The notes below the pieces were generated by a model. That model worked only from the letters and a program-made list of their open reading frames with translations, made no database searches and was not told where the DNA came from. A stretch of 64,000 nt of DNA. It comes from Hydnum rufescens UP504 (lineage: Eukaryota > Basidiomycota > Agaricomycetes > Cantharellales > Hydnaceae). Below are positions 1 to 64,000 of this stretch, in pieces (position 1 is the first letter of the stretch; every line of letters starts with the position of its first letter). The stretch covers positions 601,373 through 665,372 of the forward strand of contig MU128911.1 of the NCBI GenBank assembly GCA_014904985.1. The letters run 5' to 3'. The translations under genes and the position numbers were made by a program.

Positions 1-1776
1 TTTATTAACAATAGGAAGCTCCCATAAAGTCTGCAGCATTTTGTGACTCTGCAAACTGTCCTGGGGTAGATTGAAATTACCTGAGATGCACTTTTCAAAT
101 GCCTGTAAGAAGAGAGAATATCAGTACTGGTGGTTTAAACAGAATGTCACTCACCCATGGTGTATGGACCTTTAATATGATATTGGGTTTGTCCAGTTTC
201 ATGTCAGCATTCACAAGCCAATGTGCACTGCACTGACAAAGGGAAGGCAGTTTTGTGTCCAGAATAATGTCTTTGGCCTCAACTCCTTTTGCAAGTTGCT
301 CCAACACTTCAGTGATCACATCAGCATGCTGACTGTGCTGGATGCTCTGCTTGAGAGGATGTTGAAAGCCAACATCACATGCCTGAAATTTGCCTGTGCA
401 ACCCCCAGGAATGTACTCTAGAATTATCCATGGAAAGTTTGTGTGGAGCCATCCCCAGAAGTCAATTGATGTGTGGACAGGCCTGATGTCAATTTGCCAG
501 AGGCATTCTTGATTGTCAGGGAGTTGTAGAGACTCCTTTTCAGATAAAAAGTACAGCACCAGGATACATTGCACATAGAGCTTCATTGTGTCAAGTGTTG
601 CCCAGTATGTGTCTGTCATGGATGATTCAAAGTGGAATCCTAGTTGAATTGCACAGTTGTATCCCTCACAGGATTCATTCAGCAAGCTCTTCAGGCTCTT
701 GCTGGCATAGATCACTTGGAAAGGGAGGAGTTTTCCACTTGCAGAGATTCCAACATTAAGTGTGAATGCACCCTTTTCATCCTGGCCAACTGTGGCAACC
801 TGGTCCAATCCAGTCTTCTCATAAGTCATTGAGGATCCTTGCTGGAAGACAACCTGAGTCTGATCTGAGTTGACTCCAAGGGCCACAGGAATGTTATAGT
901 CTTAGATCAATAAACCCTGTTGCAGGCATGATGCTCATATTTTGATTTCTGCATCAGGTGGGAGTTTTTGAGCTGCCTGTGTTGATCACCAAATCAACCA
1001 TTGCATTTCATAGTGAAGGAATTTGAGGATTCATGAATCACTTGCCCAAAAAGTGCTTCCATCTTTCACAGCCTTGGTGAAGAGATCTGGTTGAATATAC
1101 TCAATTTGGACAACTATGATACTGTGGATTGAAGTAAGGAGAAGTGGAATGCCAGCATCATGAAGCCCTTGAAGTGTCTGCTTGATATTTTCAATGATAT
1201 TTGGGTAAGGTGCCTATATATTGACATTACAATCTGATATTAATAGCAGGGATAGTGTATATTTACCAGGATACCATGACAATGACTGTAACCTGCCAGG
1301 TTGAAGCCTTTTGCAATCTTTTTTATTGTGCTGTCACTCCATCATGCCTTTGTACCCAAGGAGTCAATCCATCAGCCAATGACTTGTGGGTGAAGACCTT
1401 GAAGTAGGGTAGAGCTTCAGAGATTGCATTCTTTGACAATCTCACTCAGAGACATCAGTGGCTTGGCCCTCTTCCCCACCTCTGCAATTATAGCCCACAT
1501 TGTGGGCTGGAACCAGTTTGTATATTGCACATTGGCATTCTTCTTGGTGCGCTTTTGACCAGATGGTTTCTTGACCCCAGGTTGCTGTAGGGCTTCAAGG
1601 AAACCTTGTTTCAGACATGAGATCTCAGCAACATCTATGTCTTTGTCAGGAGATAAGGGGCTGCCATTGTGCATCTCAACTATTTTCTGCATAGAAATTG
1701 ACAAGATCATGACCTGTATCTCATAGCCATTGACCATGGTCAGGGCAGGGCTTACCTTCTTCTGCCCACCAGGCAA
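1..1776 (-). pseudogene. pogo-like DDE_1 transposase, decayed, runs off the left edge
   Basis: This is a DDE_1-family transposase, which would cut and paste DNA in the nucleus. Read on minus, an N-terminal part (1776-1417) is followed by a helix-turn-helix-like stretch (WSDSTIKKIAKG, near 1335-1290), an intron (about 1256-1208, GTAAAT...ATATAG) and the catalytic part. Three acidic residues of the family are visible: NSDQTQVVF, WQIDIRPVH and QACDVGFQ. A second intron lies near 175-108 (ending TTCTTACAG) and the last exon continues past base 1. Between 1210 and 886 the frame has four stops; three are TGA at positions that are usually Arg (for example KI*ASC) and one is TAA. The copy is therefore dead. 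The family assignment rests on remembered basidiomycete transposases; the decay is seen directly. Confidence 0.75.
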
Positions 1777-4050
1777 CTGGGTCCCTTCTGCAATTTCCCC
1801 ATCATGTTTCCTCTTCCACTGGGCTTGTTTGAATTTGTTGTTATTATCTTAGACATACTGAATCTTTTTGGCAGCATTAAATCTGGCATCCTCTGCCCTT
1901 TCATTTTCATGTTCCAGAGTGATTTCCCTTTGAATGAGGGCTTTCTCTTGTTCCAACTGAAGGAACTCATCATGTGGAAGGTGGCTGAAGTACCAAAGCA
2001 GGCCATCAGTAACACCTGGTCCTGTCCTCAAGGCAACCAGTTCCTGTAATGAAGTGCCTCCTGGATTCAGGAGGGCACTCATTGCTGTACTTGGACAAAG
2101 TGGAGTCAACAGGTTGGGAGCCAGATGGGAGGGAGTAAGGGGAGAAGGAGGTGAAAGGGTAATCACACCACCCTTAGCACTGGCTTTGGGTGGAGGAGCT
2201 GTACACAGGGCTAAGCACTGGCTTTGCCCTGAGCACAGGAGAAAAGGTTGTGGATGGAATGGGAGGATGATGAAAGATAGTAAAGTAGTGACTGGCCAAG
2301 TGGCACAGTCACTACCTAAGGAGACAAAGGGGATCAGTAAGAGGAAGGGTGATCCTGCTTACTGCTTTCCCTGCTAGAGTCCCAAGGCACAAGTCCAAAG
2401 CCAAGGAAAGGGCTAGTATTGATGGCTACTAGAGGCCAGCAAGATATCCAGATAGAAGCAGCAGATACAAGAGACAAGAGGCAAGAGGGTTCATGGTTCT
2501 CACTAGGCATAGAGGTCTGGGCAAAAGTTTCTTATTCAATCTCGGCATCTGCCATATATACATGACTTTTGAGTCCAAACTCCCTTATGTAATACACTAT
2601 ATTACAGTTCCTGGTGTGAGACAGGTGGAATGTTGGGGAAGGGTGTGGGCTCTTGAGTGCATATGGTTGGAGGATGGAGTGTAGATCCCATTTCAATATC
2701 CTCAGGTGATGCAGACAAAGTGGCAGGTGATTTAGGTTGGAAATGTGGGGTACTTGGAACACCAATGTGATTTCCTTTTACCTAGGACTAATATGAGCAT
2801 GTCTTCAATTCAAATCAAGGTTGTTCTTACCACAAACAGATGTCTATTTGCTGAGAGGATGAAAATATCTGTTCATGCTTGAAGAGTAGAAGGACCTTTG
2901 AAGAGAGGGTAATCCTCTGGGTCAAAATAGTGATTCAGCACATTCTGCACTAAAATACCACAAGAAGAGATATTGTGCTGCTTGTTGATATGCATTGGTG
3001 CACATGAGAAAGGAGAGGGGTCCCTCCTGGTGGACAAATTGGAACAGTGAAGCCACCATTGAATTGCCTGCATGATAGGATAGAGATATGTGGGCCAAAT
3101 GGAGTTGTGGTTGGATGACTATGATTCATAGAATCACTGATGTAAATAGTATGGGTTGATACATTGATGGCAAAGGATACCCAGTGATTCCCATTTACAT
3201 GGACACTTCCTGCAACACCCACAAGGTTCTTTCCATCAAGATCCTCACCACACTTCTGAAAAATGGCTTGTTGGGCCTCCACTCATAACCAGCAATGAGG
3301 GACTGTGAATGGGCATCAACTAGGAGTTTCAGCATGCATGGCAATAATATCTTGATCAGTGGGTCATGACTGTTGAGGTTTTCTCAGAGAACATCAAGGT
3401 GCTGTTCCATGTCCATAGTTGTCAAGCAGTAGGAGGAGAGATGATGAGTAAGCATTTCTATGCCTGGGGTGTTATCATGGAAGCCAAGCATTGCATCACC
3501 CCAGGGAAGTTGGCCAATGAGAGAAAGAGCAGCATCTAATGCAGGGGAATGGATTGATTCAGCAATCTTGCCACTCCACACCCACTCCACAGATGCCACC
3601 CACAATGAGCAGACATCCTGGACCCATAGAAGGACCTTCCAAATGTCTACCAAGGACAATGGGAGGTAATGACTGTCCACAAATAATGAGTGTTGTGTGA
3701 AGAAATTCAGAGAAAAATTCCTCAAGATACAGTACAAACAGCCAGGGTGATGCATGGATCAGAGAAGAGAATTGGTCAGTTCATGAGAAGGCTCTTTCTC
3801 ACTGCATACAATTATCATTTGATTTGAGTGAGGGAGTGGGAGGGTCTTAAACTTAATAAATTCCATTACAGTCAGAGAGTGGGAAGGAAAAAAACACCCA
3901 ACAAGGCCAGTAGGAATATCCAAGTATGACACCAGTGCTGAGGTTTTGTTGAACACAAATTGGGCTCCCACAAATGGGTCCATGGCAGTCAAAACTTTCA
4001 CAGTGTTCAAACACCTGTGTGTGGTGACAGGTGAAACAGACTAAAACCAA
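1777..4050 (-). pseudogene. Ulp1/C48 cysteine protease-like protein, frameshifted
   Basis: This is a SUMO-protease-fold (Ulp1, peptidase C48) protein of the type that occurs in many copies in basidiomycete genomes, often within or next to transposons. In order on minus: an N-terminal part (4050-3384) containing VASVEWVWSGKIAES and LSLIGQLPWGD; the protease part (3282-2873) with catalytic His in NGNHWVSFAI, Asp in IYISDSM and Cys in NISSCGILVQNVL; and a C-terminal glutamate-rich coiled coil (2166-1850) containing LEQEKALIQREITLEHENE. The His/Asp part and the Cys part lie in different frames, so there is a frameshift near 3005-3020. Stretches at 3300-3384 and 2200-2870 are not cleanly open. It ends just upstream of the DDE_1 transposase on the same strand, so the two may belong to one element or be neighbours by chance. 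Confidence 0.65.
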
Positions 4051-4316
4051 TTTGGCAAATTTGCAGGTAGTCTAGATCCCTCAGAGAAGTCCATGAACAA
4101 TTTCACACAGATGTCACAGGTCACAGCTGGCTGTGAACATTGTACCACCTGTCACATGCCAGTCATGTGAAATAGAAGTGAACCATTGATTGAAATAGGA
4201 CAGTAGTGATACAATTGGCACTTGCCTCTCATATCATCCTTGTACACATGTTGGATGCTTGCCTTCCCATGTTTGGAGTCAGAAAAGGGGGAAAGGTGGA
4301 AGGTGGTGGTGGTGGT

Positions 4317-4500
4317 TATGGATGCCTAGGTTCAGGTTTAAACCTAAACCAGACCTAGGTCTGGTTCCATTGGGTTCAGGTTTCATTTGGTTTTCTTCAG
4401 GTCAGGTTCAGGTTTTGCCCTTCCCTGGAATCCAAAACCTGGTCTGAACCCAGGTTTAAACCTGAACCTGAAAGGTAGGGTGTAGCTCCCAGTCTATGTA
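4317..4500 (+). repeat. hAT terminal/subterminal repeat cluster
   Basis: This is a dense set of AGGTTCAGGTTT and AAACCTGAACCTG words, including the palindrome CAGGTTTAAACCTG. It starts at TATGGATGCC. Closely similar sequence continues to about 4720 and is repeated at 8961-9390; a shorter set recurs inverted at 9560-9729. Such subterminal repeats are normally transposase-binding sites in hAT elements (family knowledge). Confidence 0.55.
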
Positions 4501-4886
4501 CTTCCACCCTTGTTCCTCAGTCATATCATCATCATCATCATCCTTCCATACATTCAATTCTGGAAGTAAACCTAGCAATTTGCACACAGCACTGTAATTT
4601 CAAAGTCAATAGTCACATGGCCATGGAATCTAATGTTGTAATTTACACAGGTTACAAGTCACATGACTCTGGGATCAAATCTGGATGTTTCTATAGGTTA
4701 CTGTAACTCAGTCTGGGGTAGGGCTCCAGAAGAAACCTCTGAGGATCAATCACCCAGGTATATACCAATTTATGCCCAAAAGGCAGTTTAAACCACCATG
4801 GTATAAACCAGTAAAAGGCAGTAATATATAAACTAATGCAAAAACTATTCCTTGAGCATAAATACAAATTGAGGCACCTTTTTGAC
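4501..4886. other. hAT non-coding interior
   Basis: There is no gene here. It holds a short ATC microsatellite (about 4527-4542) and sequence shared with the interior of the MITE at 9160-9390 (for example around GGTTACTGTAACTCAGTCT), so it is internal transposon DNA. Confidence 0.45.
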
Positions 4887-6560
4887 TCACTTAGGCCCCA
4901 CTCTGGTAACTTCCCTATCTGTGTTGACAGTCTGCTTCCCCAAAACAGATGTGCCAGTTGGTACTTTGGCTAGAAGGTCTTGGGGCAGTGGTGAGGAGAG
5001 GTTTGCCACTGAGGCAGCATCTAATACATCCCTTCCCCCCAAAATGCTACTAGTCCCAGGATTGCTGCCACTGTCATATGAAGGATCATCCACATCACCC
5101 ACAGTATCCCCAGTTATCACCCTCTGCATTGTCAAGGGAAACAGGCAGACTATTATTGAGTTCTCCTACTTCAAGAGATGATGGTATAGGGTGGCACACA
5201 TGTAATACACTTGTGGTGGTTGAAGCTGACAAGGTATTTGGGGGAGATGATTTGGTGGGCTTCAGAATGTCAGCCATATCATGGAATCAGATGATGGGTT
5301 TGGGAGATTGTGGCTTAGTCTGCAACATTGAGCAGACAATTATACAATTTAGAAATGAAATGATCACATACGTTGGATAATGCACACCACTGTGCAATCT
5401 GGGTCTGCTCAATCAAGTCTGAAGTGATTGACTAGCATGAAGTGCAGTGTTGATGAATGTAATCCATGACATGGTCTGCTCTTCACTCATTGAATTCAGA
5501 GCCATGGAGAACAATTTAATTGCAAGGACCTCAAAAGAGGGTGTATATGAGAAGATTGCAACAAAGGTGATGACATACTTACTGCAATAACCTTACTCTG
5601 ATGGTTGTCTTTCAGGCAAGTCCACCAATTGAGAGTGGACTCACCATCTGCAAGTTTCTTCTCAAATGAGTACTCTTTCTGAAGATATGCATGGATTTGC
5701 TTTGTCAGCACACCAATTGCAGCATTGGGATCCATGTCTGCAAGATCAGGATTCTTGCCCATAGTAATTTCAGCCTCTTGTGTAACTGACACAAGAAAGG
5801 TACCAATTCTTTTCAAAGTCAAGGGACAGATGGTGGGTATAGGAAAGGGTTTGGCTGTGCCAGTGGGTGGTAATTGGATTGATCCTGAGGTAATGGGGTT
5901 GGGTGGCTGGGCAAGAACCACAGCATCATGATACTCTGAAAGTATTCTGGGGAGTTAATTGACTTTTGAGAACAAAGAAGAGTGATCTCACTGAAATCAA
6001 GAGTGAAACCTGTGAGGTATGCATCTGTAGGACCATCATTTATCATTTCATTCCACTGCTTATTGGCAATCAAATGAAGTTTTCCAGTGACATCCTCAGG
6101 GAGATGCAGGATATTGCTCTTCAGTGTCTCATTGAGAAGAAACAGTGGCAAGCCAAAACACATAGAGATCCAATACAGTTGAATTGGCAGATTCAAGGCA
6201 TTTCAATGCACAGGCAATTGGATGTAGAATAGTGACAAAGCACTCAAGGCCCCAGGAGAACTCCTGGGCAGCAACTGAGCCATCAACAAATATTCCTTCA
6301 GCAATGCTGTTTGCATTCTCAGGGATAGAATAAGAAGATGATGCAACAGAGACAGAAAAAATCACACCTGGAGTGAAGGTAACTCATCTACAATACTGTA
6401 TATCCCTTGGAGACATCACAAGACTGAAGCAGCTGAGTAGTACATAGTTGCAAATCATGTCTTTCCAATACTCTCAAGTCCCTTCCCAATGCAGCAAAGC
6501 ATGTGCTCAGACTTCAAAAGGGCTTTTGAGCAGGGGAGGGCTTAAAGTGCTTCAGAATGA
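4887..6560 (-). pseudogene. hAT transposase, C-terminal two thirds, broken
   Basis: This is an RNase H-like hAT transposase. From high to low coordinate on minus: near 6240-6150 the segment ACALKCLESANSTV, which matches the part of hAT transposases before the third catalytic residue; near 6090-5990 NEMINDGPTDAYLTGFTLDF; at 5700-5600 the dimerisation region with LADGESTLNWWTCLKDN and then KVIAV; at 5540-5420 LAIKLFSMALNSMSDEQTM, typical of basidiomycete hAT proteins; and a low-complexity tail (5277-4887). Adjacent segments sit in different frames and a stop interrupts the tail. Some frame changes may be introns, but I could not place splice sites confidently. Start and DNA-binding BED finger are not visible. 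Confidence 0.65.
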
Positions 6561-6590
6561 AGCACACTTATCATATCAAACCAGTCAGCC

Positions 6591-6890
6591 ATAATTGTAT
6601 ATCTAGTTAGGCCCTTTTGCCTTGCTTTTATTTAGTCTAAGAGCGGGTTTTTAGGTGGGGCCCACTGGGTGATTTCACAGCATGAGACAAGGGGCCCCTG
6701 GGGGCCCCTCTCACCTTAGACTGGGACTTAGAGATTCTCAGACTTACAGGACAGCAGGCCATACAGGCTTATCAGGGATAATGTGTTAATTATTATCAGT
6801 GGGGTTTCACCACAGTCCCATGCTTTGTTCTTATTGACTTGTTTATTTATTTATTTATTTAAAAATTCACAAAAAACATACCACACACCT
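6591..6890. other. outer flank of module A with GC-rich palindrome
   Basis: No gene is seen. It holds the candidate terminal repeat (about 6598), the palindrome GGGGCCCCTGGGGGCCCC at 6692-6709 that recurs at 10652-10669, and a short TTTA microsatellite at about 6842-6861. Confidence 0.4.
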
Positions 6891-7163
6891 GCTTGGGTGG
6901 GTGTGTAGTACCATCCATAGAAATTTAAAAAAAAACTATCTAATAGTACCACACCTGCTTGGGCAGGTGTGTGGTACTGTCTATAAAAATTAAAAAATTA
7001 AAAAAACACTATCTAGCAGCACCACACACCCACTTAGGCAGGTGTGTGGTACTGGGGATGTCACTTTGCACTTCACCATTGGGCACTGGTTACAGGTTGC
7101 CATTGGGGTTCTCCCTCCCCCATGGTTGCATGGTTTCACTTGGTGGGGCTGTGGCTTCAGTCC
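6891..7163 (-). repeat. outermost left units of module A, degenerate
   Basis: Three exon-type palindromes occur close together (about 6891-6921, 6950-6979 and 7020-7051, each CACACC.../...GGTGTG), separated by A-rich sequence without recognisable introns. The array seems to have shrunk here by deletion. A normal exon segment follows to 7163. Confidence 0.5.
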
Positions 7164-7266
7164 CTATGATAATAAATAATAAGTTAGTTAAAAAAAGAAA
7201 AACCATGCAAAAGGAGCAGCCCATGCTGCTCCTTTTGCATGGTCATACTTCTAGAGGGCTACTTAC
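7164..7266 (-). other. predicted intron A-left 1 (103 nt)
   Basis: Read on minus: GTAAGT at 7266, branch-like AACTAAC, end TATCATAG at 7164. The internal hairpin has an 18 bp perfect stem, CCATGCAAAAGGAGCAGC (7203-7220) with its complement (7225-7242), and a loop of four. The exon-end palindrome just upstream is at 7277-7303. Confidence 0.6.
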
Positions 7267-7423
7267 CTCAAAAATTACCACACCCACTGAAGCAGGTGTG
7301 GGGTTCATCTGGGACTTGTGCCATGGTTTCAACTCAGTGCCATTTGGGATTTGTTTGGCAGGTGGGTCATCATTCTCCCATGTTCATTCAGCAGGGTCAT
7401 GGGTGTTGGGTCCAGATGACAAA

Positions 7424-7518
7424 CTAGAATAATAAATAATATGTTAGTAACAAAAAAAAAAAGAAAAGCCACACAAAAGGAGCAGCATACACTGCTCCTT
7501 TTGCATGGTTGTACTCAC
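7424..7518 (-). other. predicted intron A-left 2 (95 nt)
   Basis: Read on minus: GTGAGT at 7518, branch TTACTAAC, end TTATTCTAG at 7424. The hairpin core is CAAAAGGAGCAG/CTGCTCCTTTTG. The exon-end palindrome is at 7529-7553. Confidence 0.6.
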
Positions 7519-7676
7519 CTTAAAATTACCACACACCTGCCAAAGCAGGTGTGGGGTTTGTCTGGGGCTTGTGTCATGGTTTTGACTCAGTGCTGTTTGG
7601 GATTTGTTTGGTGGGTGGGTCATCATTCTCCTGTGTTCATTTGGTGGGGTCATGGGTGTTGGGTCCAGATGACAAA

Positions 7677-7773
7677 CTAGAATAATAAATAATACCTTAG
7701 TAACAAAAAAAACACAAGAAAAGCCACGCAAAAGGAGCAGCATATGCTGCTCCTTTTGCACAGTTGTACTCAC
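7677..7773 (-). other. predicted intron A-left 3 (97 nt)
   Basis: Read on minus: GTGAGT at 7773, then a T-rich stretch and the branch-like TTACTAAGG, end TTATTCTAG at 7677. The hairpin stem is GCAAAAGGAGCAGC with its complement. The exon-end palindrome is at 7783-7812. Confidence 0.6.
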
Positions 7774-7873
7774 CTTAAAATTACCACACACCCACTGAAG
7801 CAGGTGTGTGGTACTGTCTTTGGGCCCTAACCAGTTGGGCCCCCTCATTGGGCACCTGGGACAAAGCCATAAC

Positions 7874-7976
7874 CTAGAATAATGAAAGTTGTTAGCAAAG
7901 AAATTACAAATAGCACAAAAAGAGTAGCTTTTGCTACTCTTTTTGCACCATTGTACCTACTAGAATAAAAACTCAC
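7874..7976 (-). other. predicted intron A-left 4, next to core A (103 nt)
   Basis: Read on minus: GTGAGT at 7976, branch GCTAAC, end TTATTCTAG at 7874. The hairpin GCACAAAAAGAGTAGC/GCTACTCTTTTTGC differs from the other units by a paired change (GAGTAGC/GCTACTC instead of GAGCAGC/GCTGCTC). The exon-end palindrome is at 7983-8012. Confidence 0.6.
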
Positions 7977-8050
7977 CTTATGACCACACACCTGCAGCAG
8001 TGGGGGTGTGGTCATTTCTGTTGTTGGGTGTGGCTGCGTGGTTGTGAAAC

Positions 8051-8367
8051 TCAACACTGGCAATTGCCAATACTCAAGAAGCACCCAAGTGCTGGTGCTA
8101 CAAACACAGCACACATTAATAGCAAGCATGTATATGTGAAATAAATACTATATAATAAATATGAGCCCAGGAAAATTTGAAGAAGATGATGATAACTCAT
8201 GCCTTATTGAGCTCTGACTCATTATCATCATCTTCTTCAAATTTTCCTGGGCTCATATTTATTATATAGTATTTATTTCATGTATACATGCTTGCTATTA
8301 ATGTGTGCTGTGTTTGTAGTGCTGGTACTTGGGCGCTTCTTGAGTATCAGCAATTGCCAGTGTTGAA
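8051..8367. repeat. central palindrome of module A
   Basis: This is an inverted repeat with arms of about 145 bp (8051-8195 and 8222-8367), nearly identical, separated by 26 bases containing GAGCTC. The arms pass directly into the first exon unit on each side, so the two outward arrays share the same first exon. Both arms encode the start MLAINVCCVCS in opposite directions (minus from 8129, plus from 8288). The arrangement suggests a divergent promoter or a fold-back centre; neither function is proven. Confidence 0.75.
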
Positions 8368-8465
8368 TCTACATCTTGCTTCCATTTATGCAACCACAAC
8401 AAGCCACCACCCAAAAAGGCAAGTGCATGACCATGCACATGCCACTGTGGGTGTGTGGTCACAAG

Positions 8466-8571
8466 GTGAGTGTTTCTTTTTAGTAGATACAATGGCACAA
8501 AAAGAGCAGCAAAAGCTGCTCTTTTTGTGCTGCTTTGGAACTTTTTACTAATGTGCCTTTATTTATTTTAG
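8466..8571 (+). other. predicted intron A-right 1 (106 nt)
   Basis: GTGAGT at 8466, hairpin GCACAAAAAGAGCAGC/GCTGCTCTTTTTGTGC (16 bp), branch TTACTAAT, end TTTTAG at 8571. The exon-end palindrome is at 8429-8460. It is the mirror counterpart of the intron at 7874-7976. Confidence 0.6.
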
Positions 8572-8812
8572 ATTGAGGCTGCATCCAATGCATGACGAGA
8601 GCCCAAACACCAATGCAATGCACAGCAATGTGACATGGTAGCGCAACACCTGGCAATGCAACATGGCAATGTGCCAAACAGCAACACACCAAATGGCAAT
8701 GCACCAAATGGCAATGCACCAAATGGCAACATGCCAAATGAGGACGTGACTGCATCAAATGATGCCCCAGGAATCACACACCCACCACGGCAGGTGTGTG
8801 GTTCCATATCAG

Positions 8813-8921
8813 GTAAGTTCCTGCCCCCCCCAGTAGCTACAGCCATACAAAAAGAGCAGCAAAAGCTGCTCTTTTTGCATGGTGTTCTATTCTTAACTAA
8901 TTTAAAACTATTATTTTGTAG
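8813..8921 (+). other. predicted intron A-right 2 (109 nt)
   Basis: GTAAGT at 8813, hairpin CAAAAAGAGCAGC/GCTGCTCTTTTTG, branch TTAACTAAT, end TTTTGTAG at 8921. The exon-end palindrome is at 8773-8802. The exon before it (8572-8812) has a local (GGCAATGCACCAAAT)n-type minisatellite at about 8660-8740. Confidence 0.6.
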
Positions 8922-8960
8922 GTATGATGATAACCTGCAAAATGACAAGAGCAACACCAC

Positions 8961-9729
8961 TATGGATGCCTTTGGTCTGGTTTAAACCTTGGGAACCTGG
9001 GTTTAAACCTAAACCAGACCCAGGTCTGGTTCCATTGGGGTCAGGTTTCATTCAATTTTCCTCTGGTCTGGTTTAGGTTTTTCCCTTGCCCTGAATCCAA
9101 AACCTGGTTCAAACCCAGGTTTAAACCTGAACCTGAAAGGTAGGGTGTACCTCCCAGCCTATGTACTTTCACCCTTATTTCTCCACATATTATCATTATC
9201 ATCCTTCTATACATTCAATTCCAGAAGTAAACCTGCACACAGTACTGTAATTTCAGAGTCAAAAGTTGCATGACTCTGGAATCTAATGGGGTAATCTGTG
9301 CAGGTTACAAAGCACATGGCTCTGGGATCAAATCTGGAGATTTTCACAGGTTACTGTAACTCAGTCTAGGGTCACATGACACAATTTAGTTAGCTAAGTT
9401 CCATCCTCTGGAGATATGTAAGCAGAAAATTGATGTGAAGGAGGGGTGTGAATGAGATATGAATGGAAAATGGGATGCAAAGGAAGTGGTCAACACAAAG
9501 ACTCACACAGAGAGTCCAGATAGTCTGTAGTACTTACTAAAATGTTTTGCTTCTCCTATATCTCAGGTTTCAGGTTTAAACCTGGTTTAAACCCAAACCA
9601 AACCACTCTGGAACCAAACCTCAGGTCAGGTTCAGGTTTTGCCCTCATGGGTGATTTCAGGTTCAGGTCTGGTTTAGGTTTTGCCCAAATTGGCAAAAAC
9701 TGAACCAAAACTGAACCTAGGCATCCCTA
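8961..9729. mobile_element. 769 bp non-autonomous hAT-type element (MITE)
   Basis: The ends are TATGGATGCC (8961) and GGCATCCCTA (9729), inverted and hAT-like. An imperfect 8 bp target duplication flanks it (AACACCAC at 8953-8960, AATGCCAC at 9730-9737, six of eight matching). Subterminal AGGTTCAGGTTT/AAACCTGAACCTG motifs occur at both ends. The left 430 bp closely match 4317-4740, so the hAT remnant there is probably the parent. It has no coding frame. It interrupts the third exon unit of module A. Confidence 0.6.
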
Positions 9730-9909
9730 AATGCCACACATGGCAACATGATGCAGCAACATGATACATGATACAGCAACATGACATGCCAATGATGCAA
9801 CATGTGGCACCACACCAAATGAGGATGCAGCCCACGGCAATGCACCAAAGAAGGGCCCAGAATCACACACCTGCCACAGCAGGTGTGTGGTTCTGGTTCT
9901 ATATATAAG

Positions 9910-10016
9910 GTAAGTCCCCTCCCCTCAGTAACTACAGCCACGCAAAAAGAGCAGTGAAAGCTGCTCTTTTTGTGTGGTTTTTAATTTCTAACTAACTTAA
10001 AAATTTTGTCTTGTAG
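9910..10016 (+). other. predicted intron A-right 3 (107 nt)
   Basis: GTAAGT at 9910, hairpin CCACGCAAAAAGAGCAG/CTGCTCTTTTTGTGTGG (one G-U pair if read as RNA), branch CTAACTAAC, end CTTGTAG at 10016. The exon-end palindrome is at 9862-9892. Confidence 0.6.
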
Positions 10017-10178
10017 GTCTCCATGTCCCCTGCAAACAAATACAGAGGCAAAACCCCAGTCCCCCCCTCCCTCATCAATGTCTGAACAACAGGCACCCAT
10101 ACAAACCCCCATATGTATGAGTGAGAGTACATGGCCCCAGTACCCCACACTGCTGCAGCAAGTGTGGGGTACTACAAG

Positions 10179-10290
10179 GTTTTTTTTTATTTTTTATTTA
10201 TTCCTTATTCTTGTGGCAAAAAAAGAGCAGCATAAGCTGCTCTTTTTGCACTGCATTCATGTTTAACTAATTTGTTAACTACTTCTCTAG
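10179..10290 (+). other. predicted intron A-right 4, damaged donor (112 nt)
   Basis: The hairpin (GCAAAAAAAGAGCAGC with complement), branch TTAACTAAT and end CTTCTCTAG at 10290 are normal. The expected donor at 10179 reads GTTTTT, so it probably cannot be spliced. The exon-end palindrome is at 10141-10171. Confidence 0.45.
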
Positions 10291-10496
10291 ATATTGGACC
10301 AGAACCTGCATGAACCCCTGACCACAGACCTGCTGAACGACATGCCCAGAATGAAAACCAGGAATGAAACCATGCATGACTGCACAAACAAAAACTGGCA
10401 ATGAACTGCAAAGGCCCACATGAATGAAAACCATGAGTGACACCCCCTTGAGGGATCACCCAACTAGAACCCAGGCCCAGACGGGGTGAATTCCAG

Positions 10497-10646
10497 GTAA
10501 GTACATTTTCTTTAGCCACACTTGCACAAGAAGAGCAGCCTCTGGCTTCTCTTCTTGGGCACAGGGTGAGCCCCACTGGGTGAACCTATGGATGTATATA
10601 CTAATATAATACTAATAATAATAATAAATTAATAATGCATAATCAG
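10497..10646 (+). other. outermost right unit of module A, intron end doubtful
   Basis: GTAAGT at 10497 and a divergent hairpin (CAAGAAGAGCAGCC/GGCTTCTCTTCTTG, one mismatch) are present. The expected branch and acceptor are replaced by AAT/ACTAAT microsatellite-like sequence; an AG at 10645-10646 is the best acceptor candidate. The upstream exon lacks a clear end palindrome. Confidence 0.35.
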
Positions 10647-10695
10647 GCAGGGGCCCCTGGGGGCCCCCACATGTAAAGACCTAGTTAGATATGAT

Positions 10696-10841
10696 AAATG
10701 CAATGCTCATGATATCTAATATGATGTGGAAAAGTGATTGACCAGCCTGGAACCCTTGGGATTTTTGACAGCTGCGCACATAGGTACTACATGGGGGGCT
10801 TCATCCATACTCTTGTTGGGTGGATTTTGGCACAGGGGGGC
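10696..10841. other. inter-module stretch
   Basis: No gene, hairpin or repeat unit was recognised between the candidate right end of module A and the first intron of module B. Confidence 0.4.
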
Positions 10842-10944
10842 CTAGAATAACAACTCATACATTATGTTAGTAAAATCAAAGAGAAGCAGCACCAAAAGAG
10901 CAGCTGGTGCTGCTCTTTTGGTGCCACTGCAAGGAGAAACTCAC
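10842..10944 (-). other. predicted intron B-left 1 (103 nt)
   Basis: Read on minus: GTGAGT at 10944, branch TTACTAAC, end TTATTCTAG at 10842. The hairpin is GCACCAAAAGAGCAGC/GCTGCTCTTTTGGTGC (16 bp). The exon-end palindrome at 10951-10984 is one of the best: 15 bp arms, loop TCTG. Confidence 0.6.
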
Positions 10945-11114
10945 TAGATGGTACCACACACCTGCTCTGGCAGGTGTGTGGTACCATATTTCACTTGTCA
11001 TTGCATATAGTTGAGGGCGGGCTCTGATTGGGTCTTGAGTGGCTGCATGCATCCATAGTTCGTCCTGGGTCTCACCCATGTTCTTGTCAGATGGGGTTTC
11101 ATGCAAGGAGGGAC

Positions 11115-11225
11115 CTCCAATAATAAATAACATGTTAGTAAAAAAAATAAAAGAAAGGTAGCACCAAAAGAGCAGCTGGTGCTGCTCTTTTGGTGCCATT
11201 GTACAGGTTGGGAGGAGAAACTCAC
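11115..11225 (-). other. predicted intron B-left 2 (111 nt)
   Basis: Read on minus: GTGAGT at 11225, branch TTACTAAC, end TTATTGGAG at 11115 (AG preceded by G, weaker than the usual CTAG). The hairpin stem matches B-left 1. The exon-end palindrome is at 11232-11264. Confidence 0.55.
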
Positions 11226-11401
11226 CAGATAGTACCACACACCTGCCACAGCAGGTGTGTGGTACCATATTATGCCTGTCATCACGTGGGTTTGGGGGCT
11301 GTGCATGTATGGTCTTGCATGGATTTTGGCCCTTGTTAATTTCCAGGTGGCCCCCAGGTTTTGTATCGTCATCATTCAGGTCAGGGGTGAGGGCCTTAGA
11401 C

Positions 11402-11509
11402 CTAGAGTGGGGCAGTATGGCATGTTAGTGAGAGTGTTAGAAAAGTGTAAAGAGGGCAGCTTTTGCTGCCCTTTTTACATGGGTGTATCTAGCAGGGGGG
11501 GGGACTCAC
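11402..11509 (-). other. predicted intron B-left 3, next to core B (108 nt)
   Basis: Read on minus: GTGAGT at 11509, branch CACTAAC, end CACTCTAG at 11402. The hairpin GTAAAGAGGGCAGC/GCTGCCCTTTTTAC carries a paired change (AGGGC/GCCCT). The exon palindrome upstream (11511-11546) is degenerate. Confidence 0.55.
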
Positions 11510-11621
11510 TTGTGTACTCATGGTGGTGAGTGTGTGGTCCTGTTCCAGTCTCACAGGATCCTGTTGGTTGCATGTCCTATATATGAATGGGGTGGATTAG
11601 GTAAGCATCAAAACAAACACT

Positions 11622-12247
11622 GAATGCCAGGAGTTTCTGGGCTTGAATGAGTGCCCAATTAGGGGCAGTACAAAGCTCATATGGATAGATAGTAGATACC
11701 TAGATAGAAAATAAAGACTAAATACCAAATATCTGTCTAAGACAGGTGAGGAAATGAGAGGTAGTCTGTTGGATTGCACTAAGGCACCATGTGCAAAGCA
11801 GAATTGGACAGCTCCCATGCATTATAATTGGCCAAATTTAAGTATCTTAGTGGCATGTATGTATATTGCATGGGTGATGAAACTAATGGGACAATTGAGC
11901 TAATTTTCAATTTCTCACACCTTCAATTTCCTATTTAGGAAATTGAAGGTGCGAGAAATTGAAAATTAGCTTGATCATCCCATTAGTTTCATCACCCATG
12001 CAATATACATACATGCCACTAAGATACTTAAATTTGGGCCAATTATAATGCATGGAAGTTGCCCAATTCTGCTTTGCACATGGTGCCTTAGTGCAATCCA
12101 ACAGACCACCTCTCATTTCCTCACCTGTCTTAGACAGATATTTGGTATTTAGTCTTTATTTTCTATCTAGGTATTTACTATCTATCCATATGAGCTTTGT
12201 ACTGCCCCTAATTGGGTGCTCATTCCAGCCCAGAAACTCCTGGCATT
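11622..12247. repeat. central palindrome of module B
   Basis: This is a nearly perfect inverted repeat with two 311 bp arms (11622-11932 and 11937-12247) and a four-base centre within TTTCCTATTTAGGAAA. Differences are few and mostly single transitions. Each arm encodes the same short frame in opposite directions (minus 11818-11597, plus 12052-12249; shared peptide AQFCFAHGALVQSNR). It is unrelated in sequence to the core of module A but holds the same position: outward arrays begin at both ends. Confidence 0.8.
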
Positions 12248-12339
12248 GAGTAGCATCTTCAGATCTACTCATCAAGGTGCCTGAAGCAAGCACAACACAG
12301 TGCCACACACCCCCTGGGGCAGGTGTGTGGCACTATTAG

Positions 12340-12448
12340 GTGAGTTTTTCCTTCATGGGGTGTACCATGACACCAAAAGAGCACATTAGTTGCTCTTTTG
12401 ACATTGTCTTCAGTTTTTTTTTTTCTTACTAATGTCTTATTATTCTAG
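12340..12448 (+). other. predicted intron B-right 1 (109 nt)
   Basis: GTGAGT at 12340, hairpin reduced to AAAAGAGCA/TGCTCTTTT, T-tract, branch TTACTAAT, end TTATTCTAG at 12448. The exon-end palindrome is at 12301-12332. Confidence 0.6.
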
Positions 12449-12589
12449 GTACCTCCACTGTGCAATACCCCCACTGATGAGGTTCAAGATGAATATGAAT
12501 GCACACAGGCACCTGGACCCTGATTGTCCACGACAACAAACTAAATGCACAACCACACACCTGCTCTGGCAGGTGTGTGGTAATAGTTG

Positions 12590-12710
12590 GTAAGTTTCTC
12601 CCTGCGGCATGTACAACAGACAACAGCACCCAAAGAGCAGCAGTAGCTGCTCTTTGGGTGCTGCTTGTGTTTTTTTTTGTTTTAAACTAATGTATTATTT
12701 ATTATTCTAG
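12590..12710 (+). other. predicted intron B-right 2 (121 nt)
   Basis: GTAAGT at 12590, 18 bp hairpin CAGCACCCAAAGAGCAGC with its complement (paired change CCCAAAG/CTTTGGG), T-tract, branch AAACTAAT, end TTATTCTAG at 12710. The exon-end palindrome is at 12552-12581. Confidence 0.65.
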
Positions 12711-12884
12711 CTCTCCCCTTGATGCACAAAACCCCACCCAACAAGAATGCAAGATGAAAAATGGACATGTGCAGCCACCCAGAACCCAATCCAAGAACCC
12801 AGCACCCAAACACCCACAACCTACACAACAATGGATGAAATACAGTACCACACACCCCCTGCAGGGTGTGTGTGGTAATACTGG

Positions 12885-12993
12885 GTAAGTCCTCAATTAC
12901 AGGACATACAGCAGCACCAAAAGAGCAGCAGAAGCTGCTCTTTTGGTGCTGCTTGTGTTTTTTTTTGCTGTTACTAATGTGTTGTTATTCTAG
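12885..12993 (+). other. predicted intron B-right 3 (109 nt)
   Basis: GTAAGT at 12885, 17 bp hairpin AGCACCAAAAGAGCAGC with its complement, branch TTACTAAT, end TTATTCTAG at 12993. The exon-end palindrome is at 12845-12877. Confidence 0.65.
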
Positions 12994-13159
12994 GTCCTTT
13001 CTCCCACTACGAAACCCTGTCCAAAGCAAGCACATATAAAGCCCAGGGCAAAAACTGAGCATGCACAGCCACCCAAAGGCCCTGCCCCCAAGCACTTGTA
13101 ATGTACACAATGGCTTAAATATGGCACCACACCCACTGCGGCAGGTGTAGTAAAATCCA

Positions 13160-13270
13160 GTGAGTTGTTAATTATGATGTGTACAATGGTGCCAAAAGAG
13201 TTGCAGCAGCAGCTCTTTTGGTGCCACCTGCATCTCTTTTTTTTCTTTACTAATCTATTCACTACTCTAG
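13160..13270 (+). other. predicted intron B-right 4 (111 nt)
   Basis: GTGAGT at 13160, hairpin with an enlarged imperfect loop (GGTGCCAAAAGAG/CTCTTTTGGTGCC, two G-U pairs as RNA), branch TTACTAAT, end CTACTCTAG at 13270. The exon-end palindrome (13123-13150) is partly eroded. Confidence 0.6.
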
Positions 13271-13433
13271 GTGCCTTTTCCCACTGCAAAACCCCACACA
13301 AGGCAGCAGAGACAAAGACCAGGGTGAAACACAGACATACACAGGCACCCAAAAGCCCAGCCCCTGAACACCCATGATGACCACCACAATGAATTAAATA
13401 CGATACCACACACCCACTGCAGCAGGTGTGTAG

Positions 13434-13530
13434 GTGAGTTTTCCATTACTACAATGCCAAAAGAGCAGCACCAGCTGCTCTTTTGGTGTTGTTTGGATTC
13501 TTTTTTTTATTAACATGTTTATTATTCTAG
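13434..13530 (+). other. predicted intron B-right 5 (97 nt)
   Basis: GTGAGT at 13434, hairpin GCCAAAAGAGCAGC/GCTGCTCTTTTGGT, branch ATTAAC, end TTATTCTAG at 13530. The exon-end palindrome is at 13405-13432. Confidence 0.6.
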
Positions 13531-13688
13531 GTTCTTTCTTCCATCATGAAACCTGACAAGGCCCAGAGCAAAATACAGGCACCCATGCAGCCACCCAAGA
13601 CCCTGACCCTCAAGTATCCACAACTCACATGATGACCAATTGAATATGGTGCCACATGCCCACTTCAGCGGGTGTGTGGTAGTATCAG

Positions 13689-13792
13689 GTATGTCTAATC
13701 CCACCAGTGCCAAAAGAGCAGCAAAAGCTGCTCTTTTGGCACCCCTCTGTTTTCTTTTTGTTTTACTGATGTATTATTCTTCATTATTCTAG
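13689..13792 (+). other. predicted intron B-right 6 (104 nt)
   Basis: GTATGT at 13689, 16 bp hairpin GTGCCAAAAGAGCAGC/GCTGCTCTTTTGGCAC (paired changes relative to GCACC/GGTGC of other units), branch TTACTGAT, end TTATTCTAG at 13792. The exon-end palindrome is at 13650-13680. Confidence 0.6.
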
Positions 13793-13944
13793 GTGCCTTC
13801 CCTATGCGAAAACCCACCCAATGAGGACACAGATGAGCCCCCAGCACGAAACTCAATGCACAGCTGCCCAAGTCCTGAGTACCCAGCCCCTGAACACAAT
13901 GATCAAAAAAATCTCATACCACACCTGCTGCAGCAGGTGACCTT

Positions 13945-14053
13945 GTAAGTTTCTCATTATAACATGTGCAACCACACCAGAAGAGCAGCAGTTGCTGCTC
14001 TTCTGGCACTGCTTCTGTTTTTTTATTCACTAACATATTATTGGTCATTGTAG
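13945..14053 (+). other. predicted intron B-right 7, last of the array (109 nt)
   Basis: GTAAGT at 13945, hairpin CCAGAAGAGCAGC/GCTGCTCTTCTGG (paired change), branch CACTAAC, end TCATTGTAG at 14053. The exon-end palindrome is shortened (13918-13938). Only about 20 bases of the next exon remain before unrelated sequence. Confidence 0.6.
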
Positions 14054-14075
14054 ATCACCCCCCTGTGTGAAGACC

Positions 14076-14961
14076 AGCCTGTTAATTCAGTAGTATGGGA
14101 ATTAAGGATTGGGGAGGAACTGGAAGATGGAGGAGGTTCTGGTTCTAATGGATTAGTCCAGTCTGTAGGACTAAGGCCATTTTGTATGGCCTGACAAGTC
14201 AGTAGTTCTTGGAGGGAAAGAGTCTCTATGCCCACAAGGGCAAAGTAGGTGGACTTAGACATTAGGACTGGGGTTGCACAGTGTGTAGTGCGTAATCTGT
14301 AAGTCCACAACTCTGCAAGATGGACAGATGATAGTGGTAGAAAAGATAGATTCCCGGGCATTGCCATGGCTCTTTCCATACAGGTTCTATGACTAAGGAA
14401 GACTATGTAGGAAAGGGGCAATTCCCGGGGCAGCACCAAACTCCTCTGTGAGGAGAAGCTTCCCACTGGTTTGGGCTTAGAAGCTACTGTAAAAGTAATC
14501 TAAAGGATAAAGCCACTATATGGCCTAAGGGACTCAAAATGCCACTAACACAGCCCCCCAGTCCCTTCAGTCATGAAGGTATAATATCTTCAGTCTGCAA
14601 GGGCTGTCTGGCAAGCAATAGGCCCTGCAGACAATTAGACAGGGATTCAGTCCTTGGGCATGCATTGTGACTCATTTTGTCATTTAGAGGATCTGGCAGT
14701 AAGGTCCTTTGAGTTTCGTCCTCTTCCATTGTAGTAATACTTAGCCTCTTGTAGTCTGATGAGGAATCCCATAACAAGTTGAGGATTATGGTCGAAGATG
14801 CTCGTAGTGCATTGTTTGTGGATGCAACTGCATAATGTTGCTCCACATTAGTCAATAGCTCATGGACAAATCTACAATAGGATGTAATGCTCGTCGACTA
14901 GAGGCCTCATAGGGGGAGTTTCCCTTCTTGGTGGTGCCGATGATTGGGATAGGTATGTAGG
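14076..14961 (-). pseudogene. degenerate tail of the C2/HECT cluster, unidentified
   Basis: Two minus frames remain (14466-14038, running into the last array intron, and 14855-14571) with no recognised motif. By position they would lie downstream of the first HECT-like segment. Function unknown; no intact gene. Confidence 0.3.
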
Positions 14962-16069
14962 TTAGTTGTAAGGCGTACTCATCCTCTCTGGCTGTGATGG
15001 TACTTGACTGGACCATTTCGTGGCCTGGAGAGAATCACGGCAGTGAACCTTGGACCAGAGCACTGTCACATTCCTTATTCCTAGCTGGAACTGTCCAGTG
15101 GAGGTATGGTGGAATTTCCATTCAACTCCTTCAAGGGTGTTCTGACCATCCTTTAACATGGATCTGATTGAGTACCAACAGCCAAAGACCATCAGGCATC
15201 AGTCCTGACATATTTCTGGAAGATCAATCGAGGCTTCCAATGGAAAATATTCACAACATTCCTGAGACAAGTTGCAGCCACCGAGATTCACATTTGGTGG
15301 ACCAGCTTCATATTATCTGCCAGAGTTGCTGAATACCATTGTCGTTCATCTTGTATTTGCAATAATCCATGGGCTTCATCCAGTCATCAACATTGATATC
15401 AGGCATGCTACCAATGAACAGCTCAAGCCCATGTTCATCGGAGGCCTTGGTAAGTTCTTGTGGGATAAGCTCACCATATCCAGACAGGAGGGCACTGAAT
15501 TGTTCATGTATACGACACAAGATATGGTATTCAATGATGATCTTGAAGATGAGATTGGTAGTGTCATTTTCCAAAATCAAGGTTACATCATGAAAGAGGT
15601 CCGTATCAATACTCTCAAGATCAGAGAGTATAACCTCTCTTCTCAGGATTGTCTTGTAGGAACTAATGGCGAGGTAGACACCCAGGGGTTGCTGATGGGC
15701 CATAGTCAAACTGAGGTATCTTTGGATGAATTCTGTGTGGCCTTCTAACACCACACATCTGACAGGTTTCATCTGGGATTGGGGTGGCCCAGCAGTCTCC
15801 AAGGGTTTTTGTCTGGCTTGGGACAAGTCTTTGTCTGTCGCGCTCGTGGTGAGCCCACTAGTGCATGAGAGTTCTATTGTTGACCCAATCATCGTCAGAC
15901 CTGACTCATCATCAATAGCACTACTATCTTGGTTTTCTAGACCTTGGTGGCCCCCTGGCCATGGACCATCACAGGCATCAGAACAGAGTGAAGTTGCAGT
16001 GAGGACCCTTTTTGATGCTTCCTCATCCTGTTGACAAGTAAGCTCAAAAATAGCCTCTTTCTTAGGCAT
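14962..16069 (-). pseudogene. HECT-type E3 ubiquitin ligase-like pseudogene, copy 1
   Basis: HECT domains load ubiquitin on a C-lobe cysteine and pass it to substrates. On minus, a serine/acid-rich linker (16069-15760) is followed by N-lobe motifs (SYKTILRREVILSDLESIDTDL, split here: SYKTILRREVIL and SDLESIDTDLF), then LILENDTTN, an internal deletion that brings EYHILCRIHEQF directly after it, ELIPQELT, and the C-lobe entry LELFIGSMPDINVDDWMK. Reading continues past 15308 in decayed form (QQLWQIIW). The loop usually holding LPxxHTCFN, with the catalytic Cys, is not recognisable. The 760-base open frame is therefore a deleted, inactive copy. The family match is from remembered HECT consensus. 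Confidence 0.65.
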
Positions 16070-16354
16070 ATAAGCAGTATATGCTTCTGGCCAATGATCC
16101 TTTCTTAGGAACAGCTGTTCCGGGCCTTGGGTGGAGGTTCCTTGGTCCGACCCCTCTAAACGGGGACCCGGTGTGCTCGATACATCACAGAGTCATTGAC
16201 TCATATGGGAACACATGAGTTTCATCCTTTGGTAATCATTTGGTTGAGGGTCACTTCCCAGATCAACCTTGCTCCTAGGCCTCATATCCCATGCGTCATG
16301 CAGGACTAGTTGTGCATTGGTAATGCTCTTCCATCCCAATTGCAGATAAGGGCT

Positions 16355-17608
16355 TCATGTCAAATGCTTATTGTTCCTGGCTGTAACAACATTTCCAATC
16401 AAGGTTGGGTACTTAATTCCCATGAATATTGCAGCTAACCCAAGTTTCATAGTAGTGGACAGGTCAGGTAACTCGTTAGATGCATCCCAAGCATTCAGAC
16501 CATCGACAGTCCACTCTGTCTGGTAGTAGTTGATCTTACACCTAGGCTGCATGGTTTCCTTGGGTAGTTTGTGGTCTCATTCCCTGCATTTATGTTCGCC
16601 TAGGCTCGTACAGTTTGCAAGAGCATTTGTGGGGTCCTCCCACTGATTGTATTGGCTTCAACCAGCACTGGTATGTTGTGCGGGGGTCCCTGAAGATCAG
16701 ACTGAGGGCAGACATGCGGTGTGGCTGTCTGACCATACAGGCATGATAACTGTGTATCTCGCCCTACTGTTTTAATGACTTCATCTGTAGTATTCATCCG
16801 GGTCCACCAATGAGGTTCCTGTAACCTTTCAATCTGGACTGGATTGGATGGGACCTCGAGTAGCTTAGGTGGTTCAATTTCTTGGAGTATTTGGGGCCCT
16901 TTGGCAAGGCCCAGGACAGATTCCAGGAAATTCCATGCAAGGTACTGGCACATTTGGCAGTCGAGTAGACAGTGCATTCCTAGTCGACTGAATGTGGCTT
17001 GGAGTTGGACAACCAGGGGTCCATCCCTTTTATGAATGAGGGGACACTGTACTCTCGTATGGACAGTGAGTCCGATCCTTAATAGGGAGTCGTATCTACC
17101 CCAGTAGTGAGATATTGTGACGTTGCCATGTCCCTGTTCCACTCGTACTCAATCAGGGGTCTGAATTCTTAGCATGAGCCAACCATACAGGGCAAGCAGT
17201 AGGTTGGCTCCAGAAGGGAGTACTGCATTCCATAAGGGTTTACAGGAATGGTTTTCTTTGATGCCTAGTGTAGTCACGGCAAGAAGGTTGGTCTTTTCAA
17301 CTTTCATCATAAGCTTACTAGAGTTAAATATGGGCTCCTCATTCCAAGGGCAAGGAGACTTGAGTTTAGTCACTCTTTGAGGTACATAGGACATTACTCT
17401 AAGGCCAGATGGATGTTGTGCTGACTCTGGGCCTATGGATATGGAATGATCGAGCGACCCAGTTTGCATGGATGCTAGCCTTTCTGCTGTAGGTTCTGGC
17501 TTCAGGCCCATGATGAACTGAACTGTTCAGATTTCGATGCAGAGTAGGGGCCCATTTCCAGTTGTGAGTTTTCCTTGGGATCCTGCCCCCCATGTGTAAG
17601 GGGAGCAT
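16355..17608 (-). pseudogene. C2-like segments of the HECT cluster
   Basis: Three minus frames remain (17608-17149, 17142-16600, 16552-16355) in which C2-like pieces can be suspected, for example PCPWNEEPIFNSSKLMMKV, which resembles the P-x-WNE-x-F strand of C2 calcium/lipid-binding domains. C2 domains precede HECT in Nedd4/Rsp5-type ligases, and these segments lie upstream of HECT copy 1 on the same strand, so a former C2-HECT gene is plausible. No intact frame remains. Confidence 0.4.
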
Positions 17609-17839
17609 TCATCATTATTCTTGGACTCTGGGTGTCTTGAAGGTCATGTTCGGTAGGCTCAAACATTGGTCTCCAGTAGACTCATGCTTGAATGAGGTGC
17701 ATAGTACCTGGTTTGTCATCAACCACTCCTTACTAGCATGGAAGGTGGAGTTCCTAAACAAGAAATGGACAAGGTCTTTCCCAGGGGAGTATGCTCGTTC
17801 AGGTAAGGACATCCTTTGCCATTATTAAACCCATTGATC

Positions 17840-18478
17840 CTTCATGTTGGGTTAAGGGCTTCTTTCATTGTTGTGATCAGACTATGTAGAGTAAGCAATG
17901 AACCTATCCTAATGAGGAGCTCGTGCTCGCACTCATTAAGGATGAGTTTGCTAAATCTGGACACGGAGACGTTGGATTGTCTGCATACACAACACAGGTT
18001 ATGGACCTCGAGGAAGGACTTGGCACATTCCTTTTTATTTTCCTTAGTGATGGGTATACTGGTGCCACATCAGACAGCAACAGAGTCTTCCCTCGATTGT
18101 GGGCCTCTCCCATTCAGGCACATGGTGCTAATGTTCATCCTGTCAACTGTATTGACTCCAACTGGTCCGGTTGCATTGTACGGAAGCCCTGTGGTCTCAT
18201 TTGATCATGGGCTCATGTGAGGCCTATCAGTAGATTCGACATCCATTTTGCCATTCTGGGACATATGTCTGTCTTTCCTGGCTATGACAGTGCTCTCTGC
18301 TGCGGCAAAATGCTTAGATCGCAAGGATCTCTCTATTAACTTGGGTTCTGTGGTCTTGAACAGGTTTAAAGCACAGGTCCATGTTCAGAGGGAAGGCAAT
18401 TCATTCCATACTCGAGAACATTGGTGGAGGTCTGTCCTCCAAATGAGTCTACTCTAGCCATTATGGGCCCCTTTATGG
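17840..18478 (-). pseudogene. HECT-like pseudogene, copy 2
   Basis: On minus, a C2-like remnant (ARKDRHMSQNG, about 18310-18240) leads into ITKENKKECAKSFLEV (compare the HECT T-E-E-N-K-x-E-Y stretch) and HELLIRIGSLL (compare ELELLIGG). A stop and several frame changes interrupt it. The upstream end is cut by the LTR at 18479. It is shorter and more eroded than copy 1. Confidence 0.45.
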
Positions 18479-20188
18479 TATAGAAGAAGGGTTGGGAGCT
18501 CCAATGACTGTCAAATCAAAATCTGGTTCAGCCAGTGTGTGGATGGGAGACTGTATTTCTGTTGTTATTCGTTGGGCTGGTTCGCTTCAATGGTTGATCA
18601 CACTCTGCAAGACGTGTATGGTGTTCAGTGGAGAATAGGAAGGGATATGGACTAGCTGTAGTCAATGATATATCATTTGGGATGCTTGTAGAAAGGCTTA
18701 TATGTCATGTGGGATGCTTATAGAAAGGCTTATACGTCGTGTGGGATGCTTATAGAAAGGCTTATACGTCTGGGATGCTTGTAGAAAGGCTTATATGTCT
18801 GGGATGCTTGTGGAAAGGCTTATACATTGTTCGTGTTGTGTTGGTCTGTTTACTGATATTTGTGTATTCTTGTTTATGTTCTCCTGGTCAAAATGCGGAT
18901 ATCTGTGGGTTATAGACTGGTCAGTACTTGGTTAGTCTTTGTTAGTATGTTTCTTTCTTCTTTCTTCAGAACCTGATATGTATTTCATTATGCTTACTTT
19001 TCCTTGGATGTCCAGCAACTCTAACCTTAGGTCCTGCAACTATCCTTGGCTTTAGTGATTCGCGTAGAGGGCTACCAGTGGCTTTGTCTCAACAACCTTG
19101 AAGATGACTTAGCTCCAGATGGCTTATAGATAGACTGTTCTTTAGAGGCAAGCAGAAAAGTTGACAGTGGTTGACAGTAATGATTCCCAGAGGAGATTAT
19201 TGTGTGGGGGTACAGGAAATCTACCAGCTTTTATACCTTTCTGAAGGTGGCTGTGTTTAAGAAATATGACTCCCCCATGGGTGAGTCATATGTGAGTCAT
19301 AGGTGGGAACAAAAGAAAGATAACAAGATGATGTAATAATGCGGTCATAGCTGAGTCATTCATAAAGAGAACAAAAGAAATCATGAGGAGTGATGTCATA
19401 GTGATGTCATTCATAAAGAGAACAAAAGGAATCATGAGGGGGGGTGATGTCACCAATTTGCTGAGCATGTGGAATGCTTGGAGCATGTGGTCACTGACCA
19501 TGTGGGGCATTCTGGAGGCGAAATGAAAGGATATCTCCGGGTTTTGGAGATTAATTTGAGCATAGTCCAGTGGTTAAGGTGTTTTGTTGTTGGTTGATAA
19601 TGGGGACAAGTGCATGGGATGGGATTTGATGCAGAAACAGCAGTTTGCATCTGTAATAGACGTTATTGGTATCATTAGATGCGGATTTTTCACAGCTTTC
19701 TGGGCGCAGTGGTTCCGAGAAGATCCGGTGTAAACTGACAGAGAAATTCATTTTTTACTGATGGGTGTTGATTCTGATAGTAATGTCGCTCTGTAGAGTT
19801 CAGTTTTGATCTGTTCTTCGCGTGCTCGGTACCGTCGGATGCGGATTTCTTATATCTTTCTAGGCGCGGTTGTTCCGAGAGGATTGAATGCGAACTGATG
19901 GATAAATTTGTTTTTTACTGGAAATTCCGGATTTTGGTAGTAAAATTGGCCTGGAGAGTGCAGTTTTGGTCCGTTCGACTTGTGTTTGGTATCGTTCGAA
20001 AGGTGTGAATTGTAGCTTTCTAAGAGTTATATGGGCGTACCTCTCCGATCAAAACTGACGGAGTTATAGAACGAATTCGATTTCCACGTGTAGCCGTAAT
20101 TAATTTCATAATTGGTCATGTGATCGTCCAAAGGCTGGGAGTGGTGTGATTTCGCGTTTTCTGATACTGGATGTTTTTATCTTCCACA
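18479..20188 (-). repeat. gypsy B-type LTR, full length, inside the HECT cluster
   Basis: In minus orientation it starts TGTGGAAGATAAAAACATCC (20188) and ends CTTCTATA (18479). It is one of three full-length copies (others 45114-46769, 59208-60831). It has five copies of a roughly 30 bp minisatellite (18679-18829), a tRNA-like A/B box pair on plus (about 19563-19635) and two to three diverged copies of a roughly 190 bp internal repeat (about 19655-20090). No target duplication is visible (flanks TATGG and ACAGC), so it may have arisen by recombination rather than simple insertion. Confidence 0.7.
18679..18829 (+). repeat. LTR minisatellite, five copies
   Basis: Units begin GGGATGCTTGTAGAAAGGC and are 29-32 bp long. 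The B 5' LTR has three units (about 45305-45395) and the solo LTR two (about 59403-59455), so copy number varies among LTRs. Confidence 0.75.
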
Positions 20189-20562
20189 ACAGCAGGCTCT
20201 ACCCCTAGACTTTGACCCACTCTGGTGGTATGAGTGCCAATGCACATTAAGAACAAAACCCGGGGGTTCCTAGGAGCTGACTCGACACTACATCCATTGA
20301 TCCTGACTATGGTTCGGTCAGTCGTTTCATTGACCATACCAGCTTTTACCAGTCTTGTTACGTTGTACAGATGCACCATGGTCTCATTTGACCACAGGGG
20401 TCACCATGTAGTGTCGTACTCTTTCACTTGCTGGCAGCAGCCCCATAATAACCGTCCATTGTTCTTAGTCATAACAATGCTTAGTTGATGACGACTTGTA
20501 TGTAAATTCAAGACCTCAATCCAAGCTTGTTGGCCAGAGTTCTTCAGCATATTCCTGTATGT
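20189..20562 (-). pseudogene. C2-like remnant between HECT copies
   Basis: A minus frame at 20379-20116 (ending inside the LTR) contains WSNET and YNVTRLVKAGMVNETTD, related to the WSNETTGLPYNATG remnant at about 18200. It is the upstream part of copy 2 before the LTR split the locus. Confidence 0.35.
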
Positions 20563-20994
20563 TCATAGGGGTTTGAAATTCCTTGGGACAGGCTCATTAA
20601 ATTCAGACATGGAGGTGTTAAATGGATTGTATACACAACATGAGATATGGTACTCAATGACAGTCTTGAAGGTAAGATTGGCAATGTTGTTTTCCAAAAT
20701 CCAGGTCATGCCCCGGAAGAGGTTTGTACCCATACTCTTAAGGTCAGGGAGTGTTATCCTTTTCTTTGGGATCATCTTGCAGGAACTGGTAACACAATAG
20801 ACATCCAAGGATTGTCAATGGGAGATGGTCTGACTAAGATATCCTTCAAGCGAGTTAGAGTATCTTCCCAAGGCCATTCATTTGATAGGCTTCCCATGGG
20901 ATCTGGATGGTGCAATAAGCTTGTGGGTTCGGAACATCAGCATTCTGGCACTTGGGATCTGACCCCCTTGATTTCTATGGATGAAGGATACTAA
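20563..20994 (-). pseudogene. HECT-like pseudogene, copy 3
   Basis: Minus frame with SSCKMIPKKRITLPDLKSMG, MTWILENNIANLTF, EYHISCCVYNPFN and FNEPVPRNF, colinear with HECT copy 1 (SYKTILRREVIL, ILENDTTNLIF, EYHILC, YGELIPQEL). It shows the same internal deletion after the ILEN motif as copy 1, so the copies descend from one already-deleted ancestor. Stops flank both ends. Confidence 0.55.
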
Positions 20995-21161
20995 GGTCCA
21001 GGAGGAGGCTCATGGACAAGACTTCATATTTGGGTCTGTGTTTACACCAGGATTACTGATCCTTGCATATTGATAGACACACCACTGTGGCTCTCAGGAT
21101 TCATCATTAGTCTTATTGTCCCCAATACCCCTTCTGGGCCCATATTTTCGCTTGGGTCCAA

Positions 21162-21704
21162 TCACATGGTGTGAAAACTCCAAGAACTCACTTGACCACA
21201 TATGCAGTGGTGTAGCAACATTCCCTCCTGGATCAGACTGAAGGCAATTCCATAGTGCCATCCTTCATCCGAAAGTATATCCTTTGTCATGGCCTGTGAC
21301 CTCCTCTGGCTCCTGCCAAAGTAGTCCTCTGTGGACCAGTACTTTCTAATTGAAAGCTCTATCCCAGGGCACAGAGTTCTCAAATGACTGTATGTGCTGT
21401 CTTGAATCCAGTCACCAAACTTGAAGTTCCATTCAGGTTTGGTCCCGTACATCCCCAGGAGGCCACCCCCTGTTGTATCTTGATTGTCTGTCCGAATGGG
21501 GACCTGGAGTCTGTGACTAGGTGGGAGAACCATGGTTGTTCTTAGGAGTAATCCGTAATTTCGTCCCTCTTCCTTGCTCGTAACAGAGCTTGGGTTCAGG
21601 GAACCGTCTTGCGACATATACCTGTCCTTCCTGGCTGCAGCAGTACTCATAACCACTGTGGAATATTCAGGTTGTAAGAATCTCTCTGTTTGCCTGGATT
21701 TCAC
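21162..21704 (-). pseudogene. C2-like domain segment upstream of HECT copy 3
   Basis: Open for 180 codons on minus. PEWNFKFGDWIQDS followed by IELSIRKYWSTEDYFGRSQ resembles a C2 domain (P-x-WN-x-x-F ... D-x-x-x-G). RKDRYMSQDG near its start recurs at about 18300. It is the best-preserved C2 piece of the cluster. Confidence 0.45.
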
Positions 21705-22361
21705 AGTCCTGACTGAGTCGGACCACCCATTCAGTTTAGACTCTTGGATACCATTCCCAAATATGGCAGTAGCATTTACTCAGTGAGTCGTAGGAGTCCT
21801 GATTGACTCGGTCTCATTGCACTGAGACTTCATGACTTCATCTAACCATGGAGATGGCTGCGTGGTATCATTCCCATCCTTCTGGTGGTAGCCATTTCAT
21901 GATGAATGTCTGGGCCCTTTGGTTACAGCAACACACACGACCTGGGCAGGGTACTTGATCCCTGTAAGTATTGAAGTGGACTCAAGTGGTGTAGGACACT
22001 CTAATTGACTTGTTTAGTTCGAGCTTGGGGACATTACTGTAAGGCTGCTTTGTTTCAGCTGCTGGGGTGTTGTGCTTGTTATTGACAGTTATGCAGTCTC
22101 AACATTTCGAGGCTGGTGCTTCTTGAGTCACGTCCAACATGTTTCGTGAACCCAGTAGATGGCCATGGTTGAAGATCACACTATGGGTTGTATTGATTCC
22201 CACCAGTTTTGATACACAGTATATTAATCATGCTCCTCATACTACAGGTCTATAATAACTTGTGCCTCCGGGTGAAGCAGTCCTTAGTAGGTCTTTACTT
22301 GCAAGTGGATTCCAGGCATGTTGTATCAAGCTGGGGTGACATCCCCCGGGTTTAACAGATT
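21705..22361. other. unassigned end of the HECT cluster
   Basis: No open frame or repeat was recognised; probably further eroded C2/HECT-cluster sequence up to the LTR fragment at 22362. Confidence 0.3.
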
Positions 22362-22476
22362 TGGAATGAATTCGGTTTCTGTGTGTAGCCATAATTAATT
22401 TTATAATTGGTCATGTGATCATCCAATAGTAGTGTAATTTTGCATTTTCTGATACTGGATGTTTTTATCTTCCACA
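22362..22476 (-). repeat. 115 bp fragment of a B-type LTR
   Basis: It matches the first 115 bases (minus orientation) of the B LTR, from TGTGGAAGAT... at 22476. By position it could be what is left of the 3' LTR of gypsy B, since B-oriented internal sequence continues above it. No purine tract precedes it. Confidence 0.55.
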
Positions 22477-23249
22477 GATGGTGAACACTTTTAATTGCAG
22501 CCCCTTGCAATGCCCTTTGCCTTTCTTGACAGTCATACAATTGAGATCTGACCATGCCTCCTCATGTAGAACCACCACATCCATCCTTCAAACCAAAGCA
22601 AGATTTCTTGTGAGTTTACGTTTCGAATTTGGTGATAGAAGTTGCTTATTGTTGGGTAAGGATCTTTAATATCCGCGTTTTTAATAGTTTTTCCTTTGTA
22701 TTATCCTAGGATTTTTAAGCAAATACCCACTTTGAATGGCATTGTTCAGGTGGAGGTCAAGAGTGTCTGTGGAGAAGGTTCGATGGGGTACAGACATGTT
22801 TTCTGGAACATGGAGGAGAAGACCAAATTCGATTTCGAGATCATGGCATAACAAGGGTCAATTGTTATGTGGTTCTCCGAACTTGTATGTTGTCCAGTCA
22901 ACCCTTTTTGTCTTTATAATGCCATCATATGCAACTTGGGGATTTGGATAATAGCGGATAATTGTGTGGGGTTTGAGATGGGTGAATGGTTCTGGGTATG
23001 GGTAATCAAATTGCCGATATATAATTGTGTGGAGTTCCAATGGCATGGTGAACACTTTTTGATTCGTGCCTTGAGGATAGTTGTTCGATTTGCTTTTATG
23101 TCACTTTTGCATCCGCAGATCAATAATCATGTGTCCATTTAATTTTGCTTAGGCTTTTCATGGGTTCGAATTCCTTCATTGATGGGCAGGGTCATTTTCA
23201 TTCACATTTCGCTGTCATCTTTTCATATGTCAATGTCATCAGGGGGTGG
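22477..23249. other. non-coding stretch of element B
   Basis: Short frames on both strands (for example minus 23123-22858) overlap each other and show no motif. No gene is supported. Confidence 0.3.
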
Positions 23250-24360
23250 GTAGAGGTAGTATTTTATTTTGAAGAGAATCAAATGGCAACAGGGATTGTG
23301 TGGGTGAAGTATGGGTCTGGGCACTTGTCCTCCATTTCGCCAAATACTACGAGGATGAGGTGGATTCAAGCAAAAGGCAACCATCTGAACTGAAGTCCCT
23401 GATTCGTATTTGGCTTAAGTAGGTGTAATAGAAGTGATTGGTGTTGTTTTCGATGTTGGGATAGAATACGCTAAATTCTCCTACACATAGTGCCAGATAG
23501 TGCGAGTCGCAGTCAGTCACGAAGGCTCCAAGGCCAATTTCAGTTTCTTCCATCATTGCAAAGTCCTGACATGAGAGAGGAATTTGATCGGCAGTCAAAT
23601 TCAAATTATTGCTTGAGTTCTTGATATTGCCTGAGCTCCTGAATGTTTAATGAACATCCTTAATGATCACAGTTTTTACATACTGGTTGAACTCATGGCT
23701 TTTCAAGGTTGTAGTGGGAGTTTTTTTTAGAATTGCAGATGAAGGTGTGTGGTCAGCTTTTTTTTCAATGACTTTTGTATCCAGTTGTTCGGTTTTGACA
23801 CATGACCAGACCTGTTGTTTATGTTCTCCTTTTCCATTTATGGTGTTTTTCATTTGCCTGGCATTTTCGTGATAGAGGAAGATTTTTATTTTTAGAGGCA
23901 ATTCAACGATGGTGATGATGGTTTATTTGGGAGGGTGATGGGTGAATGTAGGAAGGTAGACCATCACTCTATCAACATTCCCATATATGGCCGTCCTTAT
24001 CTGCACCTTTACATGAAAATCGGAGTCATCAGAGTATTCTCGAGTTATGCAATATGATTTGAGGCAGGCAATCGTATACATTTGGATCATGGTTGTCATG
24101 TTGGGGCAAAAGTAACCCCTTCATCCGATGTGGAGATTTAGGATTGGGTCATTTTGGTCTCTGACATGCTGTATGAAGAAAATCATATATCCTGTCATAT
24201 TGTCTGGGATGTATACATCATCAAGGTCAGATGGGAGTTCCATGTGAGTTTCGGAAATGCCATTGGTGAGTATGTTGGTAGGCATATTCAACAGTGTTCT
24301 ACCCCTTTTTAGGTAAGCATTTATCCAAGTTGCGTTGTTTTTGACATACGTTCTTTTAGA
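23250..24360 (-). pseudogene. unknown reading frame in the 3' part of element B
   Basis: Read on minus, one line of sense runs from NMPTNILTNGISETH (about 24290) through FFIQHVRDQNDPILNLHIG, then YHENARQMKNTINGKGEHK (about 23860), to EETEIGLGAFVTDCDSHY (about 23540) and on to about 23250. It is broken by a TGA and two TAA codons. Acidic, no cysteine pairs, no membrane segment or known motif. It lies between the split accessory frame and the LTR fragment. I do not recognise it; it may be a captured host exon set or an env-position protein. Confidence 0.35.
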
Positions 24361-24380
24361 GTCAGTGGATGGGATGAGGG

Positions 24381-25009
24381 AAGAGGATTTTGTGTGAGAA
24401 GTGCCTTTTTATGAATGGAATTGAGATGATCTAGACTTGAGAGGACCTTTGGATTTTCAGGGCACTCGGTTCAGGTTCGGGTTTGGGTTCAGATTCAGGG
24501 AAATTTTGATTAGTTGACCATTGTTTTTGTTTACCAGTTTAAGTTGTGAGTCTTCTAATTAGGGTGGTTTTGTTGTTACGGACTTGTGGAATTTTGGTTT
24601 TTACAGGTTATGTCTTTGTTTCTTTGTTATAACTTTATTTTGACTTTTCTTTTGATTTTGATTGATTTTTTTTTCTTTTTTTTTTTTGACAAGTTCACAA
24701 GTTCACATATCAGGTGAGGTTAGTTTTTTAAAAGATTCAAGTAAACAAGAGAGCCTTCAGGCTTAGAGAATTTTTTGAGAGAATAGGGAACATTGATTTG
24801 CCTTTAGGTGCATGATTTTACATGGAGAGAGAAAGGAAAGATGAGAGAGGGATTTTTCTTTTCAGGCAAGAGACATGGTACATTGGGGTGAGCACATATT
24901 TTGTTTAATGAAGAGAGAGGACAGTGATGATTGGGGATTTGAGTTGGGTGAGGGATAGAGAGGATTGGGAGAGCCTTAGATGTCACAATGGGCTACCAGC
25001 TGCTCGAGT
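24381..25009. other. AT-rich, low-complexity stretch of element B
   Basis: T-rich sequence including a long T run (about 24667-24690). A 60-codon minus frame (24986-24804) has no support beyond length. No gene is called. Confidence 0.35.
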
Positions 25010-25569
25010 TGTTGTCCAAAACAATTTCGATCCTGGGATTGGATGGTAGTTCCTTAAGCTTGAATTCAGTCATGGAATCTTTGAACTCGTCCCATTCATT
25101 ATTTCAAAGGTCGTACTGGATATCTCGGATATGTACCATATAGTAAGTTGACGTGCGGTCATCAGTCACGATAGTGGGGGCCATGTTGTGCAAGGTGGAA
25201 AGTGAGGCTGATAGCTGAGAGAGCAGGTGCAATGCATTGATGAAGAATGAAGGTGGAGTAGGGTGTACCCATACAATGTTCTTGTCATATTATGTCAGCA
25301 GCCTGGATAAAAATATGGGCGAGATGGTCAACTTGCGAAGTGTGAAGGTATGTGGATGGATAAAGAAGGCGATCTCGCCAGGCAGATATGTAGTATTCGT
25401 CATGGAGAAGCTTGAGGTTGCGTTTATTGAGAACATCGACTTTTGTGTTCAGGTCTGCTTCTCATTGGTGCAGGGTGGTTGAAAGAAGAGACAACAGGGG
25501 TGTGAGAGAGTCCATTTGCAGATTATGATTCATGATCATGCAACTCAGCTGGTCTAGAAGATCTGTGTG
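25010..25569 (-). pseudogene. element B accessory frame, C-terminal part (split by element A)
   Basis: This continues the frame at 37225-38026: when element A and one GTGTG copy are ignored, the reading frame passes through the site without a shift (IKHH, then TDLLDQL). It is leucine-rich and probably helical (LTPLLSLLSTTL, NKRNLKLLHDEYY), ends with IVLDNNSSSW and a stop near 25010, and has TGA/TAA stops inside. Function unknown. Confidence 0.5.
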
Positions 25570-26140
25570 TGTAATATTGCGTTACTTTATCTACTGTCTG
25601 TACTCCATGTATATTACGTAAGAGCATGGCCGCTGAGGATTCTAAGTCCCCGCAGCAGCGGAATCAAATTTACCTTTTTGCCTGGACCTCGCAGCTCACG
25701 CTCGAACCATGAAACTGACGTGGCCACACCTCAACCCTGCGACCGAGTCATGTAACATCTATAATGCATCAAGACACGCGATCCGTCGCCATAGAGCATG
25801 GGGCAGAGATGGATAAGGAGAGTCATGTACAAGCACGACTCTACTAGGTGAGTGCCGCCTTTTAGGATCTAAACTAACCTGCCACTTCTTCCCTAGATAG
25901 TAACTGAGCCCCTTGGCCAGTTACTACCACCTCCCATTCTCCAATCCCCTCCTCTCCTCTCGTTTCTCCCACGCCCGAAGCAAAGCCAGTGCCTAGCCTC
26001 ATTCGTGGTCCTCCCGTTCGAAGCCAGTGCTTAGAATGGTTGGAGTATCCTTCCTCTTCTATTCACAGATACGCCGAATCCGCCTCATCTAACGACGACA
26101 AATACCATGGTCCCTCAAAGTCGAGGACCACGTTATTGCA
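25570..26140 (+). repeat. element A 5' LTR
   Basis: 571 bp, TG...CA. Compared with the 3' LTR I count about 30 differences, nearly all C/T or G/A transitions within CpG/TpG/CpA, in both directions. Confidence 0.9.
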
Positions 26141-26160
26141 TTGGTTCCCTCTAGCCAATG
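26141..26160 (+). promoter_or_regulatory. element A candidate primer-binding site
   Basis: The bases right after the LTR read TTGGTTCCCTCTAGCC. This is the expected position for pairing with a tRNA 3' end, but I could not name the tRNA. Confidence 0.35.
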
Positions 26161-26275
26161 AGGCGGTCAAACCAATTTCACCCACGACATCCCGCAACTC
26201 CCAGTTAACTCTCTGTCTCCCTCCCTTATCTCTCGAAATGAGTAAACGGCGAAGACACCCAAGTTAAACCCGCAT

Positions 26276-27355
26276 ATGGCGATCCTGCACCACGTTCCGT
26301 CGTCCCAGCACGATGATGTGCTCTATCATGCTACTACACATGAATGTGTGGCTATCCCACCCCGACTACACTCGATGGAATGCTATCGGGAGATCACACA
26401 ATGACTGGATGAGCCGGTAAACGAGTATACGGACCCGTTCTCGGCTGCTCCTGTCACCACCTACCAGTTCCTCATGGTGTGGACGAAGTTTGCTCCAGCA
26501 CAATATAACTCTACATACTTCATGTACAACAAGGAGCTGCAGGAGTGGCATATGGATCGGGAACTCCTCATTATGGTCCAAACGGGCATCGAGAGGCTAC
26601 AGAATGTCATCTCAGACGTTATAGCTATAGTAGGAAATGAGGACCATCGCTTTGTAATAGACCGTGAAGGGAAATTAGCAGAACAGTTGTGGATGTCCAA
26701 ACAAATCGAAGAATTGAGGATGGCCGACAAACTGCTAAAGCTAAGGGTCGAGCTGACGTTCGCTCAGCTCTATAAACTAAGGAAGTTACACCAGGGCAAA
26801 AGCCTATCCACTCCAATGGCCTCTGAGGATTCCCTTCCCCCTACGCCTGAATTAAGAGAGTGCCTATATAAGGCATGGCACAATCCCCGCCTCCCCACAA
26901 AAAGGGTGGCTCGAAGAGCATTAGCTTCGGGTTGGGAAGCAATCCAAGGCGATATCAATGGGATGCGCCCCATAATACAGGCGACGAGGCACCCATTCAC
27001 GGGCAACCAAGCCATGAAGTATGCGGAATATGACGTAAGGTTGGAGGAGGTGTTGGATGTACAGCCACTCCCTAGAGTGGACACCGACCCCCATGGCTTA
27101 GGCCTCTTCATGCCAAGCTCAGACTTCAAGGAGCCTAGTGGGGATGCTAGCTTTGACCCCTCCCACAGTCCGAAAGCAGGCCCTGGCTCTATCATAAATC
27201 TGCCAGCCTGGCCCACTCCTCCTTCTGACCAGATGAGACTGGGGAACTTGTCCACATATCGGGCCTCATCCATCGATCTTGACACATCCCCGTTGACGTG
27301 GCAGGACATCCCCTCCACGATTCAACACCCGGGGAGTCAGCTACCCCCACACTGA
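26276..27355 (+). pseudogene. element A first reading frame (gag-position protein)
   Basis: This frame starts at an ATG 136 bases after the LTR (MAILHHVPSSQHDD) and runs about 360 codons to the stop after SQLPPH, broken once by a TGA at 26402-26404. Helical, charged N-terminal half (QIEELRMADKLLKLRVELTF) and a proline/serine-rich end. No zinc knuckle. By position it should be a structural (gag-like) protein; the sequence itself shows no named domain. A further open stretch in another frame (27298-27576) overlaps its end, suggesting a frameshift between this frame and the next. Confidence 0.5.
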
Positions 27356-27739
27356 ACCCTCGTAATCGGCTTGCAGTCCTCTCACAGCGAGTTTCCACGC
27401 TGGGGGAAGGGTTGAGGAATGTCCTTTGGACCCCTTCAAAGTCACAGGCTCCAATAGGAGAACCCATGGGATCTTGGGAGATGGGGCCTGTAGTCGGACG
27501 CCCCATGGGGAGACATCCTAGTGGAGACTCCCCACACTCCGACCTCCAGGCCCTTCTCGTGCTTGCTCGCCCCTAACCAACTACCTGATTGGACGAGCAA
27601 ATGCTGTGGGCGAAGGAATCGAATACCCAGGTGTTGCCTGGGACTCGGTTACGGATACCCCCGCCCTGCCAGCCCCGGGAGCCACGAGGACCCATGACTA
27701 CTACACGAACTTGGTCAAGGCAGCCCCGTTCTCCCTATC

Positions 27740-29149
27740 CTGCACCCTCTTTTCACGTGATCTGGTGGGTCTCTCCCCATCGGAGCAGGAAGGTCCATCC
27801 ACTATCCTACGTCCTCCTGAGGCTCCTCCCAAAAAGAAAGTTGTGAACCTCCCGTGGAGGATCCCAAGGGCAAGAGCCCCCAGTCTCCTCCTCCTCCCCA
27901 CTCGGCTAGCTCGAAGGAAGGCAGAGGTGGGCCGCCAGATGATGATGGCGGATCTGGGAATGGAGGAGGAGGCCCGGGATGAGGAGGCCCAGATCCAGGG
28001 CTCCCTCCCAATGGAGGATCCTCGAGCCCAAGTGGTCCTCCAGGCCCTCCTGGCCCTCCTGGACCTCCTGGGCCACCTGGAGCATTGTCCAACGCTCCCC
28101 CGCCAGGCATGACCTGGGACAATCGACTGAAATGGACAGCAGTGCCAGAATGGGATGGCGATCAGGAGACCGCAATTGATTGGCTCTATGAGTGCAGCGA
28201 TCTCGTGAGCTTGGGCCCAGCAGTGGAAAGCCAGATAGCGCAGATAGCTACCTTCCGGTTCAGAGGAGCCATCGCCACGGCCTGGCAGGCTCATTCTGCC
28301 CCGGTCAAGCACTCCATCCTGCAGTCCTGGGATAATCTGCGGGAATGGGTGCTACATCGCTATCTGGGAGAAGCTTGGTACACGGCCCAGTGACTTCAAT
28401 ATAATGAGGAAACTTTCCGTAGCGCCAATCACCCCGACGAATCGCCAGCCAAGTATATCCAGTGGTGTATCCTCCTCTTGCGCATCTTCCTACGCTTCAC
28501 CCCCAACAGCCCAGAGGAAACAGTGTCAGTAATGAACAACGCTCCTACCGAATGGGATGTCGTACTAAGATGGAGCAATAGACCTCCGATTGAATCGGTT
28601 CTAATGCACGCCAAACAGTTTGAGGCGACGCTAGTGACACAGTGGAGGTCAACACAACACTATAGATGTCGCCAAGATGCTAGGACCCCAAGGAGAGTGA
28701 ACTTTGTCACGCAGGAGGACACGGCAGAAAGAGCTGAAAGAGAGTCACTGCACTCCCAGTACAGTGATGACCCAGAGGGAGCCTTCTTCTACTCTAGTGA
28801 GGAAGCAGAAGAAGGGGAGGCTCTCTTGACAGCGTTCAGTGTAGGAAAACACCCAGGCAGTAAATCCTATCGACCGCCCTGTTGCTCCTACCCACAGGGA
28901 AAAAGAGCAGACAACATCGAAAAGACGTACCCTTACCCGCAGGACGACACGGTGGTCAGCCATCACAAACCCGGCCAGAAGTGTTTCGCTTGCGGCAGTG
29001 AGAAACACTGGGTTAGGGACTGTAAGCACTTCAGGGCGTATTCCAACCATCTGGAAAGGAAGATGCTTAAGAAAGAGCATAGGCGATACAAGACGCCTGA
29101 CTACAAAGTGGCCTACTCAGTAATGGTTGACGCTACGCCAAATTTTTAG
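27740..29149 (+). pseudogene. element A gag with zinc knuckle
   Basis: One frame carries a glycine/proline-rich N-terminus with a collagen-like GPPGPPGPPGPPGPPG run (about 28040-28080), the retrotransposon gag core (MTWDNRLKWTAVPEWDGD, then SWDNLREWVLHRYLG) and a CCHC zinc knuckle CFACGSEKHWVRDC (about 28982-29023). Two premature stops, both TGA (near 27979 and at 28391-28393), interrupt it; the normal end is TAG at 29147-29149. Its role would be packaging of element RNA into particles in the cytoplasm. Confidence 0.7.
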
Positions 29150-29438
29150 ACACGGGACTAGCTAAATTAGCTTCATTGCCTAGTCCCCTTGTATCACAGC
29201 AGAAGCCCTTGTACATAGAGGTGCATAATGAATTGCTACATAATGTAAACGTAGTGACAAATAACATGCAGCCCCCTCCTCCCATCAAAACTTCTGATGA
29301 GTGACCCGGGAAGCCACCTGATGAGTTGAGAAAGGAAGAGCAAGGAGAAAAGGTGCAGAAACTCGCGGCCGTGGCACGAAGCCATCATCTGCAACAGAGG
29401 CCCTGCCCCATCCTGAAAGAACACCGGACACCCCTCCA

Positions 29439-30331
29439 GTGAGGGTTATCCATTGTCAGAAAGCCAGGACCACACCTCCCGGTAAATCAGCTCTCAGGAT
29501 TACCGCACTGAGCATGCACAACAGCCATCTGGGAACACCTTTGAGTTCCCCTGTGCAGCTACAACTGGACTCGGGGGCCAATATCACTCTAATATCGGAA
29601 GAGTGTTACAATGCTCTAGAGCCCTGCCCGAAACTGCAAAAAGCATGAAGCTCAGCCTTTTTGAACTCACTAATCAGGCAAAGATTCTAGGGTTCATCAA
29701 CCTATGAATTTTCATGCCCACAGCGGATAACCGAACGCTGGAATTCGTGGAGGAGGCCTACATAATTCCAGGCATGAATGTTCCCATACTACTGGGGGAG
29801 GATTTCCAAGTCAACTACGAGATCTTGGTATTAAGAATGGCACAAGAGACGCGCTTGTCGATCAACCAGCCCGGAGAACGATTTGACATCTTGGCCCACT
29901 CGACTCCCCCTTGGGCGCAGGAGTTCCAAGTCCGCCCTCACTACCCTCCAGGGATTAGGAACCGTGCTGCATACCTGGCCGCCTCTAGGAACCCTGGTGG
30001 CATCCAGGAACATATCGGCCCCACGCCGCGCCTGTTGTGAGCGGCTACGGACGTGAGGATCTGCCCTGGATGGGTCACCAGGGTTCCTGTGAAGGGCCCA
30101 GTATCAGGTTGCAGTGAGTGGTTCATGGAGAGAGTGATCCTCCCCACTAGCAATGGATGCTTCCTAGCAGCCCCCTCAGCACTGATCAAAGCGGAAGGGC
30201 TGGTAGTGGCAGTGGCCAACACATCCCCTTCAGCAGAATGGATTCGGAAGGGCGACATGCTGGGTGTCCTACACGACCCGGAGCAATACTTCGACAGAGC
30301 CACAGATGAGGAGCAAACTTTGCGCTTATGA
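29439..30331 (+). pseudogene. element A protease region
   Basis: The aspartic protease motif LDSGANITLISEE (about 29568-29606) is followed by the supporting strand region VPILLGEDF (about 29780-29806), where retropepsins usually have ILGxDxL. The first part is in a different frame from the rest; the shift is near the A run at 29636-29640. Later stops at about 29704, 30038-30040 and 30329-30331 are all TGA. It would mature gag and pol proteins. Confidence 0.65.
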
Positions 30332-30370
30332 GCCTATGCACAGGTAGTACAAAAGATTGCCCGAGGATCG

Positions 30371-32080
30371 TTGGGAGACAAGGACTTAGCGGATCAGGCG
30401 TTAACGAAGTCGCGCACATCGGAGATTCCCCCCGAGCCAGATGGTCTGGACGAGCTTTGGGGCCCCAAGACATCTGAGCCTGCAGATCCCGCAATATACA
30501 ATTCGAAAAAGCTAGAGGAGCTTATTGATATAGCTCCAGATGCTCCCCCAGAAATCAAAACGAAGACCCTAGCTCTCATACGTAAGCATCTCCAGGCCTT
30601 CGGATTCGACGACCGCCTGGGAACCCTACAGACGATCTCCAAAATCTGCATGAAGGCAGAGGCTCACCCAGTTTCCATGCCTATGTACGGAGCCTCGCCG
30701 GCAAAACGGCAGGTAATCGATGAGCAAATGGACAAGTGGATCTGCCAAGAAGTCGTGGAACCCTCAAAGAGCCCCTGGGCCACGCCAGTAGTGATAGCGT
30801 ACTGCAATGGGAAGCCTAGATTCTGTGTGGACTACAGGAAGCTCAACGCTATGACTATACCAGACGAATTCCCTATCCCACGGCAAACAGAAATCCTACA
30901 AGCCCTATCCGGATCACAAGTCCTATCTGCTCTCGACGCCCTTGCTGGATTCCACCAGATGAAGATGCATGATGAGGATAAAGAAAAGACGGCCTTCCGC
31001 TCTCATAGAGGACTCTGGCAGTTCAAACGGATGCCCTTTGGTCTGAGGAATGGTCCCTCAACCTTCCAGAGGATGATGCAATCCATCCTCGCCCCCTTCC
31101 TGTGGATATTCTCACTGGTGTACATAGATGATATAGTAGTATATTCAAAATCATACGAGGAGCATCTGGACCATCTCGATCAGGTCCTGCAAGCTTGCAT
31201 GGAAGCCAGATTAACCCTAGCGCCAAAGAAGTGTCACTTTATGTACACCTCCATCCTCCTACTGGGACAGAAGGTCTCCCATCTGGGATTGTCGACCCAT
31301 AAGGAGAAAATCAAGGCAGTCACGAGCTTGGCCTGTCCCCATAATAGAACAACGCTCCAAATGTTTCTGGGAATGGCAGTTTACTTCTCGCATTTCATAC
31401 CCCATTACTCAGAGTGGGCCGCACCATTATTCGAGCTGCTACGAAAAAGCACAAGCTGGACGTGGGGGGCTGAACAAGAATGAGCCTTCGAAGACATTAA
31501 GGAAGGACTCGTTTCAGCCCCTGTACTTGGGCACTCCATGCCTGGAAAGCCATATCGTATATATTCAGACGCCTCTGACATAGCAATAGGGGCTAGCTTG
31601 CAACAAGTACAGCCAATAGCTGTACAAGACTTAAAAGGCACAAAAGTATATGACTGGGTCATTGATGCTCATGCTAAAGGCGAACCAGTCCCGAAGCTAG
31701 CCCGTCAAGTCTCGAAGAACACTAATGATGTTCCCGACCCCAACTCTTGGGCTGAGAATGTGGAAGACATGGTAGTCCACGTTGAGCGGGTGATCGCCTA
31801 CTGGAGCAGATCCCTAAAGTCAGCGGAAAGGAACTACTCAGCAACCGAGAGGGAGGCTCTCGGGGTTAAGGAAGCACTAGTGCGATTCCAGCCCTTTATC
31901 GAAGGAGAGAGGAATATCGTGATCATGGATCATGCAGCCCTGCAGTGGGCCCGAACCTACAAAAATACCAACAGATGTCTAGCGGCGTGGGGGGCAGTAT
32001 TCGCAGCATATCCAGGCCTGGATATAGTTCATCAAGCAGGGATCGTACACTCAAATGTGGATCCCCTTTCCAGGTTATGA
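30371..32080 (+). pseudogene. element A reverse transcriptase and RNase H
   Basis: Same frame as the protease end. Reverse transcriptase motifs: WATPVV and FCVDYRKLNAMT, ALDALAGFHQM, FGLRNGPSTFQR, and catalytic LVYIDDIVVYS (about 31120-31150). RNase H follows: YRIYSDASDIAIGASL, NYSATEREALGVKEA and IVIMDHAALQWA, with the three acidic residues in place. Only a TGA (31481-31483, after GAEQE) and the final TGA (32078-32080) break the frame. The active-site residues are all intact, so the damage is limited to nonsense codons. Confidence 0.85.
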
Positions 32081-32113
32081 CAAATTCTGCCACATCAGTC
32101 GCCTGTTGAAGAT

Positions 32114-33859
32114 ATGTCCCCCACTCTCCCAAGCCAACTCCCCACACAACCTCTATTCGCATGGGAAGAAGCAGTAGAGAGGAAACCGGCAGAATGGGTA
32201 GCGTTCCTAGCGACACGAGCCCAGGCCAAGGAGAAGAGGAACGTAGTTCCCCTAGTAACAACAGACGAGATGGAGGAAGCAGCAAGAAGGAGGGGCAAGT
32301 CGTTCAACCCACCTGACCGGGAATGGATGCCTAGGATGTTAGACATCTCCATCAGCTCAGCAAGAACAGAGGCCTTCGTCAAGGGATATAAGGAAGACCC
32401 CAGCTTCAAGCAGCAATGGGAGGAAGCCGTCAGCGATGAATCAGACCTCTCAGCCGCGCGACACTTCTGCAGGTTGGAGGAGGGCCTCCTCCTATTCCAC
32501 GATGCCAATTGGGTTGCTTGTTTATGCGTGCCCAGGTCGGAAGTCAGAAGGGTGATCCAGGAATCCCACGAGTCACCATGGGAAGCTGCCCACGCAGGAT
32601 CCTCCAGGTTATTCCATAAGCTAGCTGTGAGATTCTACTGGCCAAGAATGTGGGTGGACGTAGTAGAATTTATGAGGATGTGCGATGTCTGCCAGAAAAC
32701 CAAGCCAGACAAACGTGGACCCACAGGGAAACTACACCTGCATGTGATCCCTCTACTCCCATTCGAAGTAGTGACCCTGGATCTGATCACGGGCCTCCCG
32801 ACGTCGGGAGGGCACGACACAGTGCTGGTAATTGTGGATAAGCTCACCAAATTTGTCCAATACATCCCCACCGCCTCGAATTTGAAGCAAGAGGGGTTCG
32901 CGAAGCTGTTCGTCCAGCATGTGGCCCTGAAGTATGGCATCCCCCGCCAGATGATCACTGATCGGGACGCCAGGTGGGCCAAGTCCTTCTGGGCTTCAGT
33001 AGCCAAGCATCTAGACTTGAACCTGCTCCTCTCGACCTCGCACCACCCCCAAACCGATGGGCAGACTGAGAAAGCCAACGACATGTTGGAAGTGGCCCTA
33101 CGAGCGTACACTGCTGGGAATCATGGCTCCTGGGCCCAGTGGCTAGGGATGCTGGCGATGGCTCATAATGCGACACTGCATTCTTCCACAGGCTACTTGC
33201 CCTTCTTCCTGCTGCATGGGTATTCTCCACAGATGCAAGCAGTAGCAATAGACCCAGTAAGGAGAGGCATTGAGCGATTCAAACTCAACAACGTAGCAGC
33301 TGCAGCTTTCATCAACGAGCTCAAAGTACATCAATCCCACGCGAGAGATGCCCTAGTACGAGCTCAAGCCAGACAGGCCAGGGCCTATGATCTCAAAAGA
33401 CACGATGAGGAATTCGAAGAAGGGGATGAGGTTCTAGTGAATCCTCACTCCTTGGAGCTAGTAGACGTACAAGGGATGGGGAGAAAGCTAGTACAATGGC
33501 ATATAGGCCCGTTCTTAATTACAGAAAAGATCAACCCGGTGGTTTATCGCCTTCAGCTGCCACCTGAGTATAAGATGCACCCAGTAATAAACATCCAGCA
33601 TTTAACGAAGTACTACCGGGACAAGCAAAGCAGGGGGCGAGTGAGGCTCCCGGAACTAAGGGAACTATCCACAGAGGAAGAATACGAAGTGGAGAAAATA
33701 GTTGGGCATAGGTATAACCCACAGAAGCGACAAAGAGAGTATCTCATGAGATGGAAAGGATATGGACCCGAACACGATACGTTCGAGCCTGAAGGGGGAC
33801 TACGAAACGCATTCTCCAGGCTCAGGGAGTACCGGGGGTCCCTGAAGGAACGTGCTTGA
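32114..33859 (+). CDS. element A integrase with C-terminal chromodomain
   Basis: Open for 581 codons in the same frame as the reverse transcriptase, so it is probably the last part of a polyprotein. HHCC zinc finger: AGSSRLFHKLAVRFYWPR (His pair includes the preceding HAG) and CDVCQK. Catalytic D, D and E appear in VTLDLITGLP, MITDRDARW and HHPQTDGQTEKAND. The C-terminus holds the GPFLITEKINPVVYRLQLP module and a chromodomain, VEKIVGHRYNPQ, YLMRWKGYGPEHDTFEP. Chromodomain-bearing integrases are the mark of chromoviruses and steer insertion to histone-marked chromatin. Confidence 0.9.
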   Translation: MSPTLPSQLPTQPLFAWEEAVERKPAEWVAFLATRAQAKEKRNVVPLVTTDEMEEAARRRGKSFNPPDREWMPRMLDISISSARTEAFVKGYKEDPSFKQQWEEAVSDESDLSAARHFCRLEEGLLLFHDANWVACLCVPRSEVRRVIQESHESPWEAAHAGSSRLFHKLAVRFYWPRMWVDVVEFMRMCDVCQKTKPDKRGPTGKLHLHVIPLLPFEVVTLDLITGLPTSGGHDTVLVIVDKLTKFVQYIPTASNLKQEGFAKLFVQHVALKYGIPRQMITDRDARWAKSFWASVAKHLDLNLLLSTSHHPQTDGQTEKANDMLEVALRAYTAGNHGSWAQWLGMLAMAHNATLHSSTGYLPFFLLHGYSPQMQAVAIDPVRRGIERFKLNNVAAAAFINELKVHQSHARDALVRAQARQARAYDLKRHDEEFEEGDEVLVNPHSLELVDVQGMGRKLVQWHIGPFLITEKINPVVYRLQLPPEYKMHPVINIQHLTKYYRDKQSRGRVRLPELRELSTEEEYEVEKIVGHRYNPQKRQREYLMRWKGYGPEHDTFEPEGGLRNAFSRLREYRGSLKERA

Positions 33860-34026
33860 TGTACTCGTGGACCCACAAGGCAACTGTGGAGCCCCCTCCT
33901 TCCCACTCTTCTCCCTCTCTCTTTTCTCTCTCTCTCTCGCCCTTTCCTCCCTTCTATCTTGTAAGAGCATGCCCCTCAGCCTCATCATCTCCGCAGTCCG
34001 ATCCCGCCTCACTGTGAATAAGCCCG
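33860..34026 (+). other. spacer between integrase and third frame
   Basis: A strongly pyrimidine-rich stretch (33896-33960, TCTC/CTTT runs) follows the integrase stop and could precede an acceptor for a spliced message of the third frame. This is inference only. Confidence 0.3.
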
Positions 34027-36635
34027 ATGGAGCAACCAGGAACCCGTAAGCACAGAGGCATCAGATGCGGACGCTGCTACGCAATGCCTGGGGACAACAC
34101 AGACCCTATGGATCTCCACTACGCACAATACGGGGATGAGGAAGATAACCCAGAATGACACCCCGTTGAGTATCTCTCAACCCAACGCTGTGCCTGCTTC
34201 TTTGTATACCACCTCACCACGCTGAACCTAGTGGGACCATACCCTTGAGTTCAAGGGCTGCCTCCCTTCACCAGTGACCCTACAGCTATCGATGGGAACA
34301 TCTGGATGAATGGGGATGCCTAGGGAAGTTTGAGTGGACATACCGAACTCAACTGCTCCCTAAGAATTACCCCTTCCCCTTGCACTGAGCGTTCATTCCT
34401 CTCGACATCCCGCAATTCAACTTCGACCCCCGCATCCACCTCCTACAGGCATGCGGCCCAAACCCGAACCTACGTTCGCTCTCATTAAAGTTCCTCAGTG
34501 AAGTCCGAGCAGCTGGCGCCACCATGCTGTGCTGCATAAGGCGCATAGACCAAGTGACAGCTCGTTTCCACCTTCTTCTCCCATCCAGTTACGACCCGGA
34601 CTGGCACTTTGGGCCATCGTGGCTGTACCTCCTCCAACAGGGAACGACTCCAGCCCCCACGTGGAAAGCCGCTCACGTTGCTCAAGAGCTGCAGAGGTGC
34701 ATACTCGATGCCACAGGCTTCGTAACCTTGGCTTTCCAAGTCGTACTCTACCTGCTCTGCTTCAAGGAACGCCTCCGACCTCCTCGATTCAGGACTACGA
34801 CACGTCTTACAGGCTTAATAGTCTCTAGCCATGACCGCCATTCCATCCTTATTGGAAGGGGGCTCACCGAGCTGGGAGCTCCCGTATGGTCGATGGCCAT
34901 CGAGAACAAAACCCCCAGCCTCGAACTCTACCCGTGCGGTACCACCCAGTATTCACCCCTCTGGATGGACACTGAGAAGGAAATCAAGATGAGGCACCCC
35001 CACTGGGACTTGCATGACGCATATGCACAAAAGCTGATCCGTGAATCATTCGAGAAGTGACTAGCAGAGCAGGGCCACCAGCGGCTTATGAACCCCCCGG
35101 AGGAGATCTGGGTAACAGAGAAAGGCCACCCACGAGAAACTAAAATGACAGGCCCCTACTATCGTCACCACCCCTCCTATTTCCGCTCCCCACAAGGCCC
35201 TCCGAACGAAAACTATTTAGAAGGCCTCGTACGCTGGCTATCACAAGCCCAGGAAAGTGGCTACTGGCCAATCCTACAGGAACTACAGGAATGTCTCGGC
35301 AAGGACACGTTGCCGCTGTCCAGGTGGGCCGATCACGAAGACGCTAGTCCTCCCTTATTGCTGTTGTTGCAGAACTACCCATTGTGTCAGGAGTGGTTAG
35401 AGCATCGAGGATTCGACTGGCAACAGCCCGAGTCACTCCCCAAAATCCAGCTGCGCTACAAGCTCTCAGCACAACTGGTCAATCCATCTTTGTGCTCCCA
35501 TGGCGCCCCTCCCTCCTTGCTCACCTGTATGGAGGACTACAATCCTTATGTCGCTGCCACCTCAGGATCTATGAGACATCCCTGCTCTGAATCGCCACAA
35601 GAATGGTGTACCAGGCCGCGCACGGCTGCCCCCATGTATCCGGAGGAGGAACTCACTCCCTATGAAGACAATGATAACGCCTTGCCGACCACCGACTTCA
35701 CCCTGCCCGAAGATGTCAGCCCCACAACTCGAGACCCCCAGGCCATAGAGGAAGCCCCCAAGGAGTCAGATCCCAATGAGGTATGGGGTCCTACAGATGA
35801 CTGGACAGATCAGTTCCCAGTGGAATTTTATCCGTTCGTGTACCTGAGACCTGAGGCACACTTGGAGGAGGAATTGCTGGAAAGATATGGCTCAGGGGTC
35901 AAACAATGGCTCTACAAAGAGCCCCATCTCACCCTCATCTTCACAGAAAGGGATCGGGCACGGCATGCGCTGGAAAGCCAAAGGCTGGCCGCGAAGTTCT
36001 ATCCTTCCAAGCCTTCAGCATACGCCCAACGGTACGAGGCCAGCCTTTACCAACCCTGGGGTCCTGAGGCTTCTGCATGGATAGTAGAGGTGCTGATCGA
36101 ATGAAGCCGTAGGAGGCTAAAGCTGTGTCCAATCCCTCCAGCTACCTTAATAAAAGGCAGCCTCACTCGCCCCCCTGGCATGACCTTCAAGTCCGTGGAC
36201 CTGGTTAAACTCCTCCACCCAAACAGTCCTCCACAAGTTCAGGGACTCTCACAGAGCTTAATGTCCAGATATCTCCTCACTTCCCATGACCTCATCACTC
36301 TCCTAGAGAAACAGATCAAATACTTATGCCTACTCATGGCATTCGGCGCCTGGGAACTACTCGAAGCTACACAGAAACTGGATTCTCTGATAAGAAGGCA
36401 CTCGTCGTACCAAGAGCCTGTCAAATTCAACGTCCAGATACCCTTCACTGGTCTGCACTGGACTACACTGGAATGGCTGGCTCAATCCACCCCCAAAGTC
36501 GATCCCATGTCTCTCACGGCTTGTGGCACCTATGCAGGTGAGCAATTCCGTTGGAACGGGTGGTTTGAGCATTATGAAATCATGCTGGATGACCTCGACC
36601 TCGAGGACATGGGCATCCTGCCAAAAGAATCCTAA
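34027..36635 (+). pseudogene. element A accessory third frame, about 870 codons, unknown
   Basis: This lies between the integrase and the 3' LTR on the sense strand. It begins with ATG at 34027 (MEQPGTRKHRGIRC), shifts frame once near 34318, and then stays in one frame to the stop at 36633-36635 (MGILPKES). All other interruptions I followed are TGA (near 34158, 34246, 34386, 35058, 36102). Tryptophan- and tyrosine-rich; pieces such as PDWHFGPSWLYLLQQG, FQVVLYLLCFKER and FNVQIPFTGLHWTTLEWL suggest a folded globular protein. I see no signal peptide, furin-like site or clear membrane anchor, so an envelope protein is not supported. Function unknown. Confidence 0.55.
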
Positions 36636-36653
36636 CACCACGCTGGGGGGCAC

Positions 36654-37224
36654 TGTAATATTGTGTTACTTTATCTACTGTCCGTACTCCATGTATATTA
36701 TGTAAGAGCGTGGCCACTGAGGATTCTAAGTCCCCGCGGCAGCGGAATCAAATTTACCTTTTTGCCCGGACCTCGCAGCTCACGCTCGAACCATGAAACC
36801 GATGCGGCCACACCTCGACCCCGCGACTGAGTTGCATAACATCTATAACGCATCAAGACACGTGATCCATCGCCATAGAGCATGGGGCAGAGACGGATAA
36901 GGAGAGTCACATACAAGCGCGACTCTACTAGGTGAGTGCTGCCTTTTAGGATCTAAACTAACCCACCACTTCTTCCCTAGATAGTAACTGAGCCCCTTGG
37001 CCAGTTACTACCACCTCCCATTCTCCAATCCCCTCCTCTCCTCTCATTTCTCCCACACCCGAAGCGAAGCCAGTGCCTAGCCTCGTTCGTGGTCCTCCCA
37101 TTCGAAGCCAGTGCTTAGAATGGTTGGAGTATCCTTCCTCTTCTATTCACAGATACGCCGAATCCGCCTCATCTAACGATGACAAATACCACGGTCCCTC
37201 GAAGTCGAGGACCACATTATTACA
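36654..37224 (+). repeat. element A 3' LTR
   Basis: 571 bp, paired with 25570-26140. Directly followed by GTGTG, the second copy of the target duplication. Confidence 0.9.
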
Positions 37225-38026
37225 GTGTGGTGTTTTATATCTTCACTTCACTGTATCTCATAGTTCTTTCGTACTTCTTCTAACTTTTGAGCAGCATTCC
37301 ATTCACGATCAATGATGGCTTGGCGATAAGAAGGCCATGCTCAGTACAAGTTGCTGTTCTTGCCAGGCTGCAGAATACTGATTGGGCACTTGTGGAAGTT
37401 TTGTGGTGCGTGAGGGGGATGTGGAGGGGAATAAGAGAGGTGGAATGATGAGCGGGTTGATCTGGTGGATGGTTCTGTGGAGGAGTCAAAGATTTCCCAG
37501 AGTTGCTGTGCAGTCAGGGTTGTAGGTTGCTTGGCGTTCTCTTCCTTCATGTTTTGATTCAATGGGGCAATATTTTATAATATAGGAAGAGGTGTCTGAA
37601 CAGTGCTGAGAGGAGGTGAGTTAAGAGGGATCCGCATCTGTGGGTAGAAGTTATTGATGAAGGGGTGTAATGTGAGGCGGGGATTGAGTGTGCATTGGAA
37701 ACTGAGACCCATGAGTTGGTCGACCTTGGAGGATTCGTCATTATTGTACTGTTTGACAATGGCATCCGAAGTATTCATGGAATCCGACCAGAAACCCTGG
37801 GTTTGTGTCAGTTTTTGAGGTTTGTTCACAAACCATACTTTGGTCGTACCTCACTAGTTTTATTTTCTTCTTTTTTGATGAGCAAAATGAAAACCGGATC
37901 TTCATCAGTCTTGGGACCAGCAAAAATCATAGATAAAGCAGGAGAAGGGGCAGGCGTGTGGATATATTCAAATATGTAGCCTTGAGTGGAAGATGCAGTC
38001 AAGTTGAAGTGGGCAGAGTTGGACAT
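37225..38026 (-). pseudogene. element B accessory frame, N-terminal part (split by element A)
   Basis: Starts MSNSAHFNLTASSTQGYIFE (38026), continues through MIFAGPKTDEDPVFILLIKK, a shift near 37845, SSKVDQLMGLSFQ and TLTAQQLWEIFD, and crosses the element A insertion into 25569-25010. Whole length would be about 450 codons. It lies downstream of the integrase, the same position as the third frame of element A, but I see no sequence similarity. Function unknown. Confidence 0.5.
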
Positions 38027-38585
38027 TGTGGAGAAATGTGATTTGGAGAGAATGCAATACCTGTGGATGGAGGGCTGAGGTACAGCTCATTAGTTTTCAT
38101 GTCACCTTTATAGTTGTTGGGCTTACCCCACACTTGTGTCAGATGTTGCCTGTATGTTTCCTTGTCATAATACAGACATCATCTGGGGTGATTTGGTAGA
38201 GCCATTGAGTGTACATGTGGAACAATAGATACCAAAAAAAAATAAGAAGGAAGGGTCACCAGAGATCTATATTTCATAACTTAAAGCTCGAGTAGGGAAT
38301 CAGAGACATGGAGGATCACATTGCTGCGATGTGGGAGGGATCAGAAGAGGCAGGGTGTTGATTTTTGGCATGGCAGTAGGTTTTTATCATAGACCAGTAA
38401 CAGTTTTTCAAATTCCAGCACTTTCCACAACTCAACATTTCATGGCTCCAGGGTGTCAATTCGAAATTTCTTTTGGCCTCATGTTCATAGGGTTGTCTTA
38501 AGATCTATAGTTTTAGTCATAGTCTTGTGATGCGGCTTGTAGAGATTGTTTCAGGGATTTCCTTTTTGAGAACAGATTTTTCTTT
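38027..38585. other. element B non-coding spacer
   Basis: Between integrase and the accessory frame. No supported frame; an A run occurs at about 38234. Confidence 0.35.
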
Positions 38586-40110
38586 TTATGGACATTCTTC
38601 AGAGGATTCATAAGTGGATTCGGCAATCTGGGACTCCTCTGAGGGGCTCCCTAGGATTTCTTGGAGAAGATTCCTTTGTTTCCACTCCACAATTTTATTT
38701 TCCCAATAGCCCCATGAATCTGTGGCTCTTGGTGGTGGGCAAAGGTAGGTTCTTAATTGATTTTCCGGTCCGAGTGATACTGGGAAGAGTTGTCTCATTA
38801 TTTTTGTTTCTCCTTTGTATATCATGGCTTGGTCTGTGATTTTTGTGTATTTTGCTACATTATTTTGATTTAAATTATGGTCTGTGGCACTGTGGAACTC
38901 ATTGCCAGCGATGTCCGTTGTGGCTATTTGGTCAAGCATATGGTATTTCTTTAAGTGGTTTCCAGCGAATATTCCATTGATTGGGGTTCCATCTAATTCT
39001 GCTAGTTGATAGGATCCATGGGGATGGTAATGCTGAACTCAGTATGGTCCAATCCACCATATTTCCCCTTTTCATCCATGTTGCATTTGTAATACAGAAT
39101 TGAATACTAGAACAATTGTACCCACTTGATAATTTCTGTCTACCAACATATTTTCATTTTGTCTGGCATAATCTTGGGCACTTCGTATTCTTGCTTGAAG
39201 GACATCATTTGAGGCGGCTTGAATATCTTTGTCTCTATGTGCCAATTGGATCCCACGGATTCCTAATAATTCTTCCATGGTTTGGATTGTTCCCCATTTT
39301 AATGTGTACCATGATGCATCTGTAATGTCAAATGGAAACACATGATTTACTCCATAGAGTAGGTAATAGGGGGTGTGGCCAGTCATTCGTTTTACCATTA
39401 CCCAGTCTGCCCACATGCATGAATAAAAATAGTTTGACCATTTACTTGGGTTGCCTTTGCATGCAATGAATAGCGAATTTATCCAAGTCCTGTGCCTGTG
39501 TTATATCATACCATTTGCTTCCGGGTGATAAGGTGCAGCTTGGACAATTGGAACATTATATTCATCCGCCATTGTTTGGACTAATCCATCAAATTCCATA
39601 CCGTTGTCTGTTGTGATTTGTAATATGCAGCTGAACTGGCACATGATGTCCTCAAATAGAAACTGGGTGACATTTTTACTAGAGGCCTTACATAACATTT
39701 TTGCTTCCAGCCATCCAGAGAGATTGTCCCAGAGATCCACAATATATTTGAATCCATTAGATACTGGCATGTGGACTGTGTCCATATTAAATTTACGTAA
39801 TATAGTGTTAACATAGGTCAGGCTCAAAGTGATTTTTGGTCAGGTTGTGGATCTTAATTGGCATTCATAGCATGTTTGGCCAAAAGAATCTATTGGATAA
39901 TTTCTTGAAAGTTGGGTCTCATCCATGGTGGCCTGATTTATCATGTGCTGCTTTACATAAGTGGGCTCGATCATCTGGGTTTTTAACAACTTTCAATGGC
40001 AATTGGCCATTTCTAGGTCTTCTCCACAGGGTTCCTTGATACATAAAATAGTGCTTGGTGGCCTGAATGAATGTTTTGGTGTTCTTGACTCCTGGGGGTA
40101 TTTTTAAATG
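38586..40110 (-). pseudogene. element B integrase
   Basis: On minus: an HHCC finger (AHLCKAAHDKSGHHGWDP at about 39960-39905, CYECQ near 39855), the core with MDTVHMPVSNGF, ITTDNGMEFDGL and AAPYHPEANGM (39827-39501), and a C-terminal stretch ELDGTPINGIFAGN near 38980 that matches the end module of gypsy integrases. Several stops and frame changes occur. A separate frame at 39416-39072 (ADWVMVKRMTGHTPYYLLYG) continues the core. It would insert the cDNA in the nucleus; this copy is inactive. Confidence 0.75.
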
Positions 40111-40475
40111 CTTTAAATAGAATTGAATTCTTTCCCAATAGTCTTTTCCATCAGAATCCTTGATTTTGTGGGGATGTTCTTTGATTTCTGAGTCAGTTTC
40201 TGGGTGTTGAGACTGTGAGTGTTGAGACTGTGAGTGTTGAGACTGTGAGTGCTGGGAGAGTGTCCTGAAATCTTTTGAACTATTGGATGAGCTTGATATG
40301 AAAGAGCCACAAATCCTTCATTCCTAGTTGCATTTTCTTGTGGCCTGATTGAGAGTATTGTGTTATTTTGCCTGAATTCCATGATATCTTCATAGGATTC
40401 CCTTTTGATTTTTGTTGTTGATAATATGGATGCTGAGGAACTGTGCAAGATCCAGTGTTCATATTCTTCAAGAGA
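40111..40475 (-). pseudogene. element B linker between RNase H and integrase
   Basis: Open minus frame (40448-40113) without a domain. It contains an 18 bp DNA repeat, three copies, encoding repeated THSLNT (about 40200-40245). Confidence 0.4.
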
Positions 40476-41058
40476 TCATGGCCCAGTAATAAAATGGCCT
40501 GGTTCATCTGGTTCTAGTTCATCTTCTGAGTTGATTGAGTCATTTTCATGTGCTGGGCATCTGGATAATCCATCTGGACCTTGGTGTTTTGTTGCTGGAA
40601 CATGGGATAATTCGAAATCAAACAGCTGAATATATGAAATCCATCGTGACATAGCTGCATTTGGTAATCCTGGTGTGTTGATAGTTTGCTTTAGAAATTT
40701 GGCATCAACTTCCACTTTGAAATGGATTCCCCAGAGGTCATTTCTTTGGGCTTTGAGTGCTTTGAATAGCCCTTTTAATTCAATTTGTGGCTGGGAATAC
40801 TTGGTTTCAGCTTCATTGTTGGTTACTGATCCAAAGACAATGGGATGACGTCCATCTTCCAGGGTTTGATATTCGATCCAGCCTACTGCAATGATGGAGC
40901 TGTCCACTGCAAGTGTCACAAGGCCATAATCAGAGGTTCATTCATCTTCTTTTAATACTCTGGCTATGTCAATGTTCAAGGATTTTCGAGCAGGAAGATT
41001 TGTGGAGGCTTCTTTTAGCTGATTCATGGCTTCTTCAGCTTGATTGTTCCATTCGAAT
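40476..41058 (-). pseudogene. element B RNase H
   Basis: TLAVDSSIIAVGWIEY, EIELKG-type position KYSQPQIELKGLFKAL and KVEVDAKFLKQTI supply the three acidic positions. It ends with LSHVPATKHQGPDGLSR, the usual close of gypsy RNase H. One TGA sits just upstream (about 40938). It follows the reverse transcriptase without a gap. Confidence 0.75.
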
Positions 41059-41923
41059 TCATTGGAAGTCTTCTTGGTGAGTAATGTGAGAGGTTTGGCT
41101 ATCTTGGCAAATTTCCAAATCCAATTTCAAGCAACTCCAACTGTTCCTAGGAATCCACGGACCTGTGTCACATTCGTTGGGCAAGGCCAGTTCTTTATTT
41201 TTGTGATGATTCCATGATGGGGTCTTCTTCCTTCCATAGAACAAACATTTCCCACAATATGTATAAGTGGTGTAGCAAGTACGAGTTTTGATCCAGAGGC
41301 TGTACATCTGGCTTCAATGAAGGTGGTGAATAATTCATCAACAACCTGAGCGAATTCCCATATGTAATGTTGAATCTTTGGGTTTTCAGGTATTGGTTCG
41401 TCATTGTACTGTGTTTTTGGCCCTTTTCCAGCTACATCATCCACAAAGGCTTCAGCTTTGTCTGGAATCATAGGTCTAATCATATGTGTAACTGTTTTCA
41501 TGAATTCTTGCATAGAGTTTGTGTATCCTTGGGGTAATGTTGTGAGCTTTACAGGTCCAGTGGTGAATCACTTGTTGTGAGTTCCCTGGATTCTTCTGCT
41601 AGTCGTCGTCCATCATATCCTGCATAGAGATCTGCGACAATATAGACTGAGTGTCCTACAAAGCTGTCTGCGAAATCATTGATGTTTGGTGGTAACCCTG
41701 AGTCTTTAACAGAAACCGCATTTAGGGGTTGCAAATCATGGACTATTTGAATGCCTCCTTTAGGTTTTGCTACAGCAAACATTTGGGAATGATAAGAGGA
41801 CCATGATGTTTTGTATTTTCCAGCTGCCAATTGATCTTTAATCATTTTGATAAGTGTTGCAACAATAGCTTTTGGTGGATGAATTGGAGGCAGTTCCCAT
41901 GGAATGTGAGGGACTGTTTCCAT
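41059..41923 (-). pseudogene. element B reverse transcriptase
   Basis: On minus: QMFAVAKPKGGIQIVHDLQPL (split: QMFAVAKPKGG and IQIVHDLQPLNAV), VYIVADLYAGYDGR, then after a stop LPQGYTNSMQEF and the catalytic box AEAFVDDVAGKGP (about 41450-41415). FVDD replaces the more common YVDD/YIDD; this variant is usual in one basidiomycete gypsy group as far as I recall. It ends RGFLGTVGVA. Stops at 41549 and elsewhere make it inactive. Confidence 0.75.
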
Positions 41924-41959
41924 AACATAATCAGAGAAATATTCTGTTTTGAAGATTCC

Positions 41960-42502
41960 TCATTCAGATTCATTGAATGCAAGACCTCTTTCCCTTTGAG
42001 CAACCACATAGAGCAGTAAATCCAGTTCTTCTTCTGAAAGGAAGTCATTGGGGATATTCTCAATTATCTTTTTAATGTGCTCTGGGGTGAGTTTCTTGGT
42101 GTATTGGAAGTCTTTTAGGCTAGGAGGATGTGTGGGAAGTATGAGAGGTGTTATTGGCAGAAGATTTTTGTAGGGAAGACAAATGACTGGTTTTCGAATG
42201 ACTCCCAAGGGTATTGGATTCTTCTTCTTATCCACAGTTTTGTGTTTTGTTTTCCTGGCATTCCTGATGACTTGGCCAATACAATGGCTGAAGTTTTCCA
42301 CTTTTTCAGGAGATTTATTGACAAGGTTTGGCTTTAGTTCATTATAAACGTGCACAAGGTTGTCTTCAAGCTGATTTCCTGATACTGCCGAGGATGATTT
42401 CCAAGTTTCATGGAGGTATTGCACTGAAAGGCTGTCTTTATTCATGATGGCATCCATGAGGTACAGTATTGTTTGTGCTGGGTTGAAGTCCTTTGTATGC
42501 AT
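41960..42502 (-). pseudogene. element B pol N-terminal region
   Basis: Open 180 codons on minus, upstream of the reverse transcriptase and next to the assembly gap. Contains HIKKIIENIPNDFLSEEELDLL. No named domain. The protease should lie in the gap just upstream. Confidence 0.5.
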
Positions 42503-42558
42503 TTCTGGGAGTCATAAGGCCTCTGACAACTCTCTACCAATTGTTGGGATGAATGGTG

Positions 42559-43174
42559 NNNNNNNNNNNNNNNNNNNNNNNNNNNNNNNNNNNNNNNNNN
42601 NNNNNNNNNNNNNNNNNNNNNNNNNNNNNNNNNNNNNNNNNNNNNNNNNNNNNNNNNNNNNNNNNNNNNNNNNNNNNNNNNNNNNNNNNNNNNNNNNNNN
42701 NNNNNNNNNNNNNNNNNNNNNNNNNNNNNNNNNNNNNNNNNNNNNNNNNNNNNNNNNNNNNNNNNNNNNNNNNNNNNNNNNNNNNNNNNNNNNNNNNNNN
42801 NNNNNNNNNNNNNNNNNNNNNNNNNNNNNNNNNNNNNNNNNNNNNNNNNNNNNNNNNNNNNNNNNNNNNNNNNNNNNNNNNNNNNNNNNNNNNNNNNNNN
42901 NNNNNNNNNNNNNNNNNNNNNNNNNNNNNNNNNNNNNNNNNNNNNNNNNNNNNNNNNNNNNNNNNNNNNNNNNNNNNNNNNNNNNNNNNNNNNNNNNNNN
43001 NNNNNNNNNNNNNNNNNNNNNNNNNNNNNNNNNNNNNNNNNNNNNNNNNNNNNNNNNNNNNNNNNNNNNNNNNNNNNNNNNNNNNNNNNNNNNNNNNNNN
43101 NNNNNNNNNNNNNNNNNNNNNNNNNNNNNNNNNNNNNNNNNNNNNNNNNNNNNNNNNNNNNNNNNNNNNNNNNN
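42559..43174. other. assembly gap (616 n)
   Basis: A run of n inside element B between gag and pol. The retropepsin domain is expected here: just upstream the minus frame reads VEITLGDFLGTAHGPAKI, typical of the region before or at the protease. Long X-filled frames over the gap are artefacts. Confidence 0.95.
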
Positions 43175-43359
43175 AGTATTTTTGCAGGTCCATGGGCTGT
43201 TCCAAGGAAGTCTCCAAGAGTTATTTCAACTGTTTGGTTTAGCACCTTCTTTGCTATTTCCTTGTCTTCACAAGCATCTTGAAAGTCTGTAGTGAAACAA
43301 TATGTTGGAGGATTCTTTGGGATTCATTTCTCTGGTTGAGCTATCTCAATGTCTATCAT

Positions 43360-45149
43360 TTCTTCTTGGGGATCAATTCAAGGAGGATTTGTTTTCTTAT
43401 GAGTGGGCTTCTCCATTGTTGCTTCATTTAGATTGAGGAGGGCAGTATTGGATAGCTTGGCTGCGGAGGTTTCTCTGGGGCTGGCTGTACTGGTTCTGGA
43501 TTCATTGGTGATGAGTCTGGCTGATTAACTGAAGGTTTGTCTTGTGTTGGGCCATGTGGAGGCACATCAACATACATTTGATGTTTGGGATGTTGATTGG
43601 TTCTATCTCCCAAGGGATTATGATGATGATCTGGTTTATTTGTTTTGGCAACTGGTGCAGATATGAAAGGACCTGCTGCTATCGCATATGAGTGTGTTGT
43701 GAAGGGAGAACGTCCATTTTTATCGACAATACTGATTGCCCCAGTGGTTCATTGATGAGGGGATTCATCCCTGATTTGTTTGATATCATCTACAATGGCT
43801 TGTTTAATTCCTCCTTTTCCTGCTATTCCTCATGGTAGTTGGGTGTCATCCATTTTTACAAGTCTTCCTTCGATAGAATACTTGATAATGCTTTGGCGAA
43901 CCATAGCCTGAGCATCTGGACAGTTCTTCATTCCAACATTATGTGCTCCTGTTTTGTCACAGAACCAACAGAGAGTGGCACCAGCTGACATGTTAGGGCC
44001 CTGAGTATGATTAGACCCAAGTGGTTGATTGTTAGGATAGGTAGCTGGGCTTCCTTGAATCCACGTTTCTGAGTGGGAAGGTTGCATATAAGGATTAAGA
44101 GCTTGTCCATTTGGCTGTGACTGTGCCATGTGAATTTTCATTTCATTGAAGGACTGTGTGAGGTTGCTGATTTGTTCAGTCACATTGCATAGTGAAGGGA
44201 TGACTATAGGTTTTGATTTGGTGGAGACCTTTTTAATGGATGAAGGTGATATGGCAACAGGCTCTTCTTCACTTTCGCTGTATGAGTTACTGTTTTCTTC
44301 TTCACTTTCTGAGGCTTCTGATTCATCTGAGGAGTCACTATATCTGCTGCACGATTTGTAATAACTGATTCTGGGTTTAGACTTCTTGGCCTTTGTGATG
44401 GTTTGTGGTCTATCCTTATTGAGATGTCTGAAGTTGTAATAAAGATCTTCTTTGAGTATGGTCTTCATTGTGTCATAGGCTGTTGTGCAATCCAATGGTT
44501 TTGTGTCATCGAATCCTGGGACATAGCAGAATAATGGAAGTACAATCTTCTGGAGACATCATGGAATCCCTTGCCAGAAAAGGTCATCTCGGTCTCACTC
44601 AGCTAGGACTTTCTTTTCATCAAGGCACTGAACTTGTGTGATAAATTCACAATAGTATTCATCCAGACCTGCCTCATTGACAATTGTTCTCTTTTGGTGG
44701 CAGAAGTCTGCTAGTCGTTCTCAAGTATATCATTGTCATCTGTCTGTCTGTCCATACAGTTTCCTGAGACGAGCAGCCAGGGCTTCAAAGGTTGTTGGGT
44801 TCTTAACTTCTGGGAGATTCTTGAGAAGTTCAGCTTCTTTGCTGCTGCAAAATCATATAATGTGCTTGCACTTCTTGTGGTCATCATAGAGGGCATCATC
44901 ACAGCAAGCTTCATAGTCAAGGAGGAAGTTGTCGAGACATTTTCCCTTAAAATGTGGAGCATCTCTACCAGTAGGCCAAGGCATAGCTCGTGGATTTGCT
45001 ACTCTGGCCATTTTTTCTGAGTCTGTGGATGTTGTCACATTGTTGGTGTGGAATGTCTTTGGAGAGGTGAAAGGTTTATTGAAGTGAGAATTACCCCTGT
45101 AAGGACCACCAGTTATAGAAGAAGGGTTGGGAGCTCCGATGACTGTCAA
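43360..45149 (-). pseudogene. element B gag
   Basis: Starts near 45149 just inside the 5' LTR. The capsid-like part (WPTGRDAPHFKGKCLDNFL, about 44980-44920) is followed, after frame changes at about 44855 and 44700, by a serine/glutamate-rich acidic region (about 44360-44250) and a zinc knuckle of CCHC type, CWFCDKTGAHNVGMKNC (about 43967-43917), then a proline-rich tail ending at 43428. Stops include TGA codons near 43827 and 43758. It would form the particle coat; inactive copy. Confidence 0.7.
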
Positions 45150-46769
45150 ATCAAAATCTGGTTCAGCCAGTGTGTAGATGGGAGACTGTGTTTCTGTTTA
45201 TTCAAATGGGTTGGTTCGCTTCAATGGTTGATCACTCTCTGCAAGATATGTATGTGTTTATTGGAGAATGGAATGTGATATGGACTAGCAATAGTCAATG
45301 ATATATCATAGATGCTTATAGGAAGGCTTATATGATGTATGAAATGCTTATAGAAAGCCTTATATGTGGAGGATGCTTATGGAAAGGCTTATATGTGTTC
45401 ATGTTGTGTTTGTTCATTTACTGATATTTGTGTGTCCTTGTTTACATCCTCCTAGTCAAAATGGGGATATCTGTGGGCTATAGAATGGTCAGTGCTTGGT
45501 TAGTTTGGTTAGTATGCTTCAATCTTCTTTCCTGACTTGTATTTTGTTATGCTTACCTTTTCCTTGGATGTCCAGCAACTCTAACCTTAGGTTCTGCAAC
45601 TATCCTTGGCTTCAGTATTTCACGTAGATGGCTTCCAGTAGCTTGGGCTCAACAACCTTGGAGATGACTTAGCTCCAGATGGCTTTAGATAGACAGTTCT
45701 TTAGATTATAAGCAGAATGGTAGACAGTAGTTGACAGTGGTTGATTTCCAGAGTGAGGAGATGGGGGGGAACAAGAAAATCTGCTAGCTTATATACCTAT
45801 CTGAAGGTGGCTGTGCATGGAGCAAGAACAAAAGAGTAATAAAGCTATGAGATCATAGTGATGTCATGGGGGAGTCATAGTGGAGTAGAACAAAAGAGTA
45901 ATAAAGAAATGATGTCATAATGCAGTCATAGCTGAGTCATCCATAGAGTGTGATGTCATAGTGATGTCATAGTGATGTCATTCATAAAGAGAACAAAAGG
46001 ATTCATAAAGGGAATGATGTCACTAATTTGCTGAGCTTGTGGAGTAGTTGGAGCATGATGTCACTGGTCTTGTGATGTGTTTTGGAGCTCATGGGAAGCA
46101 AAATTAAGGAACATCTCTGGGTTCTGGAGATTAATCTGAGCATAGTCCAGTGGTTAAGGTGTTTTTGTTACTGGTTAATAAAAGGAACAAGTGCATGGTG
46201 TGGGATTTGATGCAGAGACAGCAGTTTGCATCTGTAATTGGCGTGCTTGGTACCATTCGATGCGGATTTTTAACAGCTTTCTGGGCGCGGCGGTTTCGAG
46301 CAGATCAGATGCGAACTGACAGAGAAATTCATTTTTTTACTGATGGGCGTTGATTCTGATAGTAATATTGTTCTGTAGAGTTCAGTTTTAATCTGTTCTT
46401 CGTGCGCTTGGTACTGTTGGATGCGTATTTTTTATATCTTTCCAGGCGCTGTTGTTTCGAGAAGATTGAATGCGAACTGATGGAGAAATTCATTTTTACT
46501 GGAAATCCCGGATTTTGATAGTAAAATTGGCCTGGAGAATGCAGTTTTGGTCCATTCGACTTGTGTTTGGTACTGTTCGAAAGGTGTGAATCGTAGCTTT
46601 CTAAGCATTATATAGGTGTACCTCTCTGATCCAAACTGATGGAGTTATAGAATGAATTTGGTTTCTGCGTGTAGCCATAATTAATTGTATAATTGGTCAT
46701 GTGATCATCCAATGGCTGGAAGTAGTGTAATTTCACATTTTCTGATACTGGATGTTTTTATCTTCCACA
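45114..46769 (-). repeat. element B 5' LTR, 1.66 kb
   Basis: In minus orientation it starts TGTGGAAGAT (46769) and ends CTTCTATA (45114), directly followed by gag. It contains the minisatellite (three units), tRNA-like A/B boxes on plus (46143-46160 and about 46200-46213), and diverged copies of a roughly 190 bp repeat (about 46230-46610), each with GATGCG...TTTCTGGGCGCG-like sequence. Clusters of GTGATGTCATAG words occur at 45850-46060. Confidence 0.75.
46143..46213 (+). promoter_or_regulatory. tRNA-like A and B boxes inside the B LTR
   Basis: TAGTCCAGTGGTTAAGGT followed about 40 bases later by GTGGGATTTGATGC resembles a RNA polymerase III A box and B box. The solo LTR keeps a better B box (GGGATTCGATGC, 60264-60275). 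The pair is conserved in all four LTR copies. It is on the strand opposite to element B's genes. A tRNA cloverleaf does not fold convincingly. Confidence 0.35.
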
Positions 46770-46812
46770 ATGTACATGGAAAAACCCCCCAGACAGACCC
46801 CCTCATACATGA

Positions 46813-47667
46813 TCAAAATTACAAACCACCTCATCAGACACACACACACATCCAATAACAAGTACTTCATCCAAGGAAGACATCTATGAGGCATTCATTC
46901 GACTCAAGGACAAAGTAGAGGCTGCAAAAGCTGCTGCAGAGGCAGCACATGCACATGCTGTCATTGCTGGACACCAATATGCACAATTGCAACAGCAGAT
47001 TCACTCAAAAAAGTCAGACATTGACACATTGTGCAAAGCATTTAACACAGATGGGTATATGAATGTTGCAGATGCTCTAGCTAGGATTGAGCAACAGAAG
47101 ACCAATGCAATCAGAGCCAATTTCGTTAAATGCACAAAAGAGGCAGCAAAGATTGTCATCAACCAGAACAAGATGGCAGCTGCACCATCGATGGCAGCAA
47201 AGAAACATGAGCACACAGAAAAAAGGGAGGCAAAGGCAAGGGAGGCAGAAGCAAAGAAGGTGGCAAGGGAGCAGAATGTAGCTGAACAAGCTATGAGGGG
47301 AGCCACAAAAGCAGGACAAACTGGGCAAGGTCAGAAAAGGAAGATGACAGAAGACAAGGAAAACACACTAGAATCTTCACCTAAGTGCCCCTGAATCATC
47401 TCTCCAGGCATTCAACAACCATTTGAACACATTGATCCTCATTCTCACCCTCGCCCTCATGCTGTGGGTGCCTTTGGAGATGCTCTTGCCACAGCTAATA
47501 ATGGCAACAGAACAGTTCACAGCTTCCAACATTCATCAGATAATGGGTCCACAGGTCATCAAGGACCTCTCCCACCTCCCTCCAGGGCTGCTGGGGATGC
47601 CCAAGTGGACCAGGATGCCCTGGATGCACTGATATTGTTGAGTGGGCATGATAACATAGAAAAATGA
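46813..47667 (+). pseudogene. unknown alanine-rich coiled-coil protein, one internal TGA
   Basis: A single plus frame of about 285 codons opens right after the B LTR and has no ATG start, so its 5' end is missing or in another exon. N-terminal half is alanine/lysine/glutamate-rich and should form a coiled coil (KDKVEAAKAAAEAAHAHAV; EKREAKAREAEAKKVAREQ). A basic stretch GQGQKRKMTEDKEN could be a nuclear signal. A TGA at 47392-47394 separates a histidine/proline-rich C-terminal third ending LILLSGHDNIEK. I do not recognise it; it may belong to a neighbouring transposon or to a host gene. Confidence 0.4.
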
Positions 47668-48012
47668 CAAACTTGATGGTTTATTGGTGCACCTCTTTGC
47701 TGGTGTGAACCCAGATTGATTCCTAGTAACAAACAGAGCAACAAATGGGTCCTTGAGAAGCATGGTGAATGATGTAAAAGGGAAAACTTCTGCTGTCCCA
47801 TTACCTGATCACAGTTTTTCCTGAAGATGTTCAAACCTCATGATGTGGATTCCTCACTGCTCTGCATCTGTCTTATGGATTCATGTACGGTTTTTTTGTG
47901 TGCATGGCCAATATCAAAATATTTGATTTCATGAAAATTTTGAGACAAAAGACACTGTGGATGAGGAGATAATAGCCAATTGCATGAAACTGTCCCACTT
48001 CTGGATCCAAAA
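47668..48012. other. unassigned stretch
   Basis: No supported gene or repeat between the coiled-coil frame and the LTR fragment. Confidence 0.4.
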
Positions 48013-49104
48013 CAGTATTTCACATAGAGGGCTTCCAGTGACTTAGTCTTAACAACCTTGTATATGACTTAGCTCCAGGTGGCTTTAGATTAGTACTCTC
48101 TTCAGATGCAAGCAGATTTGTAGAGAGTAGTATATTCCCAGTAGTGAGGAGATGGGGGGGACACAGGAAAATCTACCAGCTTTTATACCTTTCTGAAGGT
48201 GGCTGTATTTAAAGAATATGACTCACTCCCAGGTGAGTCATATGTGAGTCATAGATGAGAACAATAGGGTTGTTAGGGAGGGTGAGTCATTCATAAAGTG
48301 GTTGCAAGAAAGGTGAGTCATTCATAAAGTGGTTGCAAGGAAGGTGAGTCATTCATAAACAGAACAAAAGGGTTGTCAAGGTGTTATCTTTCTTATCTGT
48401 GAAGTTCTAGAAGTTATTTGTGGCAATGGGAGATGAAATCAAAGGATATTTCCAAGTTCTGGGAGATTAATTTGTTTGTAGTCCAATGGTTAAGATGTTT
48501 TTGTTACTGGTTAATAATAGGAACAAGTGCATGGGGTGGGGGTCAATGCAGAGACAGCAGTTTGTATCTGTAATAGGTGTTCTCAGTATCATTTGATGTG
48601 GAATTTTAATAGCTTTCTGTTTGTGGTGGTTCCAAGCAGATTGGATGTGAACTGATGGAGAAATTCATAAAATACTGATGGGTGTTAATTCTGAGAGTAA
48701 TATCATTCTGTAGAGTGCAGTTTTGATCTGTTCTTGGTGTGCTCAGTACTGTTCGATGTGAATTTTTAACATCTTTCTTTGTGCGGTGATTTCAAGAGGA
48801 TTGGACACAAATTGATGGAAAAATTTGTTTTATACTGGAAATTCTGGATTTTGATAGTAAGATCAGCCTGGAGAGTGCAGTTTTGGTCTGTTCAACTTGT
48901 GTTTGGTACCAGTCGAAAGGTGTGAATTGAAGCTTTCTAAGAGTTATATGGGCATATGTTTCCAATCAAAACTGACAGAGTAATCAAATGAATTCTGTTT
49001 TCATGCATAGCCATAATTAATTTCGTAATAGGTCACATGATCATTCCATAGGCTGGGATCAATGGATATTTGCATTTTCTGATACTATGTTTTTATCTTC
49101 CACA
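48013..49104 (-). repeat. old, truncated B-type LTR
   Basis: It matches the B LTR from about one third inward to its TGTGG end (49104) but is much more diverged and CpG-poor, so it is older than the other copies. The minisatellite end is missing. It replaces the 5' part of copia C. Confidence 0.65.
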
Positions 49105-50544
49105 CCATCATCTCCCCCCCTTTGGATGCAATGCTTACATACACATCCCAAAAGGAAAATGCACCAAACTGGACACAAAGGCATGGAAGGGGACCCTCCT
49201 TGGATACCAAGACAACTCAAAAGCTTACAGAATCTGGGACCCCTCCTGAAGAAAAGTATGCATATCACAGGATGTAATATTCACACCCAACTCACCCCAG
49301 ACCACAAATCCACATGGAGGTAACCCAGCCATTGATGCACCCTCAGATGATGATGATGACCCAGATCCCCCACCCCCCCCCAATCCACAATCCCACCCCA
49401 CCTGCCCCCTGCCAATGCTGCACAGAAGTCAAACTCCTTGGACCAGCCCAAGACCTTGGAAAATGCATTCCCAAACCCTCCTGGAAAGTATGTGAGAACC
49501 TTGCTGCTGCCAAAAACTCTGAAAACCAGGAAGACAACACAGCTCAGAATAACTCTGTCCAATGCCTATCCACTTCTGGTCTCCTCAATGAACCATGCAC
49601 CTATCATGAGGCCATGAACCAGCCTGATGCAGGCAAGTGGGAGGAAGCTGTCCAAAAGGAACTAGCTGCTGTGGACAAGATGAATGTCCTACAGGAATGT
49701 GCCCTACCCCCAGGCCAGAAGGCCATCAGAGCATGGTGTGTGTTCTGACTCAAACAGAATGCCAACAGAACAATAGAACAGTACAAATGTTGCCTGGTCA
49801 CCCAAGGATTCACCCAAAAGCCCAGCATTGACTATGTCCAAACTGAGGCCCCAGTCACCAAAATTCAATCAATCCACCTTCTCCTCAGCCTCACCACCTC
49901 ATTATCCCTTCACATCCAACAATACAACTTTGACACTGCCTATCTGAACAGTGAGTTGAAAGAAGAAATCTACATTTGGATCACTGACAACATTATAGGC
50001 AAGTATAGCCACCTAAATGGAAAGGTATTTTGGCTGCTTTGAGCACTCTACAGCCTTAAACAGGCTGGGCATGTCTGGAACAATACCCTAGATACTGAAA
50101 TCATCAACCTCAGCTACACATGATGCAATGCCAACACTTGCATATACATCTACCACAAGGACAAATCAATAATCTTCCTCACCACCTATGTAGATGACCT
50201 CCTTGTAATCAGGAACTGCCCAAATCTCATGGAGAAACACAGTGAAACCCTTCAGAAACACTTCAAGATGCAGAAGATTGCCAACTCATCTTTGACCCAA
50301 CAATTCTTCAGCTTGACAATCAGTGCTCCATTCAATGGAATGAGAACCCAACTAACAACAGCCACACCAAACACATTCACATCTGCTATCACTACACATG
50401 CCAACTGATATCAGAAGGACACATCTCAATAACTTACTGTCCTTCTGAGGACATGATTGCCAATATCCTCACCAAGAACCTCAACCATGACCTTCACTGG
50501 AAATTCACTAGAGCACTGGGGCTGATCCCACATCTGAGTGGGAG
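49105..50544 (+). pseudogene. Ty1/copia element C, 3' part of pol
   Basis: Only the integrase tail (FGCNAYIHIPKGKC), linker and reverse transcriptase remain. Motifs on plus: YHEAMNQPDAGKWEEAVQKE, FDTAYLNSELKEEIYIW, YSLKQAGHVWNN and the catalytic TYVDDLLVIRNC (about 50187-50222), intact. RNase H is mostly lost. Stops at about 49746, 50039 and 50120 and frame changes make it inactive. The 5' end is cut by the old LTR at 49104. Confidence 0.7.
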
Positions 50545-50652
50545 TGTTAATGAAGCAGATGCACAAACCCCCCAGTGTTAGCATCCAGTGCCATGTTCTG
50601 CCTTCCAGATTCATCCACAGGTTCCTTTTCCTCAGTCTGCTATGTTGCAGCT
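50545..50652 (+). repeat. start of copia C 3' LTR
   Basis: A purine-rich GAGTGGGAG is followed by TGTTAATGAAGCAG, the expected start of a 3' LTR. It is cut after 108 bases by copia D. The last 17 bases or so recur beyond the other end of copia D (about 60985-61001). Confidence 0.4.
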
Positions 50653-51008
50653 TGTTGGAATAAAAATAAAGAGTTAATTATATAATCAGCCCAAAGTGGC
50701 AAATACCCCTATCTGGACTTAACACCATATCAAGCACAACTCCCCTACCACCCTCTCATGGTAATAATATACCTAAGAGAACATTCTGTATCTTTCTTGT
50801 TGGTGCCAGTAGTATAGCACCTGAACATTCTACAATTCACCTGTAGTTTCTTTAATATCTTGTACATAGTATAAAAGGGCAAGCTTGAGCTCACCTACAG
50901 ATCTAAGGACTCTAATAATATATCCTTCCTGCTAATTCACCCGAGCAACTAGGGCTCTCCAGTCTATTGAATATGGTCATGTCTGCTTAGTCATCAGGGG
51001 AAATATCA
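50653..51008 (+). repeat. copia D left LTR (356 bp)
   Basis: Contains TATAAAAGGG (about 50870), a plausible TATA box. It matches 58897-59207 plus 60832-60881 with few changes, mostly transitions. Confidence 0.8.
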
Positions 51009-53950
51009 TTGTGATTATTGGGGAAATTCCAGTAGGCAATAATAGCCTATATAAAGTTGAGCATGCCAATGTGGCTGCTAGTACTGTGGACAAAACAATT
51101 AAGCTCTTGGAGCTTCATCGGAGGTCAGGCCACATCTCAATCAACTCAATTCATTCCCTCATCAAAAATAATGTCATCCAGGGTATTAAACTTGTGGATG
51201 ACATTACAGAATTTTCCTGTGATTCATGTGAGTATGGAAAGGCCACAAGGAAAATAATAAAAAAGGAAAGAACAGCACCCCTTGCATCTTCTTTTGAGGA
51301 AAAAATACATACAGATGTCTGGGGGCCATCCCCCATTAACTCACTAGGTGGGTGATTGTATTACATAACATTTACAGATGACATGATGCAATATACAAAA
51401 ATTCAGGTCATATGGACAAAAGACAAGGCCTTTAATGCCTACAAAGACTTTGTAGCATGGGCAAAAACCCAACATGGAGTTCAAATTAAAAGACTTCAGT
51501 CTGACCACAGGGGCAAATATATGAGTACCACATTCAGCACATTCTTACATAACCAGGGGACAGAATGACGATTAACTACACATGATACTCCACAACATAA
51601 TGGAGTTGGCAAGTCCCTAAATAGAAGAATCCTTGAGCAAACCCGCACTATGTTGCATCAATCTGGATTACCCAAAAATCTGTGGGGAGAGGCAGTAAAT
51701 TGGGCCATATGGCTCAAAAACCATACTTCTACATGAGTTTTAGGGAACATGACACCATTTGAATGACTCACAAAAGAAAGACCAAATTTAGGAAATGTTC
51801 CTGAATTGGGCCAATGAGTCTGGGTCCATAATGACTCAGGATCCAAATTGGATGAATGGGCAAATGAGGCATTTTGGGTGGGCTATGATAATGACAGCCC
51901 CCATGCCCATAGAATTTATTGGAAGGGACAGAATAAGATTTCCATTGAATGAAACATCAAGTTTGTGACACCAACAATCAAAATTCCATTTGATATGCCT
52001 GGCTTGAGCTCAAGGTAAAATGCCACATCCTCCACCCCCTATATAAATCCAGATCAGGAAACTGCCCATACGGATCCTAATGGCTCAGATGACAAAAAAA
52101 GCATTAAATCTGGACCATCTACCCCCATTCGCCCCTATATTCCATTGGAAACACCTCCTGTGCTGAAAAGACCTGGCCTGCTGAACCCAAGCAACATTCA
52201 GCATGTGTCCCAAAACCCTTGCAGTATGTACAACACCTTGAACAGGGCAAAGGTACTGTACATGGGTATATGAATTCCAAGCCAGATGATAAAATACCTG
52301 GTGTCAGGGGGAGCACTGCCACCCCTGAAGTTAATTTTGCAAATGACACCATGTATCATATGGAATTCGATGACACTGTCTACAGGGCAATACAAGACAT
52401 TGATGGCAATCCCAAGTCCTTGGAGGAGGCAAACTTAAGAACAGATTGGCCAAAATGGAAAGAGGCCATTGACATAGAACTCAAACTGTTAAAGATGCCA
52501 GAACCTGGGAGGAAGTGCTGTGGCCACAGGGCAAAAATATCGTTGACTGCAAGCTTGTATTCAAAATAAAATGAAAAGCTGATGGTACTATCCAAAAATA
52601 CAAGGCATGGCTTGTGGCCCACAGATTTACTCAAATATACAGTGTTGATTACTACAAAACCTATTCCCCAGTGGCATGACTTGCCAGTTTCCATATGATT
52701 ATTGCAATGGCTGCAGAGAAAGATTGGGAGATTGATTCATTTGACTTTAATGGTGCTTACCTAAATGGTGAATTAGATGCAGACAAAGAGATATACATGC
52801 AATTTCCCCCTGAATATAAACCTCATGGGAAGAACACTATTCTGCAACTACAAAAGACACTCTACAGTCTTAAACAAGCCAGAAGACAATGGTATGACTC
52901 ACTTTCATGGGCACTTAATGATCTCAGATTTAGTGCAAGCCATGCCGACCCCAGTGTTTTCCATATACAAACAAATGGAGAAAAATTAATATTGGCAATT
53001 CATGTCAATGATTGTACATTCACCAGTGCATCAAGAAAATTACTTGATGAATACAAAAAGAAAATCAATGAAAAATATGCCATTATGGACCTAGGGCCAC
53101 TACATTGGCTATTAGGAATTAAAGTCAAATGAGACCATGATTTACAGATGATCCAATTATCCCAAACATCATATATCAACTCAATAGTTACCCAATTCTC
53201 CCTTGGTGATGCAAAATCCATTAACACTCCAATGGAACCAGGGGCCACATATGCCCAAATGGATAATGAAAATAATCCCATGGATATTGAACGGATGAGG
53301 TGTACCCCTTATTGGGAGGCTATAGGAAGCCTTATGTATGTGTCTGTGGCCACAAGGCCAGACATTTCTTTCACCATATCCATGTTATCCCAATTCCTTG
53401 ATAATCCAGGACTGATACATTGGGAAGCAGTTAAATGGGTCATACAATACTTAGCTGGAATGAAAGAATATAATCTCATATATAGCACTGAGCCACATGA
53501 TCTACTTGGTTTTACAGATGCAGATGGGGCCACACAAGACCATAGACATGCCATCTCCAGATATGTGTATCTAATTAATGGTGGAACCATCTCATGGAGT
53601 TCATGAAAACAAGAATTGGTTACTCTATCAACTGCCAAGGCAGAATATGTCACTGCAACTCATGTGGCAAAAGAGGGCATATGGCTACAAAGCCTAATTG
53701 CCAAGTTATTTCATTTTTCCCTTAAACCTACAACTCTCTATTGCAACAATCAGGCCATGATAAAACTCGCTATGGGTGATAATTATCACACCTGAACAAA
53801 ACACATTGATATCCAATTTCACTTTATCTGCCAGACCATTAAAGATGGATCATTTAATTTTGTTTACTGCCCTACAGAGCACATGACAGCCAACATACTT
53901 ATGAAAGCACTTGCAGGTGCAAGATTGGACTGCCATGTCACTGGACTTGG
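51009..53950 (+). pseudogene. copia D integrase, reverse transcriptase and RNase H
   Basis: Pre-integrase finger (LELHRRSGHISINSIHSL, CDSCEYG). Integrase keeps the first two acidic residues (HTDVWGP, LQSDHRG), but the third reads NGVGKSLNRR, Lys in place of Glu. Reverse transcriptase: FDFNGAYLNGEL, YSLKQARRQWYD, and the catalytic box reads IHVNDCTF, one Asp changed to Asn. RNase H: GFTDADGATQDH and LSTAKAEYVT. At least eight internal stops are TGA at places where related proteins have Arg (for example TE*RLT, PFE*LT, GQ*VWV, PVA*LA, VK*DHD). It is thoroughly inactivated by G:C to A:T changes. Confidence 0.8.
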
Positions 53951-53954
53951 ATTG

Positions 53955-54241
53955 TGTAGAAACAGAAAGCCTGTGACGCAGGAACCATAATCAATTGGTT
54001 TCAAGGGAAGCATAAGTGTATATACATGAGGAGAGATAATGGAGTGCTTGCCTGTGATGCGGGAACTGTAATCGATTGGTTGCCGAGTCACAAGGCTAGC
54101 ATAGGTTTATATAGAAGAATCAGGGAAAGCAATGCATGCGGACAATGCACGCTTTGGTGCATGTCCGGATCGTGTGGCATCTAATGGATAGTGGTGGTGG
54201 TGGACGTTGTGGTGGCAGTGTCAGAGCATTTTGCCATAACA
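53955..54241 (-). repeat. copia E 3' LTR
   Basis: In minus orientation TGTTATGGCAAAATG...CTACA. It holds two diverged copies of a roughly 90 bp segment (GCCTGTGACGC at about 53968 and GCCTGTGATGC at 54051 on plus). Confidence 0.85.
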
Positions 54242-54299
54242 TGCCCCCTCACTCTGACCACTGACAGGATCTAGGTGCCGTGACTCAGGGGGAGGTATG

Positions 54300-55622
54300 T
54301 TAGCCCCACCAAATTTTGAAAGAGGTGGACTTTGTGCTGGCCAAGTGGTTTGGTGAATAGGTCAGTGGGGTTGTTGGCAGTGGAGATGAATTTGAGGTTG
54401 ATGGATCTGTCAGTGATGCATTGGCAGATGTAGTGGTGTCATACATTGATGTGTTTTGTGCACGTGTGATTAACAGGGTTTTTTGCCAGGAGTTGGGTGC
54501 CGCAATTATCAATGAAGAGGGTGGTGGGGGAGGTGACATCCTGATCCAAATCCAGCAGTAAGCGGTGGAGCCAGACAAGCTCTTTGGCAGCTTCGGCAGC
54601 AGCAATGTATTCCGCTTCGGTGGAGGATTGGGCAACAGTGGCTTGGCCTTTAGAGCTCCATGAAACTGGGCCACCGGAGAGGGTGAAGATGTAGCCCAAG
54701 ATGGATTTGCAAGTTGTAGGGTCCATAGCATAGTCAGAGTCAGTGTAACCCAGAAGGTTTCCACCATCATGTCGGAAGGTGATGCAATAGTGGATAGAGC
54801 CAGCAAGGTACCAGAGCAGGTGCTTGGTGGCAGTGATGTGTTTTATGCCTGGATGAGAGGAGAATCGAGAGAGTGTGGCAACAGCATAGGCGATATCTGG
54901 GCAGGTTCCAGTCATTGTGTACATTACAGATCCAATCACCTCAAGGTATGGGAAATTGCAAGCAGCTTCAACCTCTGCATCAGTCGCAGGCTCCAGGATG
55001 GTTTTTTCAGGGAGGGGGGTCGATGTCAGTTTGCAGTTGGCCATCCCAAAGTGGGCAAGTACAGTTTTCAGATACTGTGACTGATTGATGGTGAGGGTGG
55101 CTGTTTCCAGATTGTACTGGACATGCATTCCAAGGATCCAGTGCACGAGTCCAAGATCAACCATTTCGAAGTGCGACTGCAGTTTGGTCACAATCCGCTG
55201 CATCATGGCCTCATTGCTGTAGCCAATAAGGACGTCATCGATGTATAGGGATATGATGACATATTCATCATTTTGGCAGAGAAGGTAGATGCAGTGGTCC
55301 GCTTGTGTGCAGTGGAAGCCCAAGGAGAGGAAGAAGGTGTCAATGGTAGCATACCATTCGTGACCTCCTTGCTTTAATCCATATAACACCTTTTTGAGCC
55401 TCCAAACCCAGGTTTCCTTTCCTGTCTCCTCATAGCCTTTGGGCTGGTGCATGAAGATCTCCTCCTTGAGGATGCCATGGAGAAATGTGCACTTGACGTC
55501 CATGTGATGGATTTGTAGGCAGTGCAGAACACACAGGGCAAGGAAGACCCGGATGGCAGCAGATTTGATGACTGGGGCAAAGCTTTCCACATAGTCGATG
55601 TTTTCATGTTGCCGGTCACCAC
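54300..55622 (-). pseudogene. copia E reverse transcriptase and RNase H
   Basis: On minus: SFAPVIKSAAIRVFLAL, HHMDVKCTFLHGILKEEIFM, LYGLKQGGHEWY, catalytic SLYIDDVLIGYS (about 55255-55220), VHWILGMHV, and RNase H with LLGYTDSDYAMDP, QSSTEAEYIAAAEAAKEL and FIDNCGTQLLAKNP. 383 codons are open to a TGA at 54439, where the family has Arg (KHINV*HHYI); the remaining C-terminus (TDRSINLKFIST) continues to 54300. Active-site residues are intact. Confidence 0.85.
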
Positions 55623-56272
55623 AGGCAGTTAGGCAGGCTTTGTAGCAGGTGATCTTCCTGTGTTCATCACGTTTTTTTTGGAGTACAATTTTGTTCCCAA
55701 TGAGGTTGGGATGCTGACAGTGTTGGGGTTTACAAGGTCATAGACATCAGCTTGTTGGATGGAGTCAAGTTCAGCTTGAATAGCAGTGTCCCAGAGCTGG
55801 GACTCGGGGCCAGCAAGTGCATCCTCAGTGCGGGGCATGTCTGGGAGGTCAGTGTCAATATCAAGGGTGTTGTCCGCCCCCTGGATATGGGCAGTGCTAA
55901 GAAGGCTGACAAGCTCTTGGGCAAGATCAGCATGAGGGGAACTGTCAGGTGTGTCTTTGTGGATCGTGTCCCATAGAATGCCATAATGGCCATAGTCAGC
56001 AGGTTCAAGCTGCTTTGGGGCTTTGATAGAGTGACGATCATGTAGTCGAGGGAGGGGTGCTGACAGTGGAGGAAGAACATCTGGAAGGTTGGGTGGGAGG
56101 CTGGGGGGTCTTGTGTGGAGGGCTCACTAGGCTGGTCCTGAGCCAAAGGGGTGGCATCATCACTATCCTGACTCTTGGGGGTGGTGAATTCCACTTCAGG
56201 CTGGGGGAGAGCAGTTTCAACAAACAAAGGGGAGCGGCTGGTATATATGTGGTGCATGGCAGGGTCCCAGAA
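55623..56272 (-). pseudogene. copia E linker between integrase and reverse transcriptase
   Basis: Proline/serine-rich linker followed by the start of the reverse transcriptase region (ESQLWDTAIQAELDSIQQAD, about 55800-55740). Split over two frames by small shifts near 55840 and 55665. Confidence 0.6.
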
Positions 56273-57283
56273 TCAGTATCCACTGACACCTTCCGGGTAT
56301 CCTAGGAACTTCACCTTCCGAGCTTGATCTCCCAATTTCTTGGCACCATCTCCCTTAGGAATATGGATGTAGGCATCACAATAAAAGACACGAAGGTGCG
56401 AGATGTCAGGTTTGTGGTTGTAGAATGACTCGAAGGGTGTGATGCCACCATTTGAAGATATTGTAGTGCACTGATGACAATAGGTGGCAGTGGCCAAGGC
56501 CTCAGCCCATAGCCCTTGAGGACAGTCCATGTCTTTGAGCATGGCACAAACTTTATTCATGAGTGTGTGGTTCATGTGTTCGGTGACACCATTTTGCTCC
56601 GGATTTCCTGCAACAGTGTGTTCGACTTGGATTCCATGTTCTGTACAGTATGTTTCCAGCTCAGTATTGACATATTCACCCCCATTGTCAGTGCATAGAG
56701 TGCCAATGTGATGTCCAATCGAGTTCTCGAAGACTTTGTCCATCTTGATGAACCAAGGTGTGAACTCACTTTTGCACTTGAGGGAACAAGTCCAGACCAT
56801 CCCAGACTTGTCATCCACAAGGGTGGCAAAGTAAAGATTTCCCCCAAGTGATGGGATGTCCATCTCACCACAGACATTGGAGTGGACATGACCAAGGATA
56901 TTGGGTGCATGGGTGTGTCTGACATCAAAGGGTAGGTGGGCCATTTTGGCTATAATGCATGACTCACAGGGAACATTGCTGACTTTTTCAAATGCAACCC
57001 CATCAACCCCATGAACAAGTTTTCAGCGCAGCATGTCTTGTAGGGTGTGAATGTTTGGGTGACCAAGGTGTTTGTGAAGTAAGTTGAGAGAGGGATTCAG
57101 GTGGGTTGCTTGCAGGGCATGGGGTGATGTGGCAGGTGGTGAGGAAGGGGGGGGCAAGGGTGGGTGAGTCGACTGAAGGTGCAGCTGGAGTAGTGTTCCA
57201 TGTTCACAGGACTCGGCAATGATTGTTCCAGATTTTGCACAGATGAGGCATTGATTGCCTGGAATATGGCTTCGTGGCCTCAA
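56273..57283 (-). pseudogene. copia E integrase
   Basis: HHCC finger (HKHLGHPNIHTLQDML and CESCIIAKMAH), a TGA in between near 57021 (family has Trp here). In the core the first acidic residue is changed to Asn (HSNVCGEMD), the second (LCTDNGGEY) and third (NGVTEHMNHTL) are kept. Ends FLGYPEGVSGY. The Asp-to-Asn change alone should abolish integration. Confidence 0.75.
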
Positions 57284-57429
57284 TGCATAAGGGTGTGTAT
57301 GGACAGTAGGGCATTTGTCAGTTCAGGGACATGCAGGACATGGGCGAGTTGGAGGGTTTTGTCATGACCACTGACAACTCTGGGTAGAGACACAGGGCCT
57401 TCCCCATAGGCAAGAATGTGTGAGCCATT

Positions 57430-58503
57430 GGCTAGGCACACCTTTCAAGGGATTGGGTAAGTCTGGTATGAGGTGAAATCGGCTGTAGTTGGGGCCATAT
57501 GATCAGAGCACCCAGAGTCAATGACCCATGTGGATCATGTGAAGGTGCTGACATCTGTTTTGGCAGCAGTGGAATGGGCTTCTATTACTCCAGTGGCAGG
57601 AGCAGTAATCGCAGCAACCATCATCACATCTGCTTCGTCATTAGTGGCATTAGCAGTGACAAGGTTTGCCTGACCCTTCTTCCTGCTCCCAGAGGTTTTC
57701 TCAGGGCATTTGGCTTTTACATGGCCAAGTTTCTTGCAGATATGGCAAGTGGCTGTCTTTAGCCACTCCTCATACTTTGCCTTCTCCTCAGGGGTTTTTG
57801 GTGGACCACATCGGTTCCCGGTATTGACCTGCAGGGCGGCTGATGAACCTTTTGAAGATGAGTCTGCAACAGACTGCTGTATGTGTGTCTCTTCATCCAT
57901 TAGTGCCCCCTTGATGTCATCCAATGTCACTGATGTGACACCCGTGAGTAGTGTGGTATGGATGATATTGTATGAGGCTGGCAGCCCATGGAGGAGGGAA
58001 AGGGCCAGGAGAGTGTCAGGAATGGGGGGGCCACCAATGGGACCAGATGTGATATAGTCAGCAGCAGTGGTTTCGAGAGTGGCAGCAAAGTCAACAATGG
58101 ATGTGAAGTTGGAGAGGGAGGAGGAGAATATTTTCTGGGCAGCATAGAACTGAGCAGAAAGGCCCTTTGGTTTGTACATGCAGCACAATTTATTCCATGC
58201 AACAGAAGGAATTTCATCATGAGCGATGTGGGATTTCACAGCTGGTTCACAGGTGAGGATGATGTTGTACAAGATGTTGATGGTGCCCTTCTCCCAGATC
58301 TCCATCTTCAATTCATACTGTGGATCATCAATTAGAGTGTCATCGGCACCAATGATTTTCACAGCAGGTGGGGTGGCATTTTTCCCTTGGATCCAGGACC
58401 ATTGTCTGGCATGACGAATGACGAGATGCAGATTGGCAGCCCATGTGGCATAGTTCTCATGGCCACAAAGCTTCATGACAGATAGCTTGGCAGATTCAGT
58501 CAT
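57430..58503 (-). pseudogene. copia E gag and protease start
   Basis: ATG at 58503. Gag domain (UBN2-like) with CGHENYATWAANLHLVI, SHIAHDEIPSVAWNKLCCMY, LLHGLPASYNII; CCHC zinc knuckle CHICKKLGHVKAKC (about 57752-57711). Open for 322 codons to a TGA at 57535-57537 (FT*STW), after which the protease motif WVIDSGCSDHM follows at once in the same frame. Thus gag and protease were one frame. It would make the particle and mature it. Confidence 0.85.
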
Positions 58504-58572
58504 GGCAACTGGTCAAGTAGAGTGCAAGGTGGCAACAAAGGTTATAGCTGGTGGTGCTTTTCAGTAGGGCAA

Positions 58573-58584
58573 TGGGCCCATAAC
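58573..58584 (-). promoter_or_regulatory. copia E primer-binding site
   Basis: On minus, directly after the 5' LTR: GGTTATGGGCCC. This is complementary to the anticodon-loop region of initiator methionine tRNA (CAUAACC), the half-tRNA primer known from Drosophila copia. Confidence 0.6.
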
Positions 58585-58872
58585 CTGTAGAAATGGAAAG
58601 CCTGTGACGCAGGAACCATAATCAATTGGTTTCAAGGGAAGCATAAGTGTATATACATGAGGAGAGATAACGGAGTGCTTGCCTGTGACGCGGGAACTGT
58701 AATCAATTGGTTGCTGAGTCGCAAGGCTAGCATAGGTTTATATAGAAGAATTGGGGAAAGCAATGCATGCAGACAATGCATGCTTTGGTGCATGTCTGGA
58801 TCATGTGGCATCTAATGGATAGTGGTGGTGGCGGACATTGTGGTGGCAGTGTCAGAGCATTTTGCCATAACA
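58585..58872 (-). repeat. copia E 5' LTR
   Basis: 288 bp partner of 53955-54241; differences are mainly transitions at CpG positions (for example GACGCGGG versus GATGCGGG). Confidence 0.85.
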
Positions 58873-58896
58873 GATTGTGTCATGCTTGAGGGGGAG

Positions 58897-60881
58897 TGTT
58901 GGAATAAAAATAAAGAGTTAATTATATAATCAGCCCAAAGTGGCAAATACCCCTATCTGGACTTAACACTGTATCAAGCGCAACACCCCTACCACCCTCT
59001 TATGGTAATAATATACCTAAGAGAACATTCTGTATCTTTCTTGTTGGTGCCAGTAGTATAGCACCCGAACATTCTACAATTCACCTGTAGTTTCTTTAAT
59101 ATCTTGTACATAGTATAAAAGGGTGAGCTTGAGCTCACCTACAGATCTAAGGACTCTAATAATATATCCTTCCTGCTAATTCACCCAAGCAACTAGGGCT
59201 CTCCAGTATAGAAGAAGGGTTGGGAGCTCCGATGACTGTCAAATCAAAATCTGGTTCAGCCAGTGTGTAGATAGGAGACTGTGTTTCTGTTTATTCAAAT
59301 GGGTTGGTTCGCTTCGATGGTTGATCACTCTCTGCAAGATATGTATGTGTTTATTGGAGAATGGAATGTGATATGGACTAGCAATAGTCAATGATATATC
59401 ATAGATGCTTATAGGAAGGCTTATATGTGTGGGGCACTTGTGGAAAGGCTTATACGTGTTCGTGTTGTGATCGTTCATTTACTGATATTTGTGTGTTCTT
59501 GTTTATGTCCTCCTAGTCAAAATGCGGATATCTATGGGCTGTAGAATGGTCAGTGCTTGGTTAGTTTGTTTAGTATGCTTCAATCTTCTTTCCTGACTCG
59601 TATTTCATTATGCTTACCTTTTCCTTGGATGTCCAGCAACTCTAACCTTAGGTTCTGCAACTATCCTTGGCTTCAGTATTTCGCGTAGATGGCTTTCAGT
59701 AGCTTGGTCCCAACAACCTTGAAGATGACTTAGCTCCAGATGGCTTTAGATAGACAGTTCTTTAGATATTAAGCAGAATGGTAGACAGTAGTTGACAGTG
59801 GTTGATTTCCAGAGTGAGGAGATGGGGGGGACAAGAAAATCTGCTAGCTTATATACCTATCTGAAGGTGGCTGTGCATGGAGCAAGAACAAAAGAGTAAT
59901 AAAGCTATGAGATCATAGTGATATCATGGGGGAGTCATAGTGGAGTAGAACAAAAGAATAATAAAGAAATGATGTCATAATGCGGTCATAGCTGAGTCAT
60001 CCATAGAGTGTGATGTCATAGTGAAGTCATAGTGATGTCATTCATAAAGAGAACAAAAGGATTCATAAAGGGAATGATGTCACTAATTTGCTGAGCTTGT
60101 GGAGTGGTTGGAGCATGATGTCACTGATCTTGTGATGTGTTTTGGGGCTCATGGGAAGCGAAATTAAAGGACATCTCCGGGTTCTGGAGATTAATCTGAG
60201 TATAGTCCAGTGGTTAAGGTGTTTTTTTGTTACTGGTTAATAAAAGGAACAAGTGCATGGTGTGGGATTCGATGCAGAGACAGCAGTTTGTATCCGTAAT
60301 AGGCGTGCTTGGTATCATTCGATGCGTATTTTTAACAGCTTTCTGGGCGCGGTGGTTCCGAGCAGATCTGGTGTAAACTGACGGAGAAATTCGTTTTTTA
60401 CTGATGGGTGTTGATTCTGATAGTAATATCATTCTGTAGAGTTCAGTTTTGATCTGTTCTTCGCGTGCTTAGTACCTTTGGATGCGGATTTTTCATATCT
60501 TTCTAGACATGGTTGTTCCGAGAGGATTAAATGCAAACTGACAGAGGTATTTGTTTTTTACTGGAAATCCTGGATTTTAATAATAAAATTGGCCTGGAGA
60601 GTGCAGTTTTGATCCGTTCAACTTGTGTTTGGTACCATTCGAAAGGTGTGAATCGTAGCTTTCTAAGCGTTATATGGGCGTACCTCTCCGATCAAAACTG
60701 ACGGAGTTATAAAACGAATTTGGTTTCTGCGCATAGCTGTAATTAATCTCATAATCGGTCATGTGATCGTCCAATGGCTGGAAGTTGTGTAATTTCGCAT
60801 TTTCTGATACTGGATGTTTTTATCTTCCACACTGGTCTATCAAATATGCTCATGTCTGCTTAGTCATCAGGGGAAATATCA
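58897..60881 (+). repeat. copia D right LTR, split by a solo LTR
   Basis: 58897-59207 and 60832-60881 together match the left LTR at 50653-51008. The insertion lies after CTCTCCAGT. Confidence 0.8.
59208..60831 (-). repeat. solo LTR of the gypsy B family
   Basis: 1.62 kb, minus orientation, flanked by CCAGT and CTGGT, a diverged 5 bp target duplication; the uninterrupted site is visible in the left LTR of copia D (about 50960-50975). Two minisatellite units. Polymerase III-like boxes at 60203-60220 and about 60262-60275. It shows that the B family was still active after copia D inserted. Confidence 0.8.
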
Positions 60882-61060
60882 TTATCATCCATAGCCTCAC
60901 ACTACAGCTGAGGTAAAGTCACCCCTATATTACCGTTGATTCCCCTCACTCATTTCAATGTAGCTATTATTGTTATTAGGTACATAATGAGTCCCTCAGT
61001 CTGCTATGTTGTGGCTGAGCTATTATCATTATTAATTTGGCCATATGTTGACTTTGTATT
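60882..61060 (+). other. flank of copia D, probably a hAT intron
   Basis: No frame. It ends in TTTCCGTAG just before a hAT exon, so the latter part may be an intron (possible donor GTACAT at about 60949). Confidence 0.35.
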
Positions 61061-61335
61061 TCCGTAGGAGCATGAGTACACACTCCCAACATGGTTCCAA
61101 ATGGCTATGGATTACCTTCCAATCCAGGCCTCTTCAGTTCCATGTGAGTGGGTCTTCTCCTCAAGTTCTGAAACAATGACAAAAGACACAGTCACCTCAA
61201 ACCTGACATAATGGAGGGGCTCCAGATGCTCAAATTTATGCTGAAGAAAGAGCAACTAAACTTTATGAAAGGTTGGAAGACTCCTGTGGCTGATGTGATG
61301 GTTGATCTGGACAATGGGGGCAACATGCTTTGAGA
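61061..61335 (+). pseudogene. hAT transposase C-terminal (dimerisation) fragment
   Basis: On plus: TWFQMAMDYLPIQASSVPCEW then VFSSSSET, the conserved A-S-x-x-x-E-R-x-F-S-x-x core of hAT dimerisation domains (Arg to Trp here), followed after a shift near 61175 by EGLQMLKFMLKKEQLNFMK and a stop near 61332. Only the last exon remains; the rest was removed or lies beyond copia D. It is a different family from the hAT at 4317. Confidence 0.7.
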
Positions 61336-61429
61336 TATATTGAACACTGCACCACGGAGATCGATGAGGTGTTGGAGCATCTTATGGACCATGAGGATTT
61401 AATCACAGATGAGTAGACAGATTACAATT

Positions 61430-61590
61430 ATGTACATAGGTATATACAAAGCCTCGAGTTGTGGCTTGAGTCGACTCCGAGTCTAAGTCGAGTCCTAAAT
61501 TCGACTTGGCTTCGGCGATAAGCCAACCTTCGGAAGTCGCGTGAAGTCGCCCGAAGTCGAGCCAAGTCGAGTCGTGGCAACACTATAGCT
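61430..61590. repeat. hAT right-end subterminal repeats
   Basis: Many AAGTCGAGTC/GACTCGACTT words, ending GTGGCAACACTA at about 61588. A TAGTGTTGCCAC end is typical of hAT terminal inverted repeats, so this is probably the right end of the element whose C-terminus lies at 61061. The left end was not seen. Confidence 0.5.
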
Positions 61591-61599
61591 GGGATGCTC

Positions 61600-62060
61600 A
61601 AGTCGCGGAAGCTTTTTTCTATGTCAGTGACATCTCTTATGTAAAGGATGCCTGAGGAAATTGAACTTGAACCCCTCATTCAAGGATTTAAGCTCCCAGA
61701 GGGGCTGCCTCCCAACTTGGACTCCTCTTCTGAGAACACTGACTCGAACTCGTGGGCTTGGGGTACTGCATGGCGAGTTTAGTTCTCTTGTCTTGTCACC
61801 TGGTCTGGTGATGTATTCTGCGCAGACGATTTAATCCTGACCTCCACGCATACATGCAGCATATTCATTCTACTTGCCTACCCTTCTGCTCTCCCCAGGC
61901 TCTTTCTTTTTCTGTCAAGCCCTGCTAGTTCTGAAGGAGAGACAGACCTGCGCACCTCGTTGACACCGCTCGAGACGCTCTTTTCTGTACACCTTGGATT
62001 AGGACTTCTTGCTCTTTCTCTCGGGTTGATACTGGGGTAAGCTGGCTATCCAACGGCGTT
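61600..62060. other. non-repeat flank
   Basis: CpG-richer than the transposon region. No supported frame. Pyrimidine-rich stretches at 61860-62030 could be a promoter or 5' untranslated region of a gene further right (inference). Confidence 0.3.
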
Positions 62061-62086
62061 CTTGCCTTTATCTCATCTCATTTCAC

Positions 62087-62581
62087 ATGTGCTCTTACGT
62101 CATTATCCACACTCTTGAGATCCCCACATCCCCTTCCCCTTCACCTACACTGATGCGGACGGCTCTTGCACCACGCCCCCCGCAGCACCCCTTACTGGTG
62201 CCGGTGACGCTGTTGACCTCACTCTCTTCCTTGATATCATATAATACTGCCGGTATTGGCAGTGTTGGACCGTCGTTTCCATTGTGTCGGGGTTCGTAGG
62301 ACTCTGGGGTTCGTATGTGGTCAGTGAACCTTATACTTTGTTTTATATTAACCGACGTGGAAAAACTTTTTGATTTTATGGTTACTTTTGTACGTGTTGA
62401 TGCGTTGAACACAAAGATATTGTTTGGTGGGGAGTCTTCGATATCAAAAACGACGGGTGCAGACAAGAGGACATCGCGGTTCATATTTGGGAACAAGGCG
62501 GCTGCGAGTGCGCAGAAGAAGGCGTGGAAGAAGGAACGCGGACCCACGATAGGTCTGATTCGTAGATACATGTGTGGATAA
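62087..62581 (+). CDS. possible host gene exons, unidentified
   Basis: Two candidate plus frames (62087-62299 and 62315-62581, the latter ending [15 protein letters not shown]) and one minus frame (62571-62095, starting [18 protein letters not shown]) overlap. The minus frame is longest (158 codons) but none has a recognised motif, and codon evidence does not decide between strands. Kept only as a place to look; could be coincidence. Confidence 0.2.
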
Positions 62582-64000
62582 GGCTAGTCTGGTCTTTTTT
62601 TATTCTGTTTGGTCTGGCGCTGGCCGGCCACGTCTAATATGGGGCTTTTTTTCGTTTTTAATTTTTTAGTTCGGCTTGAAGATATTGAGGCTTTTCAGCT
62701 GACTGTTACCTTGGGAATAGCAGGGTGATCATGTAATCCCAATTGGGCTGGATTCAGATTCGTCGTGGAATATTACAATTCCGGTAGCAGAGGTCACTGT
62801 TGTGAGGAGAATTATGCAGTGACCGCCATGCGATTATTGGCAGCAACTTCCTATAGGTCTGGTGACCGTAAAGCTGGAGTAGAAATAGTGAACCTCACTC
62901 CTGAGGGCACTGGCAGAGTAGAGGGGAATCGGCCCAAGCCTCATCAGCTCGTGAATTGTTGGTACGCACGGAGAGAGCAATGTCACCGGCCGGAAGACAC
63001 TTCACGAGAAGGAATATCCAACATCTCTCACAAAGAGAACACAGGGACATCATCCAAAGTGTGAGACGGCGTCTGGTGTACTTGGGCGATATTTCAGGAT
63101 GCATAGGCCGGCCCCGCGAACGAGTACGATCACAACTATAGAGACTTGAGGGGTGTGCGAGAATACCTGCTAGCCAGTCAGAAACTGTGATGTTGCGGCC
63201 AAAATCTAGAAATGAAACATCAGGCCCCCACCCCGAAGATCAACACCCCAATGAATGGCAGTCCGCCTCCTTGCTGACCGTCCCGCATTCTTTTCCAATC
63301 AGCTCAGAATCATATATTCCAGTGCTATCCATCGTACGGAGCCAAGGTTGCCAAGAGCCACTGCAACGAATGTACCACAGCCTTCTTCGAGCTCCTAGAA
63401 ATCCAAGCTTTGTCAAGCACGCGTCCTCAATGTCCTTGATGAACACGCTATTCGGTGGGTAGTACGCATCGGAAAAGCCCTACTACCGGCGGAATACATA
63501 AGACGCGCACCTCGCGAATCCCCGAGGAAATCAAGCGTTCGCAGCCTCAAAATGTGATGCATAAAAAGTAACGTTGGCTACGAGGGATGCCTTGCACATG
63601 TAAATATCTCAGACCCAGGGAGCCCAGGGTTACAGCAGCCATCATCAGCCGAGGATCGAAATTGTTGGTCGTACGAAGTAACTGCCCCAGATGTATTCGG
63701 ACCACCAGGGGTTTGACTCCATGTATTACATCGATTCGCCGTGTTTGACCCCCTCGGACACGATGCTAAATACACCTTCCCGACCATCAGGAGGGTACCA
63801 CACGTCCAGAATTCGCTGCAGATTTGGGTGACGTGGACAATTTTAGCGCTGCACAGCACTATACAACCCACAGCGCTTCGTAATAAGGATAGCACAATTA
63901 AATGGATTGGAATACGGTACCTATCTCGATTTATCCGTAGCATTGAAAGCACACCAAAGTTTTATAGACACAATATCTCCTGCCGAAGTTTCCCCCCTTC
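62582..64000. other. unique sequence, no gene assigned
   Basis: Short frames (plus 62765-63064, plus 63187-63462, minus 63952-63578) have no recognised domain and overlap others. No repeat or transposon signature was recognised. Probably host intergenic DNA or fragments of spliced genes that I cannot resolve. Confidence 0.3.

Follow-up and report, generated by a model that had tools for sequence, protein, structure and literature searches.

A dispersed DNA transposon family of Hydnum rufescens UP504 with a body of exon-intron arrays

Results

The window, i.e. the whole stretch of 64,000 nucleotides that was analysed, contains two copies of a dispersed DNA transposon family of Hydnum rufescens UP504, whose body consists of arrays of exon-intron units. 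From end to end the element is composed of a T1 end, an array, a palindrome, a second array and a T2 end. Together, the two copies comprise four arrays with the strand order -, +, -, +, all of which read outward from the two palindromes. A preliminary description of this DNA had reported two outward-reading mirror modules at 6880..14075. The layout and the repeat region were confirmed, but the modules are two transposon copies and the borders had to be moved to about 6577 and 14081.

In module 1 (6577..10749) both ends of the element are present, T1 at 6577 and T2 at 10749, as determined by end homology, end motifs (1 and 3 mismatches) and end alignments. Its flanks showed no target-site duplication. 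The T1 end lies together with the last exon and the tail of the left array at 6577..7163 (minus strand; profile and end alignments), a section including an AATAAA-rich stretch and, according to a profile search, three exon-hairpin remnants at 6861-7060. The left array (7164..7976, minus strand) contains the introns 7164-7266, 7424-7518, 7677-7773 and 7874-7976. It is followed by the central palindrome (8051..8366), whose 145-bp arms (8051-8195 and 8222-8366) are 93% complementary, and by the right array (8466..10290, plus strand) with the introns 8466-8571, 8813-8921, 9910-10016 and 10179-10290, which is split by an unrelated insert of approximately 0.76 kb (about 8961-9720). A terminal half unit and the T2 end occupy 10485..10749 (plus strand; profile and end alignments). 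The half unit, at about 10485, possesses a donor and a hairpin, while ACTAAY is absent. Its reading as an orphan donor was given up, since many copies show YAG ahead of GGGCCCC, and a weak last intron is thus possible at this site.

Module 2 (10750..14081) was assigned to a second copy by homology, its ends not being recognisable; the span 10837-14081 is 93% identical to a further locus, L009. The left array (10842..11509, minus strand) harbors the introns 10842-10944, 11115-11225 and 11402-11509. The central palindrome (11619..12251) has arms at 11619-11933 and 11936-12251, with two nested arm pairs and 95% complementarity. Seven introns belong to the right array (12340..14053, plus strand), namely 12340-12448, 12590-12710, 12885-12993, 13160-13270, 13434-13530, 13689-13792 and 13945-14053. 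The junctions 12589/12711 and 12884/12994, which had been proposed beforehand, correctly delimit the second and third of these introns. A public gene model, P0121 (BS47DRAFT_1357472), was placed at 11817..13364 on the plus strand by sequence, three pieces by tblastn and the rest by eye. This predicted model has the intron 13160-13270 and the acceptors 12710 and 12993 in common with the array, and its other donors fall within exon hairpins. Another model, P0122, lies over arrays elsewhere. No long conserved frame was found in the ORF list for the array region, and a search of the whole window against Rfam at gathering scores gave no match.

By profile search, 18 near-full units were detected in the window, distributed over the four arrays described earlier, for which sixteen introns had been counted. 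All 18 start with GT and end with AG. Weak signals among them are the donor GTTTTT at 10179 (the degraded last donor of the module 1 right array), the acceptor GAG of intron 11115-11225 and the branch CTAAG of intron 7677-7773. The window and 20 fetched loci yielded 302 profile matches, 242 of them near-full, which confirms that the tandem exon-plus-intron units first noticed in the window exceed what chance would produce. After removal of four units from the overlap of L010 and L011, 238 were analysed, chosen by a profile that demands a near-full match and is therefore biased toward intact acceptors. One unit lacked the donor column, and in the other 237, GT was present in 225, AG in 225, the branch motif in 227 and all three, ordered as in a U2-type intron, in 205. 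The variants tolerated across units (GTRAGT, CTRAY, YAG) are those of the spliceosome. Donor position +3 is A in 127, G in 105 and T in 5 units. The branch A is kept in 235/238, preceded by A (210) or G (23) and followed by C (118) or T (111). Introns are about 108 nt long and T-rich (38.1%), while exons are T-poor (16.4%). In the AG-exclusion zone, AG occurred 19 times against 50.6 expected, yet GA was also found only 24 times.

The near-consensus state of the splice signals, already evident from the window, could be measured as constraint across the 238 units. Substitutions were not randomly distributed over donor, branch and acceptor, as non-CpG change at splice positions amounted to 0.29, 0.31, 0.24, 0.22 and 0.17 of that in the spacer over five distance classes. 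Even between units less than 6% apart the splice positions were constrained (4/529 vs 66/2500), and in close pairs the stems of the intron hairpins were constrained at least as strongly as the splice signals. The intron hairpin reaches 16 bp; a second hairpin of up to 13 bp is situated at the exon end beside the donor. Four of 43 representatives were left out (window 10139-10290, two of L014 and one of L022). Exon and intron hairpins alike revealed covariation, with 18/29 pairs altered on both sides, and none of 500 shuffles reached the observed level in any of the five measures used. Judged from these patterns, the units look selected for splicing. By contrast, coding exons received no support. 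The lengths of 161 internal exons modulo 3 were distributed as 58/48/55. Since the open frames of 41 spliced arms were also similar to those of shuffles (lowest 1/200, next 7/200), the exons look non-coding.

Throughout the genome, 6,164 sites with the intron-hairpin pattern were found, compared to none with the reversed control. Multiplying these sites by their median spacing of 269 bp, with one site counted as one unit, gives a rough estimate of 1.7 Mb, or some 2.6% of the genome. Three seemingly isolated hairpin sites were checked and all three lie in arrays; a single-intron insertion was not seen among them. In IMG/VR the hairpin occurred in five contigs, the profile match being limited to the hairpin in 5/5, and the hairpins of the three contigs inspected all resemble terminators.

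The array elements carry inverted terminal repeats of approximately 72 bp. End pattern sites numbered 457 and 459, compared to 14 and 10 in the control. Perfect 8-bp target-site duplications border 5/12 copies tested, and two of these five had been predicted before the search: two of four predictions came true, each by a unique exact match 5-6 kb away. No duplication was found at window module 1, L028, L021 (5114/9713), L023, L040, C54 and C12. L040 has two T2-type ends, which are not a proper pair; the prediction for C54 failed, that for C12 had no match in cis, and the fetched regions around C4, C12 and C54 contained no partner end. The arrays, previously regarded as a satellite, are thus the arms of a dispersed transposon. 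Copies are often nested or shortened, and many pairs of copies are low in identity. A central dyad was clear in 13/21 centres examined, and 11 of these 13 entered the palindrome comparison. In L025 and L026, target-site duplications are present and the dyad is not clear, so that the palindrome is dispensable for the insertion of a copy. Covariation such as that of the hairpins can, in palindromes, also arise from one arm being copied onto the other.

Discussion

Regarding the mobilisation of the array elements, the alignment with KDZ (Kyakuja-Dileera-Zisupton) transposase elements of the same genome is informative. The terminal 15 bp or so, and no more, match the ends of these elements, and for this reason a KDZ transposase probably moves the array elements. 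Among 52 listed KDZ matches, 6 are followed by an exact, correctly oriented end 1.5-2.1 kb further downstream; the three control classes gave none within 2.5 kb. Within 10 kb the control was weaker (right-way downstream 7, wrong-way downstream 1, upstream 2 and 1). The array elements contain no transposase, which sets them apart from autonomous KDZ elements, and the KDZ gene of L039 sits outside the array element. Due to the 8-bp duplication, hAT was considered as well and set aside in favor of KDZ; among 90 hAT domain matches, those close to a listed end lay outside the element in a comparison by eye. According to a published account, Zisupton has CA..TG ends and 8-bp duplications, and Kyakuja of Laccaria has CA..TG ends and 7-bp duplications, with inverted repeats absent (PMC12730594). 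The array elements share CA..TG ends and 8-bp duplications with the Zisupton of that account, but differ by their long inverted repeats, the lack of a transposase and arms made of exon-intron units.

Taken together, the element is probably a non-autonomous KDZ-type transposon with two divergent, spliced, non-coding transcription units. The central palindrome would act as promoter with one transcript start per direction. From there each transcript would lead outward across a series of short exons, with introns of the length given above between them, and terminate close to the inverted terminal repeat. The RNA would be produced and spliced, the intron hairpin drawing donor and branch together. 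Tandem duplication would increase the number of units, and the two arms of the palindrome would remain alike within one copy. KDZ transposases would mobilise the element in trans by acting on its ends. A possible reason for retaining the introns is that, in a basidiomycete, introns have a cumulative positive effect on the accumulation of RNA. It is possible, and we propose it tentatively, that the transposon is selected as an RNA gene and not as a protein gene, its spliceable cassettes multiplying within it since each added intron raises the non-coding RNA or aids evasion of silencing; such an element may be an intron nursery for the host.

In foldback elements, a palindrome is flanked by long inverted arms that contain tandem repeats. 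The array elements have such arms too, and their hairpin stems are conserved as much as the splice signals, which would fit a foldback-type element in which nothing is spliced and the splice-like motifs are DNA motifs, e.g. binding sites of a transposase or host factor. This is unlikely, since what is repeated here is an exon-intron cassette with constrained signals, which stand in the right order and spacing on a single strand per array. Moreover, the freely varying positions are those tolerated by the spliceosome (R at +3, Y after the branch A), and T content differs between exons and introns. The repetition of spliceosomal-type introns that each contain a hairpin also recalls introners and fungal introner-like elements. 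Some introner families are tied to DNA transposition (PMC9860276; PMC8469720), terminal inverted repeats were found in 72/177 families assessed (PMC9860276) and hairpins or inverted repeats occur in fungal introner-like elements (PMC8469720). That mobile single introns piled up here by chance is nevertheless very improbable, because the duplications border the whole element instead of the intron, the non-coding exon belongs to the repeated unit and multiplies with the intron inside a larger element, and the three isolated-looking hairpin sites that were checked turned out to be in arrays.

The constraint between closely similar units might also be expected of a host-adopted non-coding RNA locus in which splicing is kept for host use. 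Thousands of units in many copies, frequent nesting and shortening, and low mutual identity of many copies make this extremely improbable. Hardly any credence can be given to a captured host gene of coding origin that was amplified within the transposon. Gene models P0121 and P0122 do cover arrays, but exon lengths and open frames do not support coding, and the frame of P0121 is, by eye, achieved partly through exon-hairpin donors.

The array element also differs from satellites in being dispersed and in having transposon ends and duplications. Among openly licensed PMC papers, no description of a transposon body made of tandem exon-intron units was found. If transcribed and spliced, the family would represent a DNA transposon that lacks a protein and owes the maintenance of its body to selection on splicing. 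It raises the testable questions of what need a non-coding mobile element has for introns, and whether tandem exon-intron units may serve as seeds of new gene introns.

Results

The tandem exon-intron units proposed in the preliminary description proved to be real. Eighteen near-full units are present in the window, with introns of 95-121 nt that all start with GT and end with AG, and the four arrays read, as had been claimed, outwards from two palindromes. A unit profile gave 302 matches, 242 of them near-full, in the window and the 20 genomic loci L009-L028, which are a non-random sample because they were picked from the best matches of a DNA search with one window unit. The median distance from unit to unit was 269 bp (169 spacings). 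The window is C3:601373-665372 in the genome of this member of the Cantharellales (63.2 Mb, 539 contigs). Across this genome, the hairpin pattern AAAGAGCAGCN4GCTGCTCTTT, with up to two mismatches, occurred at 6,164 sites (reversed control: 0). Since the pattern matched 188 of 237 near-full units, this number is an undercount.

Of 237 units, 225 retained GT, 225 AG, 227 a branch motif within the last 45 nt and 205 all three. The median intron measured 108 nt, with the branch 20 nt from its end. The variation tolerated at the splice signals is telling: donor position +3 is A127/G105/T5, the base preceding the branch A is A210/G23/C3/T1 and the base following it C118/T111/A5/G3, while the branch A itself is present in 235 of 238 units. 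Excluding CpG, the ratio of core to spacer change was 0.29 in pairs less than 6% apart (4/529 vs 66/2500), 0.31 at 6-12% and 0.17 at 30-40% (89/1238 vs 2282/5327); with CpG included, the ratios were 0.34, 0.35 and 0.17. The p-values for this constraint are only indicative because pairs were chosen greedily, both members perhaps sometimes coming from the same array. In pairs less than 6% apart, the intron stem (6/1261) was as constrained as the core. An AG-exclusion test on the unit introns showed no discrimination.

In 39 divergent units, 90.7% of 1,109 cells were paired (intron helix 95.2%, exon helix 85.1%), compared to 31-51% for structures slid out of register. Both sides had changed in 18 of 29 base pairs, and none of 500 shuffles reached the real value on any of five covariation measures, but covariation alone does not prove selection on RNA because arm-to-arm copying can also correct palindromes. 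By a crude measure, folding shortens the median donor-branch distance from 87 to 31 nt (192 units).

Internal exons (n=161) have a median length of 167 bp, with lengths modulo 3 of 58/48/55, and are T-poor (16.4%) next to the T-rich introns (38.1%). When exons were joined for the 41 arms of three or more units, the longest frames resembled those of shuffles, the lowest values being 1/200 (window 10842) and 7/200. The predicted public gene model P0121, mapped by tblastn for three pieces and otherwise by eye, overlaps the right array of module 2 (10750-14081). It uses the array intron 13160-13270 and the acceptors 12710 and 12993; its remaining donors lie within exon hairpins.

A clear dyad was present in 13 of the 21 centres that separate divergent first donors and missing from eight, including those of L025, L026 and L027. 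The first donors are about 0.8 kb apart where the centre is complete and about 0.5 kb apart in module 1 (6577-10749). Arms of the same palindrome are 88-97% identical (11 of 13 dyad centres), whereas right arms of different copies show a median identity of 76% (69-96%, 55 pairs). Thus, each copy seems to hold its two arms similar or to have formed its palindrome anew.

Homology between loci breaks off at window positions 6577 and 10749. The elements have two end types, T1 (...GGCTGACYRRGTTG) and T2 (...GGCTGACCAGSCTG), alignable to one another over about 72 bp (12 T1 and 15 T2 ends). The end pattern CARCCYRGTCAGCCA, with up to one mismatch, has 457+459 genomic sites, among which ends of Kyakuja-Dileera-Zisupton (KDZ) transposase elements are also counted, vs 14+10 in the control. 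Perfect 8-bp duplications flank the copies in L025 (ATTATACT), L026 (GCTCAGCC) and L039 (49-4511, GCATGCAT). Further duplications were predicted by taking the 8 bases beside one end and searching the genome for the opposite end type with identical 8 bases next to it. Ends on contigs C1 and C4 each gave a single match, 5.3 and 6.2 kb off, respectively; the search gave zero matches for C54 and zero in cis for C12. Perfect duplications were thus found in five of 12 copies tested.

T2 ends adjoin another array at window 10749, L028 8177 and L021 5114, and nesting or rearrangement is therefore common among these loci. Module 2 has no recognisable end; a copy in L009 is 93% identical to window 10837-14081. 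An insert of about 0.76 kb, rich in A/T and GGTTTAAACC, splits the right array of module 1 (8961-9720), and its relatives split another array (L015 6272-6914). At the T2 end (e.g. window 10485-10749), the outermost unit keeps donor and hairpin, and an A-rich stretch replaces ACTAAY; this unit may represent a weak final intron, or its donor may be available to acceptors in the host DNA alongside.

Elsewhere in the window, a HECT ubiquitin-transferase domain piece (15308-16192, minus strand) adjoins module 2, and retrotransposon pieces (reverse transcriptase RVT_1 and RVT_2, copia-type gag) lie at 30332-31483, 52680-53132 and 57535-58512. Similar tandem repeats with a unit of about 30 bp containing AGAAAGGCTTATA occur far apart (18678-18825, 45310-45397), as do repeats sharing the 11-mer GTGATGTCATA (45950-45981, 60010-60041). 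The region ~42560-43220 is masked and reads N.

Discussion

The array element of L039 sits inside a KDZ transposase locus (Pfam KDZ 3e-43, CxC1 2.6e-11), whose gene is followed by the T2-like end TGGCTGACCAGCCTG. In a comparison of the 52 KDZ matches listed on contigs C1-C90 with the first 100 exact end sites of the listing, six matches had a correctly oriented end 1.5-2.1 kb downstream. Within 2.5 kb, none of the 52 had an end on the upstream side or in the wrong orientation. Past about 15 bp, these KDZ ends are unlike T1 and T2, and movement of the array element in trans by KDZ transposases is thus a probable inference. Published descriptions give 8-bp duplications for Zisupton, and 7-bp duplications with CA..TG ends for Laccaria Kyakuja (PMC12730594). 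At least 154 KDZ domain matches exist genome-wide, many with stops (150 of 584 candidates scored).

A non-autonomous DNA transposon with foldback layout is an already known kind of element. A transposon built of exon-intron units was not found described in open PMC text, which does not establish its absence from print. Most likely, each element half is a transcription unit. Transcription would begin inside the central palindrome, the transcript would be spliced at each unit and it would end close to the inverted repeat; AATAAA-rich stretches are present in T1 tails. In a study on the basidiomycete Cryptococcus, most of the genes tested accumulated less RNA once their introns were removed, and intron number and position acted cumulatively (PMC3744415). 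Stacked introns could boost element RNA in the same way. In Cryptococcus, stalled spliceosomes set off silencing. The element may also gain from its introns by evading silencing of this type.
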